Shown: positions 1-64,000 of the stretch, piece by piece
Layout of the letters: every line of letters starts with the position of its first letter
Numbering within the stretch: position 1 is the first letter of the stretch
Source: a virus
IMG/VR virus record: IMGVR_UViG_3300004097_003605
Span: 1-64,000 of that record
Length of the DNA stretch: 64,000 nt
Reading direction: 5' to 3' (one strand)
Program-made: the position numbers and the translations under genes
Notes under the pieces: generated by a model
Seen by the model: the letters and a program-made list of their open reading frames with translations, nothing else
Told to the model about the DNA's origin: nothing
The model's database searches: none

Positions 1-55
1 GTAGAGCGAGCGGCTGTTAACCGCTAGGTTCATGGTTCGAGTCCATGTCGGGGAG
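1..55 (+). tRNA. tRNA-Asn (GTT), 5' end outside the window
   Basis: The anticodon arm is a five-pair stem (9-13 with 21-25) around a seven-base loop with GTT at 16-18. The T arm is 31-35 with 43-47 and has a TTCGAGT loop. The 3' acceptor strand is 48-54, the discriminator base is G55, and CCA is not encoded. The 5' acceptor strand and part of the D arm lie left of the window. tRNA genes are common integration sites, and everything to the right is accessory DNA, but no repeat of the tRNA 3' end was seen in this window. Confidence 0.93.
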
Positions 56-95
56 CTTTCGGTTTTTCAACGAACCGGCCACTGCCAAAGTTAAC

Positions 96-135
96 GCCCA
101 CTGCCCGTCTGTCGGGGAGTGGGCTTTTTTCTTTT
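96..135 (+). terminator. Rho-independent terminator after tRNA-Asn
   Basis: A GCCCACT / AGTGGGC stem (96-102 with 118-124) is followed directly by a T-rich run (TTTTTTCTTTT). It lies about 40 bases after the tRNA 3' end and probably terminates that transcript. The roughly 245 bases from here to the mcrC stop codon hold no convincing gene. Confidence 0.85.
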
Positions 136-380
136 ATGGCCAGTGGCTCGAATGGGTTGCGACGGCGGCCCGTGCAGGCCGAAAGTCTCAGGTTCGGCAG
201 AGAGCGAGTGGGGTGCGGAAGGGACCTTGAAGGTCTCGGGCGCGGCCCTAAGAACGCTGGCAAAACTCTCGAACTCTCGCGTGAACAACACTCTCGGATT
301 CAACGGGCCGGTTGCTTTCGGAGTCGGCAAGAAACCCTGTGGCCCAACTGCGATCCGCTGTTTCAGCAGATTCGGCGTGG

Positions 381-1496
381 TCAGTTCTGACTCGAGATGA
401 TGTCAGCAGGTAGTGCCAGCAACTCTTCTTCGATCAGCTCCCACGGCTTTGCGAGATCCACGGTTTCCCAACGGATCGAATGTCCCTGAATTGCGACTCT
501 CTCAGACAGGGCGTGCTCAACCGTCGGGTAGAGAAGGACGCCGGTTGACGTCCTGTGATGTTCCGAGCGATCTTCCTGCGACTTCAGGTACGCATAAATC
601 TGGAAGAGATGGTCGCGGCTGAAGGTCTGATTTCCCCAACGGCCGGTGACGAGAATCTTTGCTGTGAATTTCGTGTCGAGCACGATCAGGTGACCAGACG
701 GCCGATGCTGCAGGGCCAGGTCCGGTCTCATCGCCGGAAGAAACTCGGTCATTCCTTCTGCTGGCCACGCGAATGGCGGTTGCGAAGTGACCGTCCAGTC
801 GCGGAGGTGGTAGTTGTAGAACCGGGCGACGAAACGCTCGTAGGTGTCGTAGAGAGTGAACGCGTCCCGATCGAGTTGCGGCAATCCCGTAAAGCCCGAG
901 TCCTCAGTCGGCATTTGCCTCTTGCTCAGGAGAAAACAGATTGCGAGCATCAGTCGATAGTCGACATCGTGCCGATGTAATTGTTCCCGACGGATGTCGG
1001 ACACCTTCAGTTCGATCAGGTCGACTGCTTCCATCTCACGGACGATCCGTCGCAGCCGACCTCGCAATCCGTCGGCTGTTCGTCCATCTGTGCCGAACTG
1101 GCCAACCTGAACCATCCGCGCGAGTGTGCTTCGCACGATCTGGTTCCTGGGGACATTGGCACTGAAGACCTGAAACTGGCAGTACGCTCGCCCATGTTGA
1201 AACGCCAGTCGTTTCAGGCTTTCATTGAAGTCAACACGGCCGCGAATGCCCGCAATCTCGGCTGCGTGCGGCCGGTAGTCCCGCCCAAGACCAATGCGGA
1301 TCCGTTGTTGGATCAGATTCGCGAGAATCGTCGACAGTAGAGCGTCCAAAGTTGGGGCATTCTCGACTTCGGATTTCCAGTGGGACTTCAAATGCACGAC
1401 GTCCCAGGCATACAGCAGCATGTGCCAGAGATTCCGAACCGGAATTCCGGTCTTCGTCAGCTGAACTTCCTGTGTTGAACACTCCATTTCGATCAT
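381..1496 (-). CDS. mcrC: McrC-like subunit of a type IV (McrBC) restriction system
   Basis: This 371-residue protein is the likely nuclease subunit of an McrBC system, which cuts DNA carrying modified bases after recruitment by the McrB ring. The N-terminal part has the McrC pattern (a conserved motif around LWHMLLYAW near residue 25). The C-terminal third has a PD-(D/E)XK signature, MRPDLAL followed by IVLDTKF, where D and the DxK pair would bind metal. The start codon overlaps the stop codon of the upstream mcrB-like gene (ATGA), so the two are translationally coupled. A start nine bases further in is also possible. Function follows from the family and the pairing with McrB. Confidence 0.88.
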   Translation of the reverse strand: MIEMECSTQEVQLTKTGIPVRNLWHMLLYAWDVVHLKSHWKSEVENAPTLDALLSTILANLIQQRIRIGLGRDYRPHAAEIAGIRGRVDFNESLKRLAFQHGRAYCQFQVFSANVPRNQIVRSTLARMVQVGQFGTDGRTADGLRGRLRRIVREMEAVDLIELKVSDIRREQLHRHDVDYRLMLAICFLLSKRQMPTEDSGFTGLPQLDRDAFTLYDTYERFVARFYNYHLRDWTVTSQPPFAWPAEGMTEFLPAMRPDLALQHRPSGHLIVLDTKFTAKILVTGRWGNQTFSRDHLFQIYAYLKSQEDRSEHHRTSTGVLLYPTVEHALSERVAIQGHSIRWETVDLAKPWELIEEELLALPADIISSQN

Positions 1497-3604
1497 TTCG
1501 CAAGCAGCCCTTCCTCGGCCTGTTCAACCCGTCTCGCATTGTCGAACCAGTACTCCTTGAGTAGCGGAACAATTTCACTGCGAACGACTCCTTCGAACCA
1601 TGAACGGTCCAATCCAGAGAAGTCGTCGCCGCGCGGACAGAAGAAGCTGTGTCCGACCTGGTAGTTCTCGCCGAGCAAGGGATCGTCAGCAATCTCCTGA
1701 TTCAAGGTGATCATGCGCGTGGCCACCAGTTCCGCGAGCTCCGGCTGCATTTTTCGATCGGTCAGCCACTGGCGAAAAACTCGACTTGAGTACTGCGGCG
1801 TGAGCGTCATGAAGGCGAATCTGCGGCGCAATGCATAATCAACGATAGCCAGCGATCGATCGGCAAGATTCATCAATCCAATCAGATGCACGTTGGCAGG
1901 CACGTAGAACCGCGGCTCACCGTTATTCTGATAAACGAGCGGCACGGCGAACTCAGGTCCCCGCTTGTCTGCTTCGATGAGCATCAGTAACTCACCGAAT
2001 ATCTGACTCAGGTTTCCGCGATTGATCTCGTCAATGATGAAAACGAAATCGCGGTCGGGATCGCTCTGCGCTCGCTGGCAGAACTTGTAGAAGACGGCGT
2101 CCTGCAGCCCGAACGTTCCCGCCTGGTCTGGCAGTGGGCGATATCCCCGCACGAAGTCTTCGTACGAATACGTCTGGTGGAACTGGACCAGTTCCAGACG
2201 GTCATCTGCCTTCTCCTCCATCAGGGCGTATGCCAGTTTTCGCGCGATGAAGGTCTTGCCAACACCTGGAGCGCCTTGAAGGATCAGGTTCTTCTTTGCA
2301 CGAAGTCGGTCAATCGCGTGGGCAATCTCGGCCTCGGGCAGAAATACACCCGAGGCGATGATGTCCTCGATGCTGTACGGTTCCCCTGAACTACCATCGT
2401 CATCATCGGGGTCCGGTTCGGGAACGTCGTCTGAGCTCCACCATCGCTGACAGAACCAGCCATAGTCCTGGCTCGCCCCGTTCCAGATAAAGTCGATTAA
2501 CCGGCTCGAAAGATCGGTATGTCGGTAATCAGGATCAGTTCGCAGTCGCCAGATGGTTCGGCGGTCTGTGTAGAAATACCACTCCTTTGGCTTGAAGCCG
2601 GAGTCCCATTCCACCTCCAGCGTTCTGCCATCGCCACGATTGGCGACGACAGTGCCAATCGCCTTGATTGACATTCGCGAAACCGTGTTGCCACGCGCGT
2701 CAAACGGCAGGTTCTTTTTCTGTGTCGAGGATGACTTAATAGCAATTTGATCCCCGACTTTGATTGAGCGGACTTCTTCGAGGTACTTGTTCGTGTAACC
2801 GTTCTGCCAAACACCTTCGTCGAGGAACCGCTCTGTCTGGTCGGGCGGATCGGAATCGTTCCAGTAGGCGCCAACGAGCCAGTAATTATTTCCAGCCGGC
2901 AACTTCTTGCCGGGCTTGTCATCTCCGGTGTTAGTGGAGAGCCAGGCTTCGCGGGAAACCTCAGGCAGAGGTTTCCCCTTCTTTGCGACACTTTTGACTG
3001 CATCAATGTAGAAGCTGGCAGACAGACCCTCGGAAGGCAGATCGATCTTGAGATAGTCCCGGTTAATGTTGTCCAGATTCAAGAACGTGTCAGGGCGAAT
3101 CCAGAACAGTCCCATCGTGAGATTTGTAGCGACACCCCTGACATTGAGTGCCTCATCAAATGCCTCTGCGAATTCCGGACTGCCAATCGGATCGTCACTC
3201 AGCGCCAATCGAAACACGCGCCAGAGGGCCGAGACATCGTCGCGACCACGCTTGTCCTGGTAGGAAATGAACCATGAATTCTGGTTGTTCACAACCGGAA
3301 TGCCATTGAAGTCATCTGGAAGGGGCTTCTCTGCTCCGAGGAGCCTTTTGACCTCGGTGAGGATCGCCAGGCGTTCCTCGTTTCGAATCTGGCGGTTGAA
3401 GGAGCCAAGAAATGTGAAAGGGTCGATCTCCTTGATCAGAAACCGTTCACCGTCCTTGCCTTTGTCATTCAGCGGCGTGACCTTGATGCCATCCGAACGC
3501 AATTTATTGAGGCACTCGATGAGTTCAGGCTGTCGGTCTTCCCAGTCAAGAAGCAGACGGCCAATCTCTGTATAAAGCGGAATCCAGGTAAATGTATTTT
3601 CCAT
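1493..3604 (-). CDS. mcrB: McrB-like AAA+ GTPase with an EVE/PUA-like modified-base-reading domain
   Basis: This 703-residue protein should be the motor and recognition subunit of the McrBC pair. Residues 1-230 have no fold I recognise. Residues about 240-365 read like an EVE/PUA-like domain (YWLVGAYW, VGDQIAIKSS, then GTVVANRGDGRTL), a fold known to bind modified bases. The AAA+ module follows: Walker A GAPGVGKT near residue 445, Walker B FIIDEINRG, and the McrB-type sensor MNLADRS, where the usual motif is MNTADRS. The start is ATG with an AGGA-type ribosome site upstream. The modified-base-reader role of the N-terminal half is inferred; the GTPase core is clear. Confidence 0.87.
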   Translation of the reverse strand: MENTFTWIPLYTEIGRLLLDWEDRQPELIECLNKLRSDGIKVTPLNDKGKDGERFLIKEIDPFTFLGSFNRQIRNEERLAILTEVKRLLGAEKPLPDDFNGIPVVNNQNSWFISYQDKRGRDDVSALWRVFRLALSDDPIGSPEFAEAFDEALNVRGVATNLTMGLFWIRPDTFLNLDNINRDYLKIDLPSEGLSASFYIDAVKSVAKKGKPLPEVSREAWLSTNTGDDKPGKKLPAGNNYWLVGAYWNDSDPPDQTERFLDEGVWQNGYTNKYLEEVRSIKVGDQIAIKSSSTQKKNLPFDARGNTVSRMSIKAIGTVVANRGDGRTLEVEWDSGFKPKEWYFYTDRRTIWRLRTDPDYRHTDLSSRLIDFIWNGASQDYGWFCQRWWSSDDVPEPDPDDDDGSSGEPYSIEDIIASGVFLPEAEIAHAIDRLRAKKNLILQGAPGVGKTFIARKLAYALMEEKADDRLELVQFHQTYSYEDFVRGYRPLPDQAGTFGLQDAVFYKFCQRAQSDPDRDFVFIIDEINRGNLSQIFGELLMLIEADKRGPEFAVPLVYQNNGEPRFYVPANVHLIGLMNLADRSLAIVDYALRRRFAFMTLTPQYSSRVFRQWLTDRKMQPELAELVATRMITLNQEIADDPLLGENYQVGHSFFCPRGDDFSGLDRSWFEGVVRSEIVPLLKEYWFDNARRVEQAEEGLLAK

Positions 3605-3705
3605 GCAGCATCTGGTCCTGAAGCATCATTGTAGATCTCTTGAGTGCTGGTCGGATTGTACAGAACCGTCATCCTCACAGCACTTGGCTACGGATGCTAT
3701 TAAAT

Positions 3706-4116
3706 TCAGTCTGCTGGCGACTCCTTCGCCTCACCCCACGCTCGCCGTTGCTTCCGCCAGTCGGGGATGGCGGCGATGGGTTGGAGTTGGCGGAGGTGGA
3801 GCGGGTCGCGGCCGGATTCGACCCGAGGCAGGAACAGCAGGTCTTCCTGGATGTCGGGAGCCAGCATCAGCAGATTCATGATCTGCGTGACCCGAGCCCG
3901 ACTGACGTTGCCGAGGTGGGCGAGTTCGGACTGGTTGTCGATCTTTCCAGCCTTGATCAGTCCGTCGAAGCGGATTGCCAGCGCCATCAGGCGGGCGACT
4001 CGCGGAATGCGTCCGGACGGACGCGGTGTGTCGTCCGGCGGGCCGTCGACCAGAACGCGGCGGCCACGATTCTGTCGCTGGAAGTGGATCTCGGCTTCGA
4101 CTCGAATCGGTTTCAT
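3706..4116 (-). CDS. Small HTH protein at the end of the recombinase operon
   Basis: This is a 136-residue protein. Its centre (residues about 60-100, SELAHLGNVSRARVTQIMNLL) has the pattern of a ParB/KorB-type helix-turn-helix. The N-terminus is rich in Arg and Pro, and the C-terminus after about residue 105 is not recognisable. The start overlaps the recombinase stop codon (ATGA), so it is coupled to that gene. Proteins of this kind are often encoded directly after large serine recombinases of the DUF2924-associated type. A directionality or accessory role is possible but is inferred only from position. Confidence 0.7.
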   Translation of the reverse strand: MKPIRVEAEIHFQRQNRGRRVLVDGPPDDTPRPSGRIPRVARLMALAIRFDGLIKAGKIDNQSELAHLGNVSRARVTQIMNLLMLAPDIQEDLLFLPRVESGRDPLHLRQLQPIAAIPDWRKQRRAWGEAKESPAD

Positions 4117-5705
4117 GATGCGTCTTCCTCGTCAGTGAATTCCTCGGTCAGTGTCTGGATTCCATTGGGATGAAACGTGACGGCGACCTTGTTGCGGGCA
4201 CCGTCGTAGTCGACCCGGGAAACCAGCAGGCTGATGACACGAACCTGTTCGCGGGGTGGCATGGATTCCCACAGCGGGTCAAACAGGGACATGGCCTGTG
4301 CGACTTCCTTCTGGTCCACGACCTTGTGACTGAGCGCGAGCGCCTTCTCACGAAGTTCGGTCATGCGTCGTTCGCCGTCGCGGATACGTTCCTGCAGGTC
4401 AGCCAGCCGATCGACGGCGGGCGATGCCTGATCGCTCGGCTTCAACTGGTCGATCAGACGTCTCACTTCGTCATTCCAGCGAACGAGTTCCTGTTCGAGA
4501 CCGTGGCGTTCGGCTTCCAGCCCTTTCACCAGTTCGTTGGCCTGCTCACGGGCCTGTGCGACGGTGTCGCGAATCAACTCTTCGTCTCGACCGACGCAGC
4601 GGATCTGGTCTACGACGAATCGTTCAATCTCAGTCGCGGGGATAGAGCGCGACGGGCATGTGTGCCATCCGCGTTTCTGCGCCGCCGAGCAGACGTAGTA
4701 GCGGTAGCGTTTCCCGTCCGGCTTCTTCGTGTGTGTCGGCACCATTGCCGCATCGCAGGGAACACAGCGCAGAATGCCCTTCAGTAGAGCGCCGAAGCGG
4801 TTCCGCACGAGCGCGCCGCCAGTGCGACCGTTGCGCTGGAGCAACGACTGCACGCGCTGCCAGGTTTCCGGGTCGACGATGCCAGCGTGCTCCCCTTCAT
4901 GGATTTCGTCCTTGTACCGCAGTTTGCCGGTGTACGTCACATTGGTGAGCAACTTGTGCAGACTCGACTTCGTAAACGTCTTCCCGCCGCGTTCAGTGCC
5001 CTTGCGGGTGATCCATCGCTTGTTGAACCATCCGCGATTCTCAAGTTCCTGAATGACGGCAAGCAGTGAGCGGTGTTCGAGGTACAGCTCGTAGATTATT
5101 CCCACGCGCACAGCCTCGTCCTCATTGACGATCAGCTTCGAGCCACGCGGATCGACGTCATAGCCCAGTATCGGCATGCCGCCTGACCATTTCCCCTTGC
5201 GTCGCGCTGCGGCAATCTTGTCTCGCGTCCGTTCCGAAATGATCTCGCGTTCGAACTGGGCGAAGGACAGCAGGATGTTAAGCGTCAATCTGCCCATCGA
5301 ACTGGTCGTATTGAAATTCTGCGTGACAGCGACAAACGACACGCCGTGCAGGTCGAACTTCTCCAGCATGCGTGAGAAATCCATCAGCGACCGACTGAGG
5401 CGATCGACCTTGTAAACGACCACGCAGTCGATTCGGTCGGCTTCAATGTCGGCCATCAGCCGCTTCAGCGCTGGGCGGTCCATGTTGCCGCCTGTGAATC
5501 CGCCGTCGTCGTACTTGTCGGCGACAAGTTCCCAGCCTTCCTGTACCTGGCTGAGAATGTACGCCTCACCGGACTCACGTTGAGCGTCGAGCGAATTGAA
5601 TTCCTGGTCGAGGCCTTCCTCTGTCGACTTTCGCGTGTAGACGGCACATCGAATCTTCGCTGGCGGCTTTTCCCGGCCATTGCGACGTTGAGAGAACTGA
5701 CTCAT
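4113..5705 (-). CDS. Large serine recombinase (integrase)
   Basis: This 530-residue site-specific recombinase very likely integrates and excises the element. The resolvase catalytic domain is at residues about 17-165, with the nucleophile Ser27 in YTRKSTEEG. Further catalytic Arg motifs are VDRLSRS and the SERTRDKI segment at the start of the long helix. The recombinase domain spans about 170-300. A zinc ribbon (RCVPCDA and later YVCSAAQ / HTCPS) lies near 325-370, with a coiled coil at about 390-470. It is co-transcribed with DUF2924 upstream (four-base overlap) and the HTH protein downstream. The gene is full length with no missing catalytic residue. Which DNA it integrates into cannot be read from this window. 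Confidence 0.95.
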   Translation of the reverse strand: MSQFSQRRNGREKPPAKIRCAVYTRKSTEEGLDQEFNSLDAQRESGEAYILSQVQEGWELVADKYDDGGFTGGNMDRPALKRLMADIEADRIDCVVVYKVDRLSRSLMDFSRMLEKFDLHGVSFVAVTQNFNTTSSMGRLTLNILLSFAQFEREIISERTRDKIAAARRKGKWSGGMPILGYDVDPRGSKLIVNEDEAVRVGIIYELYLEHRSLLAVIQELENRGWFNKRWITRKGTERGGKTFTKSSLHKLLTNVTYTGKLRYKDEIHEGEHAGIVDPETWQRVQSLLQRNGRTGGALVRNRFGALLKGILRCVPCDAAMVPTHTKKPDGKRYRYYVCSAAQKRGWHTCPSRSIPATEIERFVVDQIRCVGRDEELIRDTVAQAREQANELVKGLEAERHGLEQELVRWNDEVRRLIDQLKPSDQASPAVDRLADLQERIRDGERRMTELREKALALSHKVVDQKEVAQAMSLFDPLWESMPPREQVRVISLLVSRVDYDGARNKVAVTFHPNGIQTLTEEFTDEEDAS

Positions 5706-6202
5706 TTCCGGTTCTCCCGGCGAAGGCGGAAGAACTGAAAGCCGTTGATGTGCGTGCCGGTAATCTTCTTCGCGGCGGCGCTGAGCGAACGGTAGACCTC
5801 GCCTTCGTATTCGAACCCGCTGGTCAACACGCGGACCTGAACCGTACGGCCCTTGTACTCGCGAGACAGCACCGTTCCTGGCAGCGGTAATCGATCGTCG
5901 TGATCGAACTGCACGTGAGTTGTGACCGTCTGCGCTTCCGGGTTTGTTGTGGCAGGTTTTGGACGCGGTGGCGCAAGGCGCAGATCGGCATCGTTCGCGA
6001 GTTCCTCTGCCCGCTGCCGCGCCCGTTCGGATAAGCCACCCTCGGCGATTTCCTGAATTCGCCAGACGATTCGCTTGATGAGCCAGGCCCGGTTGCCCGT
6101 CTTCGTTTGATCACCAAAGACGTCTTCGTACTTTCGTCGCAGCTCCCGGACTGTCATCCGCTGCAGCGCCGAGATCTCTTTGCCCACATTCAATGACATC
6201 AC
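5702..6202 (-). CDS. DUF2924 family protein
   Basis: This 166-residue protein has the DUF2924 pattern: an N-terminal LRRKYEDVFGDQTKTGNRAWL-like segment (residues about 20-45) that pairs with IVWRIQ, and a C-terminal half with EYKGRTVQVRVL and a GYEGEVYRSLSAAAKKITG-like stretch. The family's biochemical role is unknown. It is typically encoded directly upstream of a large serine recombinase, as here, where stop and start overlap by four bases. A recombination directionality or DNA-binding accessory role is an inference from that linkage. Confidence 0.88.
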   Translation of the reverse strand: MMSLNVGKEISALQRMTVRELRRKYEDVFGDQTKTGNRAWLIKRIVWRIQEIAEGGLSERARQRAEELANDADLRLAPPRPKPATTNPEAQTVTTHVQFDHDDRLPLPGTVLSREYKGRTVQVRVLTSGFEYEGEVYRSLSAAAKKITGTHINGFQFFRLRRENRK

Positions 6203-6248
6203 ATGCCTCCGTTTGAGAAATCGATCGCATCACACGATCTCGAAACCG

Positions 6249-6437
6249 TTAACCGTCGTGGTCACTGAGCACGGTTTCGGACGAAAGCTCAAGGCATGTC
6301 GTGTCGGACGCGGGCGACTCCCGTTGTTCGAGGATCAACCGGCAACGCTGTCGCAGAATGACAGCAGAGAAGATCGCAGCCAGCTCGGTTCGACGTTCTT
6401 CCGACGTCATCAGTACGGGGTCATCTGTCATGAGCAT
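6249..6437 (-). CDS. Small protein leading the recombinase operon
   Basis: This is a 62-residue ORF between the repeated 34-base element and DUF2924. The residues around TSEERRTELAAIFSAVILR form an amphipathic helix; the rest is acidic and polar. Small ORFs of this character are commonly found immediately upstream of DUF2924-recombinase pairs, which supports a real gene. No function is recognisable. Its start lies 88 bases downstream of element copy 1. Confidence 0.6.
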   Translation of the reverse strand: MLMTDDPVLMTSEERRTELAAIFSAVILRQRCRLILEQRESPASDTTCLELSSETVLSDHDG

Positions 6438-6525
6438 CCTGCTGTGAGTCTGGCGGCGCGCAGGGCGATCTCAGTTCAGCGATGCGGCAGCCAGCTCGGT
6501 TTCAGCGTTTATTCGTTCGCCCTGT

Positions 6526-6559
6526 CTGTAGACCTACCCGGTCGGAGATCGAACTGACG
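6526..6559 (-). promoter_or_regulatory. Repeated 34-base phage control element, copy 1
   Basis: On the minus strand this reads CGTCAGTTCGA, six variable bases, then ACCGGGTAGGTCTACAG. The 17-base core is identical in all three copies. It points at the recombinase operon, 88 bases from the start of the small leading gene. The core contains the inverted repeat GTAG-GT-CTAC. It could be a promoter for the phage sigma factor or an operator. Confidence 0.8.
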
Positions 6560-6663
6560 AATTCGATCTCGCGAAAGTGACCGGCTCGTTCAGTCGCCGA
6601 CGATTGTTGCCGAAGACGCCCGCCGGCGAGGGCGGCGATTCGGCGGCTAAAATACTTGTTCAA

Positions 6664-6691
6664 TTGACCTGATAGATATGCGGGCTAAAAT
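6664..6691 (+). promoter_or_regulatory. Sigma70-type promoter of lexA, with overlapping palindrome
   Basis: TTGACC (6664-6669) and TAAAAT (6686-6691) are separated by 16 bases, close to the sigma70 consensus, about 50 bases before the lexA start. The palindrome TCAATTGA overlaps the -35 box and is a candidate autoregulatory operator. A second GGCTAAAAT copy lies 38 bases upstream. The rest of the 300-base gap to the divergent operon holds only element copy 1. Confidence 0.6.
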
Positions 6692-6738
6692 GCCGCCAAT
6701 CAATGGACAGCAGAAAAAGGCGATGAAAGGACAGTTCT

Positions 6739-7401
6739 GTGGCGGGACAGCGTGCGCGTCGTGGTCGACGCCCAATATCCGGACTCACCGAGCCCCAGCA
6801 GAAGACGCTGGCAGCGGTGCAGGAATGGCTTGCGCGCAATCATGTCCCGCCGACGATGCAGGAACTGGCGGACGCGTTGGGAATCGCTCCCGCCAGTGTG
6901 CATGAGCAGATCACACAGCTCGTGCGCAAAGGTTATCTGCATCGGGAACCGCGCAAGGCCCGCAGCCTGACTGTGGTCAGGCAGGTGCCCCCCGATCCGG
7001 CCGGACTCGTTTCGGTGCCGATCGTGGGCACGGTCGTTGCGGGCATGCCGCTGCTGGCGGAAGAAAACGTCGAAGGGGAAGTGCTGGTCGACGCGGCTCA
7101 GGTGCGTTCGGGCCGGCACTTCGCTCTGAGAGTTTCCGGTGACAGCATGCAGGATGCCGGCATGCAGACCGGAGACCTGGTCGTCGTCCGTCAACAGCCG
7201 GTGGCCGAGAACGGTGACATCGTGGTCGCACTGCTGGATGGCGAAGCGACCGTCAAACGACTGTCCATACAGGGGCACGAGATTGAACTGCGTCCCGAGA
7301 ACTCCCGGTATCGACCGATACCAGTGGCTCCGGATGCAGATCTTCGCGTGCTGGGCAAAGTCGTGGCGGTTCGCCGAATTCAGCAGGAACAGAACGAATG
7401 A
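6739..7401 (+). CDS. lexA: LexA-type self-cleaving repressor
   Basis: This 220-residue protein has the full LexA layout. An N-terminal winged helix (residues about 15-75, with PPTMQELADALG and ASVHEQITQLVRKGYL) binds DNA. The Ala101-Gly102 cleavage site sits in TVVAGMPL. The S24 catalytic pair is Ser136 (SGDSM) and Lys173 (ATVKRL). It should keep target promoters shut until DNA damage triggers RecA-assisted self-cleavage. It opens the rightward early operon of the prophage and stands next to the divergent recombinase operon, so it is probably the phage repressor rather than the host SOS regulator. The GTG start has an AAAGGACAG ribosome site upstream. Confidence 0.92.
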   Translation: MAGQRARRGRRPISGLTEPQQKTLAAVQEWLARNHVPPTMQELADALGIAPASVHEQITQLVRKGYLHREPRKARSLTVVRQVPPDPAGLVSVPIVGTVVAGMPLLAEENVEGEVLVDAAQVRSGRHFALRVSGDSMQDAGMQTGDLVVVRQQPVAENGDIVVALLDGEATVKRLSIQGHEIELRPENSRYRPIPVAPDADLRVLGKVVAVRRIQQEQNE

Positions 7402-8621
7402 CTCGATTTTCACTGCCAACCGTGCTGCGCATGGTTCCCAACCCGCTGCTGCGGGAATTCTTCATCCGGATGAACCTGGGCTCACTGCCCATCGACTGGG
7501 ACGGTCTTCAGAAGCGGGAGATCGGTCCCATCCAGCAGGCTCTGGATGAACTCTCTGACGAGGACTTCGACCGGGTCGAATCGAATCTGCATGATGTCTG
7601 CGAGCTGTCACGCGAGACCGGATTCAATGCACTGGTCGAAGCGGCAGCGGACGCTGGCGATTTCGATTTCGCCAACCGTCTGCCGGACAATGGCGGCTGG
7701 TATCACAAGGCGATGTGGGCCTGGTTGAATGAACCGGAACTTGTGCAGTCGGCGCTGGTGATTCACGAAGTTCAATCGCTGAGTCGCTGGCGGATACGCA
7801 CCGATCTGCCTCACACGAATCCCGACACGTCGCCGGAAGCGGTTGAGCAATTGTCGCGTCAGCTGTCCGATCTGCTGGTCTGGGAACAGGGTCGCGGCCG
7901 GCACTGCACGGTGGAAAAACTCAGTCGCAAGGGCGTCGAGTACTTTTTCGCGTGGCCTGACGATTTTGTGCAGAACGTCACGGTCCACGATTCGTCCGGA
8001 CTGTTGCGACCACGGATGATGCGGAAGACGTTTCAGATCGTCTTTGCGTTTTCGCCCGCCGACGGGACTCTCGAACTGCTGGCTCGCGTTCCGCCGAAAG
8101 TCCGCGACGGGATCGAAGCCGTCTTCGGCCGCGTGATGCTGGGTGTCGATCTGGCTCCGTGGAAACCGGAGACCGTGTATGACCTCGACGTGCTCAAGGA
8201 CCCGCACTTCTCGCTGACCACCGATCCTGAAGATGCAGTCGAAGTTCGGATCCGGGCCATGCGGCTGTCGTTCCGAAACAGCCATCGCCGGATCACGCTG
8301 GAAGCCGATCCCGACCGGACGCCAGACGACGTTTACCACATGATCGACGAGTGCCTGAACGATACGGGATGTCCGATGCACGCCGTGCATGTGACGCAGG
8401 TCACGTTCTGTTTTCAGTTTGCTCCTCGGAGCCGGACGCGCGGCGGAACGGTGACCTTCAACGTGACCTGGCCGAACTCATGCACCGTCCGCAGCGAACG
8501 GCCGGAACGAGTGGAGATCGTGCACAAGTACCTCAAGCGATGGGGAATCGAACGTGACGAGCAGTCTGTCGAGAGTGCTGCAGACGCTGGAGATGGAGCC
8601 AGCCCGGCTCTCGTCAACTGA
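7398..8621 (+). CDS. Unknown 407-residue phage protein
   Basis: The start codon overlaps the end of lexA (ATGA), so the two are one transcript. I recognise no domain. The protein is acidic, without membrane segments or a signal peptide. A central part (residues about 150-250) is rich in aromatic and basic residues, and the C-terminal quarter contains a pattern of beta strands (VTFCFQF, GTVTFNVTW). Its place between a LexA repressor and a zinc-ribbon/HTH protein suggests an early regulatory or DNA-related job, but that is context only. Confidence 0.8.
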   Translation: MTRFSLPTVLRMVPNPLLREFFIRMNLGSLPIDWDGLQKREIGPIQQALDELSDEDFDRVESNLHDVCELSRETGFNALVEAAADAGDFDFANRLPDNGGWYHKAMWAWLNEPELVQSALVIHEVQSLSRWRIRTDLPHTNPDTSPEAVEQLSRQLSDLLVWEQGRGRHCTVEKLSRKGVEYFFAWPDDFVQNVTVHDSSGLLRPRMMRKTFQIVFAFSPADGTLELLARVPPKVRDGIEAVFGRVMLGVDLAPWKPETVYDLDVLKDPHFSLTTDPEDAVEVRIRAMRLSFRNSHRRITLEADPDRTPDDVYHMIDECLNDTGCPMHAVHVTQVTFCFQFAPRSRTRGGTVTFNVTWPNSCTVRSERPERVEIVHKYLKRWGIERDEQSVESAADAGDGASPALVN

Positions 8622-9501
8622 CGTCGAACGCTGGCTGTCGCCGTCACCAGCATGGATGAATGGAACTCGAGTTCTGGCAGCGGCGCAGCCGGCGCGTTCG
8701 CTGCCCTGTCCGCACTGCGCCGGAATCGGACGTGTTGCGCCGCTTGCGAAGTCACTGCTGCTGATGTGCCCCGAGTGCGGTCCGACGGGCATTGAGGCGT
8801 CGAGTCTCCAGCGATGGGACATCGACGTTCCCGCACTGCTCGCGCTTCTCAACAGCACAATAAACCTTCGCGGTCCAGCGACTGAACTTGTGACTGGCCG
8901 ACTCTGGCGATGGGGAACAGCCACGTGGAATGGCAGGTCGCGAGAGACCATGTTCGCCCGCAACTGGAAGGGACACGAGGCCAACATTCTCAATGAGATG
9001 GATCGCCGCCCGGCAGCTGTGGTCGTCGTTCCGACTGAAGCATCGGTTCGTCACTGGCCGTTTGCAGGATCGAAAGTCGTGGTCGCGCTGGAAAGCGTTC
9101 TTCTCGAAACCAGCGATGGCCTCGAGTTCGATGCTGATCAGATCGCTGGCCGGTTTGAGGATGCGTCTGCGGACGAGCGATCTCGTCGGACTGCTCCAAA
9201 GAAACGTGGTGGCCGAGCCGCGAAGATCGAAAAGCTGGTTCACGAAATGCAGCGGCATCTCAATGCCGCGCGGAATCACGCTGCCGATACTCGGGAACGA
9301 ACGGGTTCGCCTCGTCTGCTTCCACGACCTACGCAGGCCGAGTTGGCACACATGACAGGACTCAGCGAATCCGATGTCAGCCGCTGCCTGAAGGACGACA
9401 GCGCGGACGTTCTTCGCGTGCTCTGGGAAACAGCTGCTGATCTCAACGCCCTCGTATCGTGGAGCGGGGCCATTCGACCGCCGGTGGAAGTAGAGGACTA
9501 A
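8554..9501 (+). CDS. Zinc-ribbon protein with C-terminal HTH-like region
   Basis: This 315-residue protein overlaps the preceding gene by 68 bases (GTG start; an ATG 39 bases further in is an alternative). Residues about 51-70 form a zinc ribbon (CPHC and CPEC pairs). A lysine- and arginine-rich linker lies at about 210-230, and residues 265-300 (PTQAELAHMTGLSESDVSRCL) read as a helix-turn-helix. A DNA-binding regulator of early phage transcription is plausible. The family is not one I can name. Confidence 0.75.
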   Translation: MTSSLSRVLQTLEMEPARLSSTDVERWLSPSPAWMNGTRVLAAAQPARSLPCPHCAGIGRVAPLAKSLLLMCPECGPTGIEASSLQRWDIDVPALLALLNSTINLRGPATELVTGRLWRWGTATWNGRSRETMFARNWKGHEANILNEMDRRPAAVVVVPTEASVRHWPFAGSKVVVALESVLLETSDGLEFDADQIAGRFEDASADERSRRTAPKKRGGRAAKIEKLVHEMQRHLNAARNHAADTRERTGSPRLLPRPTQAELAHMTGLSESDVSRCLKDDSADVLRVLWETAADLNALVSWSGAIRPPVEVED

Positions 9502-9503
9502 AC

Positions 9504-9542
9504 GTTGCACTTGCAGTTGTCGCGTTTTCGTGCAACTGCAAG
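9504..9542. repeat. Inverted repeat after the zinc-ribbon gene
   Basis: CTTGCAGTTG (9510-9519) pairs with CAACTGCAAG (9533-9542), and the alternative arms GTTGCAC (9504-9510) and GTGCAAC (9530-9536) overlap it, so two competing stems are possible. There is no T tract. It starts just after the upstream stop codon, so it may be an operator, an attenuator or an RNA-stabilising structure. Confidence 0.55.
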
Positions 9543-9621
9543 ACGTGAAATCTCAAGACGGAAGTCTCAGCTGGGACACGCGTTGCGTCACCCGGCTGAT
9601 TTTCTTTTCGCGTTTCGTGCC

Positions 9622-9659
9622 AGCCCCCCGGGGGCTGTCGTCGTGCACTGGGCACGACG
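9622..9659 (+). other. Two tandem hairpins in the leader of the sigma-factor gene
   Basis: AGCCCCC/GGGGGCT (9622-9636) is followed by CGTCGTGC/GCACGACG (9639-9646 with 9652-9659, five-base loop), 27 bases before the sigma-factor start. With the inverted repeat just upstream, the 185-base gap is mostly structured. It could control the sigma factor at the RNA level; no known riboswitch is recognised. Confidence 0.5.
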
Positions 9660-9686
9660 GGAGTTCCACCCCGACGGAGTCACGAA

Positions 9687-10295
9687 ATGCTGCAGATCAC
9701 TGACAATTCCACCGACCAACAAAGCCAGCCCCGCATTCCCGACAACTTCTCAACGTCGGTCGTTCGTCGCGCCGCCCGGCGCATGGTCGGGCGAGCCGGG
9801 TTCCAGTCCCATGACCGGGACGACATCGAACAGGAACTCTGGCTCAAGTTGCTACGCCATGCCGAGTCCTTTGACCCGAAGCGTGCCCACTGGCATGTCT
9901 TTGTGACGACGGTCGTCAATCGCTACGCAGCGAACCTGCTGCGCGACCAGCGCGCTCTCAAACGCGACCGTGACCGGCTGGATTCGCTGCATGGCAAAGT
10001 GCGGGTCTCGGGCGAGGCACCGGTTGAACTCGGTGACTGTCTCGACACCACGGAAAAGAACCGCCATCGCGGACAGGTACCGCGTGATCAACTCGAGCAG
10101 GAATCGCTGGCCGTTGATGTCGCCTCACTGCTTGAAACGCTCAACCACGACGACCGCGACCTGGCCAGGCGATTGAGCGAAACGTCGATCTCTCAGGCGG
10201 CGCGCGAATTGGGAGTCCCACGGACAACGCTCAATGACGCAGTTCGGCGACTGCGCCAGCGCTTCGAAGACGCAGCACTCCGAGACTGGCTTTGA
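9687..10295 (+). CDS. Phage-encoded ECF-like sigma factor
   Basis: This is a 202-residue sigma70-family protein with only regions 2 and 4. Region 2 (residues about 30-95) contains the DDIEQELWLKLLRH core-binding helix and the promoter-melting helix around HWHVFVTTVVNRYAANLLRD. Region 4 (about 150-195) has the helix-turn-helix ISQAARELGVPRTTLNDAVRRL. It would redirect host RNA polymerase to phage promoters. The gene is followed at once by copy 2 of the 34-base element, which also stands before the recombination and structural operons, so that element is its best candidate promoter. No anti-sigma gene is next to it. Confidence 0.85.
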   Translation: MLQITDNSTDQQSQPRIPDNFSTSVVRRAARRMVGRAGFQSHDRDDIEQELWLKLLRHAESFDPKRAHWHVFVTTVVNRYAANLLRDQRALKRDRDRLDSLHGKVRVSGEAPVELGDCLDTTEKNRHRGQVPRDQLEQESLAVDVASLLETLNHDDRDLARRLSETSISQAARELGVPRTTLNDAVRRLRQRFEDAALRDWL

Positions 10296-10304
10296 GAATC
10301 ACTT

Positions 10305-10338
10305 CGTCACCTCGCGTCCGAACCGGGTAGGTCTACAG
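10305..10338 (+). promoter_or_regulatory. Repeated 34-base phage control element, copy 2
   Basis: CGTCACCTCGC, six variable bases, then the invariant core ACCGGGTAGGTCTACAG; GTAG follows the core as in copy 3. It ends 36 bases before the first gene of the replication operon and lies between that gene and the sigma-factor stop codon. Confidence 0.82.
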
Positions 10339-10374
10339 GTAGAGACGAAACAAACCCCGCCGAGGAACACCTGG

Positions 10375-10698
10375 ATGCACAGCGCTGCCCGACGCTTCGT
10401 CTTCGCAGACGAAGTCCCCTTCGAGGATGTGGAAGCGAGCCTGCTGCTCGCGATCTGGGCTACGGAAAGCCTGCATGGCAGTGAACGCGTCCGCATGGAC
10501 GCGGGGCATTTTCTCGACAAGGACGCTCGCACCGTCGTCGTCGCGGCCGACACCGATGTCGGTCGCGACCTGTGCAAGGTGTTCCTCGGCTTTCTTCGTC
10601 GTGAGTTCGGCGAAGACGCCTTTCGAATTGAACGCAACAACCAACCCAATCCACGTCATTCAATCAACGAAAGGACTGCAACTACATGTCACTCATGA
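10375..10698 (+). CDS. Unknown 107-residue protein leading the replication operon
   Basis: The ATG follows a GAGG ribosome site and is the first start after element copy 2. The protein is acidic and mixed alpha/beta (ARRFVFADEVPFEDVEASL, then RTVVVAADTDVG), without zinc or membrane motifs. It overlaps the next gene by 13 bases. The position in front of recombination genes suggests a recombination or replication accessory role. I cannot name the family. Confidence 0.7.
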   Translation: MHSAARRFVFADEVPFEDVEASLLLAIWATESLHGSERVRMDAGHFLDKDARTVVVAADTDVGRDLCKVFLGFLRREFGEDAFRIERNNQPNPRHSINERTATTCHS

Positions 10699-11471
10699 AG
10701 CAGATTCAGAAGGGGCGGCAACCCATGCCGCCACGACTGGCGGTGTACGGCACAGAGGGCATCGGGAAGAGCACGTTTGCGGCGCAGGCTCCGAAACCCG
10801 TCTTCATCCAAACTGAAGACGGACTCGCGGAGATCGACTGTGACCGCTTCCCGCTTTCCACCACTTTCGAAGACGTCGAGACGGCATTGGCCGAGCTCGC
10901 AATGGAGCAGCACCACTACCAGACGGTCGTGATTGATTCATTGGATTGGCTGGAGCGTCTGATCTGGGACGACCTTTGCCAGCAGTACAACGTCTCATCG
11001 ATCGAGAAGGTCGATGGCGGCTATGCCAAGGGCTACACGCACGCCGTGTCTCTCTGGCGCAAAGTGCTGGACGCCTTGAACGGACTTCGAACCGAACGCG
11101 GCATGGTCGTGATCTGCATTGCTCATGCGAAGGTCGAGAAGTTCGAAGACCCGGAAACCGCCGCTTACGACCGCTATTCGCCTCGGTTGCACAAGCACGC
11201 CAGCGCACTCGTCAACGAATGGTCGGACGCCGTGCTGTTCGCCACGCGGAAGTTCCGCACTCAGACGGAAGATGCTGGCTTCGGTCGCAAACGGTCGATC
11301 GCGAAGGAAATCGGTAACGCCGGCGGCGAACGCATTCTGCGCTGCGTTGGCGGACCGTCATGCATCGCGAAGAACCGCTACGGCATCGACGAAGAGATTG
11401 ATCTCTCTTGGACGGCTTTCATCAACGCACTCTCATCAACCAAACCATCAACAGGAGAAAACAATGGCTGA
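10686..11471 (+). CDS. Sak4-like RecA-fold ATPase (phage recombination)
   Basis: This 261-residue ATP-binding protein has Walker A GTEGIGKST (residues about 17-25), a Walker B-like strand TVVIDSLDWLE (about 80-90) and a third strand ending VICIAHAKVEKFEDP. The pattern matches the AAA_24/Sak4 family of small RecA-like phage recombinases, which work with a single-strand binding protein. The next gene encodes such a candidate (DUF669) and the one after it a RusA resolvase, so the three form a compact recombination cassette. The start has an AAAGGA ribosome site. Confidence 0.85.
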   Translation: MSLMKQIQKGRQPMPPRLAVYGTEGIGKSTFAAQAPKPVFIQTEDGLAEIDCDRFPLSTTFEDVETALAELAMEQHHYQTVVIDSLDWLERLIWDDLCQQYNVSSIEKVDGGYAKGYTHAVSLWRKVLDALNGLRTERGMVVICIAHAKVEKFEDPETAAYDRYSPRLHKHASALVNEWSDAVLFATRKFRTQTEDAGFGRKRSIAKEIGNAGGERILRCVGGPSCIAKNRYGIDEEIDLSWTAFINALSSTKPSTGENNG

Positions 11472-11922
11472 CCTGCAGGGATTCGACGCGAACGAAGTGG
11501 AACCAACATCAGACTTCGAAGCGATTCCAGCCGGCAAGTACGTGGCTGTCATCACTGAGTCGGAAAAGAAACCGACAAAGGCTGGCACAGGCCAGTATTT
11601 GCAACTGACGTTTCAGATCATCGAGGGACCTCACAGCAATCGGATTCTGTGGGCTCGCCTGAATCTGGATAACCCGAACGCGACGGCCGTCGCCATCGCG
11701 AAGGCGGAACTGTCGGCTGTGTGTCGAGCCGTCGGTGTCATGGCTCCGAAGGACTCGGTGGAACTTCACAACCTGCCACTCGTGATCCACGTACGCTGCC
11801 GACGGCGTGACGACACGGGTGACATTACGAATGAGATCCGCGGCTACTCCCGGAAAGAGTCTCCGCCGGTCGCTGCGGCCGCGGCGACATCAGTCAGGAC
11901 GCCTCCGTGGAGCCGTGCCTGA
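11464..11922 (+). CDS. DUF669-like protein, probable single-strand DNA binding partner
   Basis: This is a 152-residue protein with the DUF669 pattern: FEAIPAGKYVAVITESE near the N-terminus, then GTGQYLQLTFQIIEGPHSNRIL-type strands and LNLDNPNA. DUF669 proteins are usually found next to Sak4-type phage recombinases and are thought to bind single-stranded DNA. The start overlaps the Sak4-like gene by eight bases and follows an AGGAGA ribosome site. The C-terminal tail is Ala-, Pro- and Ser-rich. Confidence 0.82.
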   Translation: MADLQGFDANEVEPTSDFEAIPAGKYVAVITESEKKPTKAGTGQYLQLTFQIIEGPHSNRILWARLNLDNPNATAVAIAKAELSAVCRAVGVMAPKDSVELHNLPLVIHVRCRRRDDTGDITNEIRGYSRKESPPVAAAAATSVRTPPWSRA

Positions 11923-12353
11923 TGGTGGAACTGGAGTTGCCGTGGCCACCGTCGATTAACCACTACTGGCGTCGGGTCGGAGCACGAACGCTGATCAGCC
12001 GCGAGGGTCGCCGGTTCCGGGAAACCGTACTGGCGATTCTCGCGGAGACGTCGATTGTGCCACTCACGGAAGAACTCGAAATGCTGATCGTGGCCTCACC
12101 GCCTGATCGTCGGCGGCGTGACATCGACAACATCGCGAAAGCACTCCTGGATGCACTTCAGCACGGTGGCGTCTACATCGACGACAGCCAGATCGTCGAC
12201 CTGAGAATCAAGAAAGCCGATCCCATCAAAAGCGGCAGAACTCTCGTGCAGATCTTTGAACTGACTGGCGACGGTCATTCGAACGATTGCGCGGCGAGAA
12301 ACTCGGCGGGAGTCAGGATCGGGCATTCTCCGGAGGTTGGAAAGTGCCCCTGA
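11922..12353 (+). CDS. rusA: RusA-family Holliday junction resolvase
   Basis: This is a 143-residue protein. The N-terminus LPWPPSINHYWR and the acidic motif DRRRRDIDNIAKALLDAL (Asp67, Asp69) followed by DDSQI (Asp87-Asp88) are the RusA signature; these aspartates bind the metal that cleaves four-way junctions. It acts as a dimer and would resolve recombination intermediates before packaging. The ATG overlaps the DUF669 stop codon; a GTG 15 bases upstream is less likely. The last 79 bases overlap the 3' end of the convergent PIN-toxin gene, so the C-terminal tail may have been replaced when that pair arrived. Confidence 0.9.
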   Translation: MVELELPWPPSINHYWRRVGARTLISREGRRFRETVLAILAETSIVPLTEELEMLIVASPPDRRRRDIDNIAKALLDALQHGGVYIDDSQIVDLRIKKADPIKSGRTLVQIFELTGDGHSNDCAARNSAGVRIGHSPEVGKCP

Positions 12354-12700
12354 TTGCGAGTTACCAGACAGTCGGCATTCGCCTGAACGGCACTCTGATA
12401 TTGAACCGCGTCTTCAAAGTCCCGGAACTTTGCGTCTATCGCGAGTTGGATGGTGCTGGCGTTGCAGGCAACCGGCGTGAAAGCATCGCGGAGCAGACCG
12501 AGCGCCCGTCGAGCCGTCCTGAGATCGGTCAGTCGCCGAACGATGTAAAAGATGTTCGTGAAACTGAGGACCGATATCTGGCCAGTCACCGACTGCTGCT
12601 CGGCCAGCGTCCAGATCGCCGCCGAGTCGTCGTAGAACGGTTCCCGATCTGCCAGCACGTCGATCAGAACGTTGGTGTCAAGGAAAACCTTCATGGTCAC
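12275..12700 (-). CDS. PIN-domain toxin (VapC-like)
   Basis: This is a 141-residue PIN domain RNase. The motif VFLDTNVLIDVL carries the first catalytic Asp. FRDFEDAVQYQSA and ADCLVTRN supply the remaining acidic residues at about 95-115. Such toxins cleave specific RNAs when released from the antitoxin. The start overlaps the antitoxin stop (ATGA). The gene runs against the surrounding phage operon and overlaps rusA, which points to a separately acquired cassette. Whether it stabilises the prophage or acts in superinfection defence cannot be told. Confidence 0.88.
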   Translation of the reverse strand: MTMKVFLDTNVLIDVLADREPFYDDSAAIWTLAEQQSVTGQISVLSFTNIFYIVRRLTDLRTARRALGLLRDAFTPVACNASTIQLAIDAKFRDFEDAVQYQSAVQANADCLVTRNQGHFPTSGECPILTPAEFLAAQSFE

Positions 12701-12942
12701 AAGCCGTGCTTTTCTGCCAGAGCGTCTTCCAGCACATCGCGCTCTGACTGTCCTTCAGGAAGCTGGATGATCCCCGTTGCACGACGGGTCAATCGCCCGA
12801 TCCGAGGCCGTTCGCGATCACGCTGCGACAGCAACTGGACGAAGCGCGAGAACATGGCTGACACACTTGTGCCCTGGCTCTTCGCCAGGCGATGTGCCTC
12901 GGAAATGACTTCAGGATCAGCGCTGAGCGTGAGTTTTTTCAT
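12697..12942 (-). CDS. Antitoxin of the PIN toxin pair (DUF6364-like)
   Basis: This is an 81-residue protein. The N-terminus MKKLTLSADPEVISEAHRLAKSQGTSVSAMF is a strand plus two helices in the ribbon-helix-helix pattern typical of DUF6364/VapB antitoxins. The acidic C-terminus (SERDVLEDALAEKHGL) would wrap the toxin. It is the first gene of the pair and is preceded by two copies of a TACGTA palindrome that it probably binds to repress its own operon. Confidence 0.82.
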   Translation of the reverse strand: MKKLTLSADPEVISEAHRLAKSQGTSVSAMFSRFVQLLSQRDRERPRIGRLTRRATGIIQLPEGQSERDVLEDALAEKHGL

Positions 12943-12956
12943 TAGAGCTGCCTCGT

Positions 12957-12985
12957 TACGTATTGGGGGCGATAAATCGTACGTA
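12957..12985 (-). promoter_or_regulatory. Putative toxin-antitoxin operator (two TACGTA palindromes)
   Basis: TACGTA occurs at 12957-12962 and 12980-12985, within TTACGTAT and GTACGTAT, 15 to 43 bases upstream of the antitoxin start. A pair of palindromes spaced 23 bases apart is a common layout for ribbon-helix-helix autoregulation. The same short gap must also serve the divergent helicase gene. Confidence 0.5.
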
Positions 12986-13035
12986 TCAGTCAGGTGGCGG
13001 GCAAGACCGACTTCTCGAAATCAGGAGCCGGTGAA

Positions 13036-14688
13036 ATGCTGACTCTTCGCGCTTATCAGGAAGCTGCCCGGGCAGCGGTCTACGAGCACCTTCGATCGCG
13101 GGACGATAACCCGTGCGTCGTGATTCCCACAGGCGGTGGCAAGACACCCGTCATCGCTTCGATCTGCCACGACGCTGTGACGCTCTGGCAGGGGCGGGTT
13201 TTGATTCTTGCACACGTGAAGGAACTGCTTGAGCAGGCTGCTGACAAACTGCGAGTCGTTTCGCCGGAACTTGAGTTCGGCATCTACTCGGCCGGGCTCA
13301 ATCGGCGGGATACGGGCAGCGGCGTCATCGTCGCCGGCATTCAGAGCGTTCATCGCCGGGCCCGGGAACTTGGGGCGTTCGACCTCATCATGATTGACGA
13401 GGCGCACATGCTGCCGCCTGAAGGCGAAGGCATGTATCGGCAGTTCCTGAGCAATGCACAGGATGAGAATCCCAACGTCAGGCTCATCGGGTTCACAGCG
13501 ACGCCGTTCCGAATGAAGGACGGCCCGATCTGCACACCGGACCATTTTCTTACTCACGTCTGCTACGAAGTCGGGGTGCGGGAACTGATCCGGGACGGTT
13601 ACCTCTCACCATTGACCGCAAAGGCCGGCCGGGAACAGGCCGACACGGATGCCCTGCATGTCCGGGCTGGCGAATTCGTCGCCGGCGAAGTCGAAGCGCT
13701 AATGGACACCGAAGTGCTTGTCGAGTCGGCCTGCACCGAGATCATTGAAACCACGCGGGATCGCCGTGCCGTTCTGATCTTCGCGTCGGGCGTCCAGCAC
13801 GGTGAGCACGTTACGTCGGTCATCGAGCGGCATGGTTTCGAATGCGGGTTCATCAGCGGCCAAAGCTCGACGTCAGAACGCGACGCGACGCTCAAGCGAT
13901 TCCGAGACGGCGGTCTGAAGTACCTGGCCAACGTCAATGTGCTGACGACCGGCTTCGACGCCACGCACATCGACTGCGTCGCACTGCTCCGGCCGACGCT
14001 CTCGCCGGGCCTCTACTACCAGATGGTCGGTAGGGGGTTCCGCTGCCATCCGGGGAAGCAGAACTGCCTCGTTCTGGATTTTGGTGGCAACGTGCTCCGT
14101 CATGGACCGGTGGACGCGATTCAGATTTCAGAGGCCGCAGAAACACTCGGTGAAGCCCCGGCAAAGATGTGTCCGGAATGCCGGTCGCTGATCGCCGCAG
14201 GCTACAGCGTATGTCCCGAATGTGGATTCGAGTTCCCGCCGCCTGATCGTCAGAAGCACGAAGCGAAGGCCAGTCAGACCGGAGTGCTGTCAGGCGAAGC
14301 AACCGACGTCCGATACGACGTGCTCGACGTCCGCTACAGCGTCCATCTGAAACGCGATGCCGATGAAGGCACGCCACGAACGATGCGCGTCGAGTACCGA
14401 CTGGGTCTCGATCACTGGCAGTCTGAGTGGGTCTGCTTCGAGCATACCGGATACGCCCGGTGGAAAGCGGAGCAGTGGTGGAAACGCCGCTCGCCGGACC
14501 ATGTACCCGAAACAGCACAGGACGCAGTCGACATCGCCAACGCCGGCGGCGTCGCCCTGGCGGAAACGATCACGGTGTGCAGTGTTGCTGGTGAGAAGTA
14601 CGACCGAATCATCGCATACGAACTGGGTGAACTGCCGGAGCCCGTCATTCATCAACCGAGTTTCGATGATGACGAGGTGCCCTTCTGA
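13036..14688 (+). CDS. SF2 DEAH-box helicase
   Basis: This 550-residue helicase probably opens the phage origin or remodels recombination intermediates. Motif Q/I: LRAYQEAARAAVYEHL then PTGGGKT (residues 31-37). Motif II: MIDEAHM (near 120). Motif III: GFTATPFRM. The second RecA domain has NVLTTGFDATHIDCVALLRP and QMVGRGFR (motifs V and VI). A zinc ribbon (CPEC, then CPECGF) lies at about 378-400, followed by a beta-rich C-terminal domain of the kind found in phage helicases. The chosen ATG has an AGGAG site nine bases upstream; a GTG 42 bases earlier is possible. Confidence 0.9.
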   Translation: MLTLRAYQEAARAAVYEHLRSRDDNPCVVIPTGGGKTPVIASICHDAVTLWQGRVLILAHVKELLEQAADKLRVVSPELEFGIYSAGLNRRDTGSGVIVAGIQSVHRRARELGAFDLIMIDEAHMLPPEGEGMYRQFLSNAQDENPNVRLIGFTATPFRMKDGPICTPDHFLTHVCYEVGVRELIRDGYLSPLTAKAGREQADTDALHVRAGEFVAGEVEALMDTEVLVESACTEIIETTRDRRAVLIFASGVQHGEHVTSVIERHGFECGFISGQSSTSERDATLKRFRDGGLKYLANVNVLTTGFDATHIDCVALLRPTLSPGLYYQMVGRGFRCHPGKQNCLVLDFGGNVLRHGPVDAIQISEAAETLGEAPAKMCPECRSLIAAGYSVCPECGFEFPPPDRQKHEAKASQTGVLSGEATDVRYDVLDVRYSVHLKRDADEGTPRTMRVEYRLGLDHWQSEWVCFEHTGYARWKAEQWWKRRSPDHVPETAQDAVDIANAGGVALAETITVCSVAGEKYDRIIAYELGELPEPVIHQPSFDDDEVPF

Positions 14689-14690
14689 AC

Positions 14691-16682
14691 GTGCAACGGA
14701 CTGCACTCTGGACGGCTGCTTTGGAGTATTCACAACGGGGATACGCCGTCTTCCCCTGCGCACCCGGAACTAAAGCTCCGCTCACGAAGCACGGAAATCG
14801 TGACGCGACGCTGGACGCCTCGCAGATCGATGAATGGTGGTCTCAACGCCCGAATGCCAACATCGGTCTGGCGACGCAGGGGCTGATCGTCATCGACGTC
14901 GACACCGGCAGCACGTGGCTCACCGAGGTTGAGGGTCGAACTGATGAACTGGGGACGGCACCATTGTCGCTGACCGCCAACGGCGGCCAACAGTACATAT
15001 TTCGACAGCCTGCGGAAACGCACTGGCGAAACACGGCCGGCCGTCTTGCTGATCGAGTCGATACGCGTGGCGACGGCGGTTACATCGTCGTACCGCCATC
15101 GATCCTGCAGGGCGGTCGTCGCTATCGCTGGGATGAGGATCGGGAACTCGACCTGCCATTCGACCAGTTGCCGGAACCGCCTCACTGGTTGTGTCGCCAA
15201 CTCGACGCGCTTGCCACCGAAACAAAATCAAACGGCCGGAACGAGCCAACCCGTTCGCCGTCCACGTCGCCCACGGTTGCCCGTGTCGCAACCGGTTCGA
15301 TCTCGGCGAACGCAATACCGTCAGGCCAACGGAACGCCACTCTGGCGAGACTTGCGGGCACGATGCGTCGTGTCGGGATGTCCCGCAGCGAAATCCTGGC
15401 AGCACTCGATCGGGCGAATTCGGAACGCTGTTCACCACCACTCAAATCGGGCGAGGTTGATCGCATTGCAGACAGCGTTGGCCGCTACGAACCCGATCAG
15501 ATCGCCGTTGCCCTGGTTGAGAATCACTGGGATCAGATGCGGGAGAGCGATTCCGGCCCCCGTTTCACGGGGATCACGTCGGCGGAACTCGACGCCAACG
15601 AGTACAACCTGGAATACCTGATTCCGGGACTTCTGGTTCGCGGTCAGCCTGGCGTGATTGCCGGCCCGAAGAAAACGCTCAAGACGAACATCAGTGTCGA
15701 CCTGGCCATCTCGCTCGGTCAGTGCGAACCGTTCCTCGGTGCGCACCCCGTCGCGACCGCGTGCCGCGTCGGCCTGATGAGCGGTGAATCCGGAGCCGCG
15801 ACGATTCAGGAAACTGCACGGCGGATCGCTACATCCAAAGGCCTGCGGCTGGCCGAGTGTGACAACGTCATCTGGTCGTTCGAGGTACCGCAACTCGGGC
15901 AGGCCGAGCAGATTCGGGCACTCAAGGCTTTTATAGAAACGCATCGACTCGATGTTCTCATTCTCGATCCAACGTATCTCATGATGCTTGGCCTTGGTGA
16001 GAACGCCGGCAATCTTTTCATTGTTGGGTCGTATCTGAAGTCGCTTGGTGAACTGGCTCAGGAAACAGGATGCACGCCGCTGCTGTGCCATCACCTGAAG
16101 AAGGGCATCGCTGAGCCGTACGAACCGGCAGAGCTCGACAACATCGCGTGGGCGGGATTTCAGGAGTTCGTACGGCAATGGCTGCTGCTCAATCGTCGCG
16201 TGCGCTACGACCCGGATCTGGGTGGTCACCACGAACTCTGGATGTCTGCCGGTGGCAGTGCCGGCCACAGCGGGCTCTGGGGGATCGACGTCGATGAAGG
16301 CACGCGTCAGGACTCGGACGGGCGTCGGTGGGATGTCCAGATGATGACCGCCGCCGAAGCATACGCGGCTCGTGATGAAGCCTCAGAGACCGTCACTCGC
16401 CGGCGTCGCGAACGTCGTGATGCCGCGCGGGTCGATCAGGATCAGCAGACGATCATCGACGTCCTGCCACGCTTCTCTGACGGCGAAACGGCGCGAGCGA
16501 TCCGGGAAGCCACCGGTCTCAGCACACGCCGGTTCAACCCGGCGATCAACGAACTCGTTTCGAACAGGGTTGTGAGCGAATGCGAAATCACCAAGTCGAA
16601 CGGTCAGAAGTACTCGGGTTATCGACTCGAAAACGTCACTGGGACGACTGGGACAGACCGGGACACAAACGCGGTCCAGTGA
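14691..16682 (+). CDS. Primase-polymerase fused to RepA-like AAA ATPase
   Basis: This is a 663-residue replication protein. Residues about 10-170 form a bifunctional prim-pol domain: GYAVFPCAPGTKAPLT, WWSQRPNANIGLAT, the catalytic acidic motif VIDVDTG (near 67-72) and later RGDGGYIVVPPS. Residues about 205-250 look like the PriCT-type domain. The RecA/RepA-like ATPase starts near 300 with a degenerate Walker A (GPKKTLKTN, near 325) and Walker B VLILDPTYLMM. The C-terminal 60 residues are a winged helix (ETARAIREATGLSTRRFNPAINEL). It should prime and start phage DNA replication with the helicase encoded just upstream. GTG start, two bases after the helicase stop. Confidence 0.9.
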   Translation: MQRTALWTAALEYSQRGYAVFPCAPGTKAPLTKHGNRDATLDASQIDEWWSQRPNANIGLATQGLIVIDVDTGSTWLTEVEGRTDELGTAPLSLTANGGQQYIFRQPAETHWRNTAGRLADRVDTRGDGGYIVVPPSILQGGRRYRWDEDRELDLPFDQLPEPPHWLCRQLDALATETKSNGRNEPTRSPSTSPTVARVATGSISANAIPSGQRNATLARLAGTMRRVGMSRSEILAALDRANSERCSPPLKSGEVDRIADSVGRYEPDQIAVALVENHWDQMRESDSGPRFTGITSAELDANEYNLEYLIPGLLVRGQPGVIAGPKKTLKTNISVDLAISLGQCEPFLGAHPVATACRVGLMSGESGAATIQETARRIATSKGLRLAECDNVIWSFEVPQLGQAEQIRALKAFIETHRLDVLILDPTYLMMLGLGENAGNLFIVGSYLKSLGELAQETGCTPLLCHHLKKGIAEPYEPAELDNIAWAGFQEFVRQWLLLNRRVRYDPDLGGHHELWMSAGGSAGHSGLWGIDVDEGTRQDSDGRRWDVQMMTAAEAYAARDEASETVTRRRRERRDAARVDQDQQTIIDVLPRFSDGETARAIREATGLSTRRFNPAINELVSNRVVSECEITKSNGQKYSGYRLENVTGTTGTDRDTNAVQ

Positions 16683-16688
16683 CCGGAA

Positions 16689-16735
16689 CACACAGTGGGA
16701 CACACCCCTATAAGGGGGTGTCCCCACTGTGTGTG
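16689..16735 (+). other. Long imperfect hairpin after the primase gene
   Basis: CACACAGTGGGACACACCCCTA is mirrored, with small bulges, by TAAGGGGGTGTCCCCACTGTGTG, giving a stem of about 20 pairs with a tiny loop. No T tract follows. It starts seven bases after the stop codon, so a processing or transcription-stop signal is likely. The remaining 200 bases to the methyltransferase gene show no supported gene or copy of the 34-base element. Confidence 0.6.
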
Positions 16736-16934
16736 CGATGGCCCGGTGGAGCACTGGTCGATTTGTCCCAGTGGCACAGTGCCGGCTGCTCAGGCATGGA
16801 CGCGGTCAGGCGGAGCCAACCCCATGCGATTAGGTACTTCCGAACGATGCGAACAGAAACATCCACGCGGGAACAGCAGCGCTATTGAGGACAGTTTGTT
16901 TTGTGTGTCCGAAGTCTGAACGGAGTCAGAAATC

Positions 16935-18257
16935 ATGAGAATTGAGCAACGGAAACTGACGGACGTCAAACCCTATGAGCAGAACCCGCGTCTCAACGAT
17001 GGCGCGGTGGAACCCGTGGTCCAGAGCATTCAGGAGTTCGGATTCCGGCAGCCGATTGTGGTCGACGAGGATGGCGTGATCATCGTCGGTCACACGCGAT
17101 TCAAGGCGGCTCAGAAACTGGGGCTGGAGAAGGTGCCGGTCCATGTGGCGAAAGGACTGACGCCAGCGCAGGTGAAGGCTTACCGCCTCGCCGATAACCG
17201 CACGGGTGAGATCGCCGAGTGGGATTACGATCTGCTGCCCATCGAACTGTCGCAGCTTGGCGAGATGGACTTCGATCTGGGCATGCTCGCCTTCACGCAG
17301 GACGACCTGGCGACGCTGCTCGACCCGGGCGTGCAGGAAGGGCTCACCGATCCAGACGCAGTTCCTGAACCACCGGACGAAGCGATCACGCAACCCGGCG
17401 ACCTTTGGATCCTTGGCGATCATCGACTGCTGTGCGGCGACAGTTCGAAGCCTGAAGACGTGGATCGGCTGCTCGATGGCCAGGCGATCCACATCGTAAA
17501 TATGGATCCGCCGTACAACGTGAAGGTCGAACCGCGGTCGAACAATGCGATCGCCGCCGGCCTGTCGTCGTTCGAGGGCGCGAAGCATCACCAGAAGCTG
17601 GACGTCGCTCGGCATCCCGAGAAGGCGAAGCCTACGCAGAAAAAGCTGCGAGCGAAGGACCGTCCGCTGGCCAATGACTTCGTGTCCGATGAGGAATTCG
17701 ATCGGTTGCTGGATGCGTGGTTCGGGAACGCGGCGCGAGTGCTTGAGCCTGGTCGGGCGTTCTATATCTGGGGCGGCTATGCGAATTGTGCCAACTACCC
17801 GCCGTTCCTGAAGAAGCATGGCCTGTACTTCTCGCAGGCAATCATCTGGGACAAGCAGCATCCTGTGCTGACTCGGAAGGATTTCATGGGAGCGCACGAG
17901 TGGTGCTTCTACGGCTGGAAAGAAGGCTCGGCACACCAGTTCTTTGGACCGAACAACGCGACCGATCTATGGGCGATCAAGAAGGTCAACCCGCAGTCGA
18001 TGATTCATCTCACGGAGAAGCCAGTTGAGCTGGCGGTGCGGGCGATGCAGTACTCATCCCGCACTGGCGAGAACGTGCTTGATCTGTTCGGCGGCTCCGG
18101 CAGCACGCTCATGGCGGCGGAGCAGACCGGACGCAAAGCGTTCCTTATGGAACTCGATTGCCTGTATGCCGACGTGATCGTCAAGCGGTGGGAGGAGTTT
18201 ACGGGCCGTAAGGCGGAGCGGATCGCGGCAGTTCCAGAACAGGAGGTACCGGCATGA
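16935..18257 (+). CDS. ParB-like domain fused to a DNA methyltransferase
   Basis: This is a 440-residue protein. Residues 1-105 form a ParB/Srx-type domain (LNDGAVEPVVQSIQEFGFRQPIVVD, then VGHTRFKAA and YRLADNRTGE). Residues about 150-430 are a beta-class adenine or cytosine-N4 methyltransferase: catalytic DPPY at 191-194 and the SAM-binding motif LDLFGGSGST near 380. Fusions of this type are frequent in phages and usually have no partner restriction enzyme, as here. It probably modifies phage DNA to escape host restriction, which is relevant beside an McrBC locus. The next gene overlaps its stop (ATGA). Confidence 0.92.
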   Translation: MRIEQRKLTDVKPYEQNPRLNDGAVEPVVQSIQEFGFRQPIVVDEDGVIIVGHTRFKAAQKLGLEKVPVHVAKGLTPAQVKAYRLADNRTGEIAEWDYDLLPIELSQLGEMDFDLGMLAFTQDDLATLLDPGVQEGLTDPDAVPEPPDEAITQPGDLWILGDHRLLCGDSSKPEDVDRLLDGQAIHIVNMDPPYNVKVEPRSNNAIAAGLSSFEGAKHHQKLDVARHPEKAKPTQKKLRAKDRPLANDFVSDEEFDRLLDAWFGNAARVLEPGRAFYIWGGYANCANYPPFLKKHGLYFSQAIIWDKQHPVLTRKDFMGAHEWCFYGWKEGSAHQFFGPNNATDLWAIKKVNPQSMIHLTEKPVELAVRAMQYSSRTGENVLDLFGGSGSTLMAAEQTGRKAFLMELDCLYADVIVKRWEEFTGRKAERIAAVPEQEVPA

Positions 18258-18634
18258 TCTACCTGGCCAGCCCTTACACGCATGCAGACGCCACGATTCG
18301 GGAAGAACGATTTCGTGCGGTCTGTCGCGCGGCAGCCACGCTCATGCGACAGGGCCACGTTGTCTTCGCACCGATCGTTCATGGGCATCCGCTGGTGGCG
18401 GAAGGGCTGCCGATCGAATGGCCGTGGTGGGAGCGGTTCGATCGCGAGCATCTGTCGCGCTGCGACGAAGTTGTTGTGCTGATACTCGATAGCTGGGAAA
18501 CGAGCACCGGCGTGCAGGCTGAGATCCGAATCGCGGAGGAACTCGGCAAGCCGGTGCGTTATCTGGCTCCGGTTGACACCGTCGCGCCCGGTTCGCCCGT
18601 GTTGGCGCGTGTGGCGATGGAGGGCGGGCTTTGA
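18254..18634 (+). CDS. DUF1937-like protein (nucleoside deoxyribosyltransferase fold)
   Basis: This is a 126-residue protein. It begins MIYLASPYTHADATIREERF and has EWPWWERFDREHLSRCDEVVVL and GVQAEIRIAEELGKPVRYL, the pattern of DUF1937/DUF4406 proteins related to nucleoside 2-deoxyribosyltransferases. These may act on nucleosides or bases. Small versions are common in phages, where the function is mostly untested. It is coupled to the methyltransferase gene by an ATGA overlap, so a link to phage base metabolism or modification is possible. It ends the rightward operon before a convergent terminator. Confidence 0.82.
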   Translation: MIYLASPYTHADATIREERFRAVCRAAATLMRQGHVVFAPIVHGHPLVAEGLPIEWPWWERFDREHLSRCDEVVVLILDSWETSTGVQAEIRIAEELGKPVRYLAPVDTVAPGSPVLARVAMEGGL

Positions 18635-18657
18635 ACGTTCTACGGACCAACGAGAAA

Positions 18658-18685
18658 ACGCCCCGACGTCGCGAACGTGGGGCGT
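18658..18685 (-). terminator. Terminator of the leftward small-gene operon
   Basis: Read on the minus strand, ACGCCCC and GGGGCGT form a stem (18679-18685 with 18658-18664) followed by TTTTCTCG. It lies between the convergent ends of the DUF1937-like gene and the leftward cluster, 27 bases after the last stop codon of that cluster. Confidence 0.72.
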
Positions 18686-18711
18686 CACGCGCTACGGAGC
18701 GCGTCGGGCGG

Positions 18712-18894
18712 TCAGTTGCCAGTCGCGTCGCTGGTGGGAACGGGCGTGTCGAGGCGGTCTGCGATCGCCAGCAGGGCCTCGACCAGATCCCAGGCATCAA
18801 TGCGTGTGGAACGCCGGCCTTCATCCAGCGTTGTCTGCATGGCGGCGGTCACGTCGCGGATGGCGTCCGCCACTTCAGCTCGTGTTGTCGTCAT
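18712..18894 (-). CDS. Small helical protein, last gene of the leftward cluster
   Basis: A 60-residue protein starting MTTTRAEVADAIRD, predicted helical throughout (DVTAAMQTTLDEGRR, DAWDLVEALLAIADRL). The start overlaps the end of the zinc-ribbon gene upstream by 20 bases in another frame. A longer reading exists but would cover the zinc-ribbon gene. Function unknown. Confidence 0.6.
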   Translation of the reverse strand: MTTTRAEVADAIRDVTAAMQTTLDEGRRSTRIDAWDLVEALLAIADRLDTPVPTSDATGN

Positions 18895-19054
18895 CGTATT
18901 CGTACTCCGCATCGGGTTCGTAAAGATGTCCGCAGCTCGCACAGCGGACGGTTTCGAAGTTGTCCTGCCAGACCAGGCGATCCGCGTCGCGTTCTCCGCA
19001 GCGCGGACATTCGCAGCCGGGCGGGACATCGCTGGATCGTCGTTCGGCGATCAT
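18875..19054 (-). CDS. Small zinc-ribbon protein
   Basis: A 59-residue protein with CPRCGERDADRLV and, after a short linker, VRCASCGHLY, that is two CxxC knuckles 19 residues apart, followed by an acidic tail (DAEYEYDDDNTS). The ATG and stop fit neatly between the two neighbouring leftward genes. It could bind DNA, RNA or a protein partner; no closer assignment is possible. Confidence 0.68.
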   Translation of the reverse strand: MIAERRSSDVPPGCECPRCGERDADRLVWQDNFETVRCASCGHLYEPDAEYEYDDDNTS

Positions 19055-19068
19055 GTTCGGCGTCTCCT

Positions 19069-19434
19069 TCAGGCGGTCTTCAGGGCGAAGCGGCCGCGAT
19101 CGGTCTTCACAAATCGGCTGTCGTCGCCCTTCGTTCTGATCTCGCGGATGATCGCGGCGTAAAGTGTGGCGTGAGGCGTTTTGCCACCGGGGCTCGTCCA
19201 GTAGCCTTTGGTCGCCATCGTCTCGATCATCTCCTTCGAAGCCATCGGTTCGGTCGCTTCGCCGAGCACCTTTGCCGCAGCGTCCAAGGCGCTGAGCCTC
19301 TTCGCGGAGCCGGCCTTCTTCGCCGACTGTTTCTTCGCAGCCGGTTTCGCGGCATCCGGCTTTGCCGTCGCGCTCTTGCGAGTCGTGGCCTTCCGCGTGG
19401 TCGCCTTCTTCATCGTGGTCTTACTTGCAGCCAT
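19069..19434 (-). CDS. HARE-HTH (HB1/ASXL) winged helix with a histone-H1-like Lys/Ala tail
   Basis: This is a 121-residue protein. Residues 1-45 are almost entirely Lys, Ala, Thr and Ser ([17 protein letters not shown]), like bacterial histone-H1 tails. Residues about 48-118 ([54 protein letters not shown]) match the HARE-HTH fold, known from RNA polymerase delta subunits and ASXL proteins. It would bind DNA without strong sequence need and could compact phage DNA or alter transcription. It is the third of five leftward genes. Confidence 0.85.
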
Positions 19435-19464
19435 TCTTCGTTCCCCTTCGTAAAGTGGGTCCAG

Positions 19465-19496
19465 AAACAGAAAGAGCCGGCCAACGTGGCCGGCTC
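19465..19496 (-). terminator. Hairpin with T-rich tail between leftward genes
   Basis: On the minus strand GAGCCGGCC (19488-19496) and GGCCGGCTC (19474-19482) enclose a five-base loop and are followed by TTTCTGTTTC. It overlaps the stop codon of the 86-residue gene and may set a lower level for the genes downstream. Confidence 0.68.
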
Positions 19497-19755
19497 AGGA
19501 GTCCGTCGTAGTTGCCCGGTCTTTCCGGGCGAGCATCTTGTGATGCCAGTTCCAGAGTTCGATCTCGTCCTCGGTCGCGGGTCGCACCGTGTGAATGACG
19601 ATCGGATGGTTGCCGTACTTCTCGCGGAAATCGGCGTAGAGGTCCTCAAGCAGCGGCATGGCCATCTCGCGGGCGAGCGTTTCGTTGTCGGCGTCGACCA
19701 GCACGTACCGCGTGACCGTCGCGACCAGCCAGGTGGTTGTGTTTGCGTTCTTCAT
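19495..19755 (-). CDS. Unknown 86-residue protein
   Basis: This has mixed alpha/beta composition. An N-terminal strand (TWLVATVTRYVLVDADNETLAREMA) and later PIVIHTVRPATEDEIELWNWH resemble small phage proteins of the PRTRC or ubiquitin-like size class, but the match is too weak to name. No signal peptide, membrane segment or cysteine motif. It is followed by a terminator-like hairpin, and its start lies 12 bases after the stop codon of the gene upstream in the same operon. Confidence 0.68.
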   Translation of the reverse strand: MKNANTTTWLVATVTRYVLVDADNETLAREMAMPLLEDLYADFREKYGNHPIVIHTVRPATEDEIELWNWHHKMLARKDRATTTDS

Positions 19756-19767
19756 CGCAGGAGCCCT

Positions 19768-20067
19768 TCAGTCGCGGGTGTTGAGGAAGCGGGTGATCGA
19801 GCGTCGCGTCCAGGCGGGCAGCGGGCCGCTGATCCAGCCGTCGTGCGTCATCGCGTCAGCGAGGTGGCGTCCGTCTCGGCTGTCGAGGAAGTCGCGGGCG
19901 TGCTCGCTGGTCAGCCCGAATGCGTGAATCAACTCGCAGCTCACGTCACCCCAGATCTCACGGGCGTCGGTGTCGCTGCAGCCGGTGTTCGAAAGCGTGG
20001 TCCCAAAGAAACCCCACGCTTCGTTCCGTGTGGCGAGGATCTCGGGCATGTCGTGTGTGGCGTTCAT
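19768..20067 (-). CDS. Unknown 99-residue protein, first gene of the leftward cluster
   Basis: The start MNATHDMPEIL was chosen over an upstream start because it removes an unlikely N-terminus. The residues around EAWGFFGTTLS and DAREIWGDVSCELIHAFGL look globular and helical, and the C-terminus is basic (PAWTRRSITRFL). Proteins with this general pattern occur in replication or regulatory regions of phages and plasmids. Function unknown. The promoter should lie in the 116-base gap shared with the divergent gene at 20184. Confidence 0.65.
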   Translation of the reverse strand: MNATHDMPEILATRNEAWGFFGTTLSNTGCSDTDAREIWGDVSCELIHAFGLTSEHARDFLDSRDGRHLADAMTHDGWISGPLPAWTRRSITRFLNTRD

Positions 20068-20183
20068 CGTACGCGTCTCCGTAGTTCGTGGTCCGTTCAA
20101 CAACGAGACACATGGAGCCATGAGACGCGGACGAACTCCAGCGAGTTCGCGAATGATTCCAGCATCTTTTCAAAGGTTTCCTG

Positions 20184-20396
20184 ATGTCGTCAGATGACCA
20201 CGATCGCAGCCTGAATCCGACAGCACTGGCGATCCCGGCTGCAGCCGCGCTGCTGTCGAAGGTCGGTGGGAAGCCCGTGCGCGAGGACACGCTGCGGGCG
20301 GACATCGAGGCCGGCGCTCCGACGAATGCGAATGGCACGATCAACCTGGTGATGTACGCCGCGTGGCTGGTAAAGGGACTCGGACGTGGCGATTGA
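20184..20396 (+). CDS. Small HTH-like protein before the terminase, possible small subunit
   Basis: A 70-residue protein (ATG start, TTTCCTG upstream). The segment ALLSKVGGKPVREDTLRADIEAGAP followed by GTINLVMYAAWLVKGL has the shape of a small helix-turn-helix plus a C-terminal helix. The N-terminus of the terminase encoded next carries a similar layout ending LLRYVAWLV, so the two may be related domains. It overlaps the terminase start by 11 bases. A terminase small-subunit role fits the position but is inferred. Confidence 0.68.
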   Translation: MSSDDHDRSLNPTALAIPAAAALLSKVGGKPVREDTLRADIEAGAPTNANGTINLVMYAAWLVKGLGRGD

Positions 20397-22650
20397 TCCT
20401 CGCAAACTCAGACCGGGCGAACTGTGCCGGCTGTTGAACTCGACCCCGCTGGGCGAAGTCATCAGCGAACGCCAGCTTTACCGCCACCGTACGCGGGCAG
20501 GCTTTCGCGTGGGTGACGGCCGGCATGTCGACCTGCTGCGGTACGTCGCGTGGCTCGTCGATGTCTGTCACCGGCCAGAAGCGGAACCGGACGCCGATCC
20601 CTACAGCACACTCAAGGAGCGAGCTCGTGCCCGTAATGCCGCAATCGCGCAGGCCGGTCGAGACATTGGCGAACTGCCGGCGATCGGCAATTCCGATCGA
20701 CGTCATCGGGCCGAACGCGATTTTCGATTTTTCTGCGAGGCCTACTTCCCGCTGACATTTCATCTGGCCTGGTCGCCGGACCATCTCAAGGTCATCGCGA
20801 AGATCGAAGAGGCAGTGCTTGAAGGCGGTCTGTTCGCGATGGCGATGCCGCGTGGCAGCGGCAAGACGACAATCTGTGAATGTGCCTGCATCTGGGCCGT
20901 GCTGAACGGCCACCGCGAGTTCGTCTGCCTCATCGGTTCGAACGAAGGCCACGCGATGGACATGCTGGATTCCATCAAGACGGAACTCGACGGCAACGAG
21001 CTGCTGCTGGCAGACTTCCCCGAGGTCGTCTTTCCGATCCAGTGTCTTGATGGCATCGCGAACCGATGCAGCGGCCAGCTTCACCAAGGTGAGCGAACTC
21101 ACATCGGCTGGACGGCCCGCGAAGTTGTGCTGCCCACGATGCCGGGTTCGTTGGCCAGCGGAGCGATCATCAAAGTCGCAGGCATCACCGGTCGGATTCG
21201 TGGAATGAAGTTCAAGCGATCCGATGGTCAGACGGTGCGACCGTCACTGGTCGTGCTCGACGATCCACAAACCGACGAGTCGGCCCGCTCGCTGTCTCAG
21301 TGTGCGAATCGTGAGAGCATTCTGGCCGGAGCGGTCCTTGGTCTCGCTGGGCCGGGGAAGAAGATCAGCGGCATCATGCCCTGCACGGTGATTCGGCCCG
21401 GCGACATGGCCGACAGCATTCTTGATCGCGATCGGCATCCCGAATGGAACGGCGAACGCACCCGCATGGTTTACTCGTTCCCTGACGACGAAAAGCTGTG
21501 GGCTCGTTACGCGGAACTCCGCGCAGAAGGCATGCGGAGCGGCGACGGTGGCAAAGCAGCGACCGAATTCTACGCTCAACATCGGGAAGCGATGGACGTC
21601 GGTGCGAAGATCGCGTGGCCGGAACGCCACAATCACGACGAGCTGTCAGCGATCCAGCACGCGATGAATCTCAAACTGCAGGACGAGGCTGCATTTTTCG
21701 CAGAGTATCAGAACGAACCGCTGCCGGAGGAAACCGTCGACGAGGACATGCTCACCGCTGACCAGATCGAGGCGAAGATCAACAACATCCAGCGCGCCGA
21801 GATTCCAATCTCGTGCAACCACCTGACGATGTTCATCGACGTGCAGCAGAAACTGCTGTTCTTCTGCGTGTGCGCGTGGGAAGACGACTTCACCGGCTAC
21901 GTCGTCGACTACGGCTCTTTTCCTGACCAGAAGCGGACGTACTTCACGCTACGGGATGCGCGCCACACGCTGGCCAATGCGTCACCGGGCAGTGGCCTGG
22001 AAGGTTCGATCTACGCGGGCCTCGAAGCACTGACGCAGCAGTACCTCAGCCAGGAGTGGAAACGGGACGATGGAGCGGCGTTGAAGATTGATCGCTGTCT
22101 GATCGATGCCAACTGGGGGCACTCGACTGATGTTGTCTACCAGTTCTGCCGGCAAAGCAGTCACTCGACGATTATCACGCCATCGCATGGACGCTTTGTC
22201 GGCGCGTCGAGCATTCCCTTTTCCGAGTACAAGCGAAAACAGGGCGATCGCGTCGGACTCAACTGGCGCATCCCCAACGTCCGAGGCAAGCGGGCCATTC
22301 GGCATGTCGTCTACGACACGAACTGGTGGAAGTCGTTCGTCCACGCGAGGCTGGCGGTTTCGATGGGCGACCGGGGCTGCCTGTCGGTGTTCGGTTCAAA
22401 GCCCGAAACACACCGACTGTTTGCCGAGCAGGTCACCGCCGAGTACTTCGTCAAAACAACCGGTCGCGGCCGAACAGTCGACGAATGGAAACTTCGCCCA
22501 GAGCAGTCCGACAACCACTGGCTGGACTGTCTCGTTGGAAGTGCTGTGGCAGCATCAATTCAGGGAGCGGTTTTGTTTGGCACCGACGTCGCGCCGGTGC
22601 TGCCACGTCGTCGTCTGAAGCTCTCTGAACTGCAGAGAGGGCGACGTTGA
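20386..22650 (+). CDS. Terminase large subunit with extra N-terminal HTH-like domain
   Basis: This 754-residue motor packages phage DNA into the prohead. Residues about 1-65 are the HTH-like domain similar to the preceding small protein. The ATPase shows Walker A PRGSGKTT (near 155), Walker B LVVLDDPQT (near 290) and the downstream coupling region. The nuclease half (about 480-730) has FIDVQQKLLFFCVCAW and DANWGHSTD, acidic residues expected of an RNase H-like fold. It is longer than the 450-650 residues usual for the family because of the N-terminal addition. GTG start. Confidence 0.9.
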   Translation: MAIDPRKLRPGELCRLLNSTPLGEVISERQLYRHRTRAGFRVGDGRHVDLLRYVAWLVDVCHRPEAEPDADPYSTLKERARARNAAIAQAGRDIGELPAIGNSDRRHRAERDFRFFCEAYFPLTFHLAWSPDHLKVIAKIEEAVLEGGLFAMAMPRGSGKTTICECACIWAVLNGHREFVCLIGSNEGHAMDMLDSIKTELDGNELLLADFPEVVFPIQCLDGIANRCSGQLHQGERTHIGWTAREVVLPTMPGSLASGAIIKVAGITGRIRGMKFKRSDGQTVRPSLVVLDDPQTDESARSLSQCANRESILAGAVLGLAGPGKKISGIMPCTVIRPGDMADSILDRDRHPEWNGERTRMVYSFPDDEKLWARYAELRAEGMRSGDGGKAATEFYAQHREAMDVGAKIAWPERHNHDELSAIQHAMNLKLQDEAAFFAEYQNEPLPEETVDEDMLTADQIEAKINNIQRAEIPISCNHLTMFIDVQQKLLFFCVCAWEDDFTGYVVDYGSFPDQKRTYFTLRDARHTLANASPGSGLEGSIYAGLEALTQQYLSQEWKRDDGAALKIDRCLIDANWGHSTDVVYQFCRQSSHSTIITPSHGRFVGASSIPFSEYKRKQGDRVGLNWRIPNVRGKRAIRHVVYDTNWWKSFVHARLAVSMGDRGCLSVFGSKPETHRLFAEQVTAEYFVKTTGRGRTVDEWKLRPEQSDNHWLDCLVGSAVAASIQGAVLFGTDVAPVLPRRRLKLSELQRGRR

Positions 22651-22829
22651 TGGGCGAGTCGAAGTCAAATCTGTCGAACTCTCGGCAGGGAATCGAATGT
22701 CCGAGGTGCGGTTGTCGACATTTCTTCGTCATCTATACGCGGCCCCGGGAAGGGAAGATCGTCCGTCGAAAAGAATGTCGACACTGCCAGTGGAGAGTGA
22801 CCACTTCGGAAACGTTGGCTGGCTCGTGA
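22650..22829 (+). CDS. Small zinc-ribbon protein after the terminase
   Basis: This is a 59-residue protein. CPRCGCRHFF and later CRHCQWRVTTSE form a zinc ribbon of the NrdR or late-activator (Ogr) kind, in which the second knuckle follows a basic loop (REGKIVRRKE). The ATG overlaps the terminase stop. It could be a transcription factor for the structural operon, but no activation domain is visible. Confidence 0.72.
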   Translation: MGESKSNLSNSRQGIECPRCGCRHFFVIYTRPREGKIVRRKECRHCQWRVTTSETLAGS

Positions 22830-22879
22830 GAAAAGTGCCTGACCGAACCTCTCGTCGCCGTCGTGTATCCTGATCGACA

Positions 22880-23773
22880 ATGAGAATCGTCGACTTCCAA
22901 CTTGAACCAATCGTAGAGTTTCCGTTTCTGAATGCTGGTCGCGGAGCTGGGGGGTTCTACGTCGATCGACTTCCGGTGCATGTTGCGACAGTCGACCGTC
23001 TCCCGGCTGATGCTCTTGCTGTAGTGGTGACTGCAGATCTCCAGGGGCGGGAGAGATTTGAAGACTCCGCAGGCGGACCGATTCGGCTCCTTGGTGAAGT
23101 CATACCGGACCGTCTAGTCGCCGAAGTACTTCCACGTTTCGGAATCGACAACGGCAAGCACGTACGAGCGCTTCTGGCTGGTGATTTCTACACTGTTCCG
23201 AGACTCGACAAGCGGGGTGGGACGGGTGACGTGACGGATGTGTGGAATGCATTCGCGGATTGCTTCGATTGGGTTGCTGGTGTTGCCGGAAACCACGACA
23301 TCTTCAGTGACCATCAATCCTGCCGACCGCGACTTCCGTCGAATGCCCATTATTTCGACGGGGACGTCGTTGAAATAGATGGACTGAAGATTGCTGGAAT
23401 CGGTGGAATCATTGGTAAGGCCACCCGCCTGAATCGTCGCAGCCATGACGATTACCTTGCGACGCTCAATCGTGTCCTCGACCGCGAGCCGGATGTTCTG
23501 ATCATGCACGATGGTCCCGCTGGACCACATGAGTCACAGCGGGGAATCTCGGAAGTACGCGACGCTTTGCTACGAAGAAGAGACTGCCTGGTCATTCGCG
23601 GGCATGCTCACTGGAAGCAGCCATTCGTCGAGTTCGAAAACGGACTGCAGGTTCTCAACGTCGACGCCCGAATTGTCATCCTCACATCGGATGACCGGGC
23701 AGCGAACGCAATGCGGGCCCAGGCACTGGACGAGTTGGCCGCTCAGGCGCAGCAACTCGACATGGGCGACTGA
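22880..23773 (+). CDS. Calcineurin-like metallophosphoesterase
   Basis: This is a 297-residue protein. Motifs of the family are present: LLAGDFY (near 95), GVAGNHDIF (near 133), MHDGPAG (near 213) and IRGHAHW (near 238), which supply the metal-binding Asp, Asn and His residues. The first motif (usually DxH) is changed or displaced, so activity needs proof. Substrates in this superfamily include nucleotides, nucleic acids and phosphoproteins. It sits between packaging and portal genes, an unusual spot, and may be an accessory gene that counters host nucleotide signalling or processes DNA ends. Confidence 0.82.
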   Translation: MRIVDFQLEPIVEFPFLNAGRGAGGFYVDRLPVHVATVDRLPADALAVVVTADLQGRERFEDSAGGPIRLLGEVIPDRLVAEVLPRFGIDNGKHVRALLAGDFYTVPRLDKRGGTGDVTDVWNAFADCFDWVAGVAGNHDIFSDHQSCRPRLPSNAHYFDGDVVEIDGLKIAGIGGIIGKATRLNRRSHDDYLATLNRVLDREPDVLIMHDGPAGPHESQRGISEVRDALLRRRDCLVIRGHAHWKQPFVEFENGLQVLNVDARIVILTSDDRAANAMRAQALDELAAQAQQLDMGD

Positions 23774-23927
23774 GTCGGCACTCATCTGCGAGTGCGATGT
23801 CGTTGAGCCACATCTCGAAATAGCGGTCAAGGCCGACCAGACGTTGAAGCACTGTGTGAGTTTCCAGCCGCTGATCACTCTTTGGTTCCACATATGGAGC
23901 AAGTCTGTCAATCAGGGCCGATTCCGT

Positions 23928-23961
23928 CGTCAGTTCGAACCGCAACCGGGTAGGTCTACAG
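23928..23961 (+). promoter_or_regulatory. Repeated 34-base phage control element, copy 3
   Basis: CGTCAGTTCGA, six variable bases, then the invariant core ACCGGGTAGGTCTACAG. Its upstream block is identical to that of copy 1. It ends 43 bases before the first structural gene. The remaining bases of the 231-base gap after the phosphoesterase gene show nothing else I recognise. Confidence 0.82.
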
Positions 23962-24004
23962 GTAGGCGACGTTCGTTGTTCGTCATCAACACAGGAGACC
24001 GGAC

Positions 24005-24202
24005 GTGGCGGAATCACTCGACGAGACCATTCGCGAGAACGCTGCCGGACCGGCGAAGGCGTCGGGTGATTCGGGCAGCATGGAACAGCACAAGCTGACC
24101 GACCAGATCGCGGTCGACCGCCACCTGTGTTCGAAGGATGCCGCGAAGTCAAAGTCTCGCGGCCTGCGGTTCAATAAACTCACACCGCCGGGGTCGACAT
24201 AG
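24005..24202 (+). CDS. Small head-joining-type protein before the portal
   Basis: A 65-residue GTG-start protein with an AGGAGA ribosome site. The pattern AAGPAKASGDSGSMEQHKLTDQ, then DRHLCSKDAAKSK and RGLRFNKLTPPGS, is typical of the short protein found immediately before lambda-type portal genes, which fills the place of gpW-like joining proteins. Stop and portal start overlap. The joining role is inferred from position. Confidence 0.72.
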   Translation: MAESLDETIRENAAGPAKASGDSGSMEQHKLTDQIAVDRHLCSKDAAKSKSRGLRFNKLTPPGST

Positions 24203-25662
24203 TGCTGGCGTGGCTCAGAAACATTTCGCGATCGCGACTGACCAAGGCGTCACTTTCGGGCCGTTCTGGTCGGTTCTTTCGCAGCCGCTACGACGCGGCG
24301 GCGACCACGCCGGATAACCGCCGTCACTGGGCGAATGCGGACGGGCTGTCGGCGTTGGCCGCCAATAGTGCCGATGTGCGGCGGATTCTTCGTAACCGGT
24401 CCCGTTACGAAGTGGCGAACAACAGCTACGCCCGCGGGATTGTGCTGACGCTCGCCAATGACGTGATCGGGACCGGGCCGCGATTGCAGTTGTTGACGGG
24501 TGATGGTGACGCCAACCGCCGCATCGAGCGGGAGTTTCAACGCTGGGCGCAGGCCGTTGACCTGGCGGGAAAACTCCGCACGCTGCGGATGGCTCAGACG
24601 ACTGATGGCGAAGCGTTCGCCGTGCTGATCAACAATTCCGCTCTGCCCACGGGCATTCAGCTCGATCTGCAACTTATCGAAGCCGAGCAGGTTGCCACGC
24701 CAGAACCGCTCACCACAGCCGGCAGCAATGCCGTCGATGGCATCGTGCTGGATCGCAGCGGAAACGCGGTCGAGTACCACGTGCTGCGGACTCATCCGGG
24801 CGATGCGGTGGCTGTGCCTGGTGTGGAATACGACCGTGTGCCAGCAGCCAGCGTCATTCACCAGTTCCGCACCGACCGACCTGGGCAGCGTCGCGGTGTT
24901 CCAGAAATTACTCCCGCTCTGCCGCTGTTTGCCATGCTGCGGGACTACTCACTGGCGACGCTGGATGCCGCCAAGGCCGCTGCTTACTTCGCCGGGATTC
25001 TCTACACTGACGCTCCCGCCAACGGGGAAGCTGACGCGGTTGAGCCGCTGGATGAGATTCAGCTTGACCGCAATCTGCTGCTGACCATGCCCGGCGGCTG
25101 GAAGATGTCGCAACTGCATGCCGAGCATCCGTCAGGCACATACGCCGATTTCAAACGCGAACTGCTCAACGAAATCGCGCGGTGTCTCAACATGCCGTAT
25201 AACGTCGCCGCGGCGAATTCGTCGGGCTACAACTACGCCTCCGGCCGGCTCGACCATCAGACTTACTTCAAGTCGATTCGGGTCGATCAGTCGCACCTTG
25301 AGTGCCGCGTACTGGACCGCATTCTCGCCGCATGGCTCGATGAAGCAGTGCTGATTCCCGGGCTGCTCACTGCTGGCCTGGGGCCGATCGCCGACTGGCC
25401 ACACCAGTGGTTCTGGGACGGTCACGAGCACGTGGATCCCGCCAAAGAAGCAACGGCACAAGCCACGCGATTGAAGTCTCACACGACCACACTCGCGGAT
25501 GAATACGCACGCCGCGGTCAGGACTGGGAATCGCAGTTGCGGCAGCGGGCTGGCGAACTGCAACTCATGAAGGAACTCGGACTGGTGGACGTTCCGCCGG
25601 ATGACAACGCCTCACAGGATGTCGAGGAAAACGATGCAGAATCTGTCCCCACAGCTGCCTGA
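24202..25662 (+). CDS. Phage portal protein (lambda family)
   Basis: This 486-residue protein forms the dodecameric ring through which DNA enters and leaves the capsid. Family features: RYEVANNSYARGIVLTLANDVIGTGPRLQ (residues about 65-95), LQLIEAEQVATPEP, EYHVLR, and the C-terminal MPYNVAAANSSGYNYASGRLDHQTY segment near 330-355, which is the most conserved stretch of lambda-type portals. Length is as expected. The GTG start overlaps the preceding stop, and the 3' end overlaps the capsid gene by 29 bases. Confidence 0.93.
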   Translation: MLAWLRNISRSRLTKASLSGRSGRFFRSRYDAAATTPDNRRHWANADGLSALAANSADVRRILRNRSRYEVANNSYARGIVLTLANDVIGTGPRLQLLTGDGDANRRIEREFQRWAQAVDLAGKLRTLRMAQTTDGEAFAVLINNSALPTGIQLDLQLIEAEQVATPEPLTTAGSNAVDGIVLDRSGNAVEYHVLRTHPGDAVAVPGVEYDRVPAASVIHQFRTDRPGQRRGVPEITPALPLFAMLRDYSLATLDAAKAAAYFAGILYTDAPANGEADAVEPLDEIQLDRNLLLTMPGGWKMSQLHAEHPSGTYADFKRELLNEIARCLNMPYNVAAANSSGYNYASGRLDHQTYFKSIRVDQSHLECRVLDRILAAWLDEAVLIPGLLTAGLGPIADWPHQWFWDGHEHVDPAKEATAQATRLKSHTTTLADEYARRGQDWESQLRQRAGELQLMKELGLVDVPPDDNASQDVEENDAESVPTAA

Positions 25663-27715
25663 CGGACAATCACTGCGGCTGCAGGCTGCGGAACTGGAGA
25701 TCGAAGCGGCGACCGAGAACGAACCCGGCCGGCAGCGGCGATTTCGGATGGTCGCCTACACGGGCGGAGCCATGAAGCTCACCGGCTGGAAACACCCGGT
25801 GGTTGTGGATCTCAACGGGATTGATGTCGGTCTCCAGCGTCGGCCGATCCTTCTCGATCACACCCGTGACGTGGACTGCGTCCTCGGTCAGACAGACCGC
25901 ATCACGGTCGAAGACAGCCGGCTGCTGGTCAGCGGCGAAGTATTGGGAGACTCGGGCAAGGTGCAGCGAGTGATTGCACTGAGCGACCGTGGATTCGCGT
26001 GGCAGGCTTCGATCGGTGCCCGGGCCGACGATGTGGAATTCGTTCCGGCGGGAAGCACGGTCGAGGTTAACGGCCGAGAGGTCAGTGGTCCGGTCAACAT
26101 TGCCCGACGGGCGTTGCTGGGTGAGGTCAGCTTCGTCGTGCTCGGAGCTGACGACCAGACTTCGGCCGAGATCGCCGCCACACTGGAAGCGGCGACGCAG
26201 GATGACAACTCGATGCGGGCTGGTGCGGACTTCGCCAACTGGGTGACGGCTCAGGGATTCGATGCGGGAAACCTGAGCGAACGGCAGCAGCAGAGCCTGA
26301 GCGAACTCTTCGCGACACGCGGGGCACGCACGGAAGCGGACGCGGCCACGGACGTCAGTGACGACGGGAACCCCGTGGCTACCCTGCGTGCCGAGTTGGC
26401 CGCAGAAACGCAGCGTGTCGGCCGCATTCGAAAGATCTGCAGCGGCAGGCATGCGGACATCGAAGCCCGAGCCATCGCGGAAGGATGGGACAATATGCAG
26501 ACGGAACTCGAAGTGCTGCGGGCCACACGTCCGCAGGGACCGGCCATTCACTCACGTGATGCGTCGAGGCCTGATGCGGAAGCGATTGAGGCAGCGTTGT
26601 GCCTGTCGGCCAGTCTGCCCGAGCAGAAGTGCGGAAAACTGTTCAGCGAACGCGCGATGAACGCGGCACTCGGCCGGGACCTGCGTGGCATCGGACTGCA
26701 CTACCTGATGCACGCCGTGATCCGCGCAGCGGGCATGCACGTGCAGCCCGGGCTTGTGGATAACGACTTCATTCGCGCGGCGATGGCGGCGGACCGCAAG
26801 CTGACCGCGTCCGGCGGATTCTCGACGGTCTCACTGTCGGGCATCCTGTCGAACGTGGCCAACCGGACGATGCTGGCTTCGTTTGAAGCCGTCGACAACG
26901 TGCTCGGTCAGATTGCGGCGCAGGCGGATGCCAACGACTTCAAGCAGGTCACCAGTTACCGCCTGACGGGACTGGGTGAGTTCCAGAAGGTCGGGCCGGA
27001 CGGCGAGCTGAAGCACGGGTCGCTCAGCGAAGAGACCTTCCAGAATCAGGTTGAGACCTACGGCACGCTGCTGTCGCTGACGCGGCAGATGATGATCAAC
27101 GACGACCTGGGCGCATTCCTGCGTCTGCCACGTCTGATCGGACGCCAGTCCGCGATCAAGTTGCAGAAAGTCGGTTTCGGTCTTCTGCTGGCCAATGCCA
27201 ACGCGTTTTTCAGTGCCGGCAATGGCAACTACTTCGCAGGCGCCGAAAGCAATCTGCAGATCAATTCGCTGACGACCGCCGAGCAGATGTTCTTCGACCA
27301 GAAGGACGAGAATGGTGATCCAGTCTCAATGACGCCGGGCGTACTGCTCGTTCCGACGTCGCTGAAGACGGTCGGCGATCAGCTCTACAACGATGTGGCC
27401 GTCAACGAAACGACGACGGCCAACAAGCCGAAGCCCAACCGCAACCCGCACGCCGGCAAGTTCCGTCCGGTGGCGACACCGTGGCTCAACGCTCAGTCGC
27501 TGACGGGCAGCAGTGACACTGCGTGGTATCTGCTGGCCGATCCGGCTGACGCGGCGGTCCTCGAAATCATTTATCTGCGGGGCCGTCGTGTGCCTTACAT
27601 CGAGAGCGAGGAATCCTCGTTCAACACATTGGGCATGCAGTGGCGAGGCTACTTCGACTTCGGCGTCGCTCTACAGGAGAAGCGGGCCGGTGTGAAGAGC
27701 AAAGGCGCGGCGTAA
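25634..27715 (+). CDS. Prohead protease fused to major capsid protein
   Basis: This is a 693-residue single-chain fusion. Residues about 1-190 are a herpesvirus-type prohead protease (FRMVAYTGGAMKL, RPILLDHTRDVDCVLGQ with the catalytic His, LLGEVSFVVLGAD with the catalytic Ser). A delta-like linker (about 190-320) is predicted helical and should act as the scaffold. Residues about 330-693 resemble the Mu gpT/HK97-type capsid protein (NRTMLASFEAVDNVLGQIAAQ, LTRQMMINDDLGAF, LRGRRVPYIESEES). After assembly the protease should release itself. The ATG after GAGG is preferred to a longer start inside the portal gene. Confidence 0.9.
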   Translation: MQNLSPQLPDGQSLRLQAAELEIEAATENEPGRQRRFRMVAYTGGAMKLTGWKHPVVVDLNGIDVGLQRRPILLDHTRDVDCVLGQTDRITVEDSRLLVSGEVLGDSGKVQRVIALSDRGFAWQASIGARADDVEFVPAGSTVEVNGREVSGPVNIARRALLGEVSFVVLGADDQTSAEIAATLEAATQDDNSMRAGADFANWVTAQGFDAGNLSERQQQSLSELFATRGARTEADAATDVSDDGNPVATLRAELAAETQRVGRIRKICSGRHADIEARAIAEGWDNMQTELEVLRATRPQGPAIHSRDASRPDAEAIEAALCLSASLPEQKCGKLFSERAMNAALGRDLRGIGLHYLMHAVIRAAGMHVQPGLVDNDFIRAAMAADRKLTASGGFSTVSLSGILSNVANRTMLASFEAVDNVLGQIAAQADANDFKQVTSYRLTGLGEFQKVGPDGELKHGSLSEETFQNQVETYGTLLSLTRQMMINDDLGAFLRLPRLIGRQSAIKLQKVGFGLLLANANAFFSAGNGNYFAGAESNLQINSLTTAEQMFFDQKDENGDPVSMTPGVLLVPTSLKTVGDQLYNDVAVNETTTANKPKPNRNPHAGKFRPVATPWLNAQSLTGSSDTAWYLLADPADAAVLEIIYLRGRRVPYIESEESSFNTLGMQWRGYFDFGVALQEKRAGVKSKGAA

Positions 27716-27760
27716 GTGTTCGGCTGACACGGACCAGTTCACTCGACAGGAGCAGGATGT

Positions 27761-28102
27761 ATGGCGACGGCAGTATTTCGACAGGAAGGAGCGTCAATTG
27801 ACCACACGCCGGGAGCGGCTGTGGCGGCTGGCGATGTAGTAGTCCAGGGCGACCTTATTGGCGTAGCGAAGCTGAACATCGAGGCGAGTCAGCTGGGAGC
27901 TCTCGCGGTCGAGGGGGTGTTCGACTTTCCCAAAGCAAGCGGTGCAGCCACGGCGATCACGTTGGGGACAAGCCTGTTCTGGGACGAGATCGCGCAGCAG
28001 GCAACCAGTGATGACAATGCCGGAGCCAATAAGGCACTTGGCAAGTCCATCGCAGATGCCAGCGACGATGACACCACAGTCCGCGTACGGATCAACCAGT
28101 AG
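27761..28102 (+). CDS. DUF2190 capsid decoration protein
   Basis: This is a 113-residue protein with the DUF2190 pattern: GASIDHTPGAAVAAGDVVVQGDLIGVA, AVEGVFDFPKASG and TLGTSLFWDE. The family includes trimeric decoration proteins that sit on the capsid surface and stabilise it (lambda gpD-like role). It stands directly after the capsid gene, with an AGGAGCAGG ribosome site. No signal peptide or membrane segment. Confidence 0.88.
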   Translation: MATAVFRQEGASIDHTPGAAVAAGDVVVQGDLIGVAKLNIEASQLGALAVEGVFDFPKASGAATAITLGTSLFWDEIAQQATSDDNAGANKALGKSIADASDDDTTVRVRINQ

Positions 28103-28193
28103 GCCACCATTGGCGGTTTGATCGGGCTGTCGCCCGTAACTGTGAACGACGCGGTTCCAGACGCACCAGCCGAAAGGCAATTGAGAGAGATCG

Positions 28194-28577
28194 ATGACCG
28201 ACATCCTTGAACGAGGCTCGAACTGGCTGGAAGACCAGCGGGTCGCTCACGCGTCCCGGCCGGTTGAATACCAGCGTGGCGAGAGCAGCGTCGAAGTGCC
28301 GGCATCGATCGGACGGACTGTGTTCGAGATCGACGACGGTGTTGGGATTCTCCAGCGCACGGAGTCGCGGGACTTCCTTGTTCCGGCGGTGAGTCTGGTC
28401 CTGGACGGTACGCAGACTCTGCCGGAACGAGGAGACCGCATCCGTGAAACGATCGGGACGGTCACGTTCACCTACGAGGTTATGGCTCCGGGGAAGGAGC
28501 CGCCGTGGCGGTACAGCGACGCGTACCGCCGCACATTGAGGATTCACACGAAGCTGACGGGAACGGAGTCCACATAG
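28194..28577 (+). CDS. Head-tail connector-type protein (unassigned)
   Basis: A 127-residue beta-rich protein starting MTDILERGSNWLEDQRV. Its length, its place between the decoration protein and the tail-completion-type gene, and the PGKEPPWRYSDAYRRTLRIHTKL ending fit the FII/connector group, but sequence alone does not identify the family. The ATG follows a GAGAGA site. The 91-base gap upstream holds nothing recognisable. Confidence 0.78.
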   Translation: MTDILERGSNWLEDQRVAHASRPVEYQRGESSVEVPASIGRTVFEIDDGVGILQRTESRDFLVPAVSLVLDGTQTLPERGDRIRETIGTVTFTYEVMAPGKEPPWRYSDAYRRTLRIHTKLTGTEST

Positions 28578-28579
28578 AT

Positions 28580-29008
28580 ATGTCAGTTATCAGCGACATT
28601 GCGGCGGCTGTTGTGTTCGAGATCAACGCGGCAGAACTCAGTCAGTCGGCGACCGCCGAGCGGACATTCCTCCCGGTTTTCGATCTGGAAGACATGCAGG
28701 ACCTGCATGTGACAGTCGTGCCACGCGGAGTCATCACGCTGCCCGGCGGCCGTGCCCATAACCAGCACGATTACGCGATCGACATCGCCGTGCAGAAGAA
28801 GCTCGATGCTGTCAGCAATGCGGAAGTCGACGCGCTGCTGGGGCTCGTGCAGGAGCTGGCTGACTTGTTTCGGTTCAAGCGGCTGACGGATGCGCCGAAT
28901 GCAGTGTGGCTGAAGTCCGACAACGTTCCTGTGTACTCGCCCGAGCACCTGGACCAGCTCCGGCAGTTCACCAGCGTCATCACGATCACATTTCGAATCA
29001 TGAGGTAG
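28580..29008 (+). CDS. Tail completion or neck protein (unassigned)
   Basis: This 142-residue protein starts MSVISDIAAAVV, two bases after the preceding stop codon. Strands such as FLPVFDLEDMQDLHVTVVP and YAIDIAVQKKL, then an acidic helix and ITITFRIMR, resemble gpU-type tail completion proteins. The gene order (connector, this gene, gp10-type, then tail tube) supports it. Confidence 0.72.
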   Translation: MSVISDIAAAVVFEINAAELSQSATAERTFLPVFDLEDMQDLHVTVVPRGVITLPGGRAHNQHDYAIDIAVQKKLDAVSNAEVDALLGLVQELADLFRFKRLTDAPNAVWLKSDNVPVYSPEHLDQLRQFTSVITITFRIMR

Positions 29009-29017
29009 GCGTCAGGG

Positions 29018-29449
29018 ATGCTCGGTGTGCAGATTGGACCAGCGAAAGGACTGTTCTTTGACCGGCCGGCGGTGATGAAGGCCGTGGATCGGGCTCAGCG
29101 GCGCGTGTTGTCCCGGTTCGGGGCGTATGTCCGACGCGGGGCGAGATCGAGTATCCGGCGACGGAAGCGTCCGGCTCCACCGGGCTCACCACCATCCGAT
29201 CACACGGGGCGACTGAAGCGGAATATCTTCTTTGTTTACGAGCCGGTGAAGTCGAGCGTCCTGATTGGCCCGGTTCGGCTGAGTGGCAGCACGAACGCTC
29301 CGGAAACTCTGGAACACGGCGGACCAGTCGTCCTGAAACGTCGTGGCCGTCGCATTCGGAAGACTTATCAGCCGCGTCCTTTTATGGGGCCGGCCTTTGA
29401 TCGAGAGCAGCCAAAGCTGCCAGCGATGTGGCGGGATTCAGTGAGGTAA
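29018..29449 (+). CDS. HK97 gp10-like neck protein
   Basis: A 143-residue strongly basic protein. AQRRVLSRFGAYVRRGARSSIRRRK followed by GSPPSDHTGRLKRNI and LEHGG is the pattern of HK97 gp10/minor tail Z proteins, which join the head-tail interface. The C-terminal RPFMGPAFDREQPKLP is typical of that family. ATG after a short gap. Confidence 0.8.
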   Translation: MLGVQIGPAKGLFFDRPAVMKAVDRAQRRVLSRFGAYVRRGARSSIRRRKRPAPPGSPPSDHTGRLKRNIFFVYEPVKSSVLIGPVRLSGSTNAPETLEHGGPVVLKRRGRRIRKTYQPRPFMGPAFDREQPKLPAMWRDSVR

Positions 29450-29452
29450 CGC

Positions 29453-29725
29453 ATGGCCTGCAGCAATGGACAGACAACGCATCCGCACGGCAACGGCTTC
29501 ATCGTCGTGCCGAAGTGGTTCGTGTCGTTCATCAGTTTCATGACGTCGGTCGTGTTCGTAGGAGCCGTCTTGTGGGCGTGGTCCATCTCGAACGACGTGA
29601 GCGCGATCAAGGCGGAACTCAAGATGACCAATGACATCCGGACGGCGGAACTTGATGCCGTGCGGAGACGGCTCGACCGGCACGATGTGCTGCTCGATCG
29701 ACTGACGGAGCGACTCAAGCCATGA
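29453..29725 (+). CDS. Single-pass membrane protein with coiled coil (lysis-type)
   Basis: This 90-residue protein has one hydrophobic segment (WFVSFISFMTSVVFVGAVLW, residues about 20-39) followed by a charged coiled coil (SAIKAELKMTND, LDAVRRRLDRHDVLLDRLTERL). Such proteins next to a cell-wall hydrolase are often holin- or spanin-like. It is coupled to the hydrolase gene by a four-base overlap. The exact lysis role is inferred. Confidence 0.7.
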   Translation: MACSNGQTTHPHGNGFIVVPKWFVSFISFMTSVVFVGAVLWAWSISNDVSAIKAELKMTNDIRTAELDAVRRRLDRHDVLLDRLTERLKP

Positions 29726-30363
29726 CGGCACCACTGATCAACATCGATGACTTTCAGCCGCTAGACCTGCTGGCGTGCTACGGCACGGACGCAGCGTCGA
29801 AGGCAATCTCGTGGGGCACGGCCTCGGTGCTGGCTCCGTCGCGATTGCGGCTGGGGCCATCGCACGTCGCGGTGATCTGCGAATACCACGACTCACCATT
29901 GTGGGTGGAGTCGACCACTCTGTGCCGCCATGCGTGTACTGTGCTGGGGTATCCGGTCTCGGGTTGTCAGTCGCATCAGCCGGAAGAACGGCTCAGTGAT
30001 TACGTTGAGGCTGGCGGGCACGTGGATGTTTATCGGCTCACGGCGGTCGACCAGTTGTCGCAGAGTGAGTCGGAACTGCTGACGCGGATTCTCGTGAGGC
30101 ATTTCATCGGAAAGCAGGTCACGTACGACTTCGGCGGAGCCCTGCTGTCGGGGACGCGGCTGTTTCGACACACGCGGCTGCTGCCCGGAGCGGATCTCAA
30201 CGAACTGTTCTGCTCGGAACTGGCAGCCAAGGTGCTGATGCGGCTGGGCCGGCTGAATCGGGACAACCCGACGAAGTACAGCCCGGCCACGCTGTTTCGG
30301 AAGCTCGTCCGTCAGGGCACGGTGCAGTTCCAGACGCGGTACGAACAGGAGGCTGCGAAGTGA
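29722..30363 (+). CDS. NlpC/P60 or YiiX-type cysteine hydrolase
   Basis: This is a 213-residue protein. LGPSHVAVICEY (near 45) supplies a His and LFCSELAAKVLMRLG (near 158) a Cys, in the circularly permuted order seen in YiiX/YebB-type papain-fold enzymes. Targets include peptidoglycan peptides and lipid-amide bonds. Its place after a membrane protein and before a secreted protease makes an endolysin role likely. There is no signal peptide, so export would need the holin-like partner. Confidence 0.76.
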   Translation: MTAPLINIDDFQPLDLLACYGTDAASKAISWGTASVLAPSRLRLGPSHVAVICEYHDSPLWVESTTLCRHACTVLGYPVSGCQSHQPEERLSDYVEAGGHVDVYRLTAVDQLSQSESELLTRILVRHFIGKQVTYDFGGALLSGTRLFRHTRLLPGADLNELFCSELAAKVLMRLGRLNRDNPTKYSPATLFRKLVRQGTVQFQTRYEQEAAK

Positions 30364-31643
30364 CACACCGATTTCTTTTCACGGCAGTGCTCCTGATGAC
30401 CGCATCGGTCGCCCATGCGGACGAACGCGATGCCGTCGTCCGTGTGGACGGCTGCACGGGATTCATCGTCGCCGACAATCTGCTCGTGACCGCGAAGCAC
30501 TGCCGCCATCCCGCCCGTCTGAAAGTCAAAGTGCAGGGGAAGGACGTTTCCGCAAGTCGCGTCTACGTGTACCGCGGTGAAGACGGTCCGGCGGTGTTTC
30601 AACTCGACGGTGGGCCGTTTGCAAGTCTGCCGGTCGCGAGCCGTAAGCCGGAGATTGGTGAGCGTGTCTATTCGCTGGGTTATCCCGGCGGGAACTGGGC
30701 ACGGATTGAAGGCGAAGTCAGCGGCGGCAACGGCGTTGATATCAACTACACCAACCATCGCATCGACAGTGGTAACAGTGGTGGCCCGCTGCTCAACGCA
30801 AGAGGTGAGGTCGTTGGAGTCGCTCTGCACGTTGCCGCCAATCCAGGAGTACACAGCTCCGGGTTCTCTGGCTGGCGAGTGACGACGGAGGCGATTCGCG
30901 CGGCACAGGGCGAAACGATCGAATTGCCGCAGCGCTACAGCCGACAACCGGTCGTCGTCGTGTTTTCCTCGACCAGTTGTTCGAGTTGCCGACAACTTGA
31001 GACCGACGTCGCGTCAGGCCAGTTCCGCGACTACCAGTTCCGATTCGTGAAGTGGGATCCGCAGATGCGGCAGTGGAGTGATCCGGAATTGTTCCGGGAA
31101 TTCTCGAACACGTGCCGTCCGACAGAACAACTCGGCTTTCCCACGATCTGGGTAAAAAACACAAGTCAATACCGGGTCGGCTATTCGGCTGCCCGACGAG
31201 GCGGTCTGCTCGGCTGGCTTTCAAACGCCGTACGGTCACTGGTGGAAGCAATCATCGGGCACGAAGAACCACCGCCTTTTCCGACACCGAATGAGGTTCC
31301 GATTCCACCGGTCACTGATCCGGCACCGGTCCCCGGACCACCATCCGAAGAAGCGGCACCCGACACTGCACTCCTGCGGCTGGCACGTGACCTTGCTGCT
31401 CTGCGTGACGAGGCGAGGGAGACACGCAGCGACTTCAACGAATTCCGCGAGTCCGGGGTCATCGGAAAGATTCGGGCCATCGCCAGGTTGCGCGAAGATA
31501 AGGACGACGCACTGGAAGCGGTCAACGCCGTTCGGGCTGATGTGGATGCAGTCCGCGACGACTTTCGGGAACGACCACTGCAGTTTCTGTGGGGGCTGTT
31601 TGGAACCATCACCGGGCTGCTTCATCGGAGGTTTGCTCACTGA
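30360..31643 (+). CDS. Secreted trypsin-like protease fused to a thioredoxin-like domain
   Basis: This is a 427-residue protein with a clear signal peptide (MTHRFLFTAVLLMTASVAHA, cleavage near residue 20). The S1-type protease has His in TAKHC, a plausible Asp at FQLDGG, and Ser in DSGNSGGP (near 140). A thioredoxin-like domain follows (residues about 198-265, VVVVFSSTSCSSCRQLE with CSSC, then QLGFPTIWVKN). The rest is Pro-rich, then helical with a C-terminal hydrophobic segment (FLWGLFGTITGLL). It is encoded inside the lysis-like cluster. Its substrate is unknown; cell-envelope protein cleavage or a role against host envelope defence is possible. Confidence 0.84.
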   Translation: MTHRFLFTAVLLMTASVAHADERDAVVRVDGCTGFIVADNLLVTAKHCRHPARLKVKVQGKDVSASRVYVYRGEDGPAVFQLDGGPFASLPVASRKPEIGERVYSLGYPGGNWARIEGEVSGGNGVDINYTNHRIDSGNSGGPLLNARGEVVGVALHVAANPGVHSSGFSGWRVTTEAIRAAQGETIELPQRYSRQPVVVVFSSTSCSSCRQLETDVASGQFRDYQFRFVKWDPQMRQWSDPELFREFSNTCRPTEQLGFPTIWVKNTSQYRVGYSAARRGGLLGWLSNAVRSLVEAIIGHEEPPPFPTPNEVPIPPVTDPAPVPGPPSEEAAPDTALLRLARDLAALRDEARETRSDFNEFRESGVIGKIRAIARLREDKDDALEAVNAVRADVDAVRDDFRERPLQFLWGLFGTITGLLHRRFAH

Positions 31644-31903
31644 TGGGAACGATTGCAGGCATCATCGCGACAGCAGCCCTGTCGCATCTGGGCGGAGCGA
31701 CGCTGGGTGGCGTGCTCGCGAAGTTCGGCGTGCTGGGCTTCGGGAAGAAGCTGACGGTCGCACGGCACATCCTCAAAGTTGGAAAAGCACTCAGGCAACG
31801 GCTGGACCGCGACCGCAATGAAGAGGCTCGCAAGGACCTCAAAGCCTGGCTGAAGAATCACGATCCGGACAACGAGTCCGGCCTCGGTAACGGCATCACC
31901 TGA
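31643..31903 (+). CDS. Small protein with hydrophobic N-terminus and basic helix (holin-like)
   Basis: An 86-residue protein whose start overlaps the protease stop codon (TGATG). Residues 1-30 are hydrophobic (TIAGIIATAALSHLGGATLGGVLAKFGVLG); the rest is strongly basic and helical (RHILKVGKALRQRLDRDRNEEARKDL). This is the layout of a membrane-anchored phage protein or small holin. The ending DNESGLGNGIT is unusual. Function is inferred from composition and position. Confidence 0.68.
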   Translation: MGTIAGIIATAALSHLGGATLGGVLAKFGVLGFGKKLTVARHILKVGKALRQRLDRDRNEEARKDLKAWLKNHDPDNESGLGNGIT

Positions 31904-31920
31904 TTGGACTGGAGTCCCTC

Positions 31921-32355
31921 ATGAAACTCGGCATGGAAGCAAAGCTGTACCGCAACACGGGCTCGTTCGGAGCACCGACGTGGGTCGAGATGACCAACGT
32001 CAAAGACCTGACGCTGAATCTCGAAGCCTCCGAAGCGGACGTCACTACGCGTGGCAACGCCGGCTGGCGAGCGACGATTGCGGCGTTGAAGGATGGTTCG
32101 ATCGAGTTCGAGATGGTGTGGGATCCGGCGGACGCCGGTTTCACCGCCATTCAGGATGCGTACTTCAACAACACGACGCTGGAGTTCGGTGTGATGGATG
32201 GCGACATCACGTCCAGCGGCACGCAGGGACTGCGAGCCACGATGTCGATCACCAAGCTCACTCGCAGCGAACCACTCGAACAGGCCATCACGGTCAGTGT
32301 CACCGCGAAGCCAACGTACTCGGCGAACGCGCCCGACTGGATGACGGTGCCGTAA
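31921..32355 (+). CDS. Major tail tube protein
   Basis: This 144-residue protein has the tail-tube fold pattern: MKLGMEAKLYRNTG, WVEMTNVKDLTLNLEASEADVTTRG, then IEFEMVWDPADAGFTAIQDAY and MSITKLTRSEPLEQAITVSVTAKP. It forms stacked hexamers around the tape-measure protein. The gene stands between the lysis-like cluster and the tail chaperones, which is slightly unusual since lysis genes normally come after the tail. Confidence 0.88.
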   Translation: MKLGMEAKLYRNTGSFGAPTWVEMTNVKDLTLNLEASEADVTTRGNAGWRATIAALKDGSIEFEMVWDPADAGFTAIQDAYFNNTTLEFGVMDGDITSSGTQGLRATMSITKLTRSEPLEQAITVSVTAKPTYSANAPDWMTVP

Positions 32356-32407
32356 TGAGGCGGAGACGTGAGGGCTGAGAGGCAAGTGTTCTTCGGGGAA
32401 TTCAGGG

Positions 32408-32887
32408 ATGAAGACGTTTCAGGACAATGCAGGTCGCCAGTGGACGGTGACGATCAATGTAGACGCCATCCGGCGTGTCCGGTCATTGGTCGAGGTCAAT
32501 CTGCTGGACGTGCTCGACGACGGCTGCCGGTTGCTCGCGCAACTGCACGATGACCCGGTGCTGCTGGTCGATGTCATCTACTGCGTGTGCAAACTGGAAG
32601 CGGATGCAAAGGACGTCAGCGACGAGGACTTCGGTCGGGCAATGGCCGGTGACGCCATCGGAAATGCGACAGCCGCGCTGCTGGCGGAACTGTCGGATTT
32701 TTTCCCGAATGCCCGGCAACGGGCGGCGATGCAGGAACTGCTCCGCAAGACGAACACAGTCGCGGACCGTCTGCTGGAGAAGGCGGTGTCCGCGATCCAG
32801 CAACTCGATCCCGCGTGTGTGGTCGAGACGCTGACCGCTTCATCAGCGAACTCGCCGGCATCGTCGGCCTCGATCCCGGACGGCTGA
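32408..32887 (+). CDS. Tail assembly chaperone, upstream reading frame
   Basis: This 159-residue helical protein (MKTFQDNAGRQWTVTINVDAIRRVRS, then AMAGDAIGNATAALLAELSDFFP) has the pattern of the G-type tail assembly chaperone that binds the tape-measure protein. The last 22 residues are low complexity (TASSANSPASSASIPDG), and the -1 frame over the same region encodes a more natural sequence, so a shift before this end is possible. Homologous phages make a longer G-T product by frameshifting. Confidence 0.82.
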   Translation: MKTFQDNAGRQWTVTINVDAIRRVRSLVEVNLLDVLDDGCRLLAQLHDDPVLLVDVIYCVCKLEADAKDVSDEDFGRAMAGDAIGNATAALLAELSDFFPNARQRAAMQELLRKTNTVADRLLEKAVSAIQQLDPACVVETLTASSANSPASSASIPDG

Positions 32888-33138
32888 CGCTGCGTGAACT
32901 GATTCGCATGGCCGAGTCCCGCATCCGGCAGGAGTGGAATCACACGTCCGCCGTGCTGGCGATGCTGGCCAACTGCCATCGTGACCCGAAGAAGGCCCGG
33001 ACGTTCCGGCCTGGGGATTTTCATCCGTTGACTCGTGAATCCGCCCGTCGCGGCGAACTGCCGAAAGCCAGCATTATGCTGCTGAAGACCATCTTCGTGG
33101 ACCAGCACCGCCGCGCCGACGCGGCTCCGGAGGCCTGA
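32815..33138 (+). CDS. Tail assembly chaperone, downstream reading frame (T-like)
   Basis: A 107-residue frame in the -1 position relative to the upstream chaperone, with a GTG start proposed. The real protein-like part begins near 32840 (FISELAGIVGLDPGRLTLRELIRMAESR), followed by HTSAVLAMLANCHRDPKKARTFRPGDFHP, which fits the T region of phage tail chaperones. It could be made by -1 frameshifting from the upstream frame or by its own start. No ribosome site stands before the GTG, which favours frameshifting. Confidence 0.72.
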   Translation: MCGRDADRFISELAGIVGLDPGRLTLRELIRMAESRIRQEWNHTSAVLAMLANCHRDPKKARTFRPGDFHPLTRESARRGELPKASIMLLKTIFVDQHRRADAAPEA

Positions 33139-33139
33139 C

Positions 33140-35179
33140 ATGGCCAGTGCATCCGGAATCCGCGCTGGACGGGCTTTTGTCGAGTTGTTCGCGGATGACT
33201 CAAAGCTCGTTCGCGGTCTGAACGCTGCCCGCAAACGATTACAGGCGTTCGGTTCGTCGGCGCGGGCCATCGGCACGCGATTATTGACTGCCGGGTCTCT
33301 TGTGGCCGCTCCGCTGTCGTTCGCGGTGAAGGCCGGCAGCGACATGGAAGAGACGATGAACAAGTTCAATGTCGTCTTTGGTCAGAACGCACCGGCGGTG
33401 AAAGATTGGAGCGATCAGTTTGCCGGACAGATGGGACGCTCGAAAAAGCAGGTGGCCGACTTTCTTGCCGGGACTCAGGACCTGCTGGTTCCGATCGGTT
33501 TTGACGATGACAGTGCGACCACGATGAGCCAGCAGCTGACCGGCCTGGCGATCGACCTGGCGTCTTTCAACAACATGTCGGATTCGGATGTGCTGCGCGA
33601 CCTGCACGCGGCACTGACAGGATCGAGCGAGGTCATGAAAAAGTATGGCGTGATCGTCAACGAGACCGCCGTCAAACAGGAGATGCTCAATCAGGGTGTC
33701 GACCCCAGTCACGCCACCGAGCAGCAGAAGGTGATGTCGCGGCTGGCGATCATCATGCGCGGGACGACTGCGGCGCAGGGCGATGCCGAACGCTCGGCCG
33801 GTTCGTTCGCGAATCAGATGAAAGCGCTGCAGGCGAAGGTCGAGGACGCGGCGGTTGAGATCGGGTCGGCTTTGCTGCCGGTCGTCACGCCGCTGGTCAC
33901 TGCGCTGGCCGACGCCGTGAAGATGGTCAGCGCGTGGATCAAAGAGAATCGCGGGCTGGTCATTGTGCTGGCGAAGATCGCTGCTGCTGCGGTCGCTGCC
34001 GGACTGGCGTTCATCCTGATCGGCACTGTGGTCTCGGGATTCGGGGCGACGCTGGGAGCACTCGCGTCCGTGCTCACCGGCATCGGAAGTGCGTTCAGCC
34101 TCGTGGGGTCAGCGATTGCCGCACTGATGTCGCCGATCGGACTGGTGATCGCCGGCGTCGGAGTACTCGCGGCTTACCTCATCACCTCGACGGATGCCGG
34201 CGGGCAGGCTCTGGCATGGCTGGGCGACAAGTTCGCAGTCCTCAAAGACGAGGCGCTCGCCGCGTGGAGCGGTATCAGTGACGCACTTGCGGCGGGAGAT
34301 ATCGGGCTGGCCGCACGCATTTTGTGGTTGACGCTCAAGTTACAGTGGCAGAAGGGCGTCGCCGCTCTTAACCGCATCTGGGCCAGCGTGAAGAACACGT
34401 TTCTCACGACTTGGACGGAAGCGGTCTTCAGTACAGCTGCGATCGCCACGGAAGGCTGGGCCGGGCTGCAGTCCGCGTGGACGGAGACGATCGACTTCCT
34501 CGCCGATGCGTGGTCGATCTTCACGACCGGCCTGACGAAGACGTGGAACACGGCCGTCGGGTTCATTCGTACGGCGTGGATCAAACTGAAGTCGCTGTTC
34601 GACGACGAGGTAGATGTCGACGCCGAAGTCGTCCGCATCACGGAAGAAACAACTTCGGCGAATGCCTCGGAAGACCGGTCGCGCGACGAACGTATCTTCC
34701 AGCGTGAGCGGCAGCGTCGAGAGCGACTGAGTGAGATCGAACAGCAGAGCTCCGGCACGCTGGAAGAACTCGAACGCGAACGGGTCAGTGAACAGGACCG
34801 CCACTCGGAGCAGTTCCGTTCCGACGTTCGGCAGTCGGAAGACTCGCTTTCTCAGGCGCGTCGAGAGTGGCAGCAGGCGACCGAACAGGCGGCCGAGGCT
34901 CGTCGCCAGTCGGAGTCCGAAGCTGACGACGGTCCCGCGAAGGCAAAGTCGCCAGGCGATCTGATTCAGCAGTTGCAGCAGCAACTCAACGGAGCGGGCG
35001 AGCAACTGCAGGAGACGCAGGATCGCATCAGCGTTACGGGAACTTTCAACGCCGCCGCTGTGCGTGGTCTGGGCGGTGGAGCCCCCGAGGAACGAACGGC
35101 CAAAGCCACGGAAGAAACCGCGAAGAACACCCGCCGCATTCTGGATGAGGCCCGTCAGAACGGGCTTGTTTTTGGTTGA
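33140..35179 (+). CDS. Tail tape-measure protein
   Basis: This 679-residue protein sets tail length. The N-terminal part (residues about 1-110) reads GRAFVELFADDSKLVRGLNAARKRLQAFG, then AGSDMEETMNKFNVVFGQ, the TP901-type tape-measure signature. The middle (about 270-360) has three hydrophobic segments (IAAAAVAAGLAFILIG, AFSLVGSAIAALMSPIGLV), usual for this family. The C-terminus (about 510-640) is a long Glu/Gln/Arg coiled coil. At about 1.5 angstrom per residue the tail would be near 100 nm, which is an estimate from length alone. Confidence 0.9.
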   Translation: MASASGIRAGRAFVELFADDSKLVRGLNAARKRLQAFGSSARAIGTRLLTAGSLVAAPLSFAVKAGSDMEETMNKFNVVFGQNAPAVKDWSDQFAGQMGRSKKQVADFLAGTQDLLVPIGFDDDSATTMSQQLTGLAIDLASFNNMSDSDVLRDLHAALTGSSEVMKKYGVIVNETAVKQEMLNQGVDPSHATEQQKVMSRLAIIMRGTTAAQGDAERSAGSFANQMKALQAKVEDAAVEIGSALLPVVTPLVTALADAVKMVSAWIKENRGLVIVLAKIAAAAVAAGLAFILIGTVVSGFGATLGALASVLTGIGSAFSLVGSAIAALMSPIGLVIAGVGVLAAYLITSTDAGGQALAWLGDKFAVLKDEALAAWSGISDALAAGDIGLAARILWLTLKLQWQKGVAALNRIWASVKNTFLTTWTEAVFSTAAIATEGWAGLQSAWTETIDFLADAWSIFTTGLTKTWNTAVGFIRTAWIKLKSLFDDEVDVDAEVVRITEETTSANASEDRSRDERIFQRERQRRERLSEIEQQSSGTLEELERERVSEQDRHSEQFRSDVRQSEDSLSQARREWQQATEQAAEARRQSESEADDGPAKAKSPGDLIQQLQQQLNGAGEQLQETQDRISVTGTFNAAAVRGLGGGAPEERTAKATEETAKNTRRILDEARQNGLVFG

Positions 35180-35207
35180 GGAATCATGAGGACACCGGTC
35201 ACACGAA

Positions 35208-36002
35208 ATGCCTGTCACGGTTCACGAGAAATGGGACAGCCGCGAAACGACGATCAGCGAAGACTCGACCGTCGATCTGCGGTTCGTGATTCGCGGCACG
35301 AACGACGACGCGGCGGCCAACTCGGCGCTGCTGTCGGCGTCGCCCGTGCTGTATGGCGGGCTTGTGCGCCAGAGTCTTCATACCGAGCGGATCGCCGAGT
35401 ACGAGTGGGAAGGCTCGGTCCGTTACGGCCGGTTCGAACCGCCTCAGACCGGCGACAGTTCCTTCTCGTTCGACACGGGTGGCGGCTCACAACACATCAC
35501 ACAGTCGCTGGCCACGGTTGGAGCGTGGTCAGTCGATGGGCCGCCTCCCGACTTTCGCGGCGCGATCGGAGTCACACGCGACAGTGTCGACGGCGTGGAC
35601 ATCACGGTCCCGGTCTACAACTTCAGCGAGACGCACTACATCAGTGTGGGCTTCGTGACCGCTGCCTACAAGGCGGCTCTCTTCTACCTCACCGGTCAGG
35701 TCAACAACGCGCCGTTCCGCGGGTTCGCTTCCGGCGAAGTGCTCTTCCTCGGCGCGTCCGGTTCGAGGCGAGGCCCCGACGACTGGGAGATCACGTACCG
35801 CTTCGCCGCCAGTCCCAACGTCGCCGGACTGGCCGTTGGCGACATGACAGGCATCGGCAAACGCGGCTGGGAGTATCTCTGGGTGCGGTATGAGGATGTC
35901 GAAGACACGGCGGCGATGGCACTCGTCAAGCGGCCGGTCGCGTCTTACGTCGAACAGGTTTATCCGTATGGCAACTTCGCGGGACTTGGCATTGGAGCGT
36001 GA
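35208..36002 (+). CDS. Late tail protein (unassigned)
   Basis: A 264-residue beta-rich protein (starts MPVTVHEKWDSRETTISEDSTVDLRFVI) without membrane or cysteine motifs. VNNAPFRGFASGEVLFLGASG, YRFAASPNVAGLAVGD and WEYLWVRYEDVED suggest a carbohydrate- or baseplate-like structural protein. It directly follows the tape measure, where tail-tip and distal tail proteins are encoded. The family is not one I recognise. Confidence 0.8.
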   Translation: MPVTVHEKWDSRETTISEDSTVDLRFVIRGTNDDAAANSALLSASPVLYGGLVRQSLHTERIAEYEWEGSVRYGRFEPPQTGDSSFSFDTGGGSQHITQSLATVGAWSVDGPPPDFRGAIGVTRDSVDGVDITVPVYNFSETHYISVGFVTAAYKAALFYLTGQVNNAPFRGFASGEVLFLGASGSRRGPDDWEITYRFAASPNVAGLAVGDMTGIGKRGWEYLWVRYEDVEDTAAMALVKRPVASYVEQVYPYGNFAGLGIGA

Positions 36003-36005
36003 CGT

Positions 36006-36641
36006 GTGGGAGATGCCTTCCGAAAAGTCCGGACCGGCGACGCCCTGCGAATTCCGGCTGAGACGTTCAACACGTTCATTGATGCCGCGCGCGATTTCAA
36101 AACGCGGCAACGTTCACTGGCCCGGCAGGTTGAATCCGAATTCTCGCAGGCAGGCATCATCCCGGTCCGTAATGACTCGGGCGAGGACCGCAGTCGGTTC
36201 GACGTGCTGGGCATCTGCGGTCCGGTGTTTCCGCCAGCGGTCAGCCTCACGTCGTTCCAGAACCGCGTCGCGCTCGCCGGAACGACGCCGTGTGAGGTCG
36301 CCCACCTCGGACGGTTCGTCGTGCTGCTCGAACCGGTCCGTGCCGGACGGATCGGCATGGCCTGTGTCAGTGGCGTCTGTGTGGCAAAGGTTACGGTTGA
36401 GGATCCCACGCATGAATTTGCAGACGTTGAGGACGGCAACCCGGAGAACCTGAAGTCAGCCGAATCCGGTTCCGCGTTTCTGCTGTGGACCGACGACCCC
36501 GGCGGTGATGGAGATGGCTACGACGGCGGATACGGCTACTGCGGTTACGGATACACGGGCGGCTATGGCTACGGCGGACCGGTGTGGGCGGTCATTCGGA
36601 TTGGCAACATTTGTCCGGGGCAGCAGTGGGGTGCGGTGTAA
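36006..36641 (+). CDS. Tail protein with Gly/Tyr-rich C-terminus (unassigned)
   Basis: A 211-residue GTG-start protein four bases after the previous gene. The N-terminal half (FRKVRTGDALRIPAETFNTFIDAARDF) looks like a small trimeric-fibre or needle protein start. The C-terminal part carries a GYDGGYGYCGYGYTGGYGYGG stretch interrupted by one Cys, a repeat type that occurs in surface-exposed or adhesive proteins, ending in VWAVIRIGNICPGQQWGAV. A host-contact role is a guess from position and composition. Confidence 0.78.
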   Translation: MGDAFRKVRTGDALRIPAETFNTFIDAARDFKTRQRSLARQVESEFSQAGIIPVRNDSGEDRSRFDVLGICGPVFPPAVSLTSFQNRVALAGTTPCEVAHLGRFVVLLEPVRAGRIGMACVSGVCVAKVTVEDPTHEFADVEDGNPENLKSAESGSAFLLWTDDPGGDGDGYDGGYGYCGYGYTGGYGYGGPVWAVIRIGNICPGQQWGAV

Positions 36642-36676
36642 CGGGGATGGACGAACGAAGTCAGGCAGGAGGGACA

Positions 36677-39600
36677 ATGACAATCGTGAATGGAGCCGCG
36701 ACGCTGCTGGCCGATCTGACGCGACTTGGAATCCGTCTGGAACCGCGCGGCAGTCGACTGGCGTACTTCCCGCAGTCGCGGATGACGCCCGACCTGCTGT
36801 CCCGACTGGGACAATACAAATCGGAACTGTTGCCACTGCTGAACGGAACGTCGGTCGTCGCACGGACGCCGAAAGAGCAGAAGGCGGAGTCCCCGGTTGT
36901 CAGCACGGTCGCAACCGTTGACGTGACAGCGCCCGTCTCGGTGATCATCACCTGCCACAACTACGCGCGGTACCTGGAATCGGCGATCCTCAGCGTCCTC
37001 GGCCAGACTCAGCGGCCGACCGAAATTATCGTGGTCGACGACGCGAGCACAGATCACACGAAAGATGTAGCGGCCCTGTTTGCACGCGAGGGCGTCGAAT
37101 ATATCCGCGTGGAGCATCGCAGTACTCACCTGGCCCGACTGGCGGGCTTCAACCGGGCGCACGGTGAATTCGTCCTGTTCGTCGACGCCGACAACCTGCT
37201 CTCACGCGAGTTCATCGAACATGGACTGGCTGCATTTGACGCCAGTGACATCGGTGCTGTGTACGGAAACGTCGAGCGTTTCGGGATCGATACGGGCCGG
37301 ACGAATCGTCCTGCGGAGTTACCGCGTGAAGACATTTTCCGTGCGGCACTCGGTGATTGCTCTGCGATCATCCGCCGTAACGCACTGGTCTCCGCGGCAG
37401 CGTGGGACCGCACGCTGCCGGCGGAAATTCCGGCTCAGGCTTATGTCTATCAGAAACTTGCCCGGCTCGGCTGGAAGTTCCACCGTCACGACGGCGTGCT
37501 CCGCATCCGCACGCACGCCGGTCAGCAACACCGACGATTCGCCGATCAGCGAGCCGAGTATTTCGTCCGAGAGGCACTTTCGCTGCAGGACGTGACACTG
37601 TTTATCCCGCTCGCCGGGCGACACTTCGCCTGGGACCGAATGAGTGACTTTCTGCAGCAGCAGGTCTGGCCGCATCCGCAGACGCATCTGATCTTGTGCG
37701 ACACCAGCCAGAACCGACGATTCAGCGATCGCATTCGCGACTGGATCCGGCAGTGCGATTATCCGGACGTGCGACACATGATGTGTGCGCCGGGCCCGGC
37801 AGGTCTGGCTGACCGCGTACGCGGCGGCGGAACGGACGCGATCCGTTACCTCAACGAGGTCATGTGTCGCATCGCCAACCGCCTGCGGGCGACGGTCGAT
37901 ACCGAGTACACGTGGGTCCTCGAAGACGACGTGATCCCGTCGCCAGATGTGCTGCCGCGACTGATGCGGCATTTCCGCGAGAACGTCGGCACGGTCTCTG
38001 CGCCGTACCGGTCGCGTCAGGACGGACAGTACTACGTGTGGGATCGCGATCTCGGCAAAACGCCAGGCGTGCATCGCATTAACCGTCCTGAAGCAGATCG
38101 TCCTCAGACGCAGGACGTTCGTGGCACGGGATTCGGCTGCGTGGTGATGCGGAGCGATCTGCTGCGGAAGCACGTCTTCTCGATCCCACGCGGCGAACTC
38201 TGCTTTGACGTCCACTTCTTCCGCACACTGGAATCCCGCTGGCGACGCATCTGCGACTGGACATGCGAAGCCGAACACCTCTCCGCACCGAACAGTAGCC
38301 CGAAGAGACGCAAGGAGAAGTTCCCGGATCCGGTGTGGTTCCGGCAGGCAACGATGCGTCGCAGTGACTGGACACTGGATGAACTCTACAAACTGGTCAG
38401 CGGCACGTTCTCCGACATCAGCGAGCACTGTTCGACACTGAAAGAACTTGCCTCTCAGTGTGATCACGTCACGGAACTCGGCACGCGTTACGGCATCTCG
38501 ACCGTCGCTCTGCTGGCCGGACAGCCGGAGCAGTTCGTGAGCTGCGACCTGCACCGGCAGCCGACAATCGGCGTCATCGAATCAGTCACCGGTGAGACGA
38601 AGTTCCGCTTCATGGAAGGCGACAGCAGGCGGATCGATCTTGAGGAAACCGATCTGCTCTTCATCGACACGCTGCATGAGTACGACCAGCTCCGAGCGGA
38701 ACTGGCCCGTCACTCGGCCAAGGTCCGCAAGTGGATCGTGCTGCACGACACCGAGTCATTCCGCACCGAAGGCGAAGCTGGCGGGCGTGGTCTGTGGCCG
38801 GCTGTTGAAGAGTTCGTTCGCAATGGCCAGTGGCGGATCGCGAAACATCACGAGAACAACAATGGTCTGACCGTTCTCGAACGGATCGTCCACACGCCCG
38901 GCGTGTCTCTGATCACTCCGACCGGCGATCGTCCCGAAGCCTTCGCGTTGTGCGTCAAATGGATGCAGCGGCAGCAGTGCGAGAAGGTCGGCCCGCTGCA
39001 ATGGATCATCGTCGATGACGGACGAAAGCCGATTGACCGTTCGCTGCTCTCAGCTCTGGATTCTGATCGCTGGACCATCCAGTACATCCGCCGGGAGCCG
39101 CTACCAAAAGATCCGGCGCACACGCTGTGTCTCAACATGCAGCTGGCGCTGCCACACATTGCTCGCGACAAAGTGCTGATTATCGAGGATGACGATTACT
39201 ACGCCCCCGACTACATCACCACGATGGCCAGCTGGCTCGACAAAGCCGACCTCGTTGGCGAAGTCGGAGCGAAATACTACTACCTCGATTCCCGCTCCTA
39301 CTACCACTTCCGCGAACACCAGCACGCGAGCTGGTGCCGCACTGGCTTCCGTCCCTCGGTCATTCCCATTGTGTGGAAGGAAGCGGCCCGCACAAATCAG
39401 TGGTCGCTCGATCTACGGGTGTGGGAAGCATGGAGCGGCTCAAAGCACCCGTGGGTCGATGAGTCTGGCAGCCGTGCTCTGTGCATCGGCATCAAGGGAG
39501 TCCCCGGTCGGGCCGGAGCGACCTGGAAGACCGGACGGGCCAGCTATGCCGATCCGGGTTTGAAGCAACTGAAAACATGGCTCGGTGATGACGCGACCGA

Positions 39601-40321
39601 CTACGAACCACTACTGACGAGCCGCCAGCGAGTGAAGGCTCCGTCGGCAAAGGTCGTTGTCTACACCGCGATCTTCGACGGCTACGACCGGTTGCTCACA
39701 GACCACGTCGTCAACGACGGCGTGAATTACGTTTGCTTCACGGATGCCGACATCAAAGAACCCGGCCCGTGGGAATTGAGACGAGTCGAACGCACTCAGA
39801 AATCCGCCCGCCGTGAGAACCGCCGCTACAAGCTGCTCTCGCACCGCTGGTTTCCGGATGCCGACTACACAATCTATTTCGACGGCTGCTCGCGGTTGCT
39901 GATCGATCCGGTCGACCTGGTCAACTACTGCGAGTCATGCGACCCGCAAATGGCCCGGCGTAACGAAGCGAAGCTGTTCACGTGCCGACACCCGGAACGC
40001 GACTGCCTCTATGCAGAGGCCGACGTCTGCATCCGCACACGGCGCGATGATCCGGACACGATCCGCAGGCAGATCGAGCGATACCGCAAGGAAGCCTTCC
40101 CCGAGCATGCCGGTCTGCCGCACGGCGGCTTACTCATCCGTAAACGCGGCTGCGAGTTCTTCAATCAATGCTGGTGGGATGAGGTCATGGCAGACTCGTG
40201 CCGCGACCAGATCAGCTTTCCGTATGCCGTCCGTCGATCAGGCATCGGTCACGTGCTGCTGCCCGAGCCCATTGAAAAGTTCACCGAACGGCTGCGGCAC
40301 GCGCAGCCGTATCACATCTGA
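36677..40321 (+). CDS. Giant multidomain glycosyltransferase/methyltransferase with TubC-like N-terminus
   Basis: This is a 1214-residue protein with at least five modules. Residues about 8-55 match TubC-type docking domains (LLADLTRLGIRLEP, LTPxLL-type helix, YKSELLPLL). Residues about 85-300: GT2 glycosyltransferase with FVDADN. About 320-590: a second transferase-like module with LEDDV. About 615-770: SAM methyltransferase-like (ELGTRYGIS, LLFIDTLHEYDQ). About 780-985: a third transferase (WIIVDDG, IIEDDDYYAPDY), similar to the protein encoded at 42826. About 1000-1214: a fourth (YTAIFDGYDRLL, FDGCSRLL). It probably builds or trims a glycan on phage or host surface. Confidence 0.85.
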   Translation: MTIVNGAATLLADLTRLGIRLEPRGSRLAYFPQSRMTPDLLSRLGQYKSELLPLLNGTSVVARTPKEQKAESPVVSTVATVDVTAPVSVIITCHNYARYLESAILSVLGQTQRPTEIIVVDDASTDHTKDVAALFAREGVEYIRVEHRSTHLARLAGFNRAHGEFVLFVDADNLLSREFIEHGLAAFDASDIGAVYGNVERFGIDTGRTNRPAELPREDIFRAALGDCSAIIRRNALVSAAAWDRTLPAEIPAQAYVYQKLARLGWKFHRHDGVLRIRTHAGQQHRRFADQRAEYFVREALSLQDVTLFIPLAGRHFAWDRMSDFLQQQVWPHPQTHLILCDTSQNRRFSDRIRDWIRQCDYPDVRHMMCAPGPAGLADRVRGGGTDAIRYLNEVMCRIANRLRATVDTEYTWVLEDDVIPSPDVLPRLMRHFRENVGTVSAPYRSRQDGQYYVWDRDLGKTPGVHRINRPEADRPQTQDVRGTGFGCVVMRSDLLRKHVFSIPRGELCFDVHFFRTLESRWRRICDWTCEAEHLSAPNSSPKRRKEKFPDPVWFRQATMRRSDWTLDELYKLVSGTFSDISEHCSTLKELASQCDHVTELGTRYGISTVALLAGQPEQFVSCDLHRQPTIGVIESVTGETKFRFMEGDSRRIDLEETDLLFIDTLHEYDQLRAELARHSAKVRKWIVLHDTESFRTEGEAGGRGLWPAVEEFVRNGQWRIAKHHENNNGLTVLERIVHTPGVSLITPTGDRPEAFALCVKWMQRQQCEKVGPLQWIIVDDGRKPIDRSLLSALDSDRWTIQYIRREPLPKDPAHTLCLNMQLALPHIARDKVLIIEDDDYYAPDYITTMASWLDKADLVGEVGAKYYYLDSRSYYHFREHQHASWCRTGFRPSVIPIVWKEAARTNQWSLDLRVWEAWSGSKHPWVDESGSRALCIGIKGVPGRAGATWKTGRASYADPGLKQLKTWLGDDATDYEPLLTSRQRVKAPSAKVVVYTAIFDGYDRLLTDHVVNDGVNYVCFTDADIKEPGPWELRRVERTQKSARRENRRYKLLSHRWFPDADYTIYFDGCSRLLIDPVDLVNYCESCDPQMARRNEAKLFTCRHPERDCLYAEADVCIRTRRDDPDTIRRQIERYRKEAFPEHAGLPHGGLLIRKRGCEFFNQCWWDEVMADSCRDQISFPYAVRRSGIGHVLLPEPIEKFTERLRHAQPYHI

Positions 40322-40336
40322 AAGGATCACGCAGGG

Positions 40337-42220
40337 ATGCAGGTCTCCGTCATTATCACCTCTCACAACTATGGTCACTTCCTCGAACCGGCGATCCTCA
40401 GCGTCCTCGCGCAGACAACGCGGCCGCACGAGATTCTCGTCGTCGATGATTCGAGCACGGACAACACCCGCGAGGTCGCCGAAGGTTTCGCCGACCGGGG
40501 CGTGAAGCATCTGCGACTGGAAACCGGTAGCGTTCACAAGGCCCGCCGTGCCGGCGTGAAGCAGACGTCGGGCGATGTCGTGCTGTTTCTTGACGCCGAC
40601 AACTGCCTGGCACCGGATTACATCGAGTGCGGCCTCAAAGAATTTGTCAGTCTGAAAGTTGGCGTGGTCTACGCGGACCTGCAGCGTTTCGGCCAGTACG
40701 ACCACGACCGCACCAACTTCCCGGCGTTCACTCGCGGACGGTTACTGCGGTTCAACTTCGTCGATGCCTGCGCTCTGGTGCGTCGCGACGCTCTCGAAGT
40801 CTGCAATGCATGGGACACCGCGTTCGATGACTTCCTCACGCCAGAAGACGACTGGATGTTTCAGTGTCTGGCTCGAGACGGATGGGAGTTCCGCAAGCAG
40901 AAAGGACTCGTCTGGTATCGAACTCACGACGGCCAGAAGAACCGCCGGGCGTTTGGCGAGCGCAAGAGAGCAGGCTATTTCATTTTGCGGGGCCTGCATC
41001 TGCAGCAGGTGACACTATTCATCCCACTGGCCGGACGCGACTACGCGTGGGCGGAGCAGAGTCGGTTCCTGGAACGGCAGGCCTGGCCGCACGACCGTAT
41101 CCGGTTGATTCTGTGCGACACGAGCCAGAACCCGGAATTCACTCGAAAGGTCCGCCAGTGGATCGCGTCCTGCGATTACACCGATATCCGTCACTTCCAG
41201 TTCGCACCCGATCGCGCGGGCATTGCGGACGAGTCCCGTTACGACCGGCAGATTGAACACGACGTCCAGGTCGCGATGTGCCGTATTTACAACCGGCTGC
41301 GGGCGGCCATCGACACCGATTACGTGTGGGTACTCGAGGACGACATCATTCCGCCGGACGATGCCCTCGAACGCCTCATGAAACATTTCAGCCGGGACGT
41401 GGCCTGCGTCGGAGCACCCTATCCGTCCCGCTGGGATCCACAGTACGTCGTGTGGAACGCCGACCGAAAGCCTGGTCAAAAGGGTGTGCATCGTGCCTTG
41501 AAGCCAGCTGATGGCGAACCACAGGTGCAGCAGGTCCGAGGCATGGGCTTCGGCTGCACGGTCTTTCGTTCTGAAGTCCTGCTCGATCACATCTTCCGCA
41601 TGCCACGCGGCGAGCCTTATTACGATCCCTACTTCTATCGCAGCCTGCCCGATACATGGAAACGGATCTGCGACTGGTCCTGCGAAGCACAGCACCTTGG
41701 TCCGCGCGGACGCGGGGCTCAGGCGTATTGGGAAGGTCGCAAAGATCTGAGGTACTACCGTCAGGCTGTCGATCTGGCTCGGAAGCATGCCCCTGAAGCG
41801 ACGTCACTGCTCGACGTCGGTGGCGGAGTGAGTCTCGGCTGCCGTTACCTGGAGTGGTTCGACTGGATCACCGATCGCGTGTCCGTCGAACGAAACGACG
41901 GTGACTACACGCTTGACGGTGTCCAGGTTGAATTTGCCGACTTCTCGGTCTGGCAATCAACAAAACGCTTCGATGTTGTGATGGCTTTGCAGGTACTGGA
42001 GCATCAGCCTGACCCGGCTTCCTTCGCGCAGAAACTGCTGGCCACTGGCGGGATCATGATCATCAGCGTGCCTTATCGCTGGCTGGCTGGTTCGTGTGGC
42101 GATCACCGGCATGATCCCATTGACGAAGCGAAGCTCCATCAATGGTTCGGCTGTGAGCCACTCGAATCAAACATTGAGGACACTCGTCTGGTCGCTGTCT
42201 ACAAAGGGGTGGCCGGATGA
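40337..42220 (+). CDS. GT2 glycosyltransferase fused to transferase and methyltransferase modules
   Basis: This is a 627-residue protein paralogous to the middle of the giant protein upstream: VSVIITSHNYGHFLEPAILSV and DADNCLAPDY (GT2 module, residues about 1-210), then LFIPLAGRDYAWAEQSRF and VLEDDIIPPDD (second module, about 225-470). Residues about 480-620 form a methyltransferase (LLDVGGGVSLGC, VVMALQVLEH). It lacks the TubC-like N-terminus and the last two transferase modules. Its ATG overlaps nothing and follows 15 bases of spacer. Glycan synthesis is inferred; donor and acceptor are unknown. Confidence 0.86.
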   Translation: MQVSVIITSHNYGHFLEPAILSVLAQTTRPHEILVVDDSSTDNTREVAEGFADRGVKHLRLETGSVHKARRAGVKQTSGDVVLFLDADNCLAPDYIECGLKEFVSLKVGVVYADLQRFGQYDHDRTNFPAFTRGRLLRFNFVDACALVRRDALEVCNAWDTAFDDFLTPEDDWMFQCLARDGWEFRKQKGLVWYRTHDGQKNRRAFGERKRAGYFILRGLHLQQVTLFIPLAGRDYAWAEQSRFLERQAWPHDRIRLILCDTSQNPEFTRKVRQWIASCDYTDIRHFQFAPDRAGIADESRYDRQIEHDVQVAMCRIYNRLRAAIDTDYVWVLEDDIIPPDDALERLMKHFSRDVACVGAPYPSRWDPQYVVWNADRKPGQKGVHRALKPADGEPQVQQVRGMGFGCTVFRSEVLLDHIFRMPRGEPYYDPYFYRSLPDTWKRICDWSCEAQHLGPRGRGAQAYWEGRKDLRYYRQAVDLARKHAPEATSLLDVGGGVSLGCRYLEWFDWITDRVSVERNDGDYTLDGVQVEFADFSVWQSTKRFDVVMALQVLEHQPDPASFAQKLLATGGIMIISVPYRWLAGSCGDHRHDPIDEAKLHQWFGCEPLESNIEDTRLVAVYKGVAG

Positions 42221-42825
42221 CGAACGAACAACTCACCCAGCGTCGGGCGTTGTGGGATGCGTACCTGAAAGAGCACCAGCCCAACGCATCGGTCGCACAT
42301 CACCTGCAGCGAATGCTGTTCGCCTACACTCGGTATCCCGAGGCTGAATCGGCTTTGAGTCACTTGCCATGCGCTGGAAGCCATGTCCTCGACTTCGGCT
42401 GCGGCGTCGGTGACTACGGAGTCTCGTTCGCCCGACGTAGTTGGACTGTCACCTTCTGCGACGTCCCGGACGTCCTGAAGTTCGCGAGGTTCCGCTGCAG
42501 GCACGAAACGATCAATGCCGAGTTCATCGAGTCACCGACCGAGTTCCACGGTTTCGATGCTGTCGTCTTCGGCGAAGTTCTCGAACACCTGACAAACCCG
42601 CTGGAACTGCTCACCGCCTGCATCCAGCAAGTCCGCTGGATCGTCACGTCGAGCTACCCGCTTCCGCACAGTGACGAGTACTGGACCCGCTACCCGGATC
42701 ACACCGATGAAGCCCGTCAGCAGCAATCGGCCTGCCTGAGCCTGCTGCGATCGCACTGCGAATGCAGCCGGACCAGCGGAATGCTCTGCGTCTGGAAGAA
42801 CCGCTCACTGCCGGAGCCTGAGTAG
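42217..42825 (+). CDS. SAM-dependent methyltransferase
   Basis: This is a 202-residue class I methyltransferase: GSHVLDFGCGVGDYGVSFA (motif I, residues about 50-65), DAVVFGEVLEHLTNPLELL (motif IV region, near 112) and IVTSSYPLPHSDEYW. ATGA overlap with the preceding gene puts it in the same transcript. Small methyltransferases of this type modify sugars in surface polysaccharide clusters. That fits the flanking glycosyltransferases. Confidence 0.86.
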   Translation: MTNEQLTQRRALWDAYLKEHQPNASVAHHLQRMLFAYTRYPEAESALSHLPCAGSHVLDFGCGVGDYGVSFARRSWTVTFCDVPDVLKFARFRCRHETINAEFIESPTEFHGFDAVVFGEVLEHLTNPLELLTACIQQVRWIVTSSYPLPHSDEYWTRYPDHTDEARQQQSACLSLLRSHCECSRTSGMLCVWKNRSLPEPE

Positions 42826-43512
42826 ATGGCCGACCTGACGCTGATCACCTGCACGGCCGACCGGCCGGAAGCCTTCCATCTATGCGAACGCTGGATGGCA
42901 CGGCAGACGTATCGAGGCTCCATTCAATGGATCGTCGCTGACGGCGGTGAGAAACCCGCGAATTGCACCCGAGGTCAACAGCACCTGATCCTCGGCCCCG
43001 AACCCGACCCGCTGAAGAACTTCCGCCGAAACCTGACCGTCGCCCTGGAGCACGTCGAGTCCCGGATGATCGCGTTCATCGAAGACGACGACTGGTATGC
43101 CCCCGACTGGCTAGAAGCTGTAACCGGTTGGCTCACCAACGCCGACATCGCCGGCGAAATCCCGGCCCGATACTACAACGTCGCGTCACGTCGTTACCAC
43201 GAGCATGCCAACGGCACGCACGCGTCCCTGTGTCAGACCGCGATGCGTTCGTCGCTGCTTTGGAGTCTTCTGACTGCAATCGGGCATGATCGGGGACCTT
43301 TTGTTGATCGCACGCTATGGGACCAGGTTGCTGCAACGAAGCGTCAGCGACTTGAGCGATCTTGCCGCGTGATTGGCATGAAAGGTGTTATAGGTCGCGT
43401 TGGCCTTGGGCTTGGCCATGCTGATCACCACTTCGGATCCAGCGATCCAGATAGAGCAACTCTTGACCGCTGGATGAGTTGCGATGCCGGTCTGTTCTTT
43501 CCGAAAACTTGA
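42826..43512 (+). CDS. Glycosyltransferase, last gene of the glycan cassette
   Basis: This is a 228-residue protein. Its layout (LTLITCTADRPEAFHLCERWM, WIVADGG, then IAFIEDDDWYAPDWLEAVTGWL and MKGVIGRVGLGLGH) repeats the third transferase module of the giant protein at 36677, so a duplication within the cassette is likely. The start follows the methyltransferase stop directly. The last third, from about 43240, reads with lower GC than the rest, close to the putative prophage end. Confidence 0.82.
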   Translation: MADLTLITCTADRPEAFHLCERWMARQTYRGSIQWIVADGGEKPANCTRGQQHLILGPEPDPLKNFRRNLTVALEHVESRMIAFIEDDDWYAPDWLEAVTGWLTNADIAGEIPARYYNVASRRYHEHANGTHASLCQTAMRSSLLWSLLTAIGHDRGPFVDRTLWDQVAATKRQRLERSCRVIGMKGVIGRVGLGLGHADHHFGSSDPDRATLDRWMSCDAGLFFPKT

Positions 43513-43863
43513 TTCCTGCACGCGGCTGTTTGCTGCACGGTAGCAACCATACACTCTGATTTGCCCTAAGCACAAAGAGAATTGCGGTAGTGGCACGCAG
43601 TCGAATTCGGGTCTCCTGAACTGGCCACAACGATCTACTTGGGCTGGCTGCTGATACTACTGCTTAACAACAAAATATCATTCTCGAATCGGATTAATCG
43701 TGCGCTGCTCGAAACCATCGACAGACGGGTTTTAGAGTGATGCCGTGTCGCGAAACTTCGACGGGCAACCATCCCGTCCGCTTCCAACGACGCTATGTCG
43801 CTATCAAAAAGCAAAGGGGCCTATAATGCTGTCTTCAGAACTCGTTGCAGGCGACATACGTAA
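43513..43863. other. Gap between the prophage and the Druantia-like genes
   Basis: 351 bases of lower GC than the phage. I see no gene, and no att repeat shared with the left end. A TATAAT-like box occurs near 43821, without a matching -35 hexamer. The prophage right end should lie here or just before. Confidence 0.5.
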
Positions 43864-46800
43864 TCATCGCCAAGCGTCCTCGAATTCATTCAAATCGATT
43901 TCGAACCAGACTCCGTGCGATTGCTTTCGGCAATTGGACGTAAATCCATACAGGCCATGCCCAAGTAAAACCTTGTAATGCTGCTTAGTAGCACCGTCTA
44001 TAGTTTCAACATAGAGCGGCCGGTCATGCTCTTCGAAGAATGCATGCTCGAGCGCGATTTCAAGATTCAAGTGCTTCAAGTCACGTCTTAGCCGCGAAAC
44101 TTCTGCTTGTTGTTCATCATCACTTCCGAAATTTCCTTTGCCAATTCGCTGCAGTCTTGCAGTTTGTATGTGCACATTAGAGTTGTCGCTCCCCCGTAGG
44201 GCCCGGAGAAACAGCTCGACTGCAAACACTTGGTGAGGCCCACTCATAATGTGTGGGTCGACAATCAATACTCGGCTTACACGATGCAATAGAATCTGTC
44301 CGAGGTAGTCGGTCGCCATCGGATTATGGCCTGTTCCTCCCTGAAGCGTGAATGCATGAAAATGACGTGATTCAGGTAGCGTCGCGACTGACCAACTGAG
44401 GTCAGACTTAACATCCGAATATGCATCCAATTCACGTCCAATTCGGCTGCACGAGGCTGATTGCAATCCGCTGCCGAGTTTCTCACTCGCGGGCCATTTC
44501 CAAACGACCAATGGCTGCTTGCCCTCGCCATCAATCACGATTGATGAGACATCAGGCTGTGCGTTGCCCGGCGATTCGACCGTTACGCCAAGTTCATTTA
44601 GCTCAGAGAGACGATTACGAGCGATATTGCGGTCCACTGCGTCAGCCCCCGCATCAACAGAACTAATTCTCAGAATGACGCCTGCTGGGCCAACGGGCGA
44701 CATTGCCACTTCCTTTATTACATCAAACCAGTCCTTGTGCAGTCCCGCAATTCGTCGTGGGACAAGTTCCGAAACAGTAAATACAACTCGCCCACGCGCC
44801 CCGCGTAGAGATGCAACAATCTCCCGCTCCGCCGATTTGCTTGGCGTTCGCCATGGAGATTCGCGCCCAGTGTCTGCAGCATCAATGAGACGATTCAGAT
44901 ATTGAAGAGGCTCACCTCGAGACAGCTGTTCGTGGCTAAATTGATTCTGGTAGTCGCAAAGACAGCCGTAACAACCGACGCTATCTGGATCGCATTCACA
45001 ACTTGCAAGTAGATCACGAGCTGCTCGTAAGACAGCATCGAGATCCCTCAAAATTCGTTGGCAATGTCCAGCACCTCCCGGAACAGTATCGTACAAGACG
45101 ATGACCTGTTTTCCGGTTGACGGATACGTCGTCGCTGCGAGATCGGAACGCTCGATTCCCAATGACTGACACGCGCCATTTGTCAAAGCATATGCGAGGC
45201 TGAGCCAGAAGCCAGTTTCTGACAAAGAGTGTTCAGAACCATGAAATTGAAGTGTCACGACGTCGGTTTCATACTCGTGGCCCAGCGCCACACCCTCACC
45301 TGTAGTCTCAGGACCAACGCCAATCGGTCCACAACAGGAAGTGCCGCGTGTGTGATACGGAGCGCGATGCTTATTTGGCCTGTTTCGGGCTTGGTCAAAA
45401 TGCGAACGGCCACATGTGCTGCAGATCACAAACCCATTTCGAAATTGATTAGAGTCCGAAGCACGAACGAATGATCCGAGATTGAGCACCAACAGGCTGC
45501 GTCCGGTCAAGTACTCAGCATCAACGCGGACCGGATCATCTGCCGTCGGAATCGTGTTCATCTGATCCACTGTTTGCGTCGCATCTGTTCCAAGGTGTTG
45601 GAGAAAGAACGATCGCGTCGCATGGCTTCTACGTGGCCGGCGACGACGTGGCTCTTTACCTTTCTCTGATGCGTCGGTTACGAATCCCCACTTGGGATCT
45701 ATCCATTGCATTGGTGCGCTACGCGAGGGATCAAACGGATTTCCGCAGACCTTACACTCTGGGTCAATTCCGTCAGGAGAGTGAGCGTCTCGCCATGTTT
45801 CGAGTGAATTGCATTGGTTACACCAACGGAACCAGTTCGTTCCATCAAACTCAAGAGCCGGGAACTTTCGAAGACCGATTGATCTGTGAACCCGTTTGCC
45901 AGCAACAATCTCCGCGCCGGGGGCATATTCGGCAAGCGCTATTTTTCCATCACGTTCCAGACGCAACGCTCCCCGTTCATTTGGCTTGGCGCTAAACTCC
46001 TGGTGCGTGAGGTGGAGCTTTACGACGTTAATCGGAAATGCGAAACTCGGGAGAACCCCGTGTCCCATTAGGTACGAGATCAGGAACTCTCCTCGAGTTT
46101 GTTTCAGCAACTTCTCGAAGGACCGGACGATCGAACGCTCACGATCTGCATCCTTGTTCCGCTCACTTTCAATTTTGCGGTTACTATCGCGAGAAGTTCG
46201 GGCCTGACCTTCGAAGTTTTTGGCCTCTTCCCTGTGCCGATCAATTTCCAAACGGAAACTTCGCAGGAGGCTCGTCGTCGTCTGAGTTGCAATTGCCAGC
46301 GGATTTCCACTTGCTGGATCAGAGTTGGCGAACAGACTCATGAAGTCTAATGCATCCACTCGAGTAATGTCGGGGAAGGACTCAATTATCCGTTTTAGGC
46401 AGATATCGGAATTATTTGCTTCATCCAACCAGTTACGTAGATTATCAACTGGGGACTGCCCGGTGCTGGCAATCTGACTGTCAAAGAAATGGCCGACGGT
46501 TCCAGCACGCTCAAACGCGTTCAACTCTCCATCAATTTTTTGGACGTTCAACCATTCCCAGTACTCGGATAGTACTTCAGCGAAGCAGTGACGCTGGAGA
46601 ATTTTTCGATTATTAAGATCGAGAACTGGTGGTGTTACTTCACCATTTATTATTCGAACCGGGTCATCGAAATGGACTCGATCGTGTGGACGCCGCTGGC
46701 AGAATGTCAGGACGAATGCAACGGAATCCGCTCGGCGCCCCGCTCGACCGGCTCGTTGCACATAGTTCACTGTGCTTGGGGGGACATTTCTTAGGACAAC

Positions 46801-49800
46801 CGCCTGCAGGGCCCCAATGTCAATTCCCATTTCGAAAGTTGTCGAGCAGGAAAGTGCATTTACTTGTCCGCATTGGAACGCTTCTTGTGTTTCCTGACCG
46901 AATCCAGACGACAACTGAGCCGTATGCTCTTCGCAACGAAGCTCTGTCGAAGCCATCCGTACAATTCGGCTGGTAAAAATATTTTCGCCAGGGGCGTCAC
47001 TTGGAAGTTTATCAACACTTTTCAACTTGCCGTTGCATCTCGGAGTGCTGCATATGTGCTCGATATTAACTGACTCGAAGCGGCCGCATTTGTCACATTT
47101 CCAGATGACGCGTGGTCTGGCTACCATCAGCGCGGAGTCTTGAATTACTAGAGCATTCTCACCTCCAATTTCCTCACGACGAAACAACGATTCGAGCGAT
47201 TCGCCGGACAAAAGATCGGTATATATTTGCCCAAGGAATTCTCGGACCGCGCTGTCTGGCAACGTATTCTGTGTACGTCTCAACCACCATCGTTTCACGA
47301 GTTCTTCAAACAGGGTTTCATTTGCGCCCGAATTGCGCAGTCCATGCAGAACGGCATCACCCTTTCTCTGTCGTTCTATCACCAAATAATGTTGCTTGTC
47401 ATGGAACCCTGGCTGTTCGATAGTGTCTGGCACACGAACTAAATGCCGTCGACGCATAAGGTTTATGATTCGTTCAACTAGATGTAGCAACTCATTCCAA
47501 GTCAATTTTCCCGGGAGGCCGCAGCTGTCAATTTGCTCATCACCTTGCGACAGAAATTGATCGCGAACCTCGTTTAGAATCGATACATGCATCAGGCCAA
47601 GGGACTCGATTGAGAGCCGATCGGAGCCCATCACTTCAGACATTAGGTGATAGATCACTCTATTCTTGCGCTCATTTTTTCCAGTGAGGTACGAACCCTT
47701 GAAGGGGCCGTCGGGCATGTCCGCCAATTCGCGACTCTCAAGAAAGGGAACCTTTAGCCCTCGCTCTCGAATAACATCCAAACAACGCTCCGCCCATTCG
47801 GAAATATGAATGGCCGAGTAGTCTTTCGGAAGAGCCTGGAAAGCCACTTCACGCATCATACTTTCGCTGATCTGGTCCTGAAAAAATGAGGCCATGAATG
47901 CGGCGTTCTGCCTGCTGTCACTGAAGACCAGCATTTTCCGTCCGCCGCCAACGAGTGGATCGTCACTAGCCGTTGTGCGGTGCGGAAACGATTTGCGAAG
48001 TTCCGATTGTTGCGTGGAAGAAAGGGCAGGAAGCTGAGTGTAGAGTGCCTGTGAGAGAATGCTTACAGGCACGTCTTGTCCCGTTTGAAGACGTTCGGCA
48101 ATTCGTTGATGCCTGCTAATTCCACAGTTCGGGCAGGATCGGACATCGGTTCGATCTTCATTCGTGGGGACTATATACATCGTTCTCCATATCGGAGTAC
48201 GGTTGCTTGACTGCCCCTCCAACGCACCAGTTACTAAATCAAATCGAACTGGCTCCAATGAGTCTCCTTCAAGGTTTGCATCCTCGAAAGCCAAAAAGTT
48301 GACCGGACGAGTCCACTCCGGAGGTTGATCCAGGCTTTCCCCTCTCTGCGACACATTGTTGCAGATAAATGGGAATTGACAGCTTCTGCACCTCGCAACT
48401 TCGAACGCTTCACGATCAACCGCCTTTTGACGACGAATGTCGATCGCAGTGATGCCGAGATCTGGAACACAGTCTTTGACAGACCTGCTTTCGATTTCTT
48501 CATCAGACGCGAGAACAACAAAAAGTCCTTCAAGAGCACCGGCGAACATATGATATCGGCACGGTAGAAGCGGCTGATCGCCGGGCGCGGGACGAGCGGA
48601 ATTGCAAAGTGAAACAAGTCGTTCCAGATGGTTGGAATAATCGGTATCGGATGACTGGCCTTTGTTCCAGCGATCAGCCAGCTCCTGAAATGCCTTGGGC
48701 TCGTCCTTAATTTGATTCCAGAGCCAGCGGAATCGTGGATGTCCCTTCATCAGGTGAAACAGAAATGCCCTTCGATCATTCCCCGCGGTCTTCTTTGCAT
48801 TTATCCAGGTGTCTTTCGGCGCTAAATGCTTGAATGTGTCGACGAACTTTTCGTGATTACATCCATCTATGTCGACCAGCTGATCCGCCGGAATTTCCCC
48901 AAATGCATCATCCGCGATACCCTGAAGCTTCGTCGACGCGAATTCCCAACCGAATGTAACGTCAGTTGGTGCAAGTCGTTTCGCAAGGATGACAGATGAC
49001 TCGTCAAATGGCAGCCCGAATAAATCGCCTGCAAAGGTAGACGTCGCGTTTCGCTTGTCCTTGTCAGACATTCTGGGGCCGGTAAGTGTTGCACTCGTCG
49101 CAATGCACACAGGTTCGCGATACTCCGTACCGACGGCCTTTTTTCCACGGTGAATTGCAGCTCGGAGCCGCTGCATCAGACGTGCCAACTCGATCCCCTG
49201 AGCACCACGATAGCTATGGGCTTCGTCGAGAATTAGAAATCGCCATGCCGCCTCATCCACAATCTCGAAAAACGGCGACTCGTATGGACGAAGAAGCGAT
49301 TGCTCAAGCATCGCAAAGTTCGTGATCAGAATGTCCGGCGGATCCTCAACGATTTCTTCTCGGCTTAGTAACTGGTTGTCAGGCGCATTCGGCTCCTTGC
49401 GAAGTCCCTTTTCGCGTCCACCTTTCACCGTCTCACTTGTGTATCGCGCGAATGTAATCGGGATTGCGTTTTCGCCGTTACTATCGTTGTATCCAATGAG
49501 CTGAACGAGTCGACGAATCTGGTCGTTTACCAATGCATTCATTGGATAGACAATCAGAGCCCGAATTCCCTTACCGCATTGGCTTCCGTCTGGAGAACGA
49601 GTCGGCCACCTTAGAATCCAGTCGATGGCCGGTAACAGAAAGCATTCAGTTTTTCCGCTACCAGTTCCGCTTGCAACTACAGTATTCGCCCCACCATTTG
49701 TACAAAGTCTGGTGATCGCTGACTCCTGATGTTCGTACAGCTTCCGGCTTCCTGGAATCCTTTCGCGTGCAACAACAGCTTTCGCTGTTCGAGACTTCCG

Positions 49801-50109
49801 TCCGATTGACAGACCTCTACTAGTTCCAGATTCCCTGGACGGTTCGGGCTGGTTCTCGCGAAATAGCTCGGAAAATCTTTCGTGAAGAGTTCCATCAGAA
49901 ACAAGCGTGTCTAGTGTCGAATTTCCAAGCGTAAATGGGGCCGTCGCTTCGAGAAACGGGCCATTGATGAGCCGACCTGGTGATCTAAGAATTCGACGGA
50001 ATTCATCATTTAGCTCGCGAGTACCTGCATCACCACTCAGCCCGAACGATGTAGCAAGGTAGGCCAAGTATTCGTTGCGAAGATTGTTGGCCACGTCGAT
50101 AGGGTTCAT
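43864..50109 (-). CDS. druE: DruE-like DEAH helicase with DUF1998 and MIT_C/PLD-like C-terminus (Druantia type III-like)
   Basis: This is a 2081-residue SF2 helicase. Motif I GTGSGKT is at 148-154, DEAH at 295-298, IATSATLTG near 350, and the second RecA domain has FEMGIDIGALQAVVLRN and QRAGRAGRR near 1110. Several CxxC zinc knuckles lie between 660 and 1450. The DUF1998 cysteines (CECDPDSVGCYGCLCDYQ) are near 1710. A last domain around VLIVDPHIMSGPHQ resembles MIT C-terminal PLD-like folds. Druantia systems are defined by a DUF1998 helicase of about this size. The ATG at 50109 lies ten bases after the druH stop; a GTG at 50160 would overlap it. Confidence 0.83.
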   Translation of the reverse strand: MNPIDVANNLRNEYLAYLATSFGLSGDAGTRELNDEFRRILRSPGRLINGPFLEATAPFTLGNSTLDTLVSDGTLHERFSELFRENQPEPSRESGTSRGLSIGRKSRTAKAVVARERIPGSRKLYEHQESAITRLCTNGGANTVVASGTGSGKTECFLLPAIDWILRWPTRSPDGSQCGKGIRALIVYPMNALVNDQIRRLVQLIGYNDSNGENAIPITFARYTSETVKGGREKGLRKEPNAPDNQLLSREEIVEDPPDILITNFAMLEQSLLRPYESPFFEIVDEAAWRFLILDEAHSYRGAQGIELARLMQRLRAAIHRGKKAVGTEYREPVCIATSATLTGPRMSDKDKRNATSTFAGDLFGLPFDESSVILAKRLAPTDVTFGWEFASTKLQGIADDAFGEIPADQLVDIDGCNHEKFVDTFKHLAPKDTWINAKKTAGNDRRAFLFHLMKGHPRFRWLWNQIKDEPKAFQELADRWNKGQSSDTDYSNHLERLVSLCNSARPAPGDQPLLPCRYHMFAGALEGLFVVLASDEEIESRSVKDCVPDLGITAIDIRRQKAVDREAFEVARCRSCQFPFICNNVSQRGESLDQPPEWTRPVNFLAFEDANLEGDSLEPVRFDLVTGALEGQSSNRTPIWRTMYIVPTNEDRTDVRSCPNCGISRHQRIAERLQTGQDVPVSILSQALYTQLPALSSTQQSELRKSFPHRTTASDDPLVGGGRKMLVFSDSRQNAAFMASFFQDQISESMMREVAFQALPKDYSAIHISEWAERCLDVIRERGLKVPFLESRELADMPDGPFKGSYLTGKNERKNRVIYHLMSEVMGSDRLSIESLGLMHVSILNEVRDQFLSQGDEQIDSCGLPGKLTWNELLHLVERIINLMRRRHLVRVPDTIEQPGFHDKQHYLVIERQRKGDAVLHGLRNSGANETLFEELVKRWWLRRTQNTLPDSAVREFLGQIYTDLLSGESLESLFRREEIGGENALVIQDSALMVARPRVIWKCDKCGRFESVNIEHICSTPRCNGKLKSVDKLPSDAPGENIFTSRIVRMASTELRCEEHTAQLSSGFGQETQEAFQCGQVNALSCSTTFEMGIDIGALQAVVLRNVPPSTVNYVQRAGRAGRRADSVAFVLTFCQRRPHDRVHFDDPVRIINGEVTPPVLDLNNRKILQRHCFAEVLSEYWEWLNVQKIDGELNAFERAGTVGHFFDSQIASTGQSPVDNLRNWLDEANNSDICLKRIIESFPDITRVDALDFMSLFANSDPASGNPLAIATQTTTSLLRSFRLEIDRHREEAKNFEGQARTSRDSNRKIESERNKDADRERSIVRSFEKLLKQTRGEFLISYLMGHGVLPSFAFPINVVKLHLTHQEFSAKPNERGALRLERDGKIALAEYAPGAEIVAGKRVHRSIGLRKFPALEFDGTNWFRWCNQCNSLETWRDAHSPDGIDPECKVCGNPFDPSRSAPMQWIDPKWGFVTDASEKGKEPRRRRPRRSHATRSFFLQHLGTDATQTVDQMNTIPTADDPVRVDAEYLTGRSLLVLNLGSFVRASDSNQFRNGFVICSTCGRSHFDQARNRPNKHRAPYHTRGTSCCGPIGVGPETTGEGVALGHEYETDVVTLQFHGSEHSLSETGFWLSLAYALTNGACQSLGIERSDLAATTYPSTGKQVIVLYDTVPGGAGHCQRILRDLDAVLRAARDLLASCECDPDSVGCYGCLCDYQNQFSHEQLSRGEPLQYLNRLIDAADTGRESPWRTPSKSAEREIVASLRGARGRVVFTVSELVPRRIAGLHKDWFDVIKEVAMSPVGPAGVILRISSVDAGADAVDRNIARNRLSELNELGVTVESPGNAQPDVSSIVIDGEGKQPLVVWKWPASEKLGSGLQSASCSRIGRELDAYSDVKSDLSWSVATLPESRHFHAFTLQGGTGHNPMATDYLGQILLHRVSRVLIVDPHIMSGPHQVFAVELFLRALRGSDNSNVHIQTARLQRIGKGNFGSDDEQQAEVSRLRRDLKHLNLEIALEHAFFEEHDRPLYVETIDGATKQHYKVLLGHGLYGFTSNCRKQSHGVWFEIDLNEFEDAWR

Positions 50110-50119
50110 TGCGTTCTCG

Positions 50120-53100
50120 CTATTTATAGATGAATGACCCGTCTGGTAGGCCGGCTCCACCTCGGTAGAAGATTTGTACGAGAAGCTCGGCGAGAATTAG
50201 ACACTTGCGAGCTTTCGTGGGGGCCTGCTCCATGACTTTGCCAAGCTGACGGTTTAGAATTTTGATGATTGGTGCGTCAAAGTCGTCGATCCCAAACACA
50301 GGCTCAGGACCCTCTGATGCCACAATTCGGTCCATCCAGCTGATCAGCCAGATATCTCGAATTGACTCGGAAATTCGTAAAGATTCCTGTTTGATCGCAG
50401 ATCCCCAAAGCATTTGAGTGCTTGCCCCAGCCGGACGACTTACCTCTTCGTACCACTCGCCCGCAATTGGTGACATAGTTTCGGCACTGCAGAAGCTGAG
50501 GTCGATATCAGCACCCGTAAGCGATTCTTGTGGACTGACTTCGTCCCACTCATTCAACGTCTTGCGAAGATCGATCAGTTCGCTGACGCTATCTGATGCC
50601 GGCGGACTGATTCGCAACGCCCCGTCGAACCTGCATGTAGCCAGCCCGTTGATAAGATCTCTTTCGTCGAAAATTGTCCATACGTGATTCTTATCAGACC
50701 ACCGTAACGAACAGGCCTGTTTGCGGCGGGAAGCGCTTCCGTAGCAGTTCGCATTAATGATCATGTCGCCGTTGGCGTTGCTATCATTGTCAATATTCAG
50801 GAGTTGAAGCTGATGTCGGTGGCGACCATTTCTACAGATGAACTCAGTGGTTGAACCGAGGTTGAGCGGATGCAACTGCTTAAGAGGCGGCAACCCCAAA
50901 GCGGCGTGATGAGCTTCAATGCGGCTACTTGCTTCTCGTTTGTTGTAGTACTTGGCCTTTTCGCTGGATGCTCTACTGACAAGCCACAAATCCCGGATGT
51001 AGTCAATGGGGAATGTCAATTCTGGCGATGATGCCCCAATCGGAGGTATCCAATTGGCGACCGTTACATTGAAGTCCGCAAAATGCCGACCATCCATAAG
51101 CAATTCGACACATTCTGCATCGCATTCCTTCTTCGTCGCGAGTTTGTTGAAGAAGGAAAGCGGGTCGAGTAACTGATGACCGCGCCTTGCTGATTGCAGC
51201 CGATTAGCGAAATTGACAAGCTCCTCATCAGCATGTGATTGCTCGCCAATCCATGCCCTGATTCTCTGCTCAAATGCAATCAGGTCATCGCTTCCCACTG
51301 GCTCTGAAAAGTTGGGATTAAACTCCGACAAGTCGCGAGCCAGCTTCCTACGAAAATCGGGCAATCCATCGCTAAGTTGAGCCAGTAGATAGGCTGAATT
51401 TGCCGCCCCGATGAGCGAAGCGGAAGTGAATGAGGACTGCTCATTATGGAAACGCCAGCACGGTGTCCTCATGCTTTTGCTGTCGACGGCAATGCGCAGG
51501 GCGGGCTTCTTTAGCGACAACCCGCGAGGCGGCAGAGTGGTGACAGCGATGGCAGTCCGACTGCCTGCAGGTAGTTCATCCAGCGTCCCAATCCATGAGA
51601 TGTTTCGGTTTGAATCATCACAGCTCGCCAAAACGGTCGGACGGCTGGCCGGGTCCAGAGGATCCCATGCAACAAGAGAACAATGTTCGTTTTCAAGCTC
51701 AAGCTCAGCCGTAATTTGAAACGTGTTGTGATCGGCTTCGACATCGAGATTGACGACAATTGGTCGATCAACCTTGATGAGGGCAACGAATTCCTTGCCA
51801 CAACTTTCAAACCGGATCTCATTGACTGAGTCAAGTTTCCGTACAACGCGCAGACCGGACTCAGTCTTCTGTCCGTCAAAAGTAAGGTCTCGACCAAGAA
51901 TACGAATGTCACTGTCGAACGGTACTTCGATTTCAAGTAATGCCCCTGCCGCATCCCGCTTGTCGATCAGGATTACCTCGTCTGTCCAGATCGCGTCAGA
52001 GTCCTTCGCGGAGACGACTCGCCAGCGAATGCCTTGTACGGGCCAGCTGAATGAGATGGCAGGCACCCTGTCATCATCCCATTTCCATAACGCAGACAAG
52101 GCGGGCTGGACCGTTGAATCTTTGACGGCCCAAAGGCCGTCGATGTTGGAGACGTGTTGGCCTTCCAGGACTCCACCCTGTGGCGCGAGAACTTCAACGG
52201 CAGCACTCTTCCCGTTGTCGGTGTAATGTGGCCCATCGAAGCTAAAGCCTGGAATTACTGCAAGGCGGGATACCAAGCGGCCTATCCCTTTGGCATTTCG
52301 AAGTTGAAACACCCCTGGGCCTTCGTTTGGATCAATCGGGAACAACAAACTCTGGCTTGAATCTATACGAATTCGTGAGGGATCGCCGAGCTCATAGGCG
52401 GAGTACTCGCGTGTCAGCAATAACGTGACCGGTTGTCGGCTGTCAGAGTTAACAAGCGGCGGCTCGTCATAGACGTCAACTAGTTGTCCATCTGACGTTT
52501 CTGCAGTAACTACAGGCTTCGGCAGTTCAACATGCGCGCCAGGACGGTAAGCCAGCTCAATTGACTCCTCTTCACCGTCGATCATCCATTTAAGAGTAGA
52601 CTCGCTATGTGACCTAACAGGTACTTGAACTTCCCAGGCCGTCCAGGTTTTGTGTTTTGAAAACCAACGCCATTTCGTTTGCAGCTGACGAATCAGACCG
52701 GGACAACACTCAGTGTCGGGAGTGCCTTCAATCAGTACGTACCAACGACCGGCTCCAAGTCCGCGGGAGTCCAGAATCGCGGCATCCTCAAGATTTCCGT
52801 TGTGCCCGTGAAACCAGATCCAGTGAGAATCGTTGTGGCGAGCAAGAAAGGACCTGTTCAAATCCGGGTCGCGACGAGACACCACCGCAACGTCCTCTAT
52901 GATTGGTCCCTGCACATACGCGGTCGATTCAGACTTGCCCTTGATCCAGAACGGTTTTTCGATTCCTGATAGGCGCCAGGCGGTTGTATCGGTTGACGGC
53001 ACCGACAGTACAACGTGACCGGTTTCCGGACGAAACTTGATTTCAGGAAAACTGCGATGACGAGATCGAGAACGCAGCCCGACCGAAAGGTCGGCCAGTG

Positions 53101-53848
53101 CAGATCGAACAAGGGACAAGTCGATACTCGGTGGAAGCAGTTCCAGCTCTAGATCTGCGTTTCCCCGTTGAACCCAGCCAACAACAACTCGACTGAAGCA
53201 CGCCCATAGTTCAGCTGCTCCCAGCGATTCGCCCTCTAGGAACCTGCGGGTCTTGGCCGGGATGCCGCGAAATCCTGTCACATGGCGTTCGATGAGTTGA
53301 CGCCGCATGTCCACTGGAAGGTTTGGCAATGAATGGCCATGAACGTCAAAACCTTTCGCAAGTACTCCAATGAGAGGATTAATTGCGACGTTTGGGAGAC
53401 CGCAGTGGTAGACGATTGGGCCAATGTTGCTCTGACGAGTCCGTGGTATTGTGTAGTCGAATGCATCAAGAGCATGTCGCGCCCAAGACCCGAGCAAGCG
53501 TTGCTTCTGCGGGCCGCCTGGCACGCTCTTGGGGCACCGGCTGTTTGGCGCGTAGCGGGCCGTTCGAATGTGCTCAAAAAGGAATGGCCAGAATTCGCTC
53601 CACCCGTCTGTCGCATAGTCCTTTTGCGCAACGCTCAAAAACGCGTGCAGCGCTTTAGCTAAATCAAGATCTGTTGCCTTTGACTCATCCTTATCACGGT
53701 TGACAACTTCGAAAAGCAGTCGGAGACAATCATCAAGGATGAGAGGGTCATCTGGCAGGCCGGCAAGCCCAGCGATGTCAAATTCATTCTCACGAAAAGC
53801 CTGTGCAAGTTTCTCGGTGATCTTTGAGTGATTCGAAGTCACAGACAT
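50120..53848 (-). CDS. druH: DruH-like large protein (Druantia type III partner)
   Basis: This 1242-residue protein is encoded directly before the DUF1998 helicase and is co-transcribed with it. No catalytic motif stands out. The N-terminal 250 residues are helical (FRENEFDIAGLAGLPDD, RHVTGFRGIPAKTRRFLEG), the middle is made of beta-rich repeats with many Trp residues, and the C-terminus is mixed. In Druantia type III the two genes are druH and druE, and the size and order agree. The start is well set by AGGAGG eight bases before the ATG. Homology to druH is inferred from context and length, not from recognised motifs. Confidence 0.72.
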   Translation of the reverse strand: MSVTSNHSKITEKLAQAFRENEFDIAGLAGLPDDPLILDDCLRLLFEVVNRDKDESKATDLDLAKALHAFLSVAQKDYATDGWSEFWPFLFEHIRTARYAPNSRCPKSVPGGPQKQRLLGSWARHALDAFDYTIPRTRQSNIGPIVYHCGLPNVAINPLIGVLAKGFDVHGHSLPNLPVDMRRQLIERHVTGFRGIPAKTRRFLEGESLGAAELWACFSRVVVGWVQRGNADLELELLPPSIDLSLVRSALADLSVGLRSRSRHRSFPEIKFRPETGHVVLSVPSTDTTAWRLSGIEKPFWIKGKSESTAYVQGPIIEDVAVVSRRDPDLNRSFLARHNDSHWIWFHGHNGNLEDAAILDSRGLGAGRWYVLIEGTPDTECCPGLIRQLQTKWRWFSKHKTWTAWEVQVPVRSHSESTLKWMIDGEEESIELAYRPGAHVELPKPVVTAETSDGQLVDVYDEPPLVNSDSRQPVTLLLTREYSAYELGDPSRIRIDSSQSLLFPIDPNEGPGVFQLRNAKGIGRLVSRLAVIPGFSFDGPHYTDNGKSAAVEVLAPQGGVLEGQHVSNIDGLWAVKDSTVQPALSALWKWDDDRVPAISFSWPVQGIRWRVVSAKDSDAIWTDEVILIDKRDAAGALLEIEVPFDSDIRILGRDLTFDGQKTESGLRVVRKLDSVNEIRFESCGKEFVALIKVDRPIVVNLDVEADHNTFQITAELELENEHCSLVAWDPLDPASRPTVLASCDDSNRNISWIGTLDELPAGSRTAIAVTTLPPRGLSLKKPALRIAVDSKSMRTPCWRFHNEQSSFTSASLIGAANSAYLLAQLSDGLPDFRRKLARDLSEFNPNFSEPVGSDDLIAFEQRIRAWIGEQSHADEELVNFANRLQSARRGHQLLDPLSFFNKLATKKECDAECVELLMDGRHFADFNVTVANWIPPIGASSPELTFPIDYIRDLWLVSRASSEKAKYYNKREASSRIEAHHAALGLPPLKQLHPLNLGSTTEFICRNGRHRHQLQLLNIDNDSNANGDMIINANCYGSASRRKQACSLRWSDKNHVWTIFDERDLINGLATCRFDGALRISPPASDSVSELIDLRKTLNEWDEVSPQESLTGADIDLSFCSAETMSPIAGEWYEEVSRPAGASTQMLWGSAIKQESLRISESIRDIWLISWMDRIVASEGPEPVFGIDDFDAPIIKILNRQLGKVMEQAPTKARKCLILAELLVQIFYRGGAGLPDGSFIYK

Positions 53849-54159
53849 CTCTCGTGCCTCCTGCCGATAGGTATTCCTCAGACGAAACAAACACGGTGTC
53901 TGTTTACGTCATGCCCCAGCCATATTGCATCAAAGATGTTCGATGCCAAGATATACACTTCGGATCAGTTTTGCTATGAAGCTGACAGATAAGGAAGAGA
54001 TCAACTGTATGCAAAACCTGCCTGCGTAAGCCGCGGAAAGACTGCCGCCAAAACCGGATTAGACTTAGCCTGCCAACCACCTGTGCTCGGTACAGCAATG
54101 CCCGATGGGCAAGGTGAGACTGAGTTGCTTGGCGCCCCGCAATCGGGGCTGGCGTAGAT
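53849..54159. other. Gap upstream of the druH-like gene
   Basis: 311 bases that should hold the promoter of the druH-druE-like operon. A hairpin (GCGCCCC / GGGGCTGGC region, about 54131-54152) lies close to the end of the gene at 54160. No gene or clear promoter boxes were found. Confidence 0.45.
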
Positions 54160-54519
54160 TCATGTTGATTCCCTGAGCGGGAATTGGATTCCGTGGATTA
54201 CGGTCGTGCTGACGGGGCCACATGCAAAACCATGCTCAGTGAAGGCAAACAGCACGGCGTTTTCCGGCATCGCGTTTAGGAATTCGTCTTCGCATGGCGA
54301 AGGTTCGTACCCGTCTTCGTCCGACAGTAGCTTCAGGGTTTTCTTTGTCTCGATGCTGCTGTTTTCGTACTCGCCAACCACGTCAATCCAAGAGAACAGT
54401 AAGTGATCGCAAGGCTTGGACGTGCCCTCGCCGTTTACGCTGTAGACTTCCTTTCCGCAGACTGGGCAGCAGAACTGCGGTCCCGACCAGATGTTCTCGA
54501 TTTCGATGAGCTGAGCCAT
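54160..54519 (-). CDS. Unknown 119-residue protein downstream of the sigma54-type gene
   Basis: CCPVCGKEVYSV and CDHLLFSWIDVVGEY suggest a small zinc-binding fold in the first 50 residues, followed by an acidic part (SDEDGYEPSPCEDEFLNAMPENAV). Proteins with this pattern occur as small partners of larger defence genes, but I cannot name the family. Its start is 56 bases from the stop of the PD-(D/E)XK-type gene, so the two are probably one transcript. Confidence 0.72.
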   Translation of the reverse strand: MAQLIEIENIWSGPQFCCPVCGKEVYSVNGEGTSKPCDHLLFSWIDVVGEYENSSIETKKTLKLLSDEDGYEPSPCEDEFLNAMPENAVLFAFTEHGFACGPVSTTVIHGIQFPLREST

Positions 54520-54575
54520 GTTCGTGTCTCCTTTGGGGGTTCTGAAAAATGTGGGTTACTGTGCTACTGTCCGAA

Positions 54576-56213
54576 TCATTCAGAGGCTGACGCGTTTGCC
54601 AGGTGCTGCTGCAATCGCTCGATCTGAGTATCTAGTCCGGATTTCAGTCGCTCGGCTTTCTTCACGATCTTCTCGCTGCTGCTTCTGACCGTCGTAGCAA
54701 ATTTAATGATGTCTCCCAGCGATTCAGCGTCTCGCAGGATGGTATTCACTGCCTGGTCCATCTCCGCAAAGTCGGCGGCAGAGCTGTCTTTCGCACGGCG
54801 GTCTGCGACGACCATGGCGCGAGCGAGTGAGATCGCAGCCTTGAGAAATACGTCATGCTCTGGACTCTCTGCGTCCCAGACGACGATGATGTCATCTCCC
54901 CATCGATTGATGACCTCAAGCCCCTCTGGAGCAGCATCCGGCGTGAAAACCATGACGCCTACTGTGGCTTCCCGGTTTTCTCTTGCTGTTTGAAGCTCCT
55001 TCAGCGCCTTGGAAACTCCGTAGCTCTTGTTGCCCTTTGCTTCGAAGACAATACGTCCGCCCGGAGCCGCTGACTCCGGCCCCAGCTCCTGGACATGGTC
55101 TCCCACTTTGCAGCGGGAGATCGTTCCGGCGGAGTCTGTGGTATCGACAAAGATGTCGTTCAGCCGACGGGATTCGATTTGCAGAAATTCGCCCAGCGAA
55201 TCCTCGAACTCGAGCCCATGGCGTGTGGACCGTCCTGCTTCTTCCCGCTTTGCATTGAGTGCCTCAAGTGAGGCACGCACATCCGACTGAAAATTCGTAT
55301 TCGACTCAGCCATCGCGTCGATGGTTTTTCGCAGCTCATTTCTCAGTCGCGACAGGGGTGAGTCCTCACGGTCGAGACTGAGACTGTCACGAATTGATGA
55401 ATGCATTTGCTCCAGCAGATTCGACATCCGGTTGATTGCTGAGTTCTCGTTGTCGCGTGAGAACTCTTTCATGATGGTGTCGTTTGCCGCTTCGACGCGT
55501 GTAACAAGTCGCGAGAGAGCGCCGTCTTCGTTGTCGAGCGAGAACTCTTGCCGAACGGCATCGACGTCTTCAGCAAGTTCCTTGCGAAGCCGTCCGTTCT
55601 CGCCAGTCAGTTCTTCAACGAGCCGCGAAAGCGCCGACTCTTTGTCGTCCAGTGAGAACTGACCTAGGATCACCTTTCGGTGTCCCTTCAGCGAGGTCTC
55701 GACTGTCTCTCCAAGCAGAGCAAGGACACCATTGCTCTGCTCCGGAGACAGCATCTTCAAGAGGGGACTGTCTGAGCCGATGTGCTGTTTCAATGTTCCA
55801 GCAAGTGTTGAACCGTCATCACCGACGTGTCGAGCCAGCAATTGTTCCAGTTCGCCGTCACGAGAAACGAGCCGGTTGATACGCTGCGGCAGCTCGCCGT
55901 CAGTGGCGTCGAAGTACTTCTGGAGTGAGTTCGACACGCCGCGAAGTGTCGTGTCCGCGTGCTCGGTCAGAGCAGACTTGACCGAGTTCATCAGCCGCTC
56001 GCCTTCGAGACGTACAGAGTCAGCGTCAACCGTGCCAGTCGCCTGTCGCAGGGCGAGAACTCCAAGCCGGAGCGACGACAGTGCAAACAGGTCACGGGCC
56101 TCACCCTCGGGGTGCTTCATCAACTCGCAAATAATGTCAGGGTCGGCCACCGTCAGGTGCAGCTGAATCGTTCGGGCGGATTGACCATTGAGGGGGTTCT
56201 GCGTGTCGATCAT
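54576..56213 (-). CDS. Coiled-coil protein with four tandem repeats and a PD-(D/E)XK nuclease-like C-terminus
   Basis: A 545-residue protein. The N-terminal 60 residues are globular. Residues about 180-305 carry four repeats with the core F/LSxDxxxSxLxRL, at about 186, 224, 251 and 279, in a long coiled coil. The C-terminus (330-470) looks like a PD-(D/E)XK nuclease: LEFEDSLGEFL, VGDHV, then VFEAKGN (Glu391, Lys393) and TVGVMVFTPDAAPEGL. It might cut DNA or RNA after activation. The ATG at 56213 has a GGAG site upstream; a sigma54-type promoter lies 51-67 bases upstream and the divergent gene encodes an RtcR-like activator. Confidence 0.78.
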   Translation of the reverse strand: MIDTQNPLNGQSARTIQLHLTVADPDIICELMKHPEGEARDLFALSSLRLGVLALRQATGTVDADSVRLEGERLMNSVKSALTEHADTTLRGVSNSLQKYFDATDGELPQRINRLVSRDGELEQLLARHVGDDGSTLAGTLKQHIGSDSPLLKMLSPEQSNGVLALLGETVETSLKGHRKVILGQFSLDDKESALSRLVEELTGENGRLRKELAEDVDAVRQEFSLDNEDGALSRLVTRVEAANDTIMKEFSRDNENSAINRMSNLLEQMHSSIRDSLSLDREDSPLSRLRNELRKTIDAMAESNTNFQSDVRASLEALNAKREEAGRSTRHGLEFEDSLGEFLQIESRRLNDIFVDTTDSAGTISRCKVGDHVQELGPESAAPGGRIVFEAKGNKSYGVSKALKELQTARENREATVGVMVFTPDAAPEGLEVINRWGDDIIVVWDAESPEHDVFLKAAISLARAMVVADRRAKDSSAADFAEMDQAVNTILRDAESLGDIIKFATTVRSSSEKIVKKAERLKSGLDTQIERLQQHLANASASE

Positions 56214-56263
56214 CTGAGTGCTCCAGCTGAAATGGGGTGTTAAGGGCGACGAAACCTCTCTAA

Positions 56264-56280
56264 AGCAGACGATGTGCCAA
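56264..56280 (-). promoter_or_regulatory. Sigma54 (-24/-12) promoter facing the coiled-coil nuclease gene
   Basis: On the minus strand: TTGGCAC, five bases, CTGCT. The GG (-24) and GC (-12) are exactly ten bases apart, and only one conserved T is changed relative to TGGCAC-N5-TTGC. It is 51-67 bases before the start codon. Palindromes GCAATTGC (56309-56316) and GAGT-N3-ACTC (56329-56339) upstream may bind the activator. Confidence 0.72.
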
Positions 56281-56428
56281 TGCGGAATCTTCGATGTACG
56301 GTTGAGTTGCAATTGCTGTCTGTAATTGGAGTTGTACTCTTTTTAAAAGGATTCTTTCCTGGTCAGTACTCACTCTTCTCTGTCTGGGGTACAGTTAGGT
56401 TTGTGATTTGAACAAATGGAGATATGCA

Positions 56429-58027
56429 ATGAAAAGCAAGCGAATTCTGGTCGCATGGATCGGGCACAATGACTTGCTCGGCCTTGCTGCCGACTTGCCG
56501 GCAGGGCAGCAGGCTGCCCTGCTGAAGCGGATCAGTCGCTCTCTTCCTGCCGGGAAACAGAACGGCCCCATTCGGACGCTGGTGCAACAAGAGCTTTTTG
56601 ACGAAGTACACCTACTGAGCAACGGCCATCCTGCAGCCACGACGAAGGCATTCGTCAAATGGCTGGGAGTGGAGGCGGCTGTCCACGAAGTCACCGTTGA
56701 AAATCCGACGGACTATTCAGCGATCTTTGCTGCGGCGGAGACGACGCTGGCTGAGATCACCCGCGGCAAAGGATCGAAAGAACTCTGCATCCACCTCAGC
56801 CCTGGCACGCCGGCCATGACGGCGATCTGGGTGCTGCTCGGCAAGAGTCGCTACCCGGCGACATTTTATCAGTCGTACGACGGCCGTGCTTGGGAGACGA
56901 CGATCCCCTTCGATCTTGTCGTTGATTTCGTGCCGGAACTTCTGATGCGACCGGACCAGAGTCTCCAGCACCTTGCCGCGCAGAGCCCTCAAGAAGTTGA
57001 AGGATTTGAGTCCATCGTTGGAGGGAGCCAGGCCATCCGTCTTGCAGTTGGAAGGGCTCAAAAGGCTGCAATTCGTGACGTCCCTGTCTTGATTCTTGGA
57101 GAGACGGGTACCGGCAAGGAGATGTTTGCGCGGGCGATTCATGCAGCGAGCCACCGTAATGATGGTCCATTCATCGCAATTAATTGCGCTGCGATGCCGA
57201 AAGACCTGCTGGAGTCGGAATTGTTCGGCCACGCCAAGGGAGCATTCACTGGTGCCGATAAGCCCAGGGCTGGTGCATTCGAAACGGCTGACGGCGGGAC
57301 ACTGTTTCTGGATGAGCTTGGTGAGTGCGGGCCAGAGATGCAGGCAAAACTGTTACGTGCGCTCCAGCCGCCGCCCGGCAAAGGGCCATGTCACCGCGTG
57401 TTTCAGCGGCTCGGGGAAACGCGTGAAAGAACGAGCAATGTGCGAGTCGTTGCTGCAACGAACCGCGACCTGCTGGCTGACATTCGCGCCAACCGGTTTC
57501 GTGAGGATCTTTACTACCGTCTCGCTGTGATTTCGCTGCGGCTGCCACCTCTTCGTGAGCGTCGATCCGACGTCCCCCTTTTGACGCAGAGTCTTCTCGA
57601 TCAGATCAATCGCGAGTTTGCGGAAACCGAACCGGGCTATCAGCCACGACAACTCTCAAAAACCGCGCTGTCCTACGTGAAGCGACACCCGTGGAACGGC
57701 AATGTCCGGCAATTGCACAGTGTCCTGGTCCAGGCTGCCGTGATGTGCGACGGCACTGAAATCAAACCACGCGACCTGGCCGCATCAGCATCCGAACAGG
57801 AAAGTTCGGAATTCTCGCAGCTGTTGAATGTCTCGCTTGGCGGAGACTTTTCGAGTGAGAAATACCTTGAGAACATCCAGCGCCAGTTGCTGATCCGGGC
57901 AATGGATGACGCAGACGGAGTGCTGGTAAAAGCCGCTGCTCTGCTTGGGATCACAAACTATCAGACGCTCGACGCACAACTGACGCGACTGGGAATAGAC
58001 AAGTCACAATGGAAACAGCGTCGCTGA
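56429..58027 (+). CDS. RtcR-like activator: CARF sensor, sigma54 AAA+ ATPase, HTH
   Basis: This is a 532-residue regulator. Residues about 1-165 form a CARF-type sensor with the LSPGTPAMTAIWVLL motif (near 110-125) and strand RYPATFYQS, as in E. coli RtcR, which is controlled by RNA-end or cyclic nucleotide ligands. Residues about 200-430: sigma54-interacting AAA+ with Walker A GETGTGKE (224-231), the GAFTGA loop (271-276) that touches sigma54, and the DELGECGPEMQ Walker B. Residues 490-530 are a Fis-type HTH. It is divergent from the PD-(D/E)XK-type gene, whose sigma54 promoter it should activate. ATG chosen over a TTG upstream. Confidence 0.9.
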   Translation: MKSKRILVAWIGHNDLLGLAADLPAGQQAALLKRISRSLPAGKQNGPIRTLVQQELFDEVHLLSNGHPAATTKAFVKWLGVEAAVHEVTVENPTDYSAIFAAAETTLAEITRGKGSKELCIHLSPGTPAMTAIWVLLGKSRYPATFYQSYDGRAWETTIPFDLVVDFVPELLMRPDQSLQHLAAQSPQEVEGFESIVGGSQAIRLAVGRAQKAAIRDVPVLILGETGTGKEMFARAIHAASHRNDGPFIAINCAAMPKDLLESELFGHAKGAFTGADKPRAGAFETADGGTLFLDELGECGPEMQAKLLRALQPPPGKGPCHRVFQRLGETRERTSNVRVVAATNRDLLADIRANRFREDLYYRLAVISLRLPPLRERRSDVPLLTQSLLDQINREFAETEPGYQPRQLSKTALSYVKRHPWNGNVRQLHSVLVQAAVMCDGTEIKPRDLAASASEQESSEFSQLLNVSLGGDFSSEKYLENIQRQLLIRAMDDADGVLVKAAALLGITNYQTLDAQLTRLGIDKSQWKQRR

Positions 58028-58164
58028 TTCGTTCAGGACTGCGTATGCTTGTGCATTCGCCTGTAGCAGTGAAACAATGACCACACACTTATAGAGGCAC
58101 GCAACGATCGAGCATGCAGCAAAATCGGCCTTGCAGGAACTGATTCACAAGTAGGGGTCGAGGT

Positions 58165-59898
58165 GTGGCATCGATTGGTGACAGGCTTGATGGCAAATAT
58201 TTGGTAACAAAGCGGCTTGGCGCCGGTGGGTTTGGAGAAGTCTTTCTTGCAGATGACGCGGCCATTCCTGGGCGGCATGTCGCCATTAAGGTGCTTCACC
58301 GCGCGGACGACGAAGATGACCAGAGCGATCTGGTCTGGGAGATGCAGCAACTCGCAAAGGTCAGCCATCCTCACGTCGTGAGCTTTCACCATCATTTTTT
58401 TGAGGATGGCCACCTTCACCTTGTGATGGAGTATTGCTCGAAAGGCAGTCTTGACGAGCATCTGGCAAAAGCAGGGTCGTTCCCGGAGCGGCAAGTCTTC
58501 GAGTGGGCGTTACAGCTGTGCGGTGCACTTTCCCATGTTCATGGCAGAGGAATCGTGCACCACGACATCAAGCCGCAGAACGTTCTGTTTGCGGCTGATG
58601 GAACCATCAAGCTTAGCGATTTCGGCGTGGCGAATACGCACGCGGGAACGTTGGCATTTCTACCACCGGAAGCCTTCCTTCACGAGCCGGTTTCTCAAAT
58701 GGATCCGCGCATCGACGTCTACGCATTTGGCCTCACGCTGATCCAGATGCTTACCGGCGAGCACCCGTTCTTTGGAGTTTCGAGAGAAGACGCGGTCGAG
58801 GCTCGAATCAGACACGACTTCGTTCCCGCCAGTCTTTCTCAGTGGACGCAGGATGTTCTGCTCAAGGCAACGCACCCCACTCCCGAATTGCGATTTCAGT
58901 CGATCGCAGATCTTGCGCAGGCCATTCGCGCACAGCACGTCCCGTTCATCATCGATTTGAAGCGGATCCAGGCAGATAAACTTGCAGGCAAGGCCGAAGC
59001 TCAAATGCGCAGAGGTCGCTGGCGAAAGGCGGAGGAGCATATCAGATACGCTCTCGACTATAGCCCAGACTGTGTCTCTGCCTTGATGGCCGCGGGACGC
59101 TGCAAGCTACTGGTACGCCAGACTGACAGTGCTTTCGAATACTTCCGCAAGGCGATGCGAGTCAGTCCTCGCACGCCTGTGCAGAAAGAACTCGCTGAAA
59201 TCAGCCTGCAGCGAGGCAGGATTCCCAGAGCCATCTCGCTGTTGACGGATCATCTCCAGCGAAACGCGTCAGACTTTGAAGCATACAACCTGTTGCTGAA
59301 GTGCTACTACCTGACTGATCGGCTTGAGGCGGGCATCGAACTGGCCGAGTCGCTTAAGGATGAATCGCCCAGCGTCTGCTTATCAAACAACCTGTTTGTA
59401 CTGCGTATTCTGGATGGTGCAGTGACCAGCGACGAACTGGATGAACTTGAACGGGCTGACCGCAGTAATCCGTTCTTCGCTTACAACCTGGAAGTGTTCT
59501 GCGGAGCACTCCGGCTCAGCGATCAGTCGCAGCCGCCACTGAAGTCCAAGTTGCTCTTTCAGGAATACCGGTTCGGGCTCGATGAGCCGAGAGGCAAATC
59601 GAATATTGTGTCCGTCTATCTGCCAGACGGACACCGAGAAGATTTCTCTCAACCCATTATTACCATCGGCTGGCTGGATTCGAATGACGTGACACTCGAT
59701 TCCAGGGGAGTCAGTCGCCGTCACTGCGTCGTCGTCAACCGCTCGGATGATGTCTGGCTCTATGACCTCGAAAGTACGGTCGGCACTCTCGTCGATGGAG
59801 AGCAAATCTCAGGAAGCCAGCATCTTCCGGGTGTGCATAACATCGAGCTGGGGGAAGTCAGCCTCCGCATCGCGGCAAGCCATGATCTGCTTGTCTAA
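58165..59898 (+). CDS. Ser/Thr protein kinase with TPR-like repeats and C-terminal FHA domain
   Basis: This is a 577-residue protein. The kinase (residues about 12-265) is intact: glycine loop GAGGFGEV, Lys42 in VAIKV, catalytic HDIKPQN (133-139) and DFG (152-154). Residues about 280-440 hold TPR-like helices (AEAQMRRGRWRKAEEHIRYALDYSP, then FEYFRKAMRVSP). The FHA domain (about 490-575) has TIGWLDSNDVTL, SRRHCVVV and STVGTLV, which bind phosphothreonine. No membrane segment is present. GTG start, 137 bases after the CARF-sigma54 activator, so the two may work together; no sigma54 promoter was found before this gene. Confidence 0.9.
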   Translation: MASIGDRLDGKYLVTKRLGAGGFGEVFLADDAAIPGRHVAIKVLHRADDEDDQSDLVWEMQQLAKVSHPHVVSFHHHFFEDGHLHLVMEYCSKGSLDEHLAKAGSFPERQVFEWALQLCGALSHVHGRGIVHHDIKPQNVLFAADGTIKLSDFGVANTHAGTLAFLPPEAFLHEPVSQMDPRIDVYAFGLTLIQMLTGEHPFFGVSREDAVEARIRHDFVPASLSQWTQDVLLKATHPTPELRFQSIADLAQAIRAQHVPFIIDLKRIQADKLAGKAEAQMRRGRWRKAEEHIRYALDYSPDCVSALMAAGRCKLLVRQTDSAFEYFRKAMRVSPRTPVQKELAEISLQRGRIPRAISLLTDHLQRNASDFEAYNLLLKCYYLTDRLEAGIELAESLKDESPSVCLSNNLFVLRILDGAVTSDELDELERADRSNPFFAYNLEVFCGALRLSDQSQPPLKSKLLFQEYRFGLDEPRGKSNIVSVYLPDGHREDFSQPIITIGWLDSNDVTLDSRGVSRRHCVVVNRSDDVWLYDLESTVGTLVDGEQISGSQHLPGVHNIELGEVSLRIAASHDLLV

Positions 59899-59915
59899 CA
59901 GTGGTCGCGCAATGC

Positions 59916-62900
59916 TCAGTCTGATTCGAAGTCCTGAGTCGAGAATTTCAATGTGCGGCAATTCTCCATGACAGTCCGCACGACGTTATCGGGAACGCCC
60001 TCTGGAATCTCGATCTGGATTTCCATCGTCACGTTGGCACTGGCACCGGGAAGTCCAGTCAGATGACTGAGTACTTCCTCGGCCACACGCCCGGCATCAC
60101 GACCCAGTCGACTGGCATCGAGGGGGATCGCACCGAAGAAGCGGCGAGGTTTCGTGTCGACTTCTTCCGCATCCTGAGACTCACCATCTTCGGTCGGTTC
60201 CGAACCTCCGGGCGTCGTACCGCCAGAGGGCTTTCCGGAGCCTCCGCCTGGCCACGGTGCGGTTTCATCGGTCCCGATCTGCGCTGAAGCGATGTCGGGC
60301 TTGACCAGAACAGTACTTCCGTCGGCGATGATGTTGGCATTCGTTGAATAGCGCAGACCTCGGTAGCGGTTTCGATCAGGGTCGAAGGCATCAGCGACGG
60401 CGAAGGTGTCTTCGCTCCATGTCAGCGAACTCACGCCGTCGATCATCGACTGGATGATCGCCCGCTGGTTCTTGAATCGAGGCAGGTACAGATACTGGGC
60501 CATGTCCTCGCAGAGCTGTTTGACTCCAACGTGGTTGCCTCGCCACAGCGGGACGCGGTCAAGGTCCATGCGCAGACGCACGCCGGCGTACTCGGTAACG
60601 AACAACTCCTCGCTGACGAGTTTCTTTGAGGCTCGTACAGGAAGTCGATCGGCGCCGGTGGCTTTGAATGTCTGCCACTGGACGGGCTGAGTCGGCTCCG
60701 GTTGAGTCGGGACCAGTAGCCACTGATAGGTTTCCGGAATTCGTGCCTGCACGGTTCCGTCGGATTCCTCAAACTTGGTCTTGGCCTGATTCGTCTGGAA
60801 TGGGTCGAGGTTGAGTGACGTGCGGTCGTTGTAAATCGACTTCCACGCCAGGTACTTGCGAACAGCGTCTTCGAGGTCTGTAAGCCTCGTCCGATCGGCG
60901 GCCGCAAACACCAGAGTATTGCGGTTGATACGAGGGCTGCTGCCGCGCTGTTCAAGAATGGCCTGAGCAGCCTGCAGGGCGAGACTGTCTTCGTTCTTGT
61001 TCACGTGGGGCGATTCCGGTTTCAGAATCACGAGGCGTCCTTCGGTTTCGTCTGGGACGTCGGCTCCGGAGTCCGGGCAGGCGTGAACCCTCTCGAAGTC
61101 GCCGGCGTGCTTCTGCTCGGCTGCCAGGCGATTGCGGATCTCTTCCAGCACATCGTCATCAGTCTGTTCCGCGGCCCGGTCCTGAGCGACTCGCGTGACG
61201 CTGGGCTGAGTCGAATACCAGTAGCGGCTGCCATCGACATACAGGTGTGTCGCCTGATCGGTGAGCCGCCGGAGGGCATCGCCAAAGACGGCCACGCCTT
61301 CTCCTGGTTGAACGCAGCCCAGCTTGATGCGGCGATCGTCGACGCCTTTGCGCGCCGTGTCCGCGATGGGGGCCGAGCCGACATAGATCGTACGTGCCAC
61401 GCGGCGGCAAGCAGACAGACGGCCGAGGTTGGGGTTGTCGCGGTCGATGCGTCGTGACAGCGAATCGTTGCCATCCACGTCGGTTTCGATGACCGTGGTC
61501 CATGCGGGCGACAGGCCGGACTTGGTGGTGATCTCGCTGAGGATTGCGGAATCGTCCATCGGAATCATGGCCGGCATGATCATCAGAGATTTGTCATCGC
61601 CTTCCCACAGCGAGTAGATCACTGTGGCCATCAGACGCAGCACGCCACGAGTTCTCTGGAATTCTTCCAGCGAGGCCCAGTCGGTATAGAGTCGTTCGAA
61701 CAGCTCTGGGTGAACCGGATAGGCCAGCTCGACTTTGCGGCGGTAGTCGCCGTCGCGGCAGCCGGACGGGAATTCGGCTTCCTGCTTCTTGTAGAGCTGC
61801 ATGTAGGCATCGATCACCGCGTCCCGCGAGGCGAGGTTGTCTGGTTCGATCGATTCAAACAATCGCCGTCGAACGATCTCGTAGCTCTCTTCCTGACTGG
61901 CGGGCCGCCAGCTCGATTTCACGCGGGTGAACGTGTTCTCCAGAATGTCGAGTGCCTTCTGGCCGCCCTCGCCACCGACCTCAATCCGCGACTGAGGCAG
62001 CGACGCCACGACCAGCACGTTTGGAGACTTGGCGGCCTCTGTCAGCGACTGAGCGAAGGTGAGGTTGGAGTCGAAACTGCCGCCGGGCAGGTCAGGCGTC
62101 TCGTATGTCTGACGGATGTAGGCGACCCATTCGTCGATCAGGATCAGCGTTGGTCCGGCTTTGGCGAACAGCTCGCTGAGGATGTCTGAGCCCGGACTCG
62201 TGCCGTTTTTGTCCGAGTCCGCGACGATGGCGTACCCTTTCTTGCCGAGCAGTTGCCAGGCCATTTCACCCCACAGCGTATGAACGACAGTTCCGTCCGG
62301 TTTCTTGTGAGCCTGACCGGCCGAGAGCGCCGTGCCCACCAATACGGCACGTTTGGCTTTCGGCAGCTCGGTGGCTTCGGTTTCACTCAGCAGAACATCG
62401 ATGCCCGGCAGATCGGCCGCGCTGGTTCCAGACACCAGGTGATACAGCGCCAGCATCGAGTGTGTTTTTCCGCCACCGAAGTTGGTCTGCAGTTCGATGA
62501 CTGGGTCACTGCCGTTTCCGGTCAGACGATTAATCGCCCCCAGCAGCAGTCCACGTAAGCCGTCGGTGATGAACGTGCGGCGAAAGAACTCTTTGGGATT
62601 GCCGTACTCGTCGGTGGCGTCGCCGCGGATGACTTGCGCGAGGTCGGCGGCGAACTCGGCCTGAGCGAACCGGCCGCTGGCGACATCGGGGTGAGGCGTC
62701 ACGACGTCGCGCCAGGGACGCAGTCCGCCGGTGGGTGTCCCGGCAAGGGCTTCCTTCTGAGCCCGTCGCGTTTCCTGACGAGCCAGTTCGCGGGAGCGTG
62801 TGTGTTGAGTGTCCGCCTTCAGGCGATCCACCTGCGCGGCTTCGTCGCCGGCCGAGATGGATGACAGCAGGCGGTGGATCGTATCCAGAGCCCGCCAGGT

Positions 62901-63230
62901 GTCGTCCGTGCTGAAGGCTTCCTGGTGAGCCCATCGGTTTCGGATTTCGGACAGCTCGTGCAGCATGCCGCGTTCGGCTTTGCCCAGCTTGTTGCGGAAC
63001 AGGTACTGCCATTCGCTGTTGATGACGTTGACGATCAGCGGTGCGTCCCAGGGGATCTGAGCCCGACTGGCCTTCTCGGCAGTGGATTTGTTGCTCCGCA
63101 GGACCTCGCGGATCTTCTCCTGCCACTCATCTTTGTGACGGGCTTTCATTTCCCGTTCGACGAAGGGCTGCATGCCTTCGACGAACAGGTCCAGCGCGGT
63201 GCCTACGCGGTCTTTGTTGCTCTTTGCCAT
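59916..63230 (-). CDS. DUF499 ATPase with N-terminal Swt1-type HEPN domain
   Basis: This is a 1104-residue protein. Residues about 1-130 resemble Swt1-family HEPN domains (LHELSEIRNRWAHQEAF with the Arg-x-x-x-His pattern). The DUF499 ATPase has Walker A NFGGGKTHSM (near 250-258), TLILIDEWVAY (Walker B, near 365) and LPQSRIEVGGEGG. The C-terminus has a winged segment and a Gly/Pro/Glu-rich linker. DUF499 proteins pair with DUF1156 methylases and relate to BrxC/PglY of BREX systems. The DUF1156-type gene lies directly upstream (22-base gap), and this gene converges with the kinase gene. Confidence 0.85.
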   Translation of the reverse strand: MAKSNKDRVGTALDLFVEGMQPFVEREMKARHKDEWQEKIREVLRSNKSTAEKASRAQIPWDAPLIVNVINSEWQYLFRNKLGKAERGMLHELSEIRNRWAHQEAFSTDDTWRALDTIHRLLSSISAGDEAAQVDRLKADTQHTRSRELARQETRRAQKEALAGTPTGGLRPWRDVVTPHPDVASGRFAQAEFAADLAQVIRGDATDEYGNPKEFFRRTFITDGLRGLLLGAINRLTGNGSDPVIELQTNFGGGKTHSMLALYHLVSGTSAADLPGIDVLLSETEATELPKAKRAVLVGTALSAGQAHKKPDGTVVHTLWGEMAWQLLGKKGYAIVADSDKNGTSPGSDILSELFAKAGPTLILIDEWVAYIRQTYETPDLPGGSFDSNLTFAQSLTEAAKSPNVLVVASLPQSRIEVGGEGGQKALDILENTFTRVKSSWRPASQEESYEIVRRRLFESIEPDNLASRDAVIDAYMQLYKKQEAEFPSGCRDGDYRRKVELAYPVHPELFERLYTDWASLEEFQRTRGVLRLMATVIYSLWEGDDKSLMIMPAMIPMDDSAILSEITTKSGLSPAWTTVIETDVDGNDSLSRRIDRDNPNLGRLSACRRVARTIYVGSAPIADTARKGVDDRRIKLGCVQPGEGVAVFGDALRRLTDQATHLYVDGSRYWYSTQPSVTRVAQDRAAEQTDDDVLEEIRNRLAAEQKHAGDFERVHACPDSGADVPDETEGRLVILKPESPHVNKNEDSLALQAAQAILEQRGSSPRINRNTLVFAAADRTRLTDLEDAVRKYLAWKSIYNDRTSLNLDPFQTNQAKTKFEESDGTVQARIPETYQWLLVPTQPEPTQPVQWQTFKATGADRLPVRASKKLVSEELFVTEYAGVRLRMDLDRVPLWRGNHVGVKQLCEDMAQYLYLPRFKNQRAIIQSMIDGVSSLTWSEDTFAVADAFDPDRNRYRGLRYSTNANIIADGSTVLVKPDIASAQIGTDETAPWPGGGSGKPSGGTTPGGSEPTEDGESQDAEEVDTKPRRFFGAIPLDASRLGRDAGRVAEEVLSHLTGLPGASANVTMEIQIEIPEGVPDNVVRTVMENCRTLKFSTQDFESD

Positions 63231-63252
63231 GACGGGTCAATCCCTGATATGT

Positions 63253-64000
63253 CTATTCGAAGAGTTCTGTTTGAGTCTCTGCCTTTGGTGCTTCGCGGGC
63301 GAGTCGGGTGATTTCCGGCCAGCTCACGACCAGGCCGTTGTAGCTGCGGGCCTGGTCGGCCAGTTTTTTCTTTTCGCAGGTCTGGTACAGGCGGTAGGCC
63401 AGTTCGCGGGCGATTTCGCCGTTGGCGCTGCCGACGCGGGCCAGTAAGGCTCCGGCACCGGATTCGCCGTCGCTTTCCAGTTTGCGGATCAGATGCTGCG
63501 CGACTTCCCACATTGTCAGTCGCGAGTCCGTGGTCGGGTCCCAGCCGGCGTCCATTTCGTCGCGTTGTAGCAGGCTGACTTTGCCGGCTCCGGATTTGGC
63601 GATACCGGCTTCGACGACGCCGGAGACGCTGACGGCCATGGCCTTCGAAAGGGTTTCGGCATCGCCGAAGGGGCCTTCGGTCATGCCGTACTGCTCGAAC
63701 CAGCGGAGGGCGAACCGCGTTTCGGCGTCAAAATCGGATTCCTGCTCGACGAGCGACTCGTCCAGGACCTGATTGATCAGCTGCAGCGCCTCGCGGACGG
63801 ACATCGGTGAGCCGTCGGCGTTGACGACCTTGCTGTAGCGGCTGAACACGGCCATCCCCGGCCCGATCGAAGCCTGAGCCAGGTCCACCGGAGCCACGTT
63901 GCCCGATTGCAGGTGTTTGATCGCTTCGGGTAACTCTTTCCGCAAAGCGTTCGCAAAGTCTCGACGTGTTACCATCGAAGCGTCAGAAGGTCTCGAACGG
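63253..64000 (-). CDS. C-terminal part of a DUF1156-type DNA adenine methylase (cut by window edge)
   Basis: The frame is open to the right edge, so the catalytic N-terminal part is outside the window. The visible 249 codons begin at the edge with RSRPSDAS before an internal Met. VTRRDFANALRKELPEAIKHLQ, GNVAPVDLAQASIGPGMAVFSRYSKVV and SVREALQLINQVLDE are characteristic of the C-terminal part of DUF1156 (COG1743) methylases. Paired with the DUF499 ATPase it would form the modification part of a BREX-like or related defence system. The usual full length is around 900-1000 residues. Confidence 0.83.
   Translation of the reverse strand, partial: RSRPSDASMVTRRDFANALRKELPEAIKHLQSGNVAPVDLAQASIGPGMAVFSRYSKVVNADGSPMSVREALQLINQVLDESLVEQESDFDAETRFALRWFEQYGMTEGPFGDAETLSKAMAVSVSGVVEAGIAKSGAGKVSLLQRDEMDAGWDPTTDSRLTMWEVAQHLIRKLESDGESGAGALLARVGSANGEIARELAYRLYQTCEKKKLADQARSYNGLVVSWPEITRLAREAPKAETQTELFE

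Follow-up and report, generated by a model that had tools for sequence, protein, structure and literature searches.

A docking domain at the head of a phage glycan cassette

The locus described here raises the question of what a docking domain does at the front of a glycosyltransferase (GT) chain encoded by a phage. Beta-hairpin docking (betaHD) pairs have been characterized in NRPS and PKS enzymes, and in the literature that we searched no such pair is reported in phages or with glycosyltransferases. In characterized pairs, the hairpin of the betaHD domain gains an extra strand, contributed by the final residues of a C-terminal peptide (PMC6195595, PMC9113145). The window, a 64,000-nucleotide stretch of DNA from a virus whose host group is Planctomycetes, carries a cassette at 36677-43512 that lies inside a Planctomycetota prophage, immediately 3' of late structural genes. 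The initial annotation had recognized four consecutive genes with at least six transferase and three methyltransferase modules, some of them duplicated, behind a TubC-like N-terminus; all of this held up.

The four open reading frames, all on the plus strand, contain seven GT and three methyltransferase modules. The first encodes a giant protein of 1214 aa (36677..40321), TubC-GT, in which the docking domain is followed by GT2 module a (36932..37588) with intact VDDAST and DAD motifs, GT-A-like module b (37589..38356) with an LEDD motif, a SAM methyltransferase module (Methyltransf_24; 38444..38881), GT module c (38900..39616) with an EDDD motif, belonging to a family that occurs in more than 100 viral contigs, and a TOD1/MUCI70-type glycosyltransferase module (39629..40318; Pfam 72 bits; PHROG 26101). 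The second gene (40337..42220) encodes a GT2, GT and methyltransferase protein of 627 aa without TubC; it is a paralog of the first half of the giant protein, sharing ~50% identity over 480 aa with residues 86-560. A methyltransferase of 202 aa follows (42217..42825), with a 4-base overlap with the neighboring gene, and the final gene of both cassette and prophage encodes a GT module of 228 aa (42826..43512), a paralog of module c with ~35% identity to residues 743-977 of the giant protein. Pfam matches above the curated cut-offs are TubC_N, Glycos_transf_2 (in three proteins), TOD1/MUCI70, Methyltransf_24, and Methyltransf_23. Every module is under purifying selection, with dN/dS values of 0.05-0.17 against the sister phage L003 (0.074 for the giant gene).

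The cassette is part of the phage, as had been proposed: the sister phage is ~85% identical in nucleotide sequence over 10.6 kb spanning both tail genes and cassette, and where this homology stops, at 43437, the GC content drops from ~60% to 52%. Bacterial defense genes lie to the left of the serine integrase gene (4113-5705) and to the right of 43.5 kb. A short-repeat search for the attachment core, comparing 3.5-4.3 kb with 43.4-43.5 kb, gave nothing longer than an 8-mer, and a promoter scan that does not cover planctomycete promoters found none near the cassette. Condensation (PF00668) and carrier (PF00550) domains are absent from the whole 71.6-kb record; we dropped the idea that the cassette originated as an NRPS remnant, given that no other NRPS domains occur there.

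The N-terminus is a TubC-type betaHD domain

Profile, sequence search and fold all identify the start of the 1214-aa protein as a genuine TubC-type betaHD domain. Residues 9-55 (36701..36841, plus strand) match TubC_N (PF18563) with 28.0 bits against a curated cut-off of 26, and the relatives described below score 35-40 bits in a whole-protein scan. A PDB sequence search with the domain returned AerJ (8aqq; 3e-11), EpoB (5t7z; 1e-7), and TubC itself (2jug; 2e-7). The AlphaFold model (H3-16, E20-24, E27-31, H38-57; pLDDT ~87) has betaHD domains as its top PDB matches in a fold search, the nearest at 1.3-1.6 A. The domain belongs to a short (YxP) subtype. Like other betaHD domains, which are attached through a flexible linker of about 20 residues, it is joined to the enzyme by a disordered segment (residues 59-85, mostly pLDDT <=51), which has the highest dN of all segments.

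The charged beta2 contact residues through which NRPS pairs form salt bridges have no conserved counterpart in the phage domains: the equivalent positions read R/A/F in the window, and the relatives have N/H/H, D/A/H and S/A/A, among other combinations. Judged by these residues, the canonical salt-bridge code is not used by the phage TubC domains.

The upstream virion protein carries a candidate docking peptide

In the documented pairs the partner is encoded just upstream, and the gene directly upstream of the giant gene (36006..36641, plus strand, GTG start) encodes a protein of 211 aa, g36006, which is syntenic across all relatives. PDB sequence searches with g36006 and g35208 gave no relatives. 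The AlphaFold core of g36006 is similar to phage head-fiber bases and decoration proteins, with modest fold matches (E 5e-3 in the PDB, 2.5e-5 in BFVD); together with its synteny, these matches point, with modest confidence, to a fiber-base or decoration-like virion protein. The protein ends in QQWGAV (residues 206-211; 36621..36638, plus strand), a candidate docking peptide in a C-terminus predicted to be disordered (pLDDT < 50). Among the 949 frames in the window, this is the only one with a WGx-plus-hydrophobic end.

Searching phage and plasmid records by tblastn with the TubC N-terminus as query gave no phage match and a single NRPS, on a cyanobacterial plasmid; we therefore sought relatives through the synteny of the structural genes. 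The same TubC-GT gene occupies the same position in seven further phages, eight in total, and in all eight its start codon overlaps the upstream stop or sits within 36 bases of it. The cassette is present in related phages, and its glycosyltransferase genes are linked to structural genes, as in a virion glycosylation cassette. A free C-terminal [DENQ]QWGxV is found on the g36006 homolog in all eight TubC-GT phages and in none of 52 complete relatives without a downstream TubC-GT. Four of the TubC-GT phages have a first GT2 module without its catalytic motifs, and there TubC and QWGxV are kept. Carrying GT module c does not entail carrying TubC: of 50 phages chosen for sharing only this module, one, the sister phage, has TubC above the cut-off.

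A second feature of g36006 follows the same distribution. Adjoining the peptide is a Gly/Tyr-rich hairpin loop (residues 162-193; 36489..36584, plus strand), of which residues 167-188 are predicted by AlphaFold to be disordered. This loop is 19-34 aa long with 4-8 Tyr in the TubC-GT phages (7/7) and 8-13 aa long without Tyr in relatives lacking TubC-GT (50/50), where the protein instead runs on into a longer C-terminal part. The composition of the loop suggests Tyr as the glycan acceptor. Since the TubC-GT phages form one clade, the co-occurrence of peptide, loop and fusion counts as a single event, and the three may have been gained together, one time.

A WG peptide also accompanies stand-alone TubC proteins of the same subtype

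Many TubC matches in the phylum are short ORFs behind AAA/DUF3987 genes of mobile elements, and where the stand-alone TubC is of the short subtype, the AAA_25 or DUF3987 protein encoded upstream ends in WGx[V/L] in nearly all cases. In a first set, from outside the TubC-GT phages, the upstream protein has WG at -4/-3 in 7/7 short-form cases and 0/34 others. A second set, restricted to rows with a usable adjacent upstream gene and classified by inspecting the sequences, comprises 9 short and 26 long rows; W stands at -4 in 8/9 short-form and 0/26 long-form cases, and L292 is a new short-form pair without the W. The stand-alone short-form domains cluster, and these counts are inflated by shared descent; a test of subtype against peptide on independent pairs, with too few supported pairs, was not significant.

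These matches also bear on the earlier remark that TubC is unexpected here. TubC outside NRPS/PKS is not rare in Planctomycetota; the unexpected feature is a TubC domain carried by a glycosyltransferase that has a virion protein as its candidate partner.

A proposed glycan assembly line docked to its substrate

We consider it likely that the C-terminal motif of the virion protein docks the GT line, which would build a methylated glycan on that protein; g36006 is the probable docking partner. The cassette would be a late-expressed glycan assembly line for the phage's own virion. The N-terminal betaHD domain would engage the free QQWGAV peptide, docking would deliver the enzyme chain to g36006, and the GT and methyltransferase modules would then assemble a methylated oligosaccharide there, most likely attached at the Gly/Tyr-rich loop. 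The proposed analogy is with a megasynthetase, in which docking places the betaHD domain next to the carrier protein of the subunit before it. Domain identities, synteny, the conservation of peptide and loop, and the match between subtype and peptide are observed directly; we infer that the cassette is expressed late, that the two proteins dock, that g36006 is glycosylated and at which residues, and that the glycan has a role at the virion surface. The suggestion that the cassette may glycosylate tail proteins is greatly strengthened by the peptide and Tyr-rich loop on the upstream protein. Because relatives without the system have a longer C-terminal part, the glycan may replace a protein fiber.

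The best-surviving alternative, which we regard as unlikely, is that the virion is glycosylated without TubC-SLiM docking: TubC would merely dimerize the enzyme or be a leftover, and WGxV would serve elsewhere, for example in virion assembly. The original TubC domain is indeed a homodimer (PMC6195595), and the lack of conservation of the NRPS salt-bridge residues fits this reading. However, unrelated AAA_25/DUF3987 proteins encoded ahead of TubC domains of this subtype terminate in the same WG peptide, and the peptide is missing from homologs without TubC-GT. Still less probable is lysogenic conversion, in which the enzymes change host cell-surface glycans and exclude other phages. The prophage end is a frequent site of conversion genes, and the GT2 module has GtrB-like PHROG matches; yet none of the four cassette proteins matches a GtrA-like flippase or, in a simple hydropathy scan, contains a membrane-type hydrophobic segment, in eight phages the cassette stays tightly linked to a late structural gene, and QWGxV and the Tyr loop are located on a virion protein. 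The host-surface role raised in the initial annotation has accordingly lost ground. Glycosylation of phage DNA or of a host protein by the cassette, its adjacency to tail genes being gene order only, is very improbable: DNA can be a target of phage GTs (cited in PMC12619734) and this phage carries its own DNA methyltransferase gene, but the conserved partner-like peptide and loop belong to a virion protein, and no base-hypermodification enzymes were noticed beside the cassette in a non-systematic look.

Docking of the glycan line to g36006 would resemble the SLiM-betaHD pairs of NRPS and PKS-NRPS lines (TubC, EpoB, Kj12, AerJ, enacyloxin) in its homologous N-terminal betaHD domain, its flexible linker, and a partner, encoded just upstream, whose C-terminus is a short disordered peptide. 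Unlike those pairs, the phage record has no condensation or carrier domain, the enzyme is a glycosyltransferase and the candidate partner a virion protein, the hairpin-helix connection is one residue shorter, and WGxV takes the place of the usual acidic peptide. Mycobacteriophages Che8 and Rita also encode GTs thought to modify their own structural proteins, with glycans on capsid and tail tube (Freeman et al. 2023, as cited in PMC11256854 and PMC12619734); no docking-domain recruitment is mentioned in the texts consulted, whereas here a candidate docking pair and Tyr-rich loop would mark a fiber-base protein. GtrABC O-antigen conversion by temperate phages shares a GT2-family enzyme and the prophage-end position; in contrast, the present cassette lacks a flippase or membrane anchor and is coupled to late structural genes. 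The stand-alone TubC_N proteins behind AAA_25/DUF3987/D5 genes have in part the same TubC subtype and an immediately upstream partner ending in WGx[V/L], but no glycosyltransferase, and the upstream protein is replication-like.

A broader reading, which we hold only tentatively and at somewhat less than even odds, is that SLiM-betaHD docking is a general recruitment code beyond natural-product synthesis. Planctomycetota mobile elements would rely on this code to bring accessory proteins to replication ATPases. In a single phage lineage, a WGxV/short-TubC pair would have been transferred to a virion fiber-base protein, so that a glycan line is clipped to the protein that it modifies; a methylated, Tyr-linked glycan (in a sister phage, perhaps sulfated) would take the place of the protein fiber.

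For the many stand-alone TubC proteins encoded behind AAA/DUF3987 genes, the finding raises a concrete question, and the new, apparently distinct docking subtype, WGxV with a short TubC, would be usable for engineering enzyme-substrate tethering. These results suggest a custom sugar coat on the virus, built by its own enzymes. If the docking model is true, a complete glycan assembly line is tethered to one of the phage's own virion proteins, and the question of how a virion glycosyltransferase reaches its substrate would have a direct answer that can be tested.

A prophage with a glycosyltransferase cassette behind its tail genes

The window, which is the greater part of a 71.6-kb IMG/VR record, contains a prophage of ~40 kb with genes for a serine integrase (4113-5705, minus strand), helicase, primase, terminase, portal, head protease/major head protein, decoration protein, major tail protein, and tape measure protein. 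The tape measure gene is followed by two conserved genes (35208-36002 and 36006-36641) and then by the cassette, four genes on the plus strand (36677-40321, 40337-42220, 42217-42825, and 42826-43512). There is also a fusion among the tail genes (30360-31643) of a trypsin-like protease, matched by PHROG, to a thioredoxin-like part recognized by eye. Given that relatives were found in Planctomycetota MAGs, one of them with 92% protein identity across the C-terminal half of the giant protein encoded by 36677-40321, the host is probably a planctomycete.

Bacterial defence genes lie on both sides of the prophage (1-3604 and 43864-64000, running on into L002): McrBC on the left; on the right, a DruE-like helicase, a CARF/RtcR-type regulator, a PD-T4-6-like kinase, and an HmaC-like protein, with a DUF1156-like methylase and an SNF2-like helicase (both named by eye) farther right. 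At 43.4 kb, GC drops from ~60% to 52%. The sister phage L003 (IMGVR_UViG_3300037427_004795) is ~85% identical in DNA over the tail genes and the entire cassette; homology ends at 43437, 75 bases upstream of the stop codon (at 43512) of the last glycosyltransferase (GT) gene. The prophage end may lie within this gene, with integration altering its C-terminus, or the break may reflect ordinary mosaicism.

The giant protein begins with a TubC-type docking domain

The initial annotation assigned a TubC-type N-terminus to the giant protein, and this domain is real. It scores 28.0 bits against Pfam TubC_N (cut-off 26), and relatives reach 35-40 bits in a whole-protein scan; a PDB search with a profile of four phage domains retrieved the beta-hairpin docking (betaHD) structures of AerJ (3e-11), EpoB (1e-7), and TubC (2e-7). 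The predicted model has alpha-beta-beta-alpha topology, with a disordered linker past residue 58, and in a structural search it matched betaHD domains best (EpoB, AerJ, TubC, Kj12A/B/C, and the enacyloxin domain), with probabilities of 0.89-1.0 and E-values that are 0.01 or worse because the domain is small. Condensation and carrier domains are absent from the 71.6-kb record.

After TubC_N, the giant protein carries GT2, GT-A-like, methyltransferase, GT-A-like, and TOD1/MUCI70 modules; the second gene encodes GT2, GT, and methyltransferase modules, the third a methyltransferase, and the fourth a GT. This count of seven GT and three methyltransferase modules agrees with the at least six and three first proposed, and the internal duplication noted at first was borne out: the second gene and the front half of the giant protein share ~50% identity. 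In another phage (L085), TubC and the same GT pair occupy a single gene, its GT part 63% identical to the window's second gene, and the methyltransferase follows as a separate ORF. Together with the ~50% identity, this arrangement therefore makes the window's two genes look like duplicates of one ancestral unit, with TubC retained in one copy only. All cassette modules are under purifying selection (dN/dS 0.05-0.17); two of the genes overlap by 4 bases and the following two abut. The family of GT module c (38900-39616) is widespread among phages: viral contigs gave more than 100 candidate matches to it, almost none of them accompanied by TubC.

TubC-GT genes follow a predicted virion protein with a distinctive C-terminus

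When viral contigs were searched with the gene at 35208, 80 loci were recovered. A TubC-GT fusion gene directly follows the homologue of g36006, the product of 36006-36641, in L003/L171, L085/L173, L174, L178, and L179, and also in L089 and L165, which are genome contigs of Planctomycetota, giving eight phages with the window included. Its start codon overlaps the upstream stop or sits at most 36 bases from it. These phages form a single clade; 14 of 41 relatives tested have a GT2-family match at some place in the record, some without TubC. Modules downstream differ, including methyltransferases, additional GTs, and a sulfotransferase, the last encoded in the sister cassette that L178 carries. 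The TubC-GT proteins of L178, L179, L089, and L165 have kept TubC, but their first GT2 module no longer has the catalytic VDD and DAD motifs, as if that module were now mainly a docking scaffold.

The protein directly upstream of TubC-GT ends in [DENQ]QWGxV in 8/8 phages, compared with 0/52 complete homologues lacking a downstream TubC-GT, most of which extend into longer, often Ser-rich C-terminal parts. Among 949 frames in the window, g36006 alone has WGx followed by a hydrophobic residue at its end. Between two conserved strands of this protein, the seven TubC-GT phages measured have a loop of 19-34 residues with 4-8 Tyr; in 50 others it has 8-13 residues and no Tyr. AlphaFold predicts a confident beta-rich core for g36006, with the Tyr-rich loop and C-terminus disordered. 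With modest scores, the core resembles virion surface proteins, among them a T1 capsid protein, the base of the phi29 head fibre, HFTV1, and numerous fibre-like entries of BFVD.

TubC forms and upstream peptides match in mobile elements

Among sampled genomes, TubC_N was present in 31 of 392 from the phylum and in 52 of 398 from the class. Some of these domains belong to NRPSs, and many others lie in short ORFs starting at the stop codon of an AAA_25/DUF3987/D5-type gene. Such stand-alone domains were seen in Planctomycetota mobile elements at L134, L135, L143, L159, L160, L250, L252, L254, L257, L260, L278, L280, L286, L289, L302, and L308. The C-termini upstream of them are SLiM-like (short partner peptides such as WGEL, EVEYL, and EEGQV). 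Like NRPS partners, the proteins upstream of short TubC ORFs carry acidic or hydrophobic C-terminal peptides, and these look like docking pairs outside natural-product synthesis.

TubC has two length forms, the short one lacking one residue between hairpin and helix. In a first set, WG occupied positions -4/-3 of the upstream protein for 15/15 short forms whose hairpin has an aromatic residue (8 from phages and 7 stand-alone) and 0/34 other TubC domains; with phages removed, 7/7 vs 0/34 (Fisher 4e-8). In a second genome set, in which short and long forms were told apart by reading the sequences, W was at -4 in 8/9 short forms (6 WG, 2 WM; L292 is the lone exception) vs 0/26 long forms (Fisher 4e-7). 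Both p-values overstate the evidence because short forms cluster on the tree and there is only one supported independent contrast. That the pairing recurs on proteins as different as AAA_25, DUF3987, and virion proteins speaks for a functional pair rather than for coincidence.

A proposed docking model for glycosylation of the virion

The cassette had been proposed either to alter host surface glycans or to glycosylate tail proteins. The former is weakened, as we looked for a membrane segment and a flippase in the four proteins and found neither; the latter is strengthened by the QWGxV ending and Tyr-rich loop on the predicted virion protein upstream. Mycobacteriophages offer a precedent for protein glycosylation by phages (PMC11256854, PMC12619734).

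Our model is based on domain identity, gene order, the conserved peptide and loop, subtype matching, and selection. In the solved Kj12 complex, the last five peptide residues add as a strand to the betaHD hairpin (PMC6195595, PMC9113145); by analogy, the free C-terminal QQWGAV of g36006 would join the TubC hairpin as an added strand. The salt-bridge residues of known docking pairs are not retained in the phage domains, so the details of the contact cannot be the same, and the conserved Trp of the peptide would be the obvious substitute. Docking would keep the GT line beside the Tyr-rich loop of g36006, where a methylated oligosaccharide would be made before or during virion assembly.

Follow-up and report, generated by a model that had tools for sequence, protein, structure and literature searches.

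A predicted PD-(D/E)XK nuclease with a repeat-bearing helical arm, putatively heading an inducible defence operon

What is the role of a 545-residue protein that carries four tandem repeats next to a nuclease-like domain, and what controls it? The gene lies in a window of 64,000 nucleotides, the whole stretch of DNA analysed here, which belongs to a 71.6-kb IMG/VR virus record. The record is laid out as phage genes (integrase, terminase, head protease, tape measure) and then a defence island from 43.8 kb. A first-pass annotation suggested that the repeats form an oligomeric ring or a sensor rod, holding the nuclease silent. On balance, we favour a different view: that the gene codes for a PD-(D/E)XK nuclease of Mrr_cat-like type, mounted on a jointed arm of helices, and stands at the head of an inducible operon for defence.

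The gene and its product

The reading frame is uninterrupted on the minus strand from an ATG at 56213, while the plus strand across 54576-56213 contains many stops. The following parts can be distinguished.

54576..56213, minus strand: coding sequence of the repeat-armed PD-(D/E)XK nuclease, 545 aa (ORF translation; full-length homologues)
55911..56174, minus strand: N-terminal domain, residues 14-101 (conservation; predicted structure, pLDDT 85)
55620..55658, minus strand: repeat 1, FSLDDKESALSRL, residues 186-198 (this and the next three from motif search and homologue profile)
55506..55544, minus strand: repeat 2, FSLDNEDGALSRL, residues 224-236
55425..55463, minus strand: repeat 3, FSRDNENSAINRM, residues 251-263
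55344..55382, minus strand: repeat 4, LSLDREDSPLSRL, residues 278-290
54804..55223, minus strand: PD-(D/E)XK (Mrr_cat-like) nuclease domain, residues 331-470, with E337, D372, E391 and K393 (homologue alignment; predicted fold)
54582..54863, minus strand: C-terminal long helix, residues 451-544 (predicted model)

On its own, the protein gives no significant match in a Pfam scan, and a PDB sequence search returned only designed coils and chance coiled-coil matches. It has no transmembrane segment (Kyte-Doolittle maximum 1.03 over a 19-residue span). In the libraries scanned, none of the curated families spans its full length, and the literature searched gave no description of it. The family to which it belongs, with members in planctomycetes, Pseudomonadota and archaea, is apparently unnamed.

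The nuclease domain

The active site is spread over three segments, GxxFE (337), GD (372) and RIVFEAK (391-393). Seven residues (G333, F336, G371, D372, E391, K393 and E406) are invariant in all 35 aligned homologues, and E337 is kept in 34 of them. Two Pfam scans matched Mrr_cat (PF04471) in 5/6 and 10/16 family members; matches to DUF2130 among the homologues are weak. In the predicted model, residues 333-423 form a core in the order helix, strand, strand, strand, helix, strand. The AF2 pLDDT is 81-91 over most of residues 341-470, and 75 and 71 in two blocks. The best structural matches found by VIA-align are McrC (Z 10.2, rmsd 3.0, 122 residues aligned), Can2 (9.6) and Can1 (9.2). Foldseek matches high in the ranking are mostly restriction-type nucleases, none of them with E < 0.001.

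Because the catalytic residues are invariant, family members match Mrr_cat and the fold resembles those of McrC, Can1 and Can2, we assign residues 331-470 as a PD-(D/E)XK nuclease; that it is active is a prediction, well supported by inference from homologues and model. The ExK-type domain of the first-pass annotation is thereby well supported, as is the predicted fold of the C-terminal region, which it had named as a test.

The repeat arm and the N-terminal domain

The protein has exactly four copies of the strict motif [FL]S.D...[SG].[LI].R[LM], at spacings of 38, 27 and 27 residues. When the sequence was shuffled with its composition kept, one copy arose in 4 of 20,000 shuffles and more than one in none. 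The four regular repeats claimed earlier are thus real, but the last begins at residue 278 and not at 279. The repeat profile has no match at residues 100-160 of the window protein, and this region was rejected as a source of extra copies.

A profile of 54 repeat units has the consensus F-S-L-D-N-E-D-S-A-L-S-R-L. The window protein and six bacterial relatives have four copies each, about nine others have three, and the remainder have two or one; the 38/27 spacing is mostly kept across the bacterial relatives. In the haloarchaeal homologues, FGEDG blocks and one LDPDxxGTPxxRL take the place of this motif. Conservation of the repeats in homologues, a further test proposed at the outset, therefore holds among bacteria, with copy number falling from four to one, but not in haloarchaea, which have a different version. 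In close relatives the motif is about as conserved as the active site, and for this reason we consider that it matters. Some relatives with a single repeat still have the full nuclease motif; judged from these homologues, the repeat motif is not required for retention of the nuclease domain.

In the predicted model, each motif forms a helix-breaking loop (the conserved F-S-x-D) and the start of a helix, with a period of 27 residues. The helices between the motifs are about 20 residues long (232-251, 259-278) and are followed by one at 286-328. Confidence in the arm is modest (pLDDT about 65-72, and pTM 0.34 overall). At that level of confidence, the model suggests a jointed rod rather than a continuous heptad coiled coil; loop-plus-helix units replace the heptad-like blocks, and the coiled coil leading into the nuclease domain, of the first-pass annotation.

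The N-terminal domain is predicted to comprise an extended segment (15-23), a short helix (25-31) and a long helix (38-101). By eye it is like a ribbon-helix-helix, with no Pfam, PDB-sequence or Foldseek match. It bears an ALRxGxxAL motif and is conserved in archaea too.

The proposed operon

In the direction of transcription, the nuclease on the minus strand comes first; behind it are genes for a CPVC protein of 119 aa, a protein of 1242 aa and a DruE-like helicase. Their positions are as follows.

54160..54519, minus strand: 119-aa protein with a CPVC motif and the ribosome-binding site AAAGGAG, next gene downstream of the nuclease
50120..53848, minus strand: 1242-aa protein, family unassigned, with a strong ribosome-binding site, in the place of DruH
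43864..50160, minus strand: DruE-like (YprA/DUF1998) helicase, 2098 aa (DruE1 E 1.7e-185; DruE3 E 1.4e-167)

The nuclease and the Druantia-like genes are probably transcribed together. The stretch 53700-56700 gave no terminator-like site, but a gap of 310 nt between the 119-aa gene and the 1242-aa gene counts against a single transcript.

The 1242-aa protein has no match to DruH or any other PADLOC model at E<=1, and none in Pfam or NCBIfam. Lying beside a DruE-like helicase, it is possibly a new Druantia partner.

A candidate sigma-54 promoter and an RtcR-like activator

Two features upstream of the nuclease bear on its control.

56264..56279, minus strand: candidate sigma-54 (-24/-12) promoter, TGGCACATCGTCTGCT, a consensus match 51 nt before the nuclease ATG
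56408..58027, plus strand: RtcR-like CARF-AAA+-HTH sigma-54 activator, divergent from the nuclease (RtcR_PspF2 E 5.4e-161)

Sigma-54 sites were scored with crude weights that we set from the known consensus. The site in front of the nuclease has the invariant GG and GC at the correct spacing, with an imperfect score of 0.91. The window contains three such sites in 128,000 strand-bases, and shuffling the intergenic region gave a site as good in 3 of 2000 trials. On this sequence evidence, positions 56264-56279 are a candidate sigma-54 promoter of the nuclease gene.

The arrangement recurs in a planctomycete locus, L057, in which a perfect sigma-54 promoter, TGGCACGCCTGTTGCA, abuts the end of an RtcR-like gene and is followed by a nuclease homologue of 49% identity. 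The window and L057 promoters have TTTAGAG downstream in common. The homologue in L057 has Q at position 337 and is cut short just past the position of E406; behind the RtcR-nuclease pair lie HsdS-ATPase and SIR2-pAgo genes. At L057:1690-8301, a SIR2-pAgo-like protein adjoins an AAA ATPase and an HsdS-like/ATPase fusion. In another locus, L108, broken nuclease fragments are divergent from an RtcR-like gene, which is the layout of the window.

The family PDLC01995 was rejected as a census of RtcR, since most of its matches cover only the AAA/HTH part. We took as RtcR-like the loci whose PDLC01995 match starts at position 1-2 and thus includes the CARF part. Twelve such planctomycete loci have readable downstream sequence, and in nine of them a site scoring >=0.9 lies within 100 nt after the activator stop, against an expectation of 0.005 per locus. 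A tenth has a site of score 0.89 at 114 nt. Near-perfect promoters 0-100 nt past the stop of the RtcR-like activator are seen in L102-L105, L108-L110, L113 and L057.

What follows these RtcR-linked promoters is typically a defence system. Several are type I RM operons, as tested for L103 and L108 and by resemblance of the translations for L102, L110 and L113. In L109, Druantia III (DruH3-DruE3) comes directly behind the promoter, its partner protein matching DruH3 at 3e-65; the nuclease is absent from this locus. In these planctomycete loci, the RtcR-like activator and its promoter thus have the appearance of a portable defence switch. RtcR control of RtcR-headed superoperons was proposed earlier in a survey of CoCoNuT systems (Bell et al., 2024, PMC11090510), and the candidate promoters found here are direct sequence support for it.

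Homologues and distribution

Searches of viral and genome contigs with the single sequence gave no relatives, because these are too distant for the patterns used. Phage records contain no match to the nuclease, and viral contigs none with the family profile. A tblastn search of plasmid records found seven archaeal homologues (six haloarchaeal and one from a methanogen), the window protein alone reaching the archaeal copies at E 1e-10. An alignment of these seven with the window protein led to 17 loci in genome contigs. Six bacterial relatives are full length, at 35-50% identity: four planctomycete or uncultured, one deltaproteobacterial and one from Contendobacter. Comparison of profiles places the bacterial and archaeal sets in one family (E 3.7e-86, a value inflated by the presence of the window protein in both sets). 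The family occurs in 32 of 392 Planctomycetota genomes (about 8%), usually as one copy, and in 2/297 and 3/398 genomes of the phyla of L012 and L013, respectively.

Most bacterial homologues are solitary, beside unrelated genes (alpha-mannosidase, prfB-like, T6SS), and some of the planctomycete loci are in shared synteny. Strong sigma-54 promoters are present only at the homologues that neighbour RtcR, the next best score being 0.86, in L013; a sigma-54 promoter was accordingly rejected as a rule for the whole family. Linkage to Druantia was likewise rejected, since among the compared loci only the window adjoins the DruE and 1242-aa genes. Defence is not the universal setting of this family, because most bacterial homologues are solitary and have no strong sigma-54 promoter.

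In nine archaeal loci, a common family of UvrD-type helicase is found near the nuclease homologue. A UvrD-type helicase lies near the homologue in the haloarchaeal L007, L021, L022, L014, L016-L018 and L020 and the methanogen L004, and it often has a PD-(D/E)XK partner, an arrangement like AddAB. The homologue in L004 also adjoins type III RM genes.

Comparison with known systems

The window protein shares with Mrr_cat (PF04471), McrC and Can1/Can2 the E...GD...ExK site and the alpha-beta-beta-beta-alpha-beta core, with VIA Z scores of 9-10 over 117-124 residues. It differs from them in that its sequence falls below Pfam detection, and that it adds an N-terminal domain, a repeat arm and a C-terminal helix unmatched in those families. 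In contrast to enzymes of the Can1/Can2 type, it does not itself carry a CARF domain.

ShdA of the Shield system of Pseudomonas has an RmuC domain and an N-terminal membrane anchor (PMC10270631). Like the window protein, it combines a long helical region with a restriction-endonuclease-like DNase and is found near RtcR-like regulators (RtcR-headed superoperons, PMC11090510). However, Pfam scans found no RmuC match for the window protein or the scanned homologues, and this, with the lack of a membrane anchor, rules out its identification as ShdA.

As in the RtcR-CARF regulated CoCoNuT and type I RM superoperons (PMC11090510), an RtcR-like CARF-AAA-HTH activator here heads restriction operons, including Druantia III. 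Unlike those superoperons, the window locus is divergent, has a planctomycete setting and has no CoCoNuT genes that we could see; explicit sigma-54 promoters can be proposed, which in related loci are at the stop codon of the activator. The window operon resembles Druantia in that a protein of >1200 aa is followed by a DruE-like helicase (YprA/DUF1998, 2098 aa). It is not a standard Druantia III, as there is no DruH; the 1242-aa partner takes this position, and the nuclease and the 119-aa gene are added in front.

Proposed function

RtcR-like switch proteins turn on anti-phage gene clusters in related bacteria. The nuclease of the window has a sigma-54 promoter in front and a switch protein adjoining it, and is on these grounds probably a weapon released by the switch. 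The type III RM genes beside the homologue in L004 and the UvrD-type helicase family common to nine archaeal loci also speak for a part in defence. We hypothesise that an infection signal would bind the CARF domain of the RtcR-like activator, by analogy with RtcR, whose signal is RNA ends with 2',3'-cyclic phosphate. The activator would then remodel sigma-54 polymerase at the nuclease promoter, and the nuclease would be produced along with, or ahead of, the Druantia-like helicase. Its N-terminal and helical parts may bring the protein together as a dimer or small oligomer; the repeat arm would then space two nuclease domains for double-strand cleavage of invading DNA. The sequence shows the intact active-site motif, the activator, the promoter sequence and the order of the genes; we infer the ligand, the state of oligomerisation, what is cut, what the repeats do, co-transcription and cooperation with DruE. 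A bolder proposal, which we regard as speculative and rather unlikely, is that the F-S-L-D arm is a modular ruler or contact surface of variable length (for a helicase partner or DNA) in a new class of immune nuclease, released in planctomycetes by a nucleotide-sensing CARF/sigma-54 transcription switch.

The main rival is that the protein is a resident nuclease for DNA repair or DNA-end processing, in a role like that of RmuC/DUF2130, mostly inherited with the chromosome and captured by defence loci in a few cases. We rate this as possible rather than probable. A repair role has to be reckoned with because most of the bacterial relatives are solitary and have no promoter; the single copies in a small share of planctomycete genomes, in surroundings other than defence and partly in synteny, would fit it, as would the AddAB-like pairs near archaeal copies and the weak DUF2130 matches. 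Yet the distribution is patchy, the family matches are to the restriction type (Mrr_cat) and not to RmuC, and there are three separate cases of an RtcR neighbour, two of them with sigma-54 promoters in front.

The ring or sensor of the first-pass annotation, keeping the nuclease inactive until a trigger arrives, would account for the strong conservation of the repeats in close relatives and for their place between the N-terminal and nuclease domains. No sensor domain and no structural match for a ring were found, nor any sign of autoinhibition, and the single-repeat relatives keep the nuclease motif intact. Going by the promoter sequences, the visible gate on the nuclease is transcription, not inhibition by the rod, and we consider the ring or sensor improbable. 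It is more improbable still that the nuclease serves the mobile element or island as a guard or toxin, outside the Druantia-like system, with a promoter placed there by accident. This would suit L109, where DruH and DruE come straight after the promoter and the nuclease is missing; against it, the promoter and nuclease occur together again in L057.

If the nuclease does head an inducible operon for defence, its family is an addition to the likely defence repertoire, tied to an on-switch that can be tested: a CARF/sigma-54 activator with a promoter at its own stop codon or across a divergent gap. The published suggestion of RtcR-controlled restriction operons would then become a prediction at the level of sequence, with the promoter named.

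Other genes in the record

Beyond the activator, two further genes were annotated.

58165..59898, plus strand: Ser/Thr kinase-TPR-FHA protein, co-directional with the RtcR-like activator
59916..63230, minus strand: HmaC of a neighbouring, complete and separate HMA defence system

The kinase gene follows the activator directly, and the best matches of the kinase are the MADS mad6 and PD-T4-6 models. The HMA system (HmaA, a 310-aa gene, HmaB and HmaC) lies to the right of the nuclease locus, in window positions 59916-64000 and L115 (record positions 62500-71615). The 310-aa gene, inserted between HmaA and HmaB, is similar to the PADLOC RT_III-A model in the C-terminal part of that model. Among the phage genes, a 427-aa protein at window positions 30360-31643 resembles the C-terminal part of the RT-Protease_XI models.
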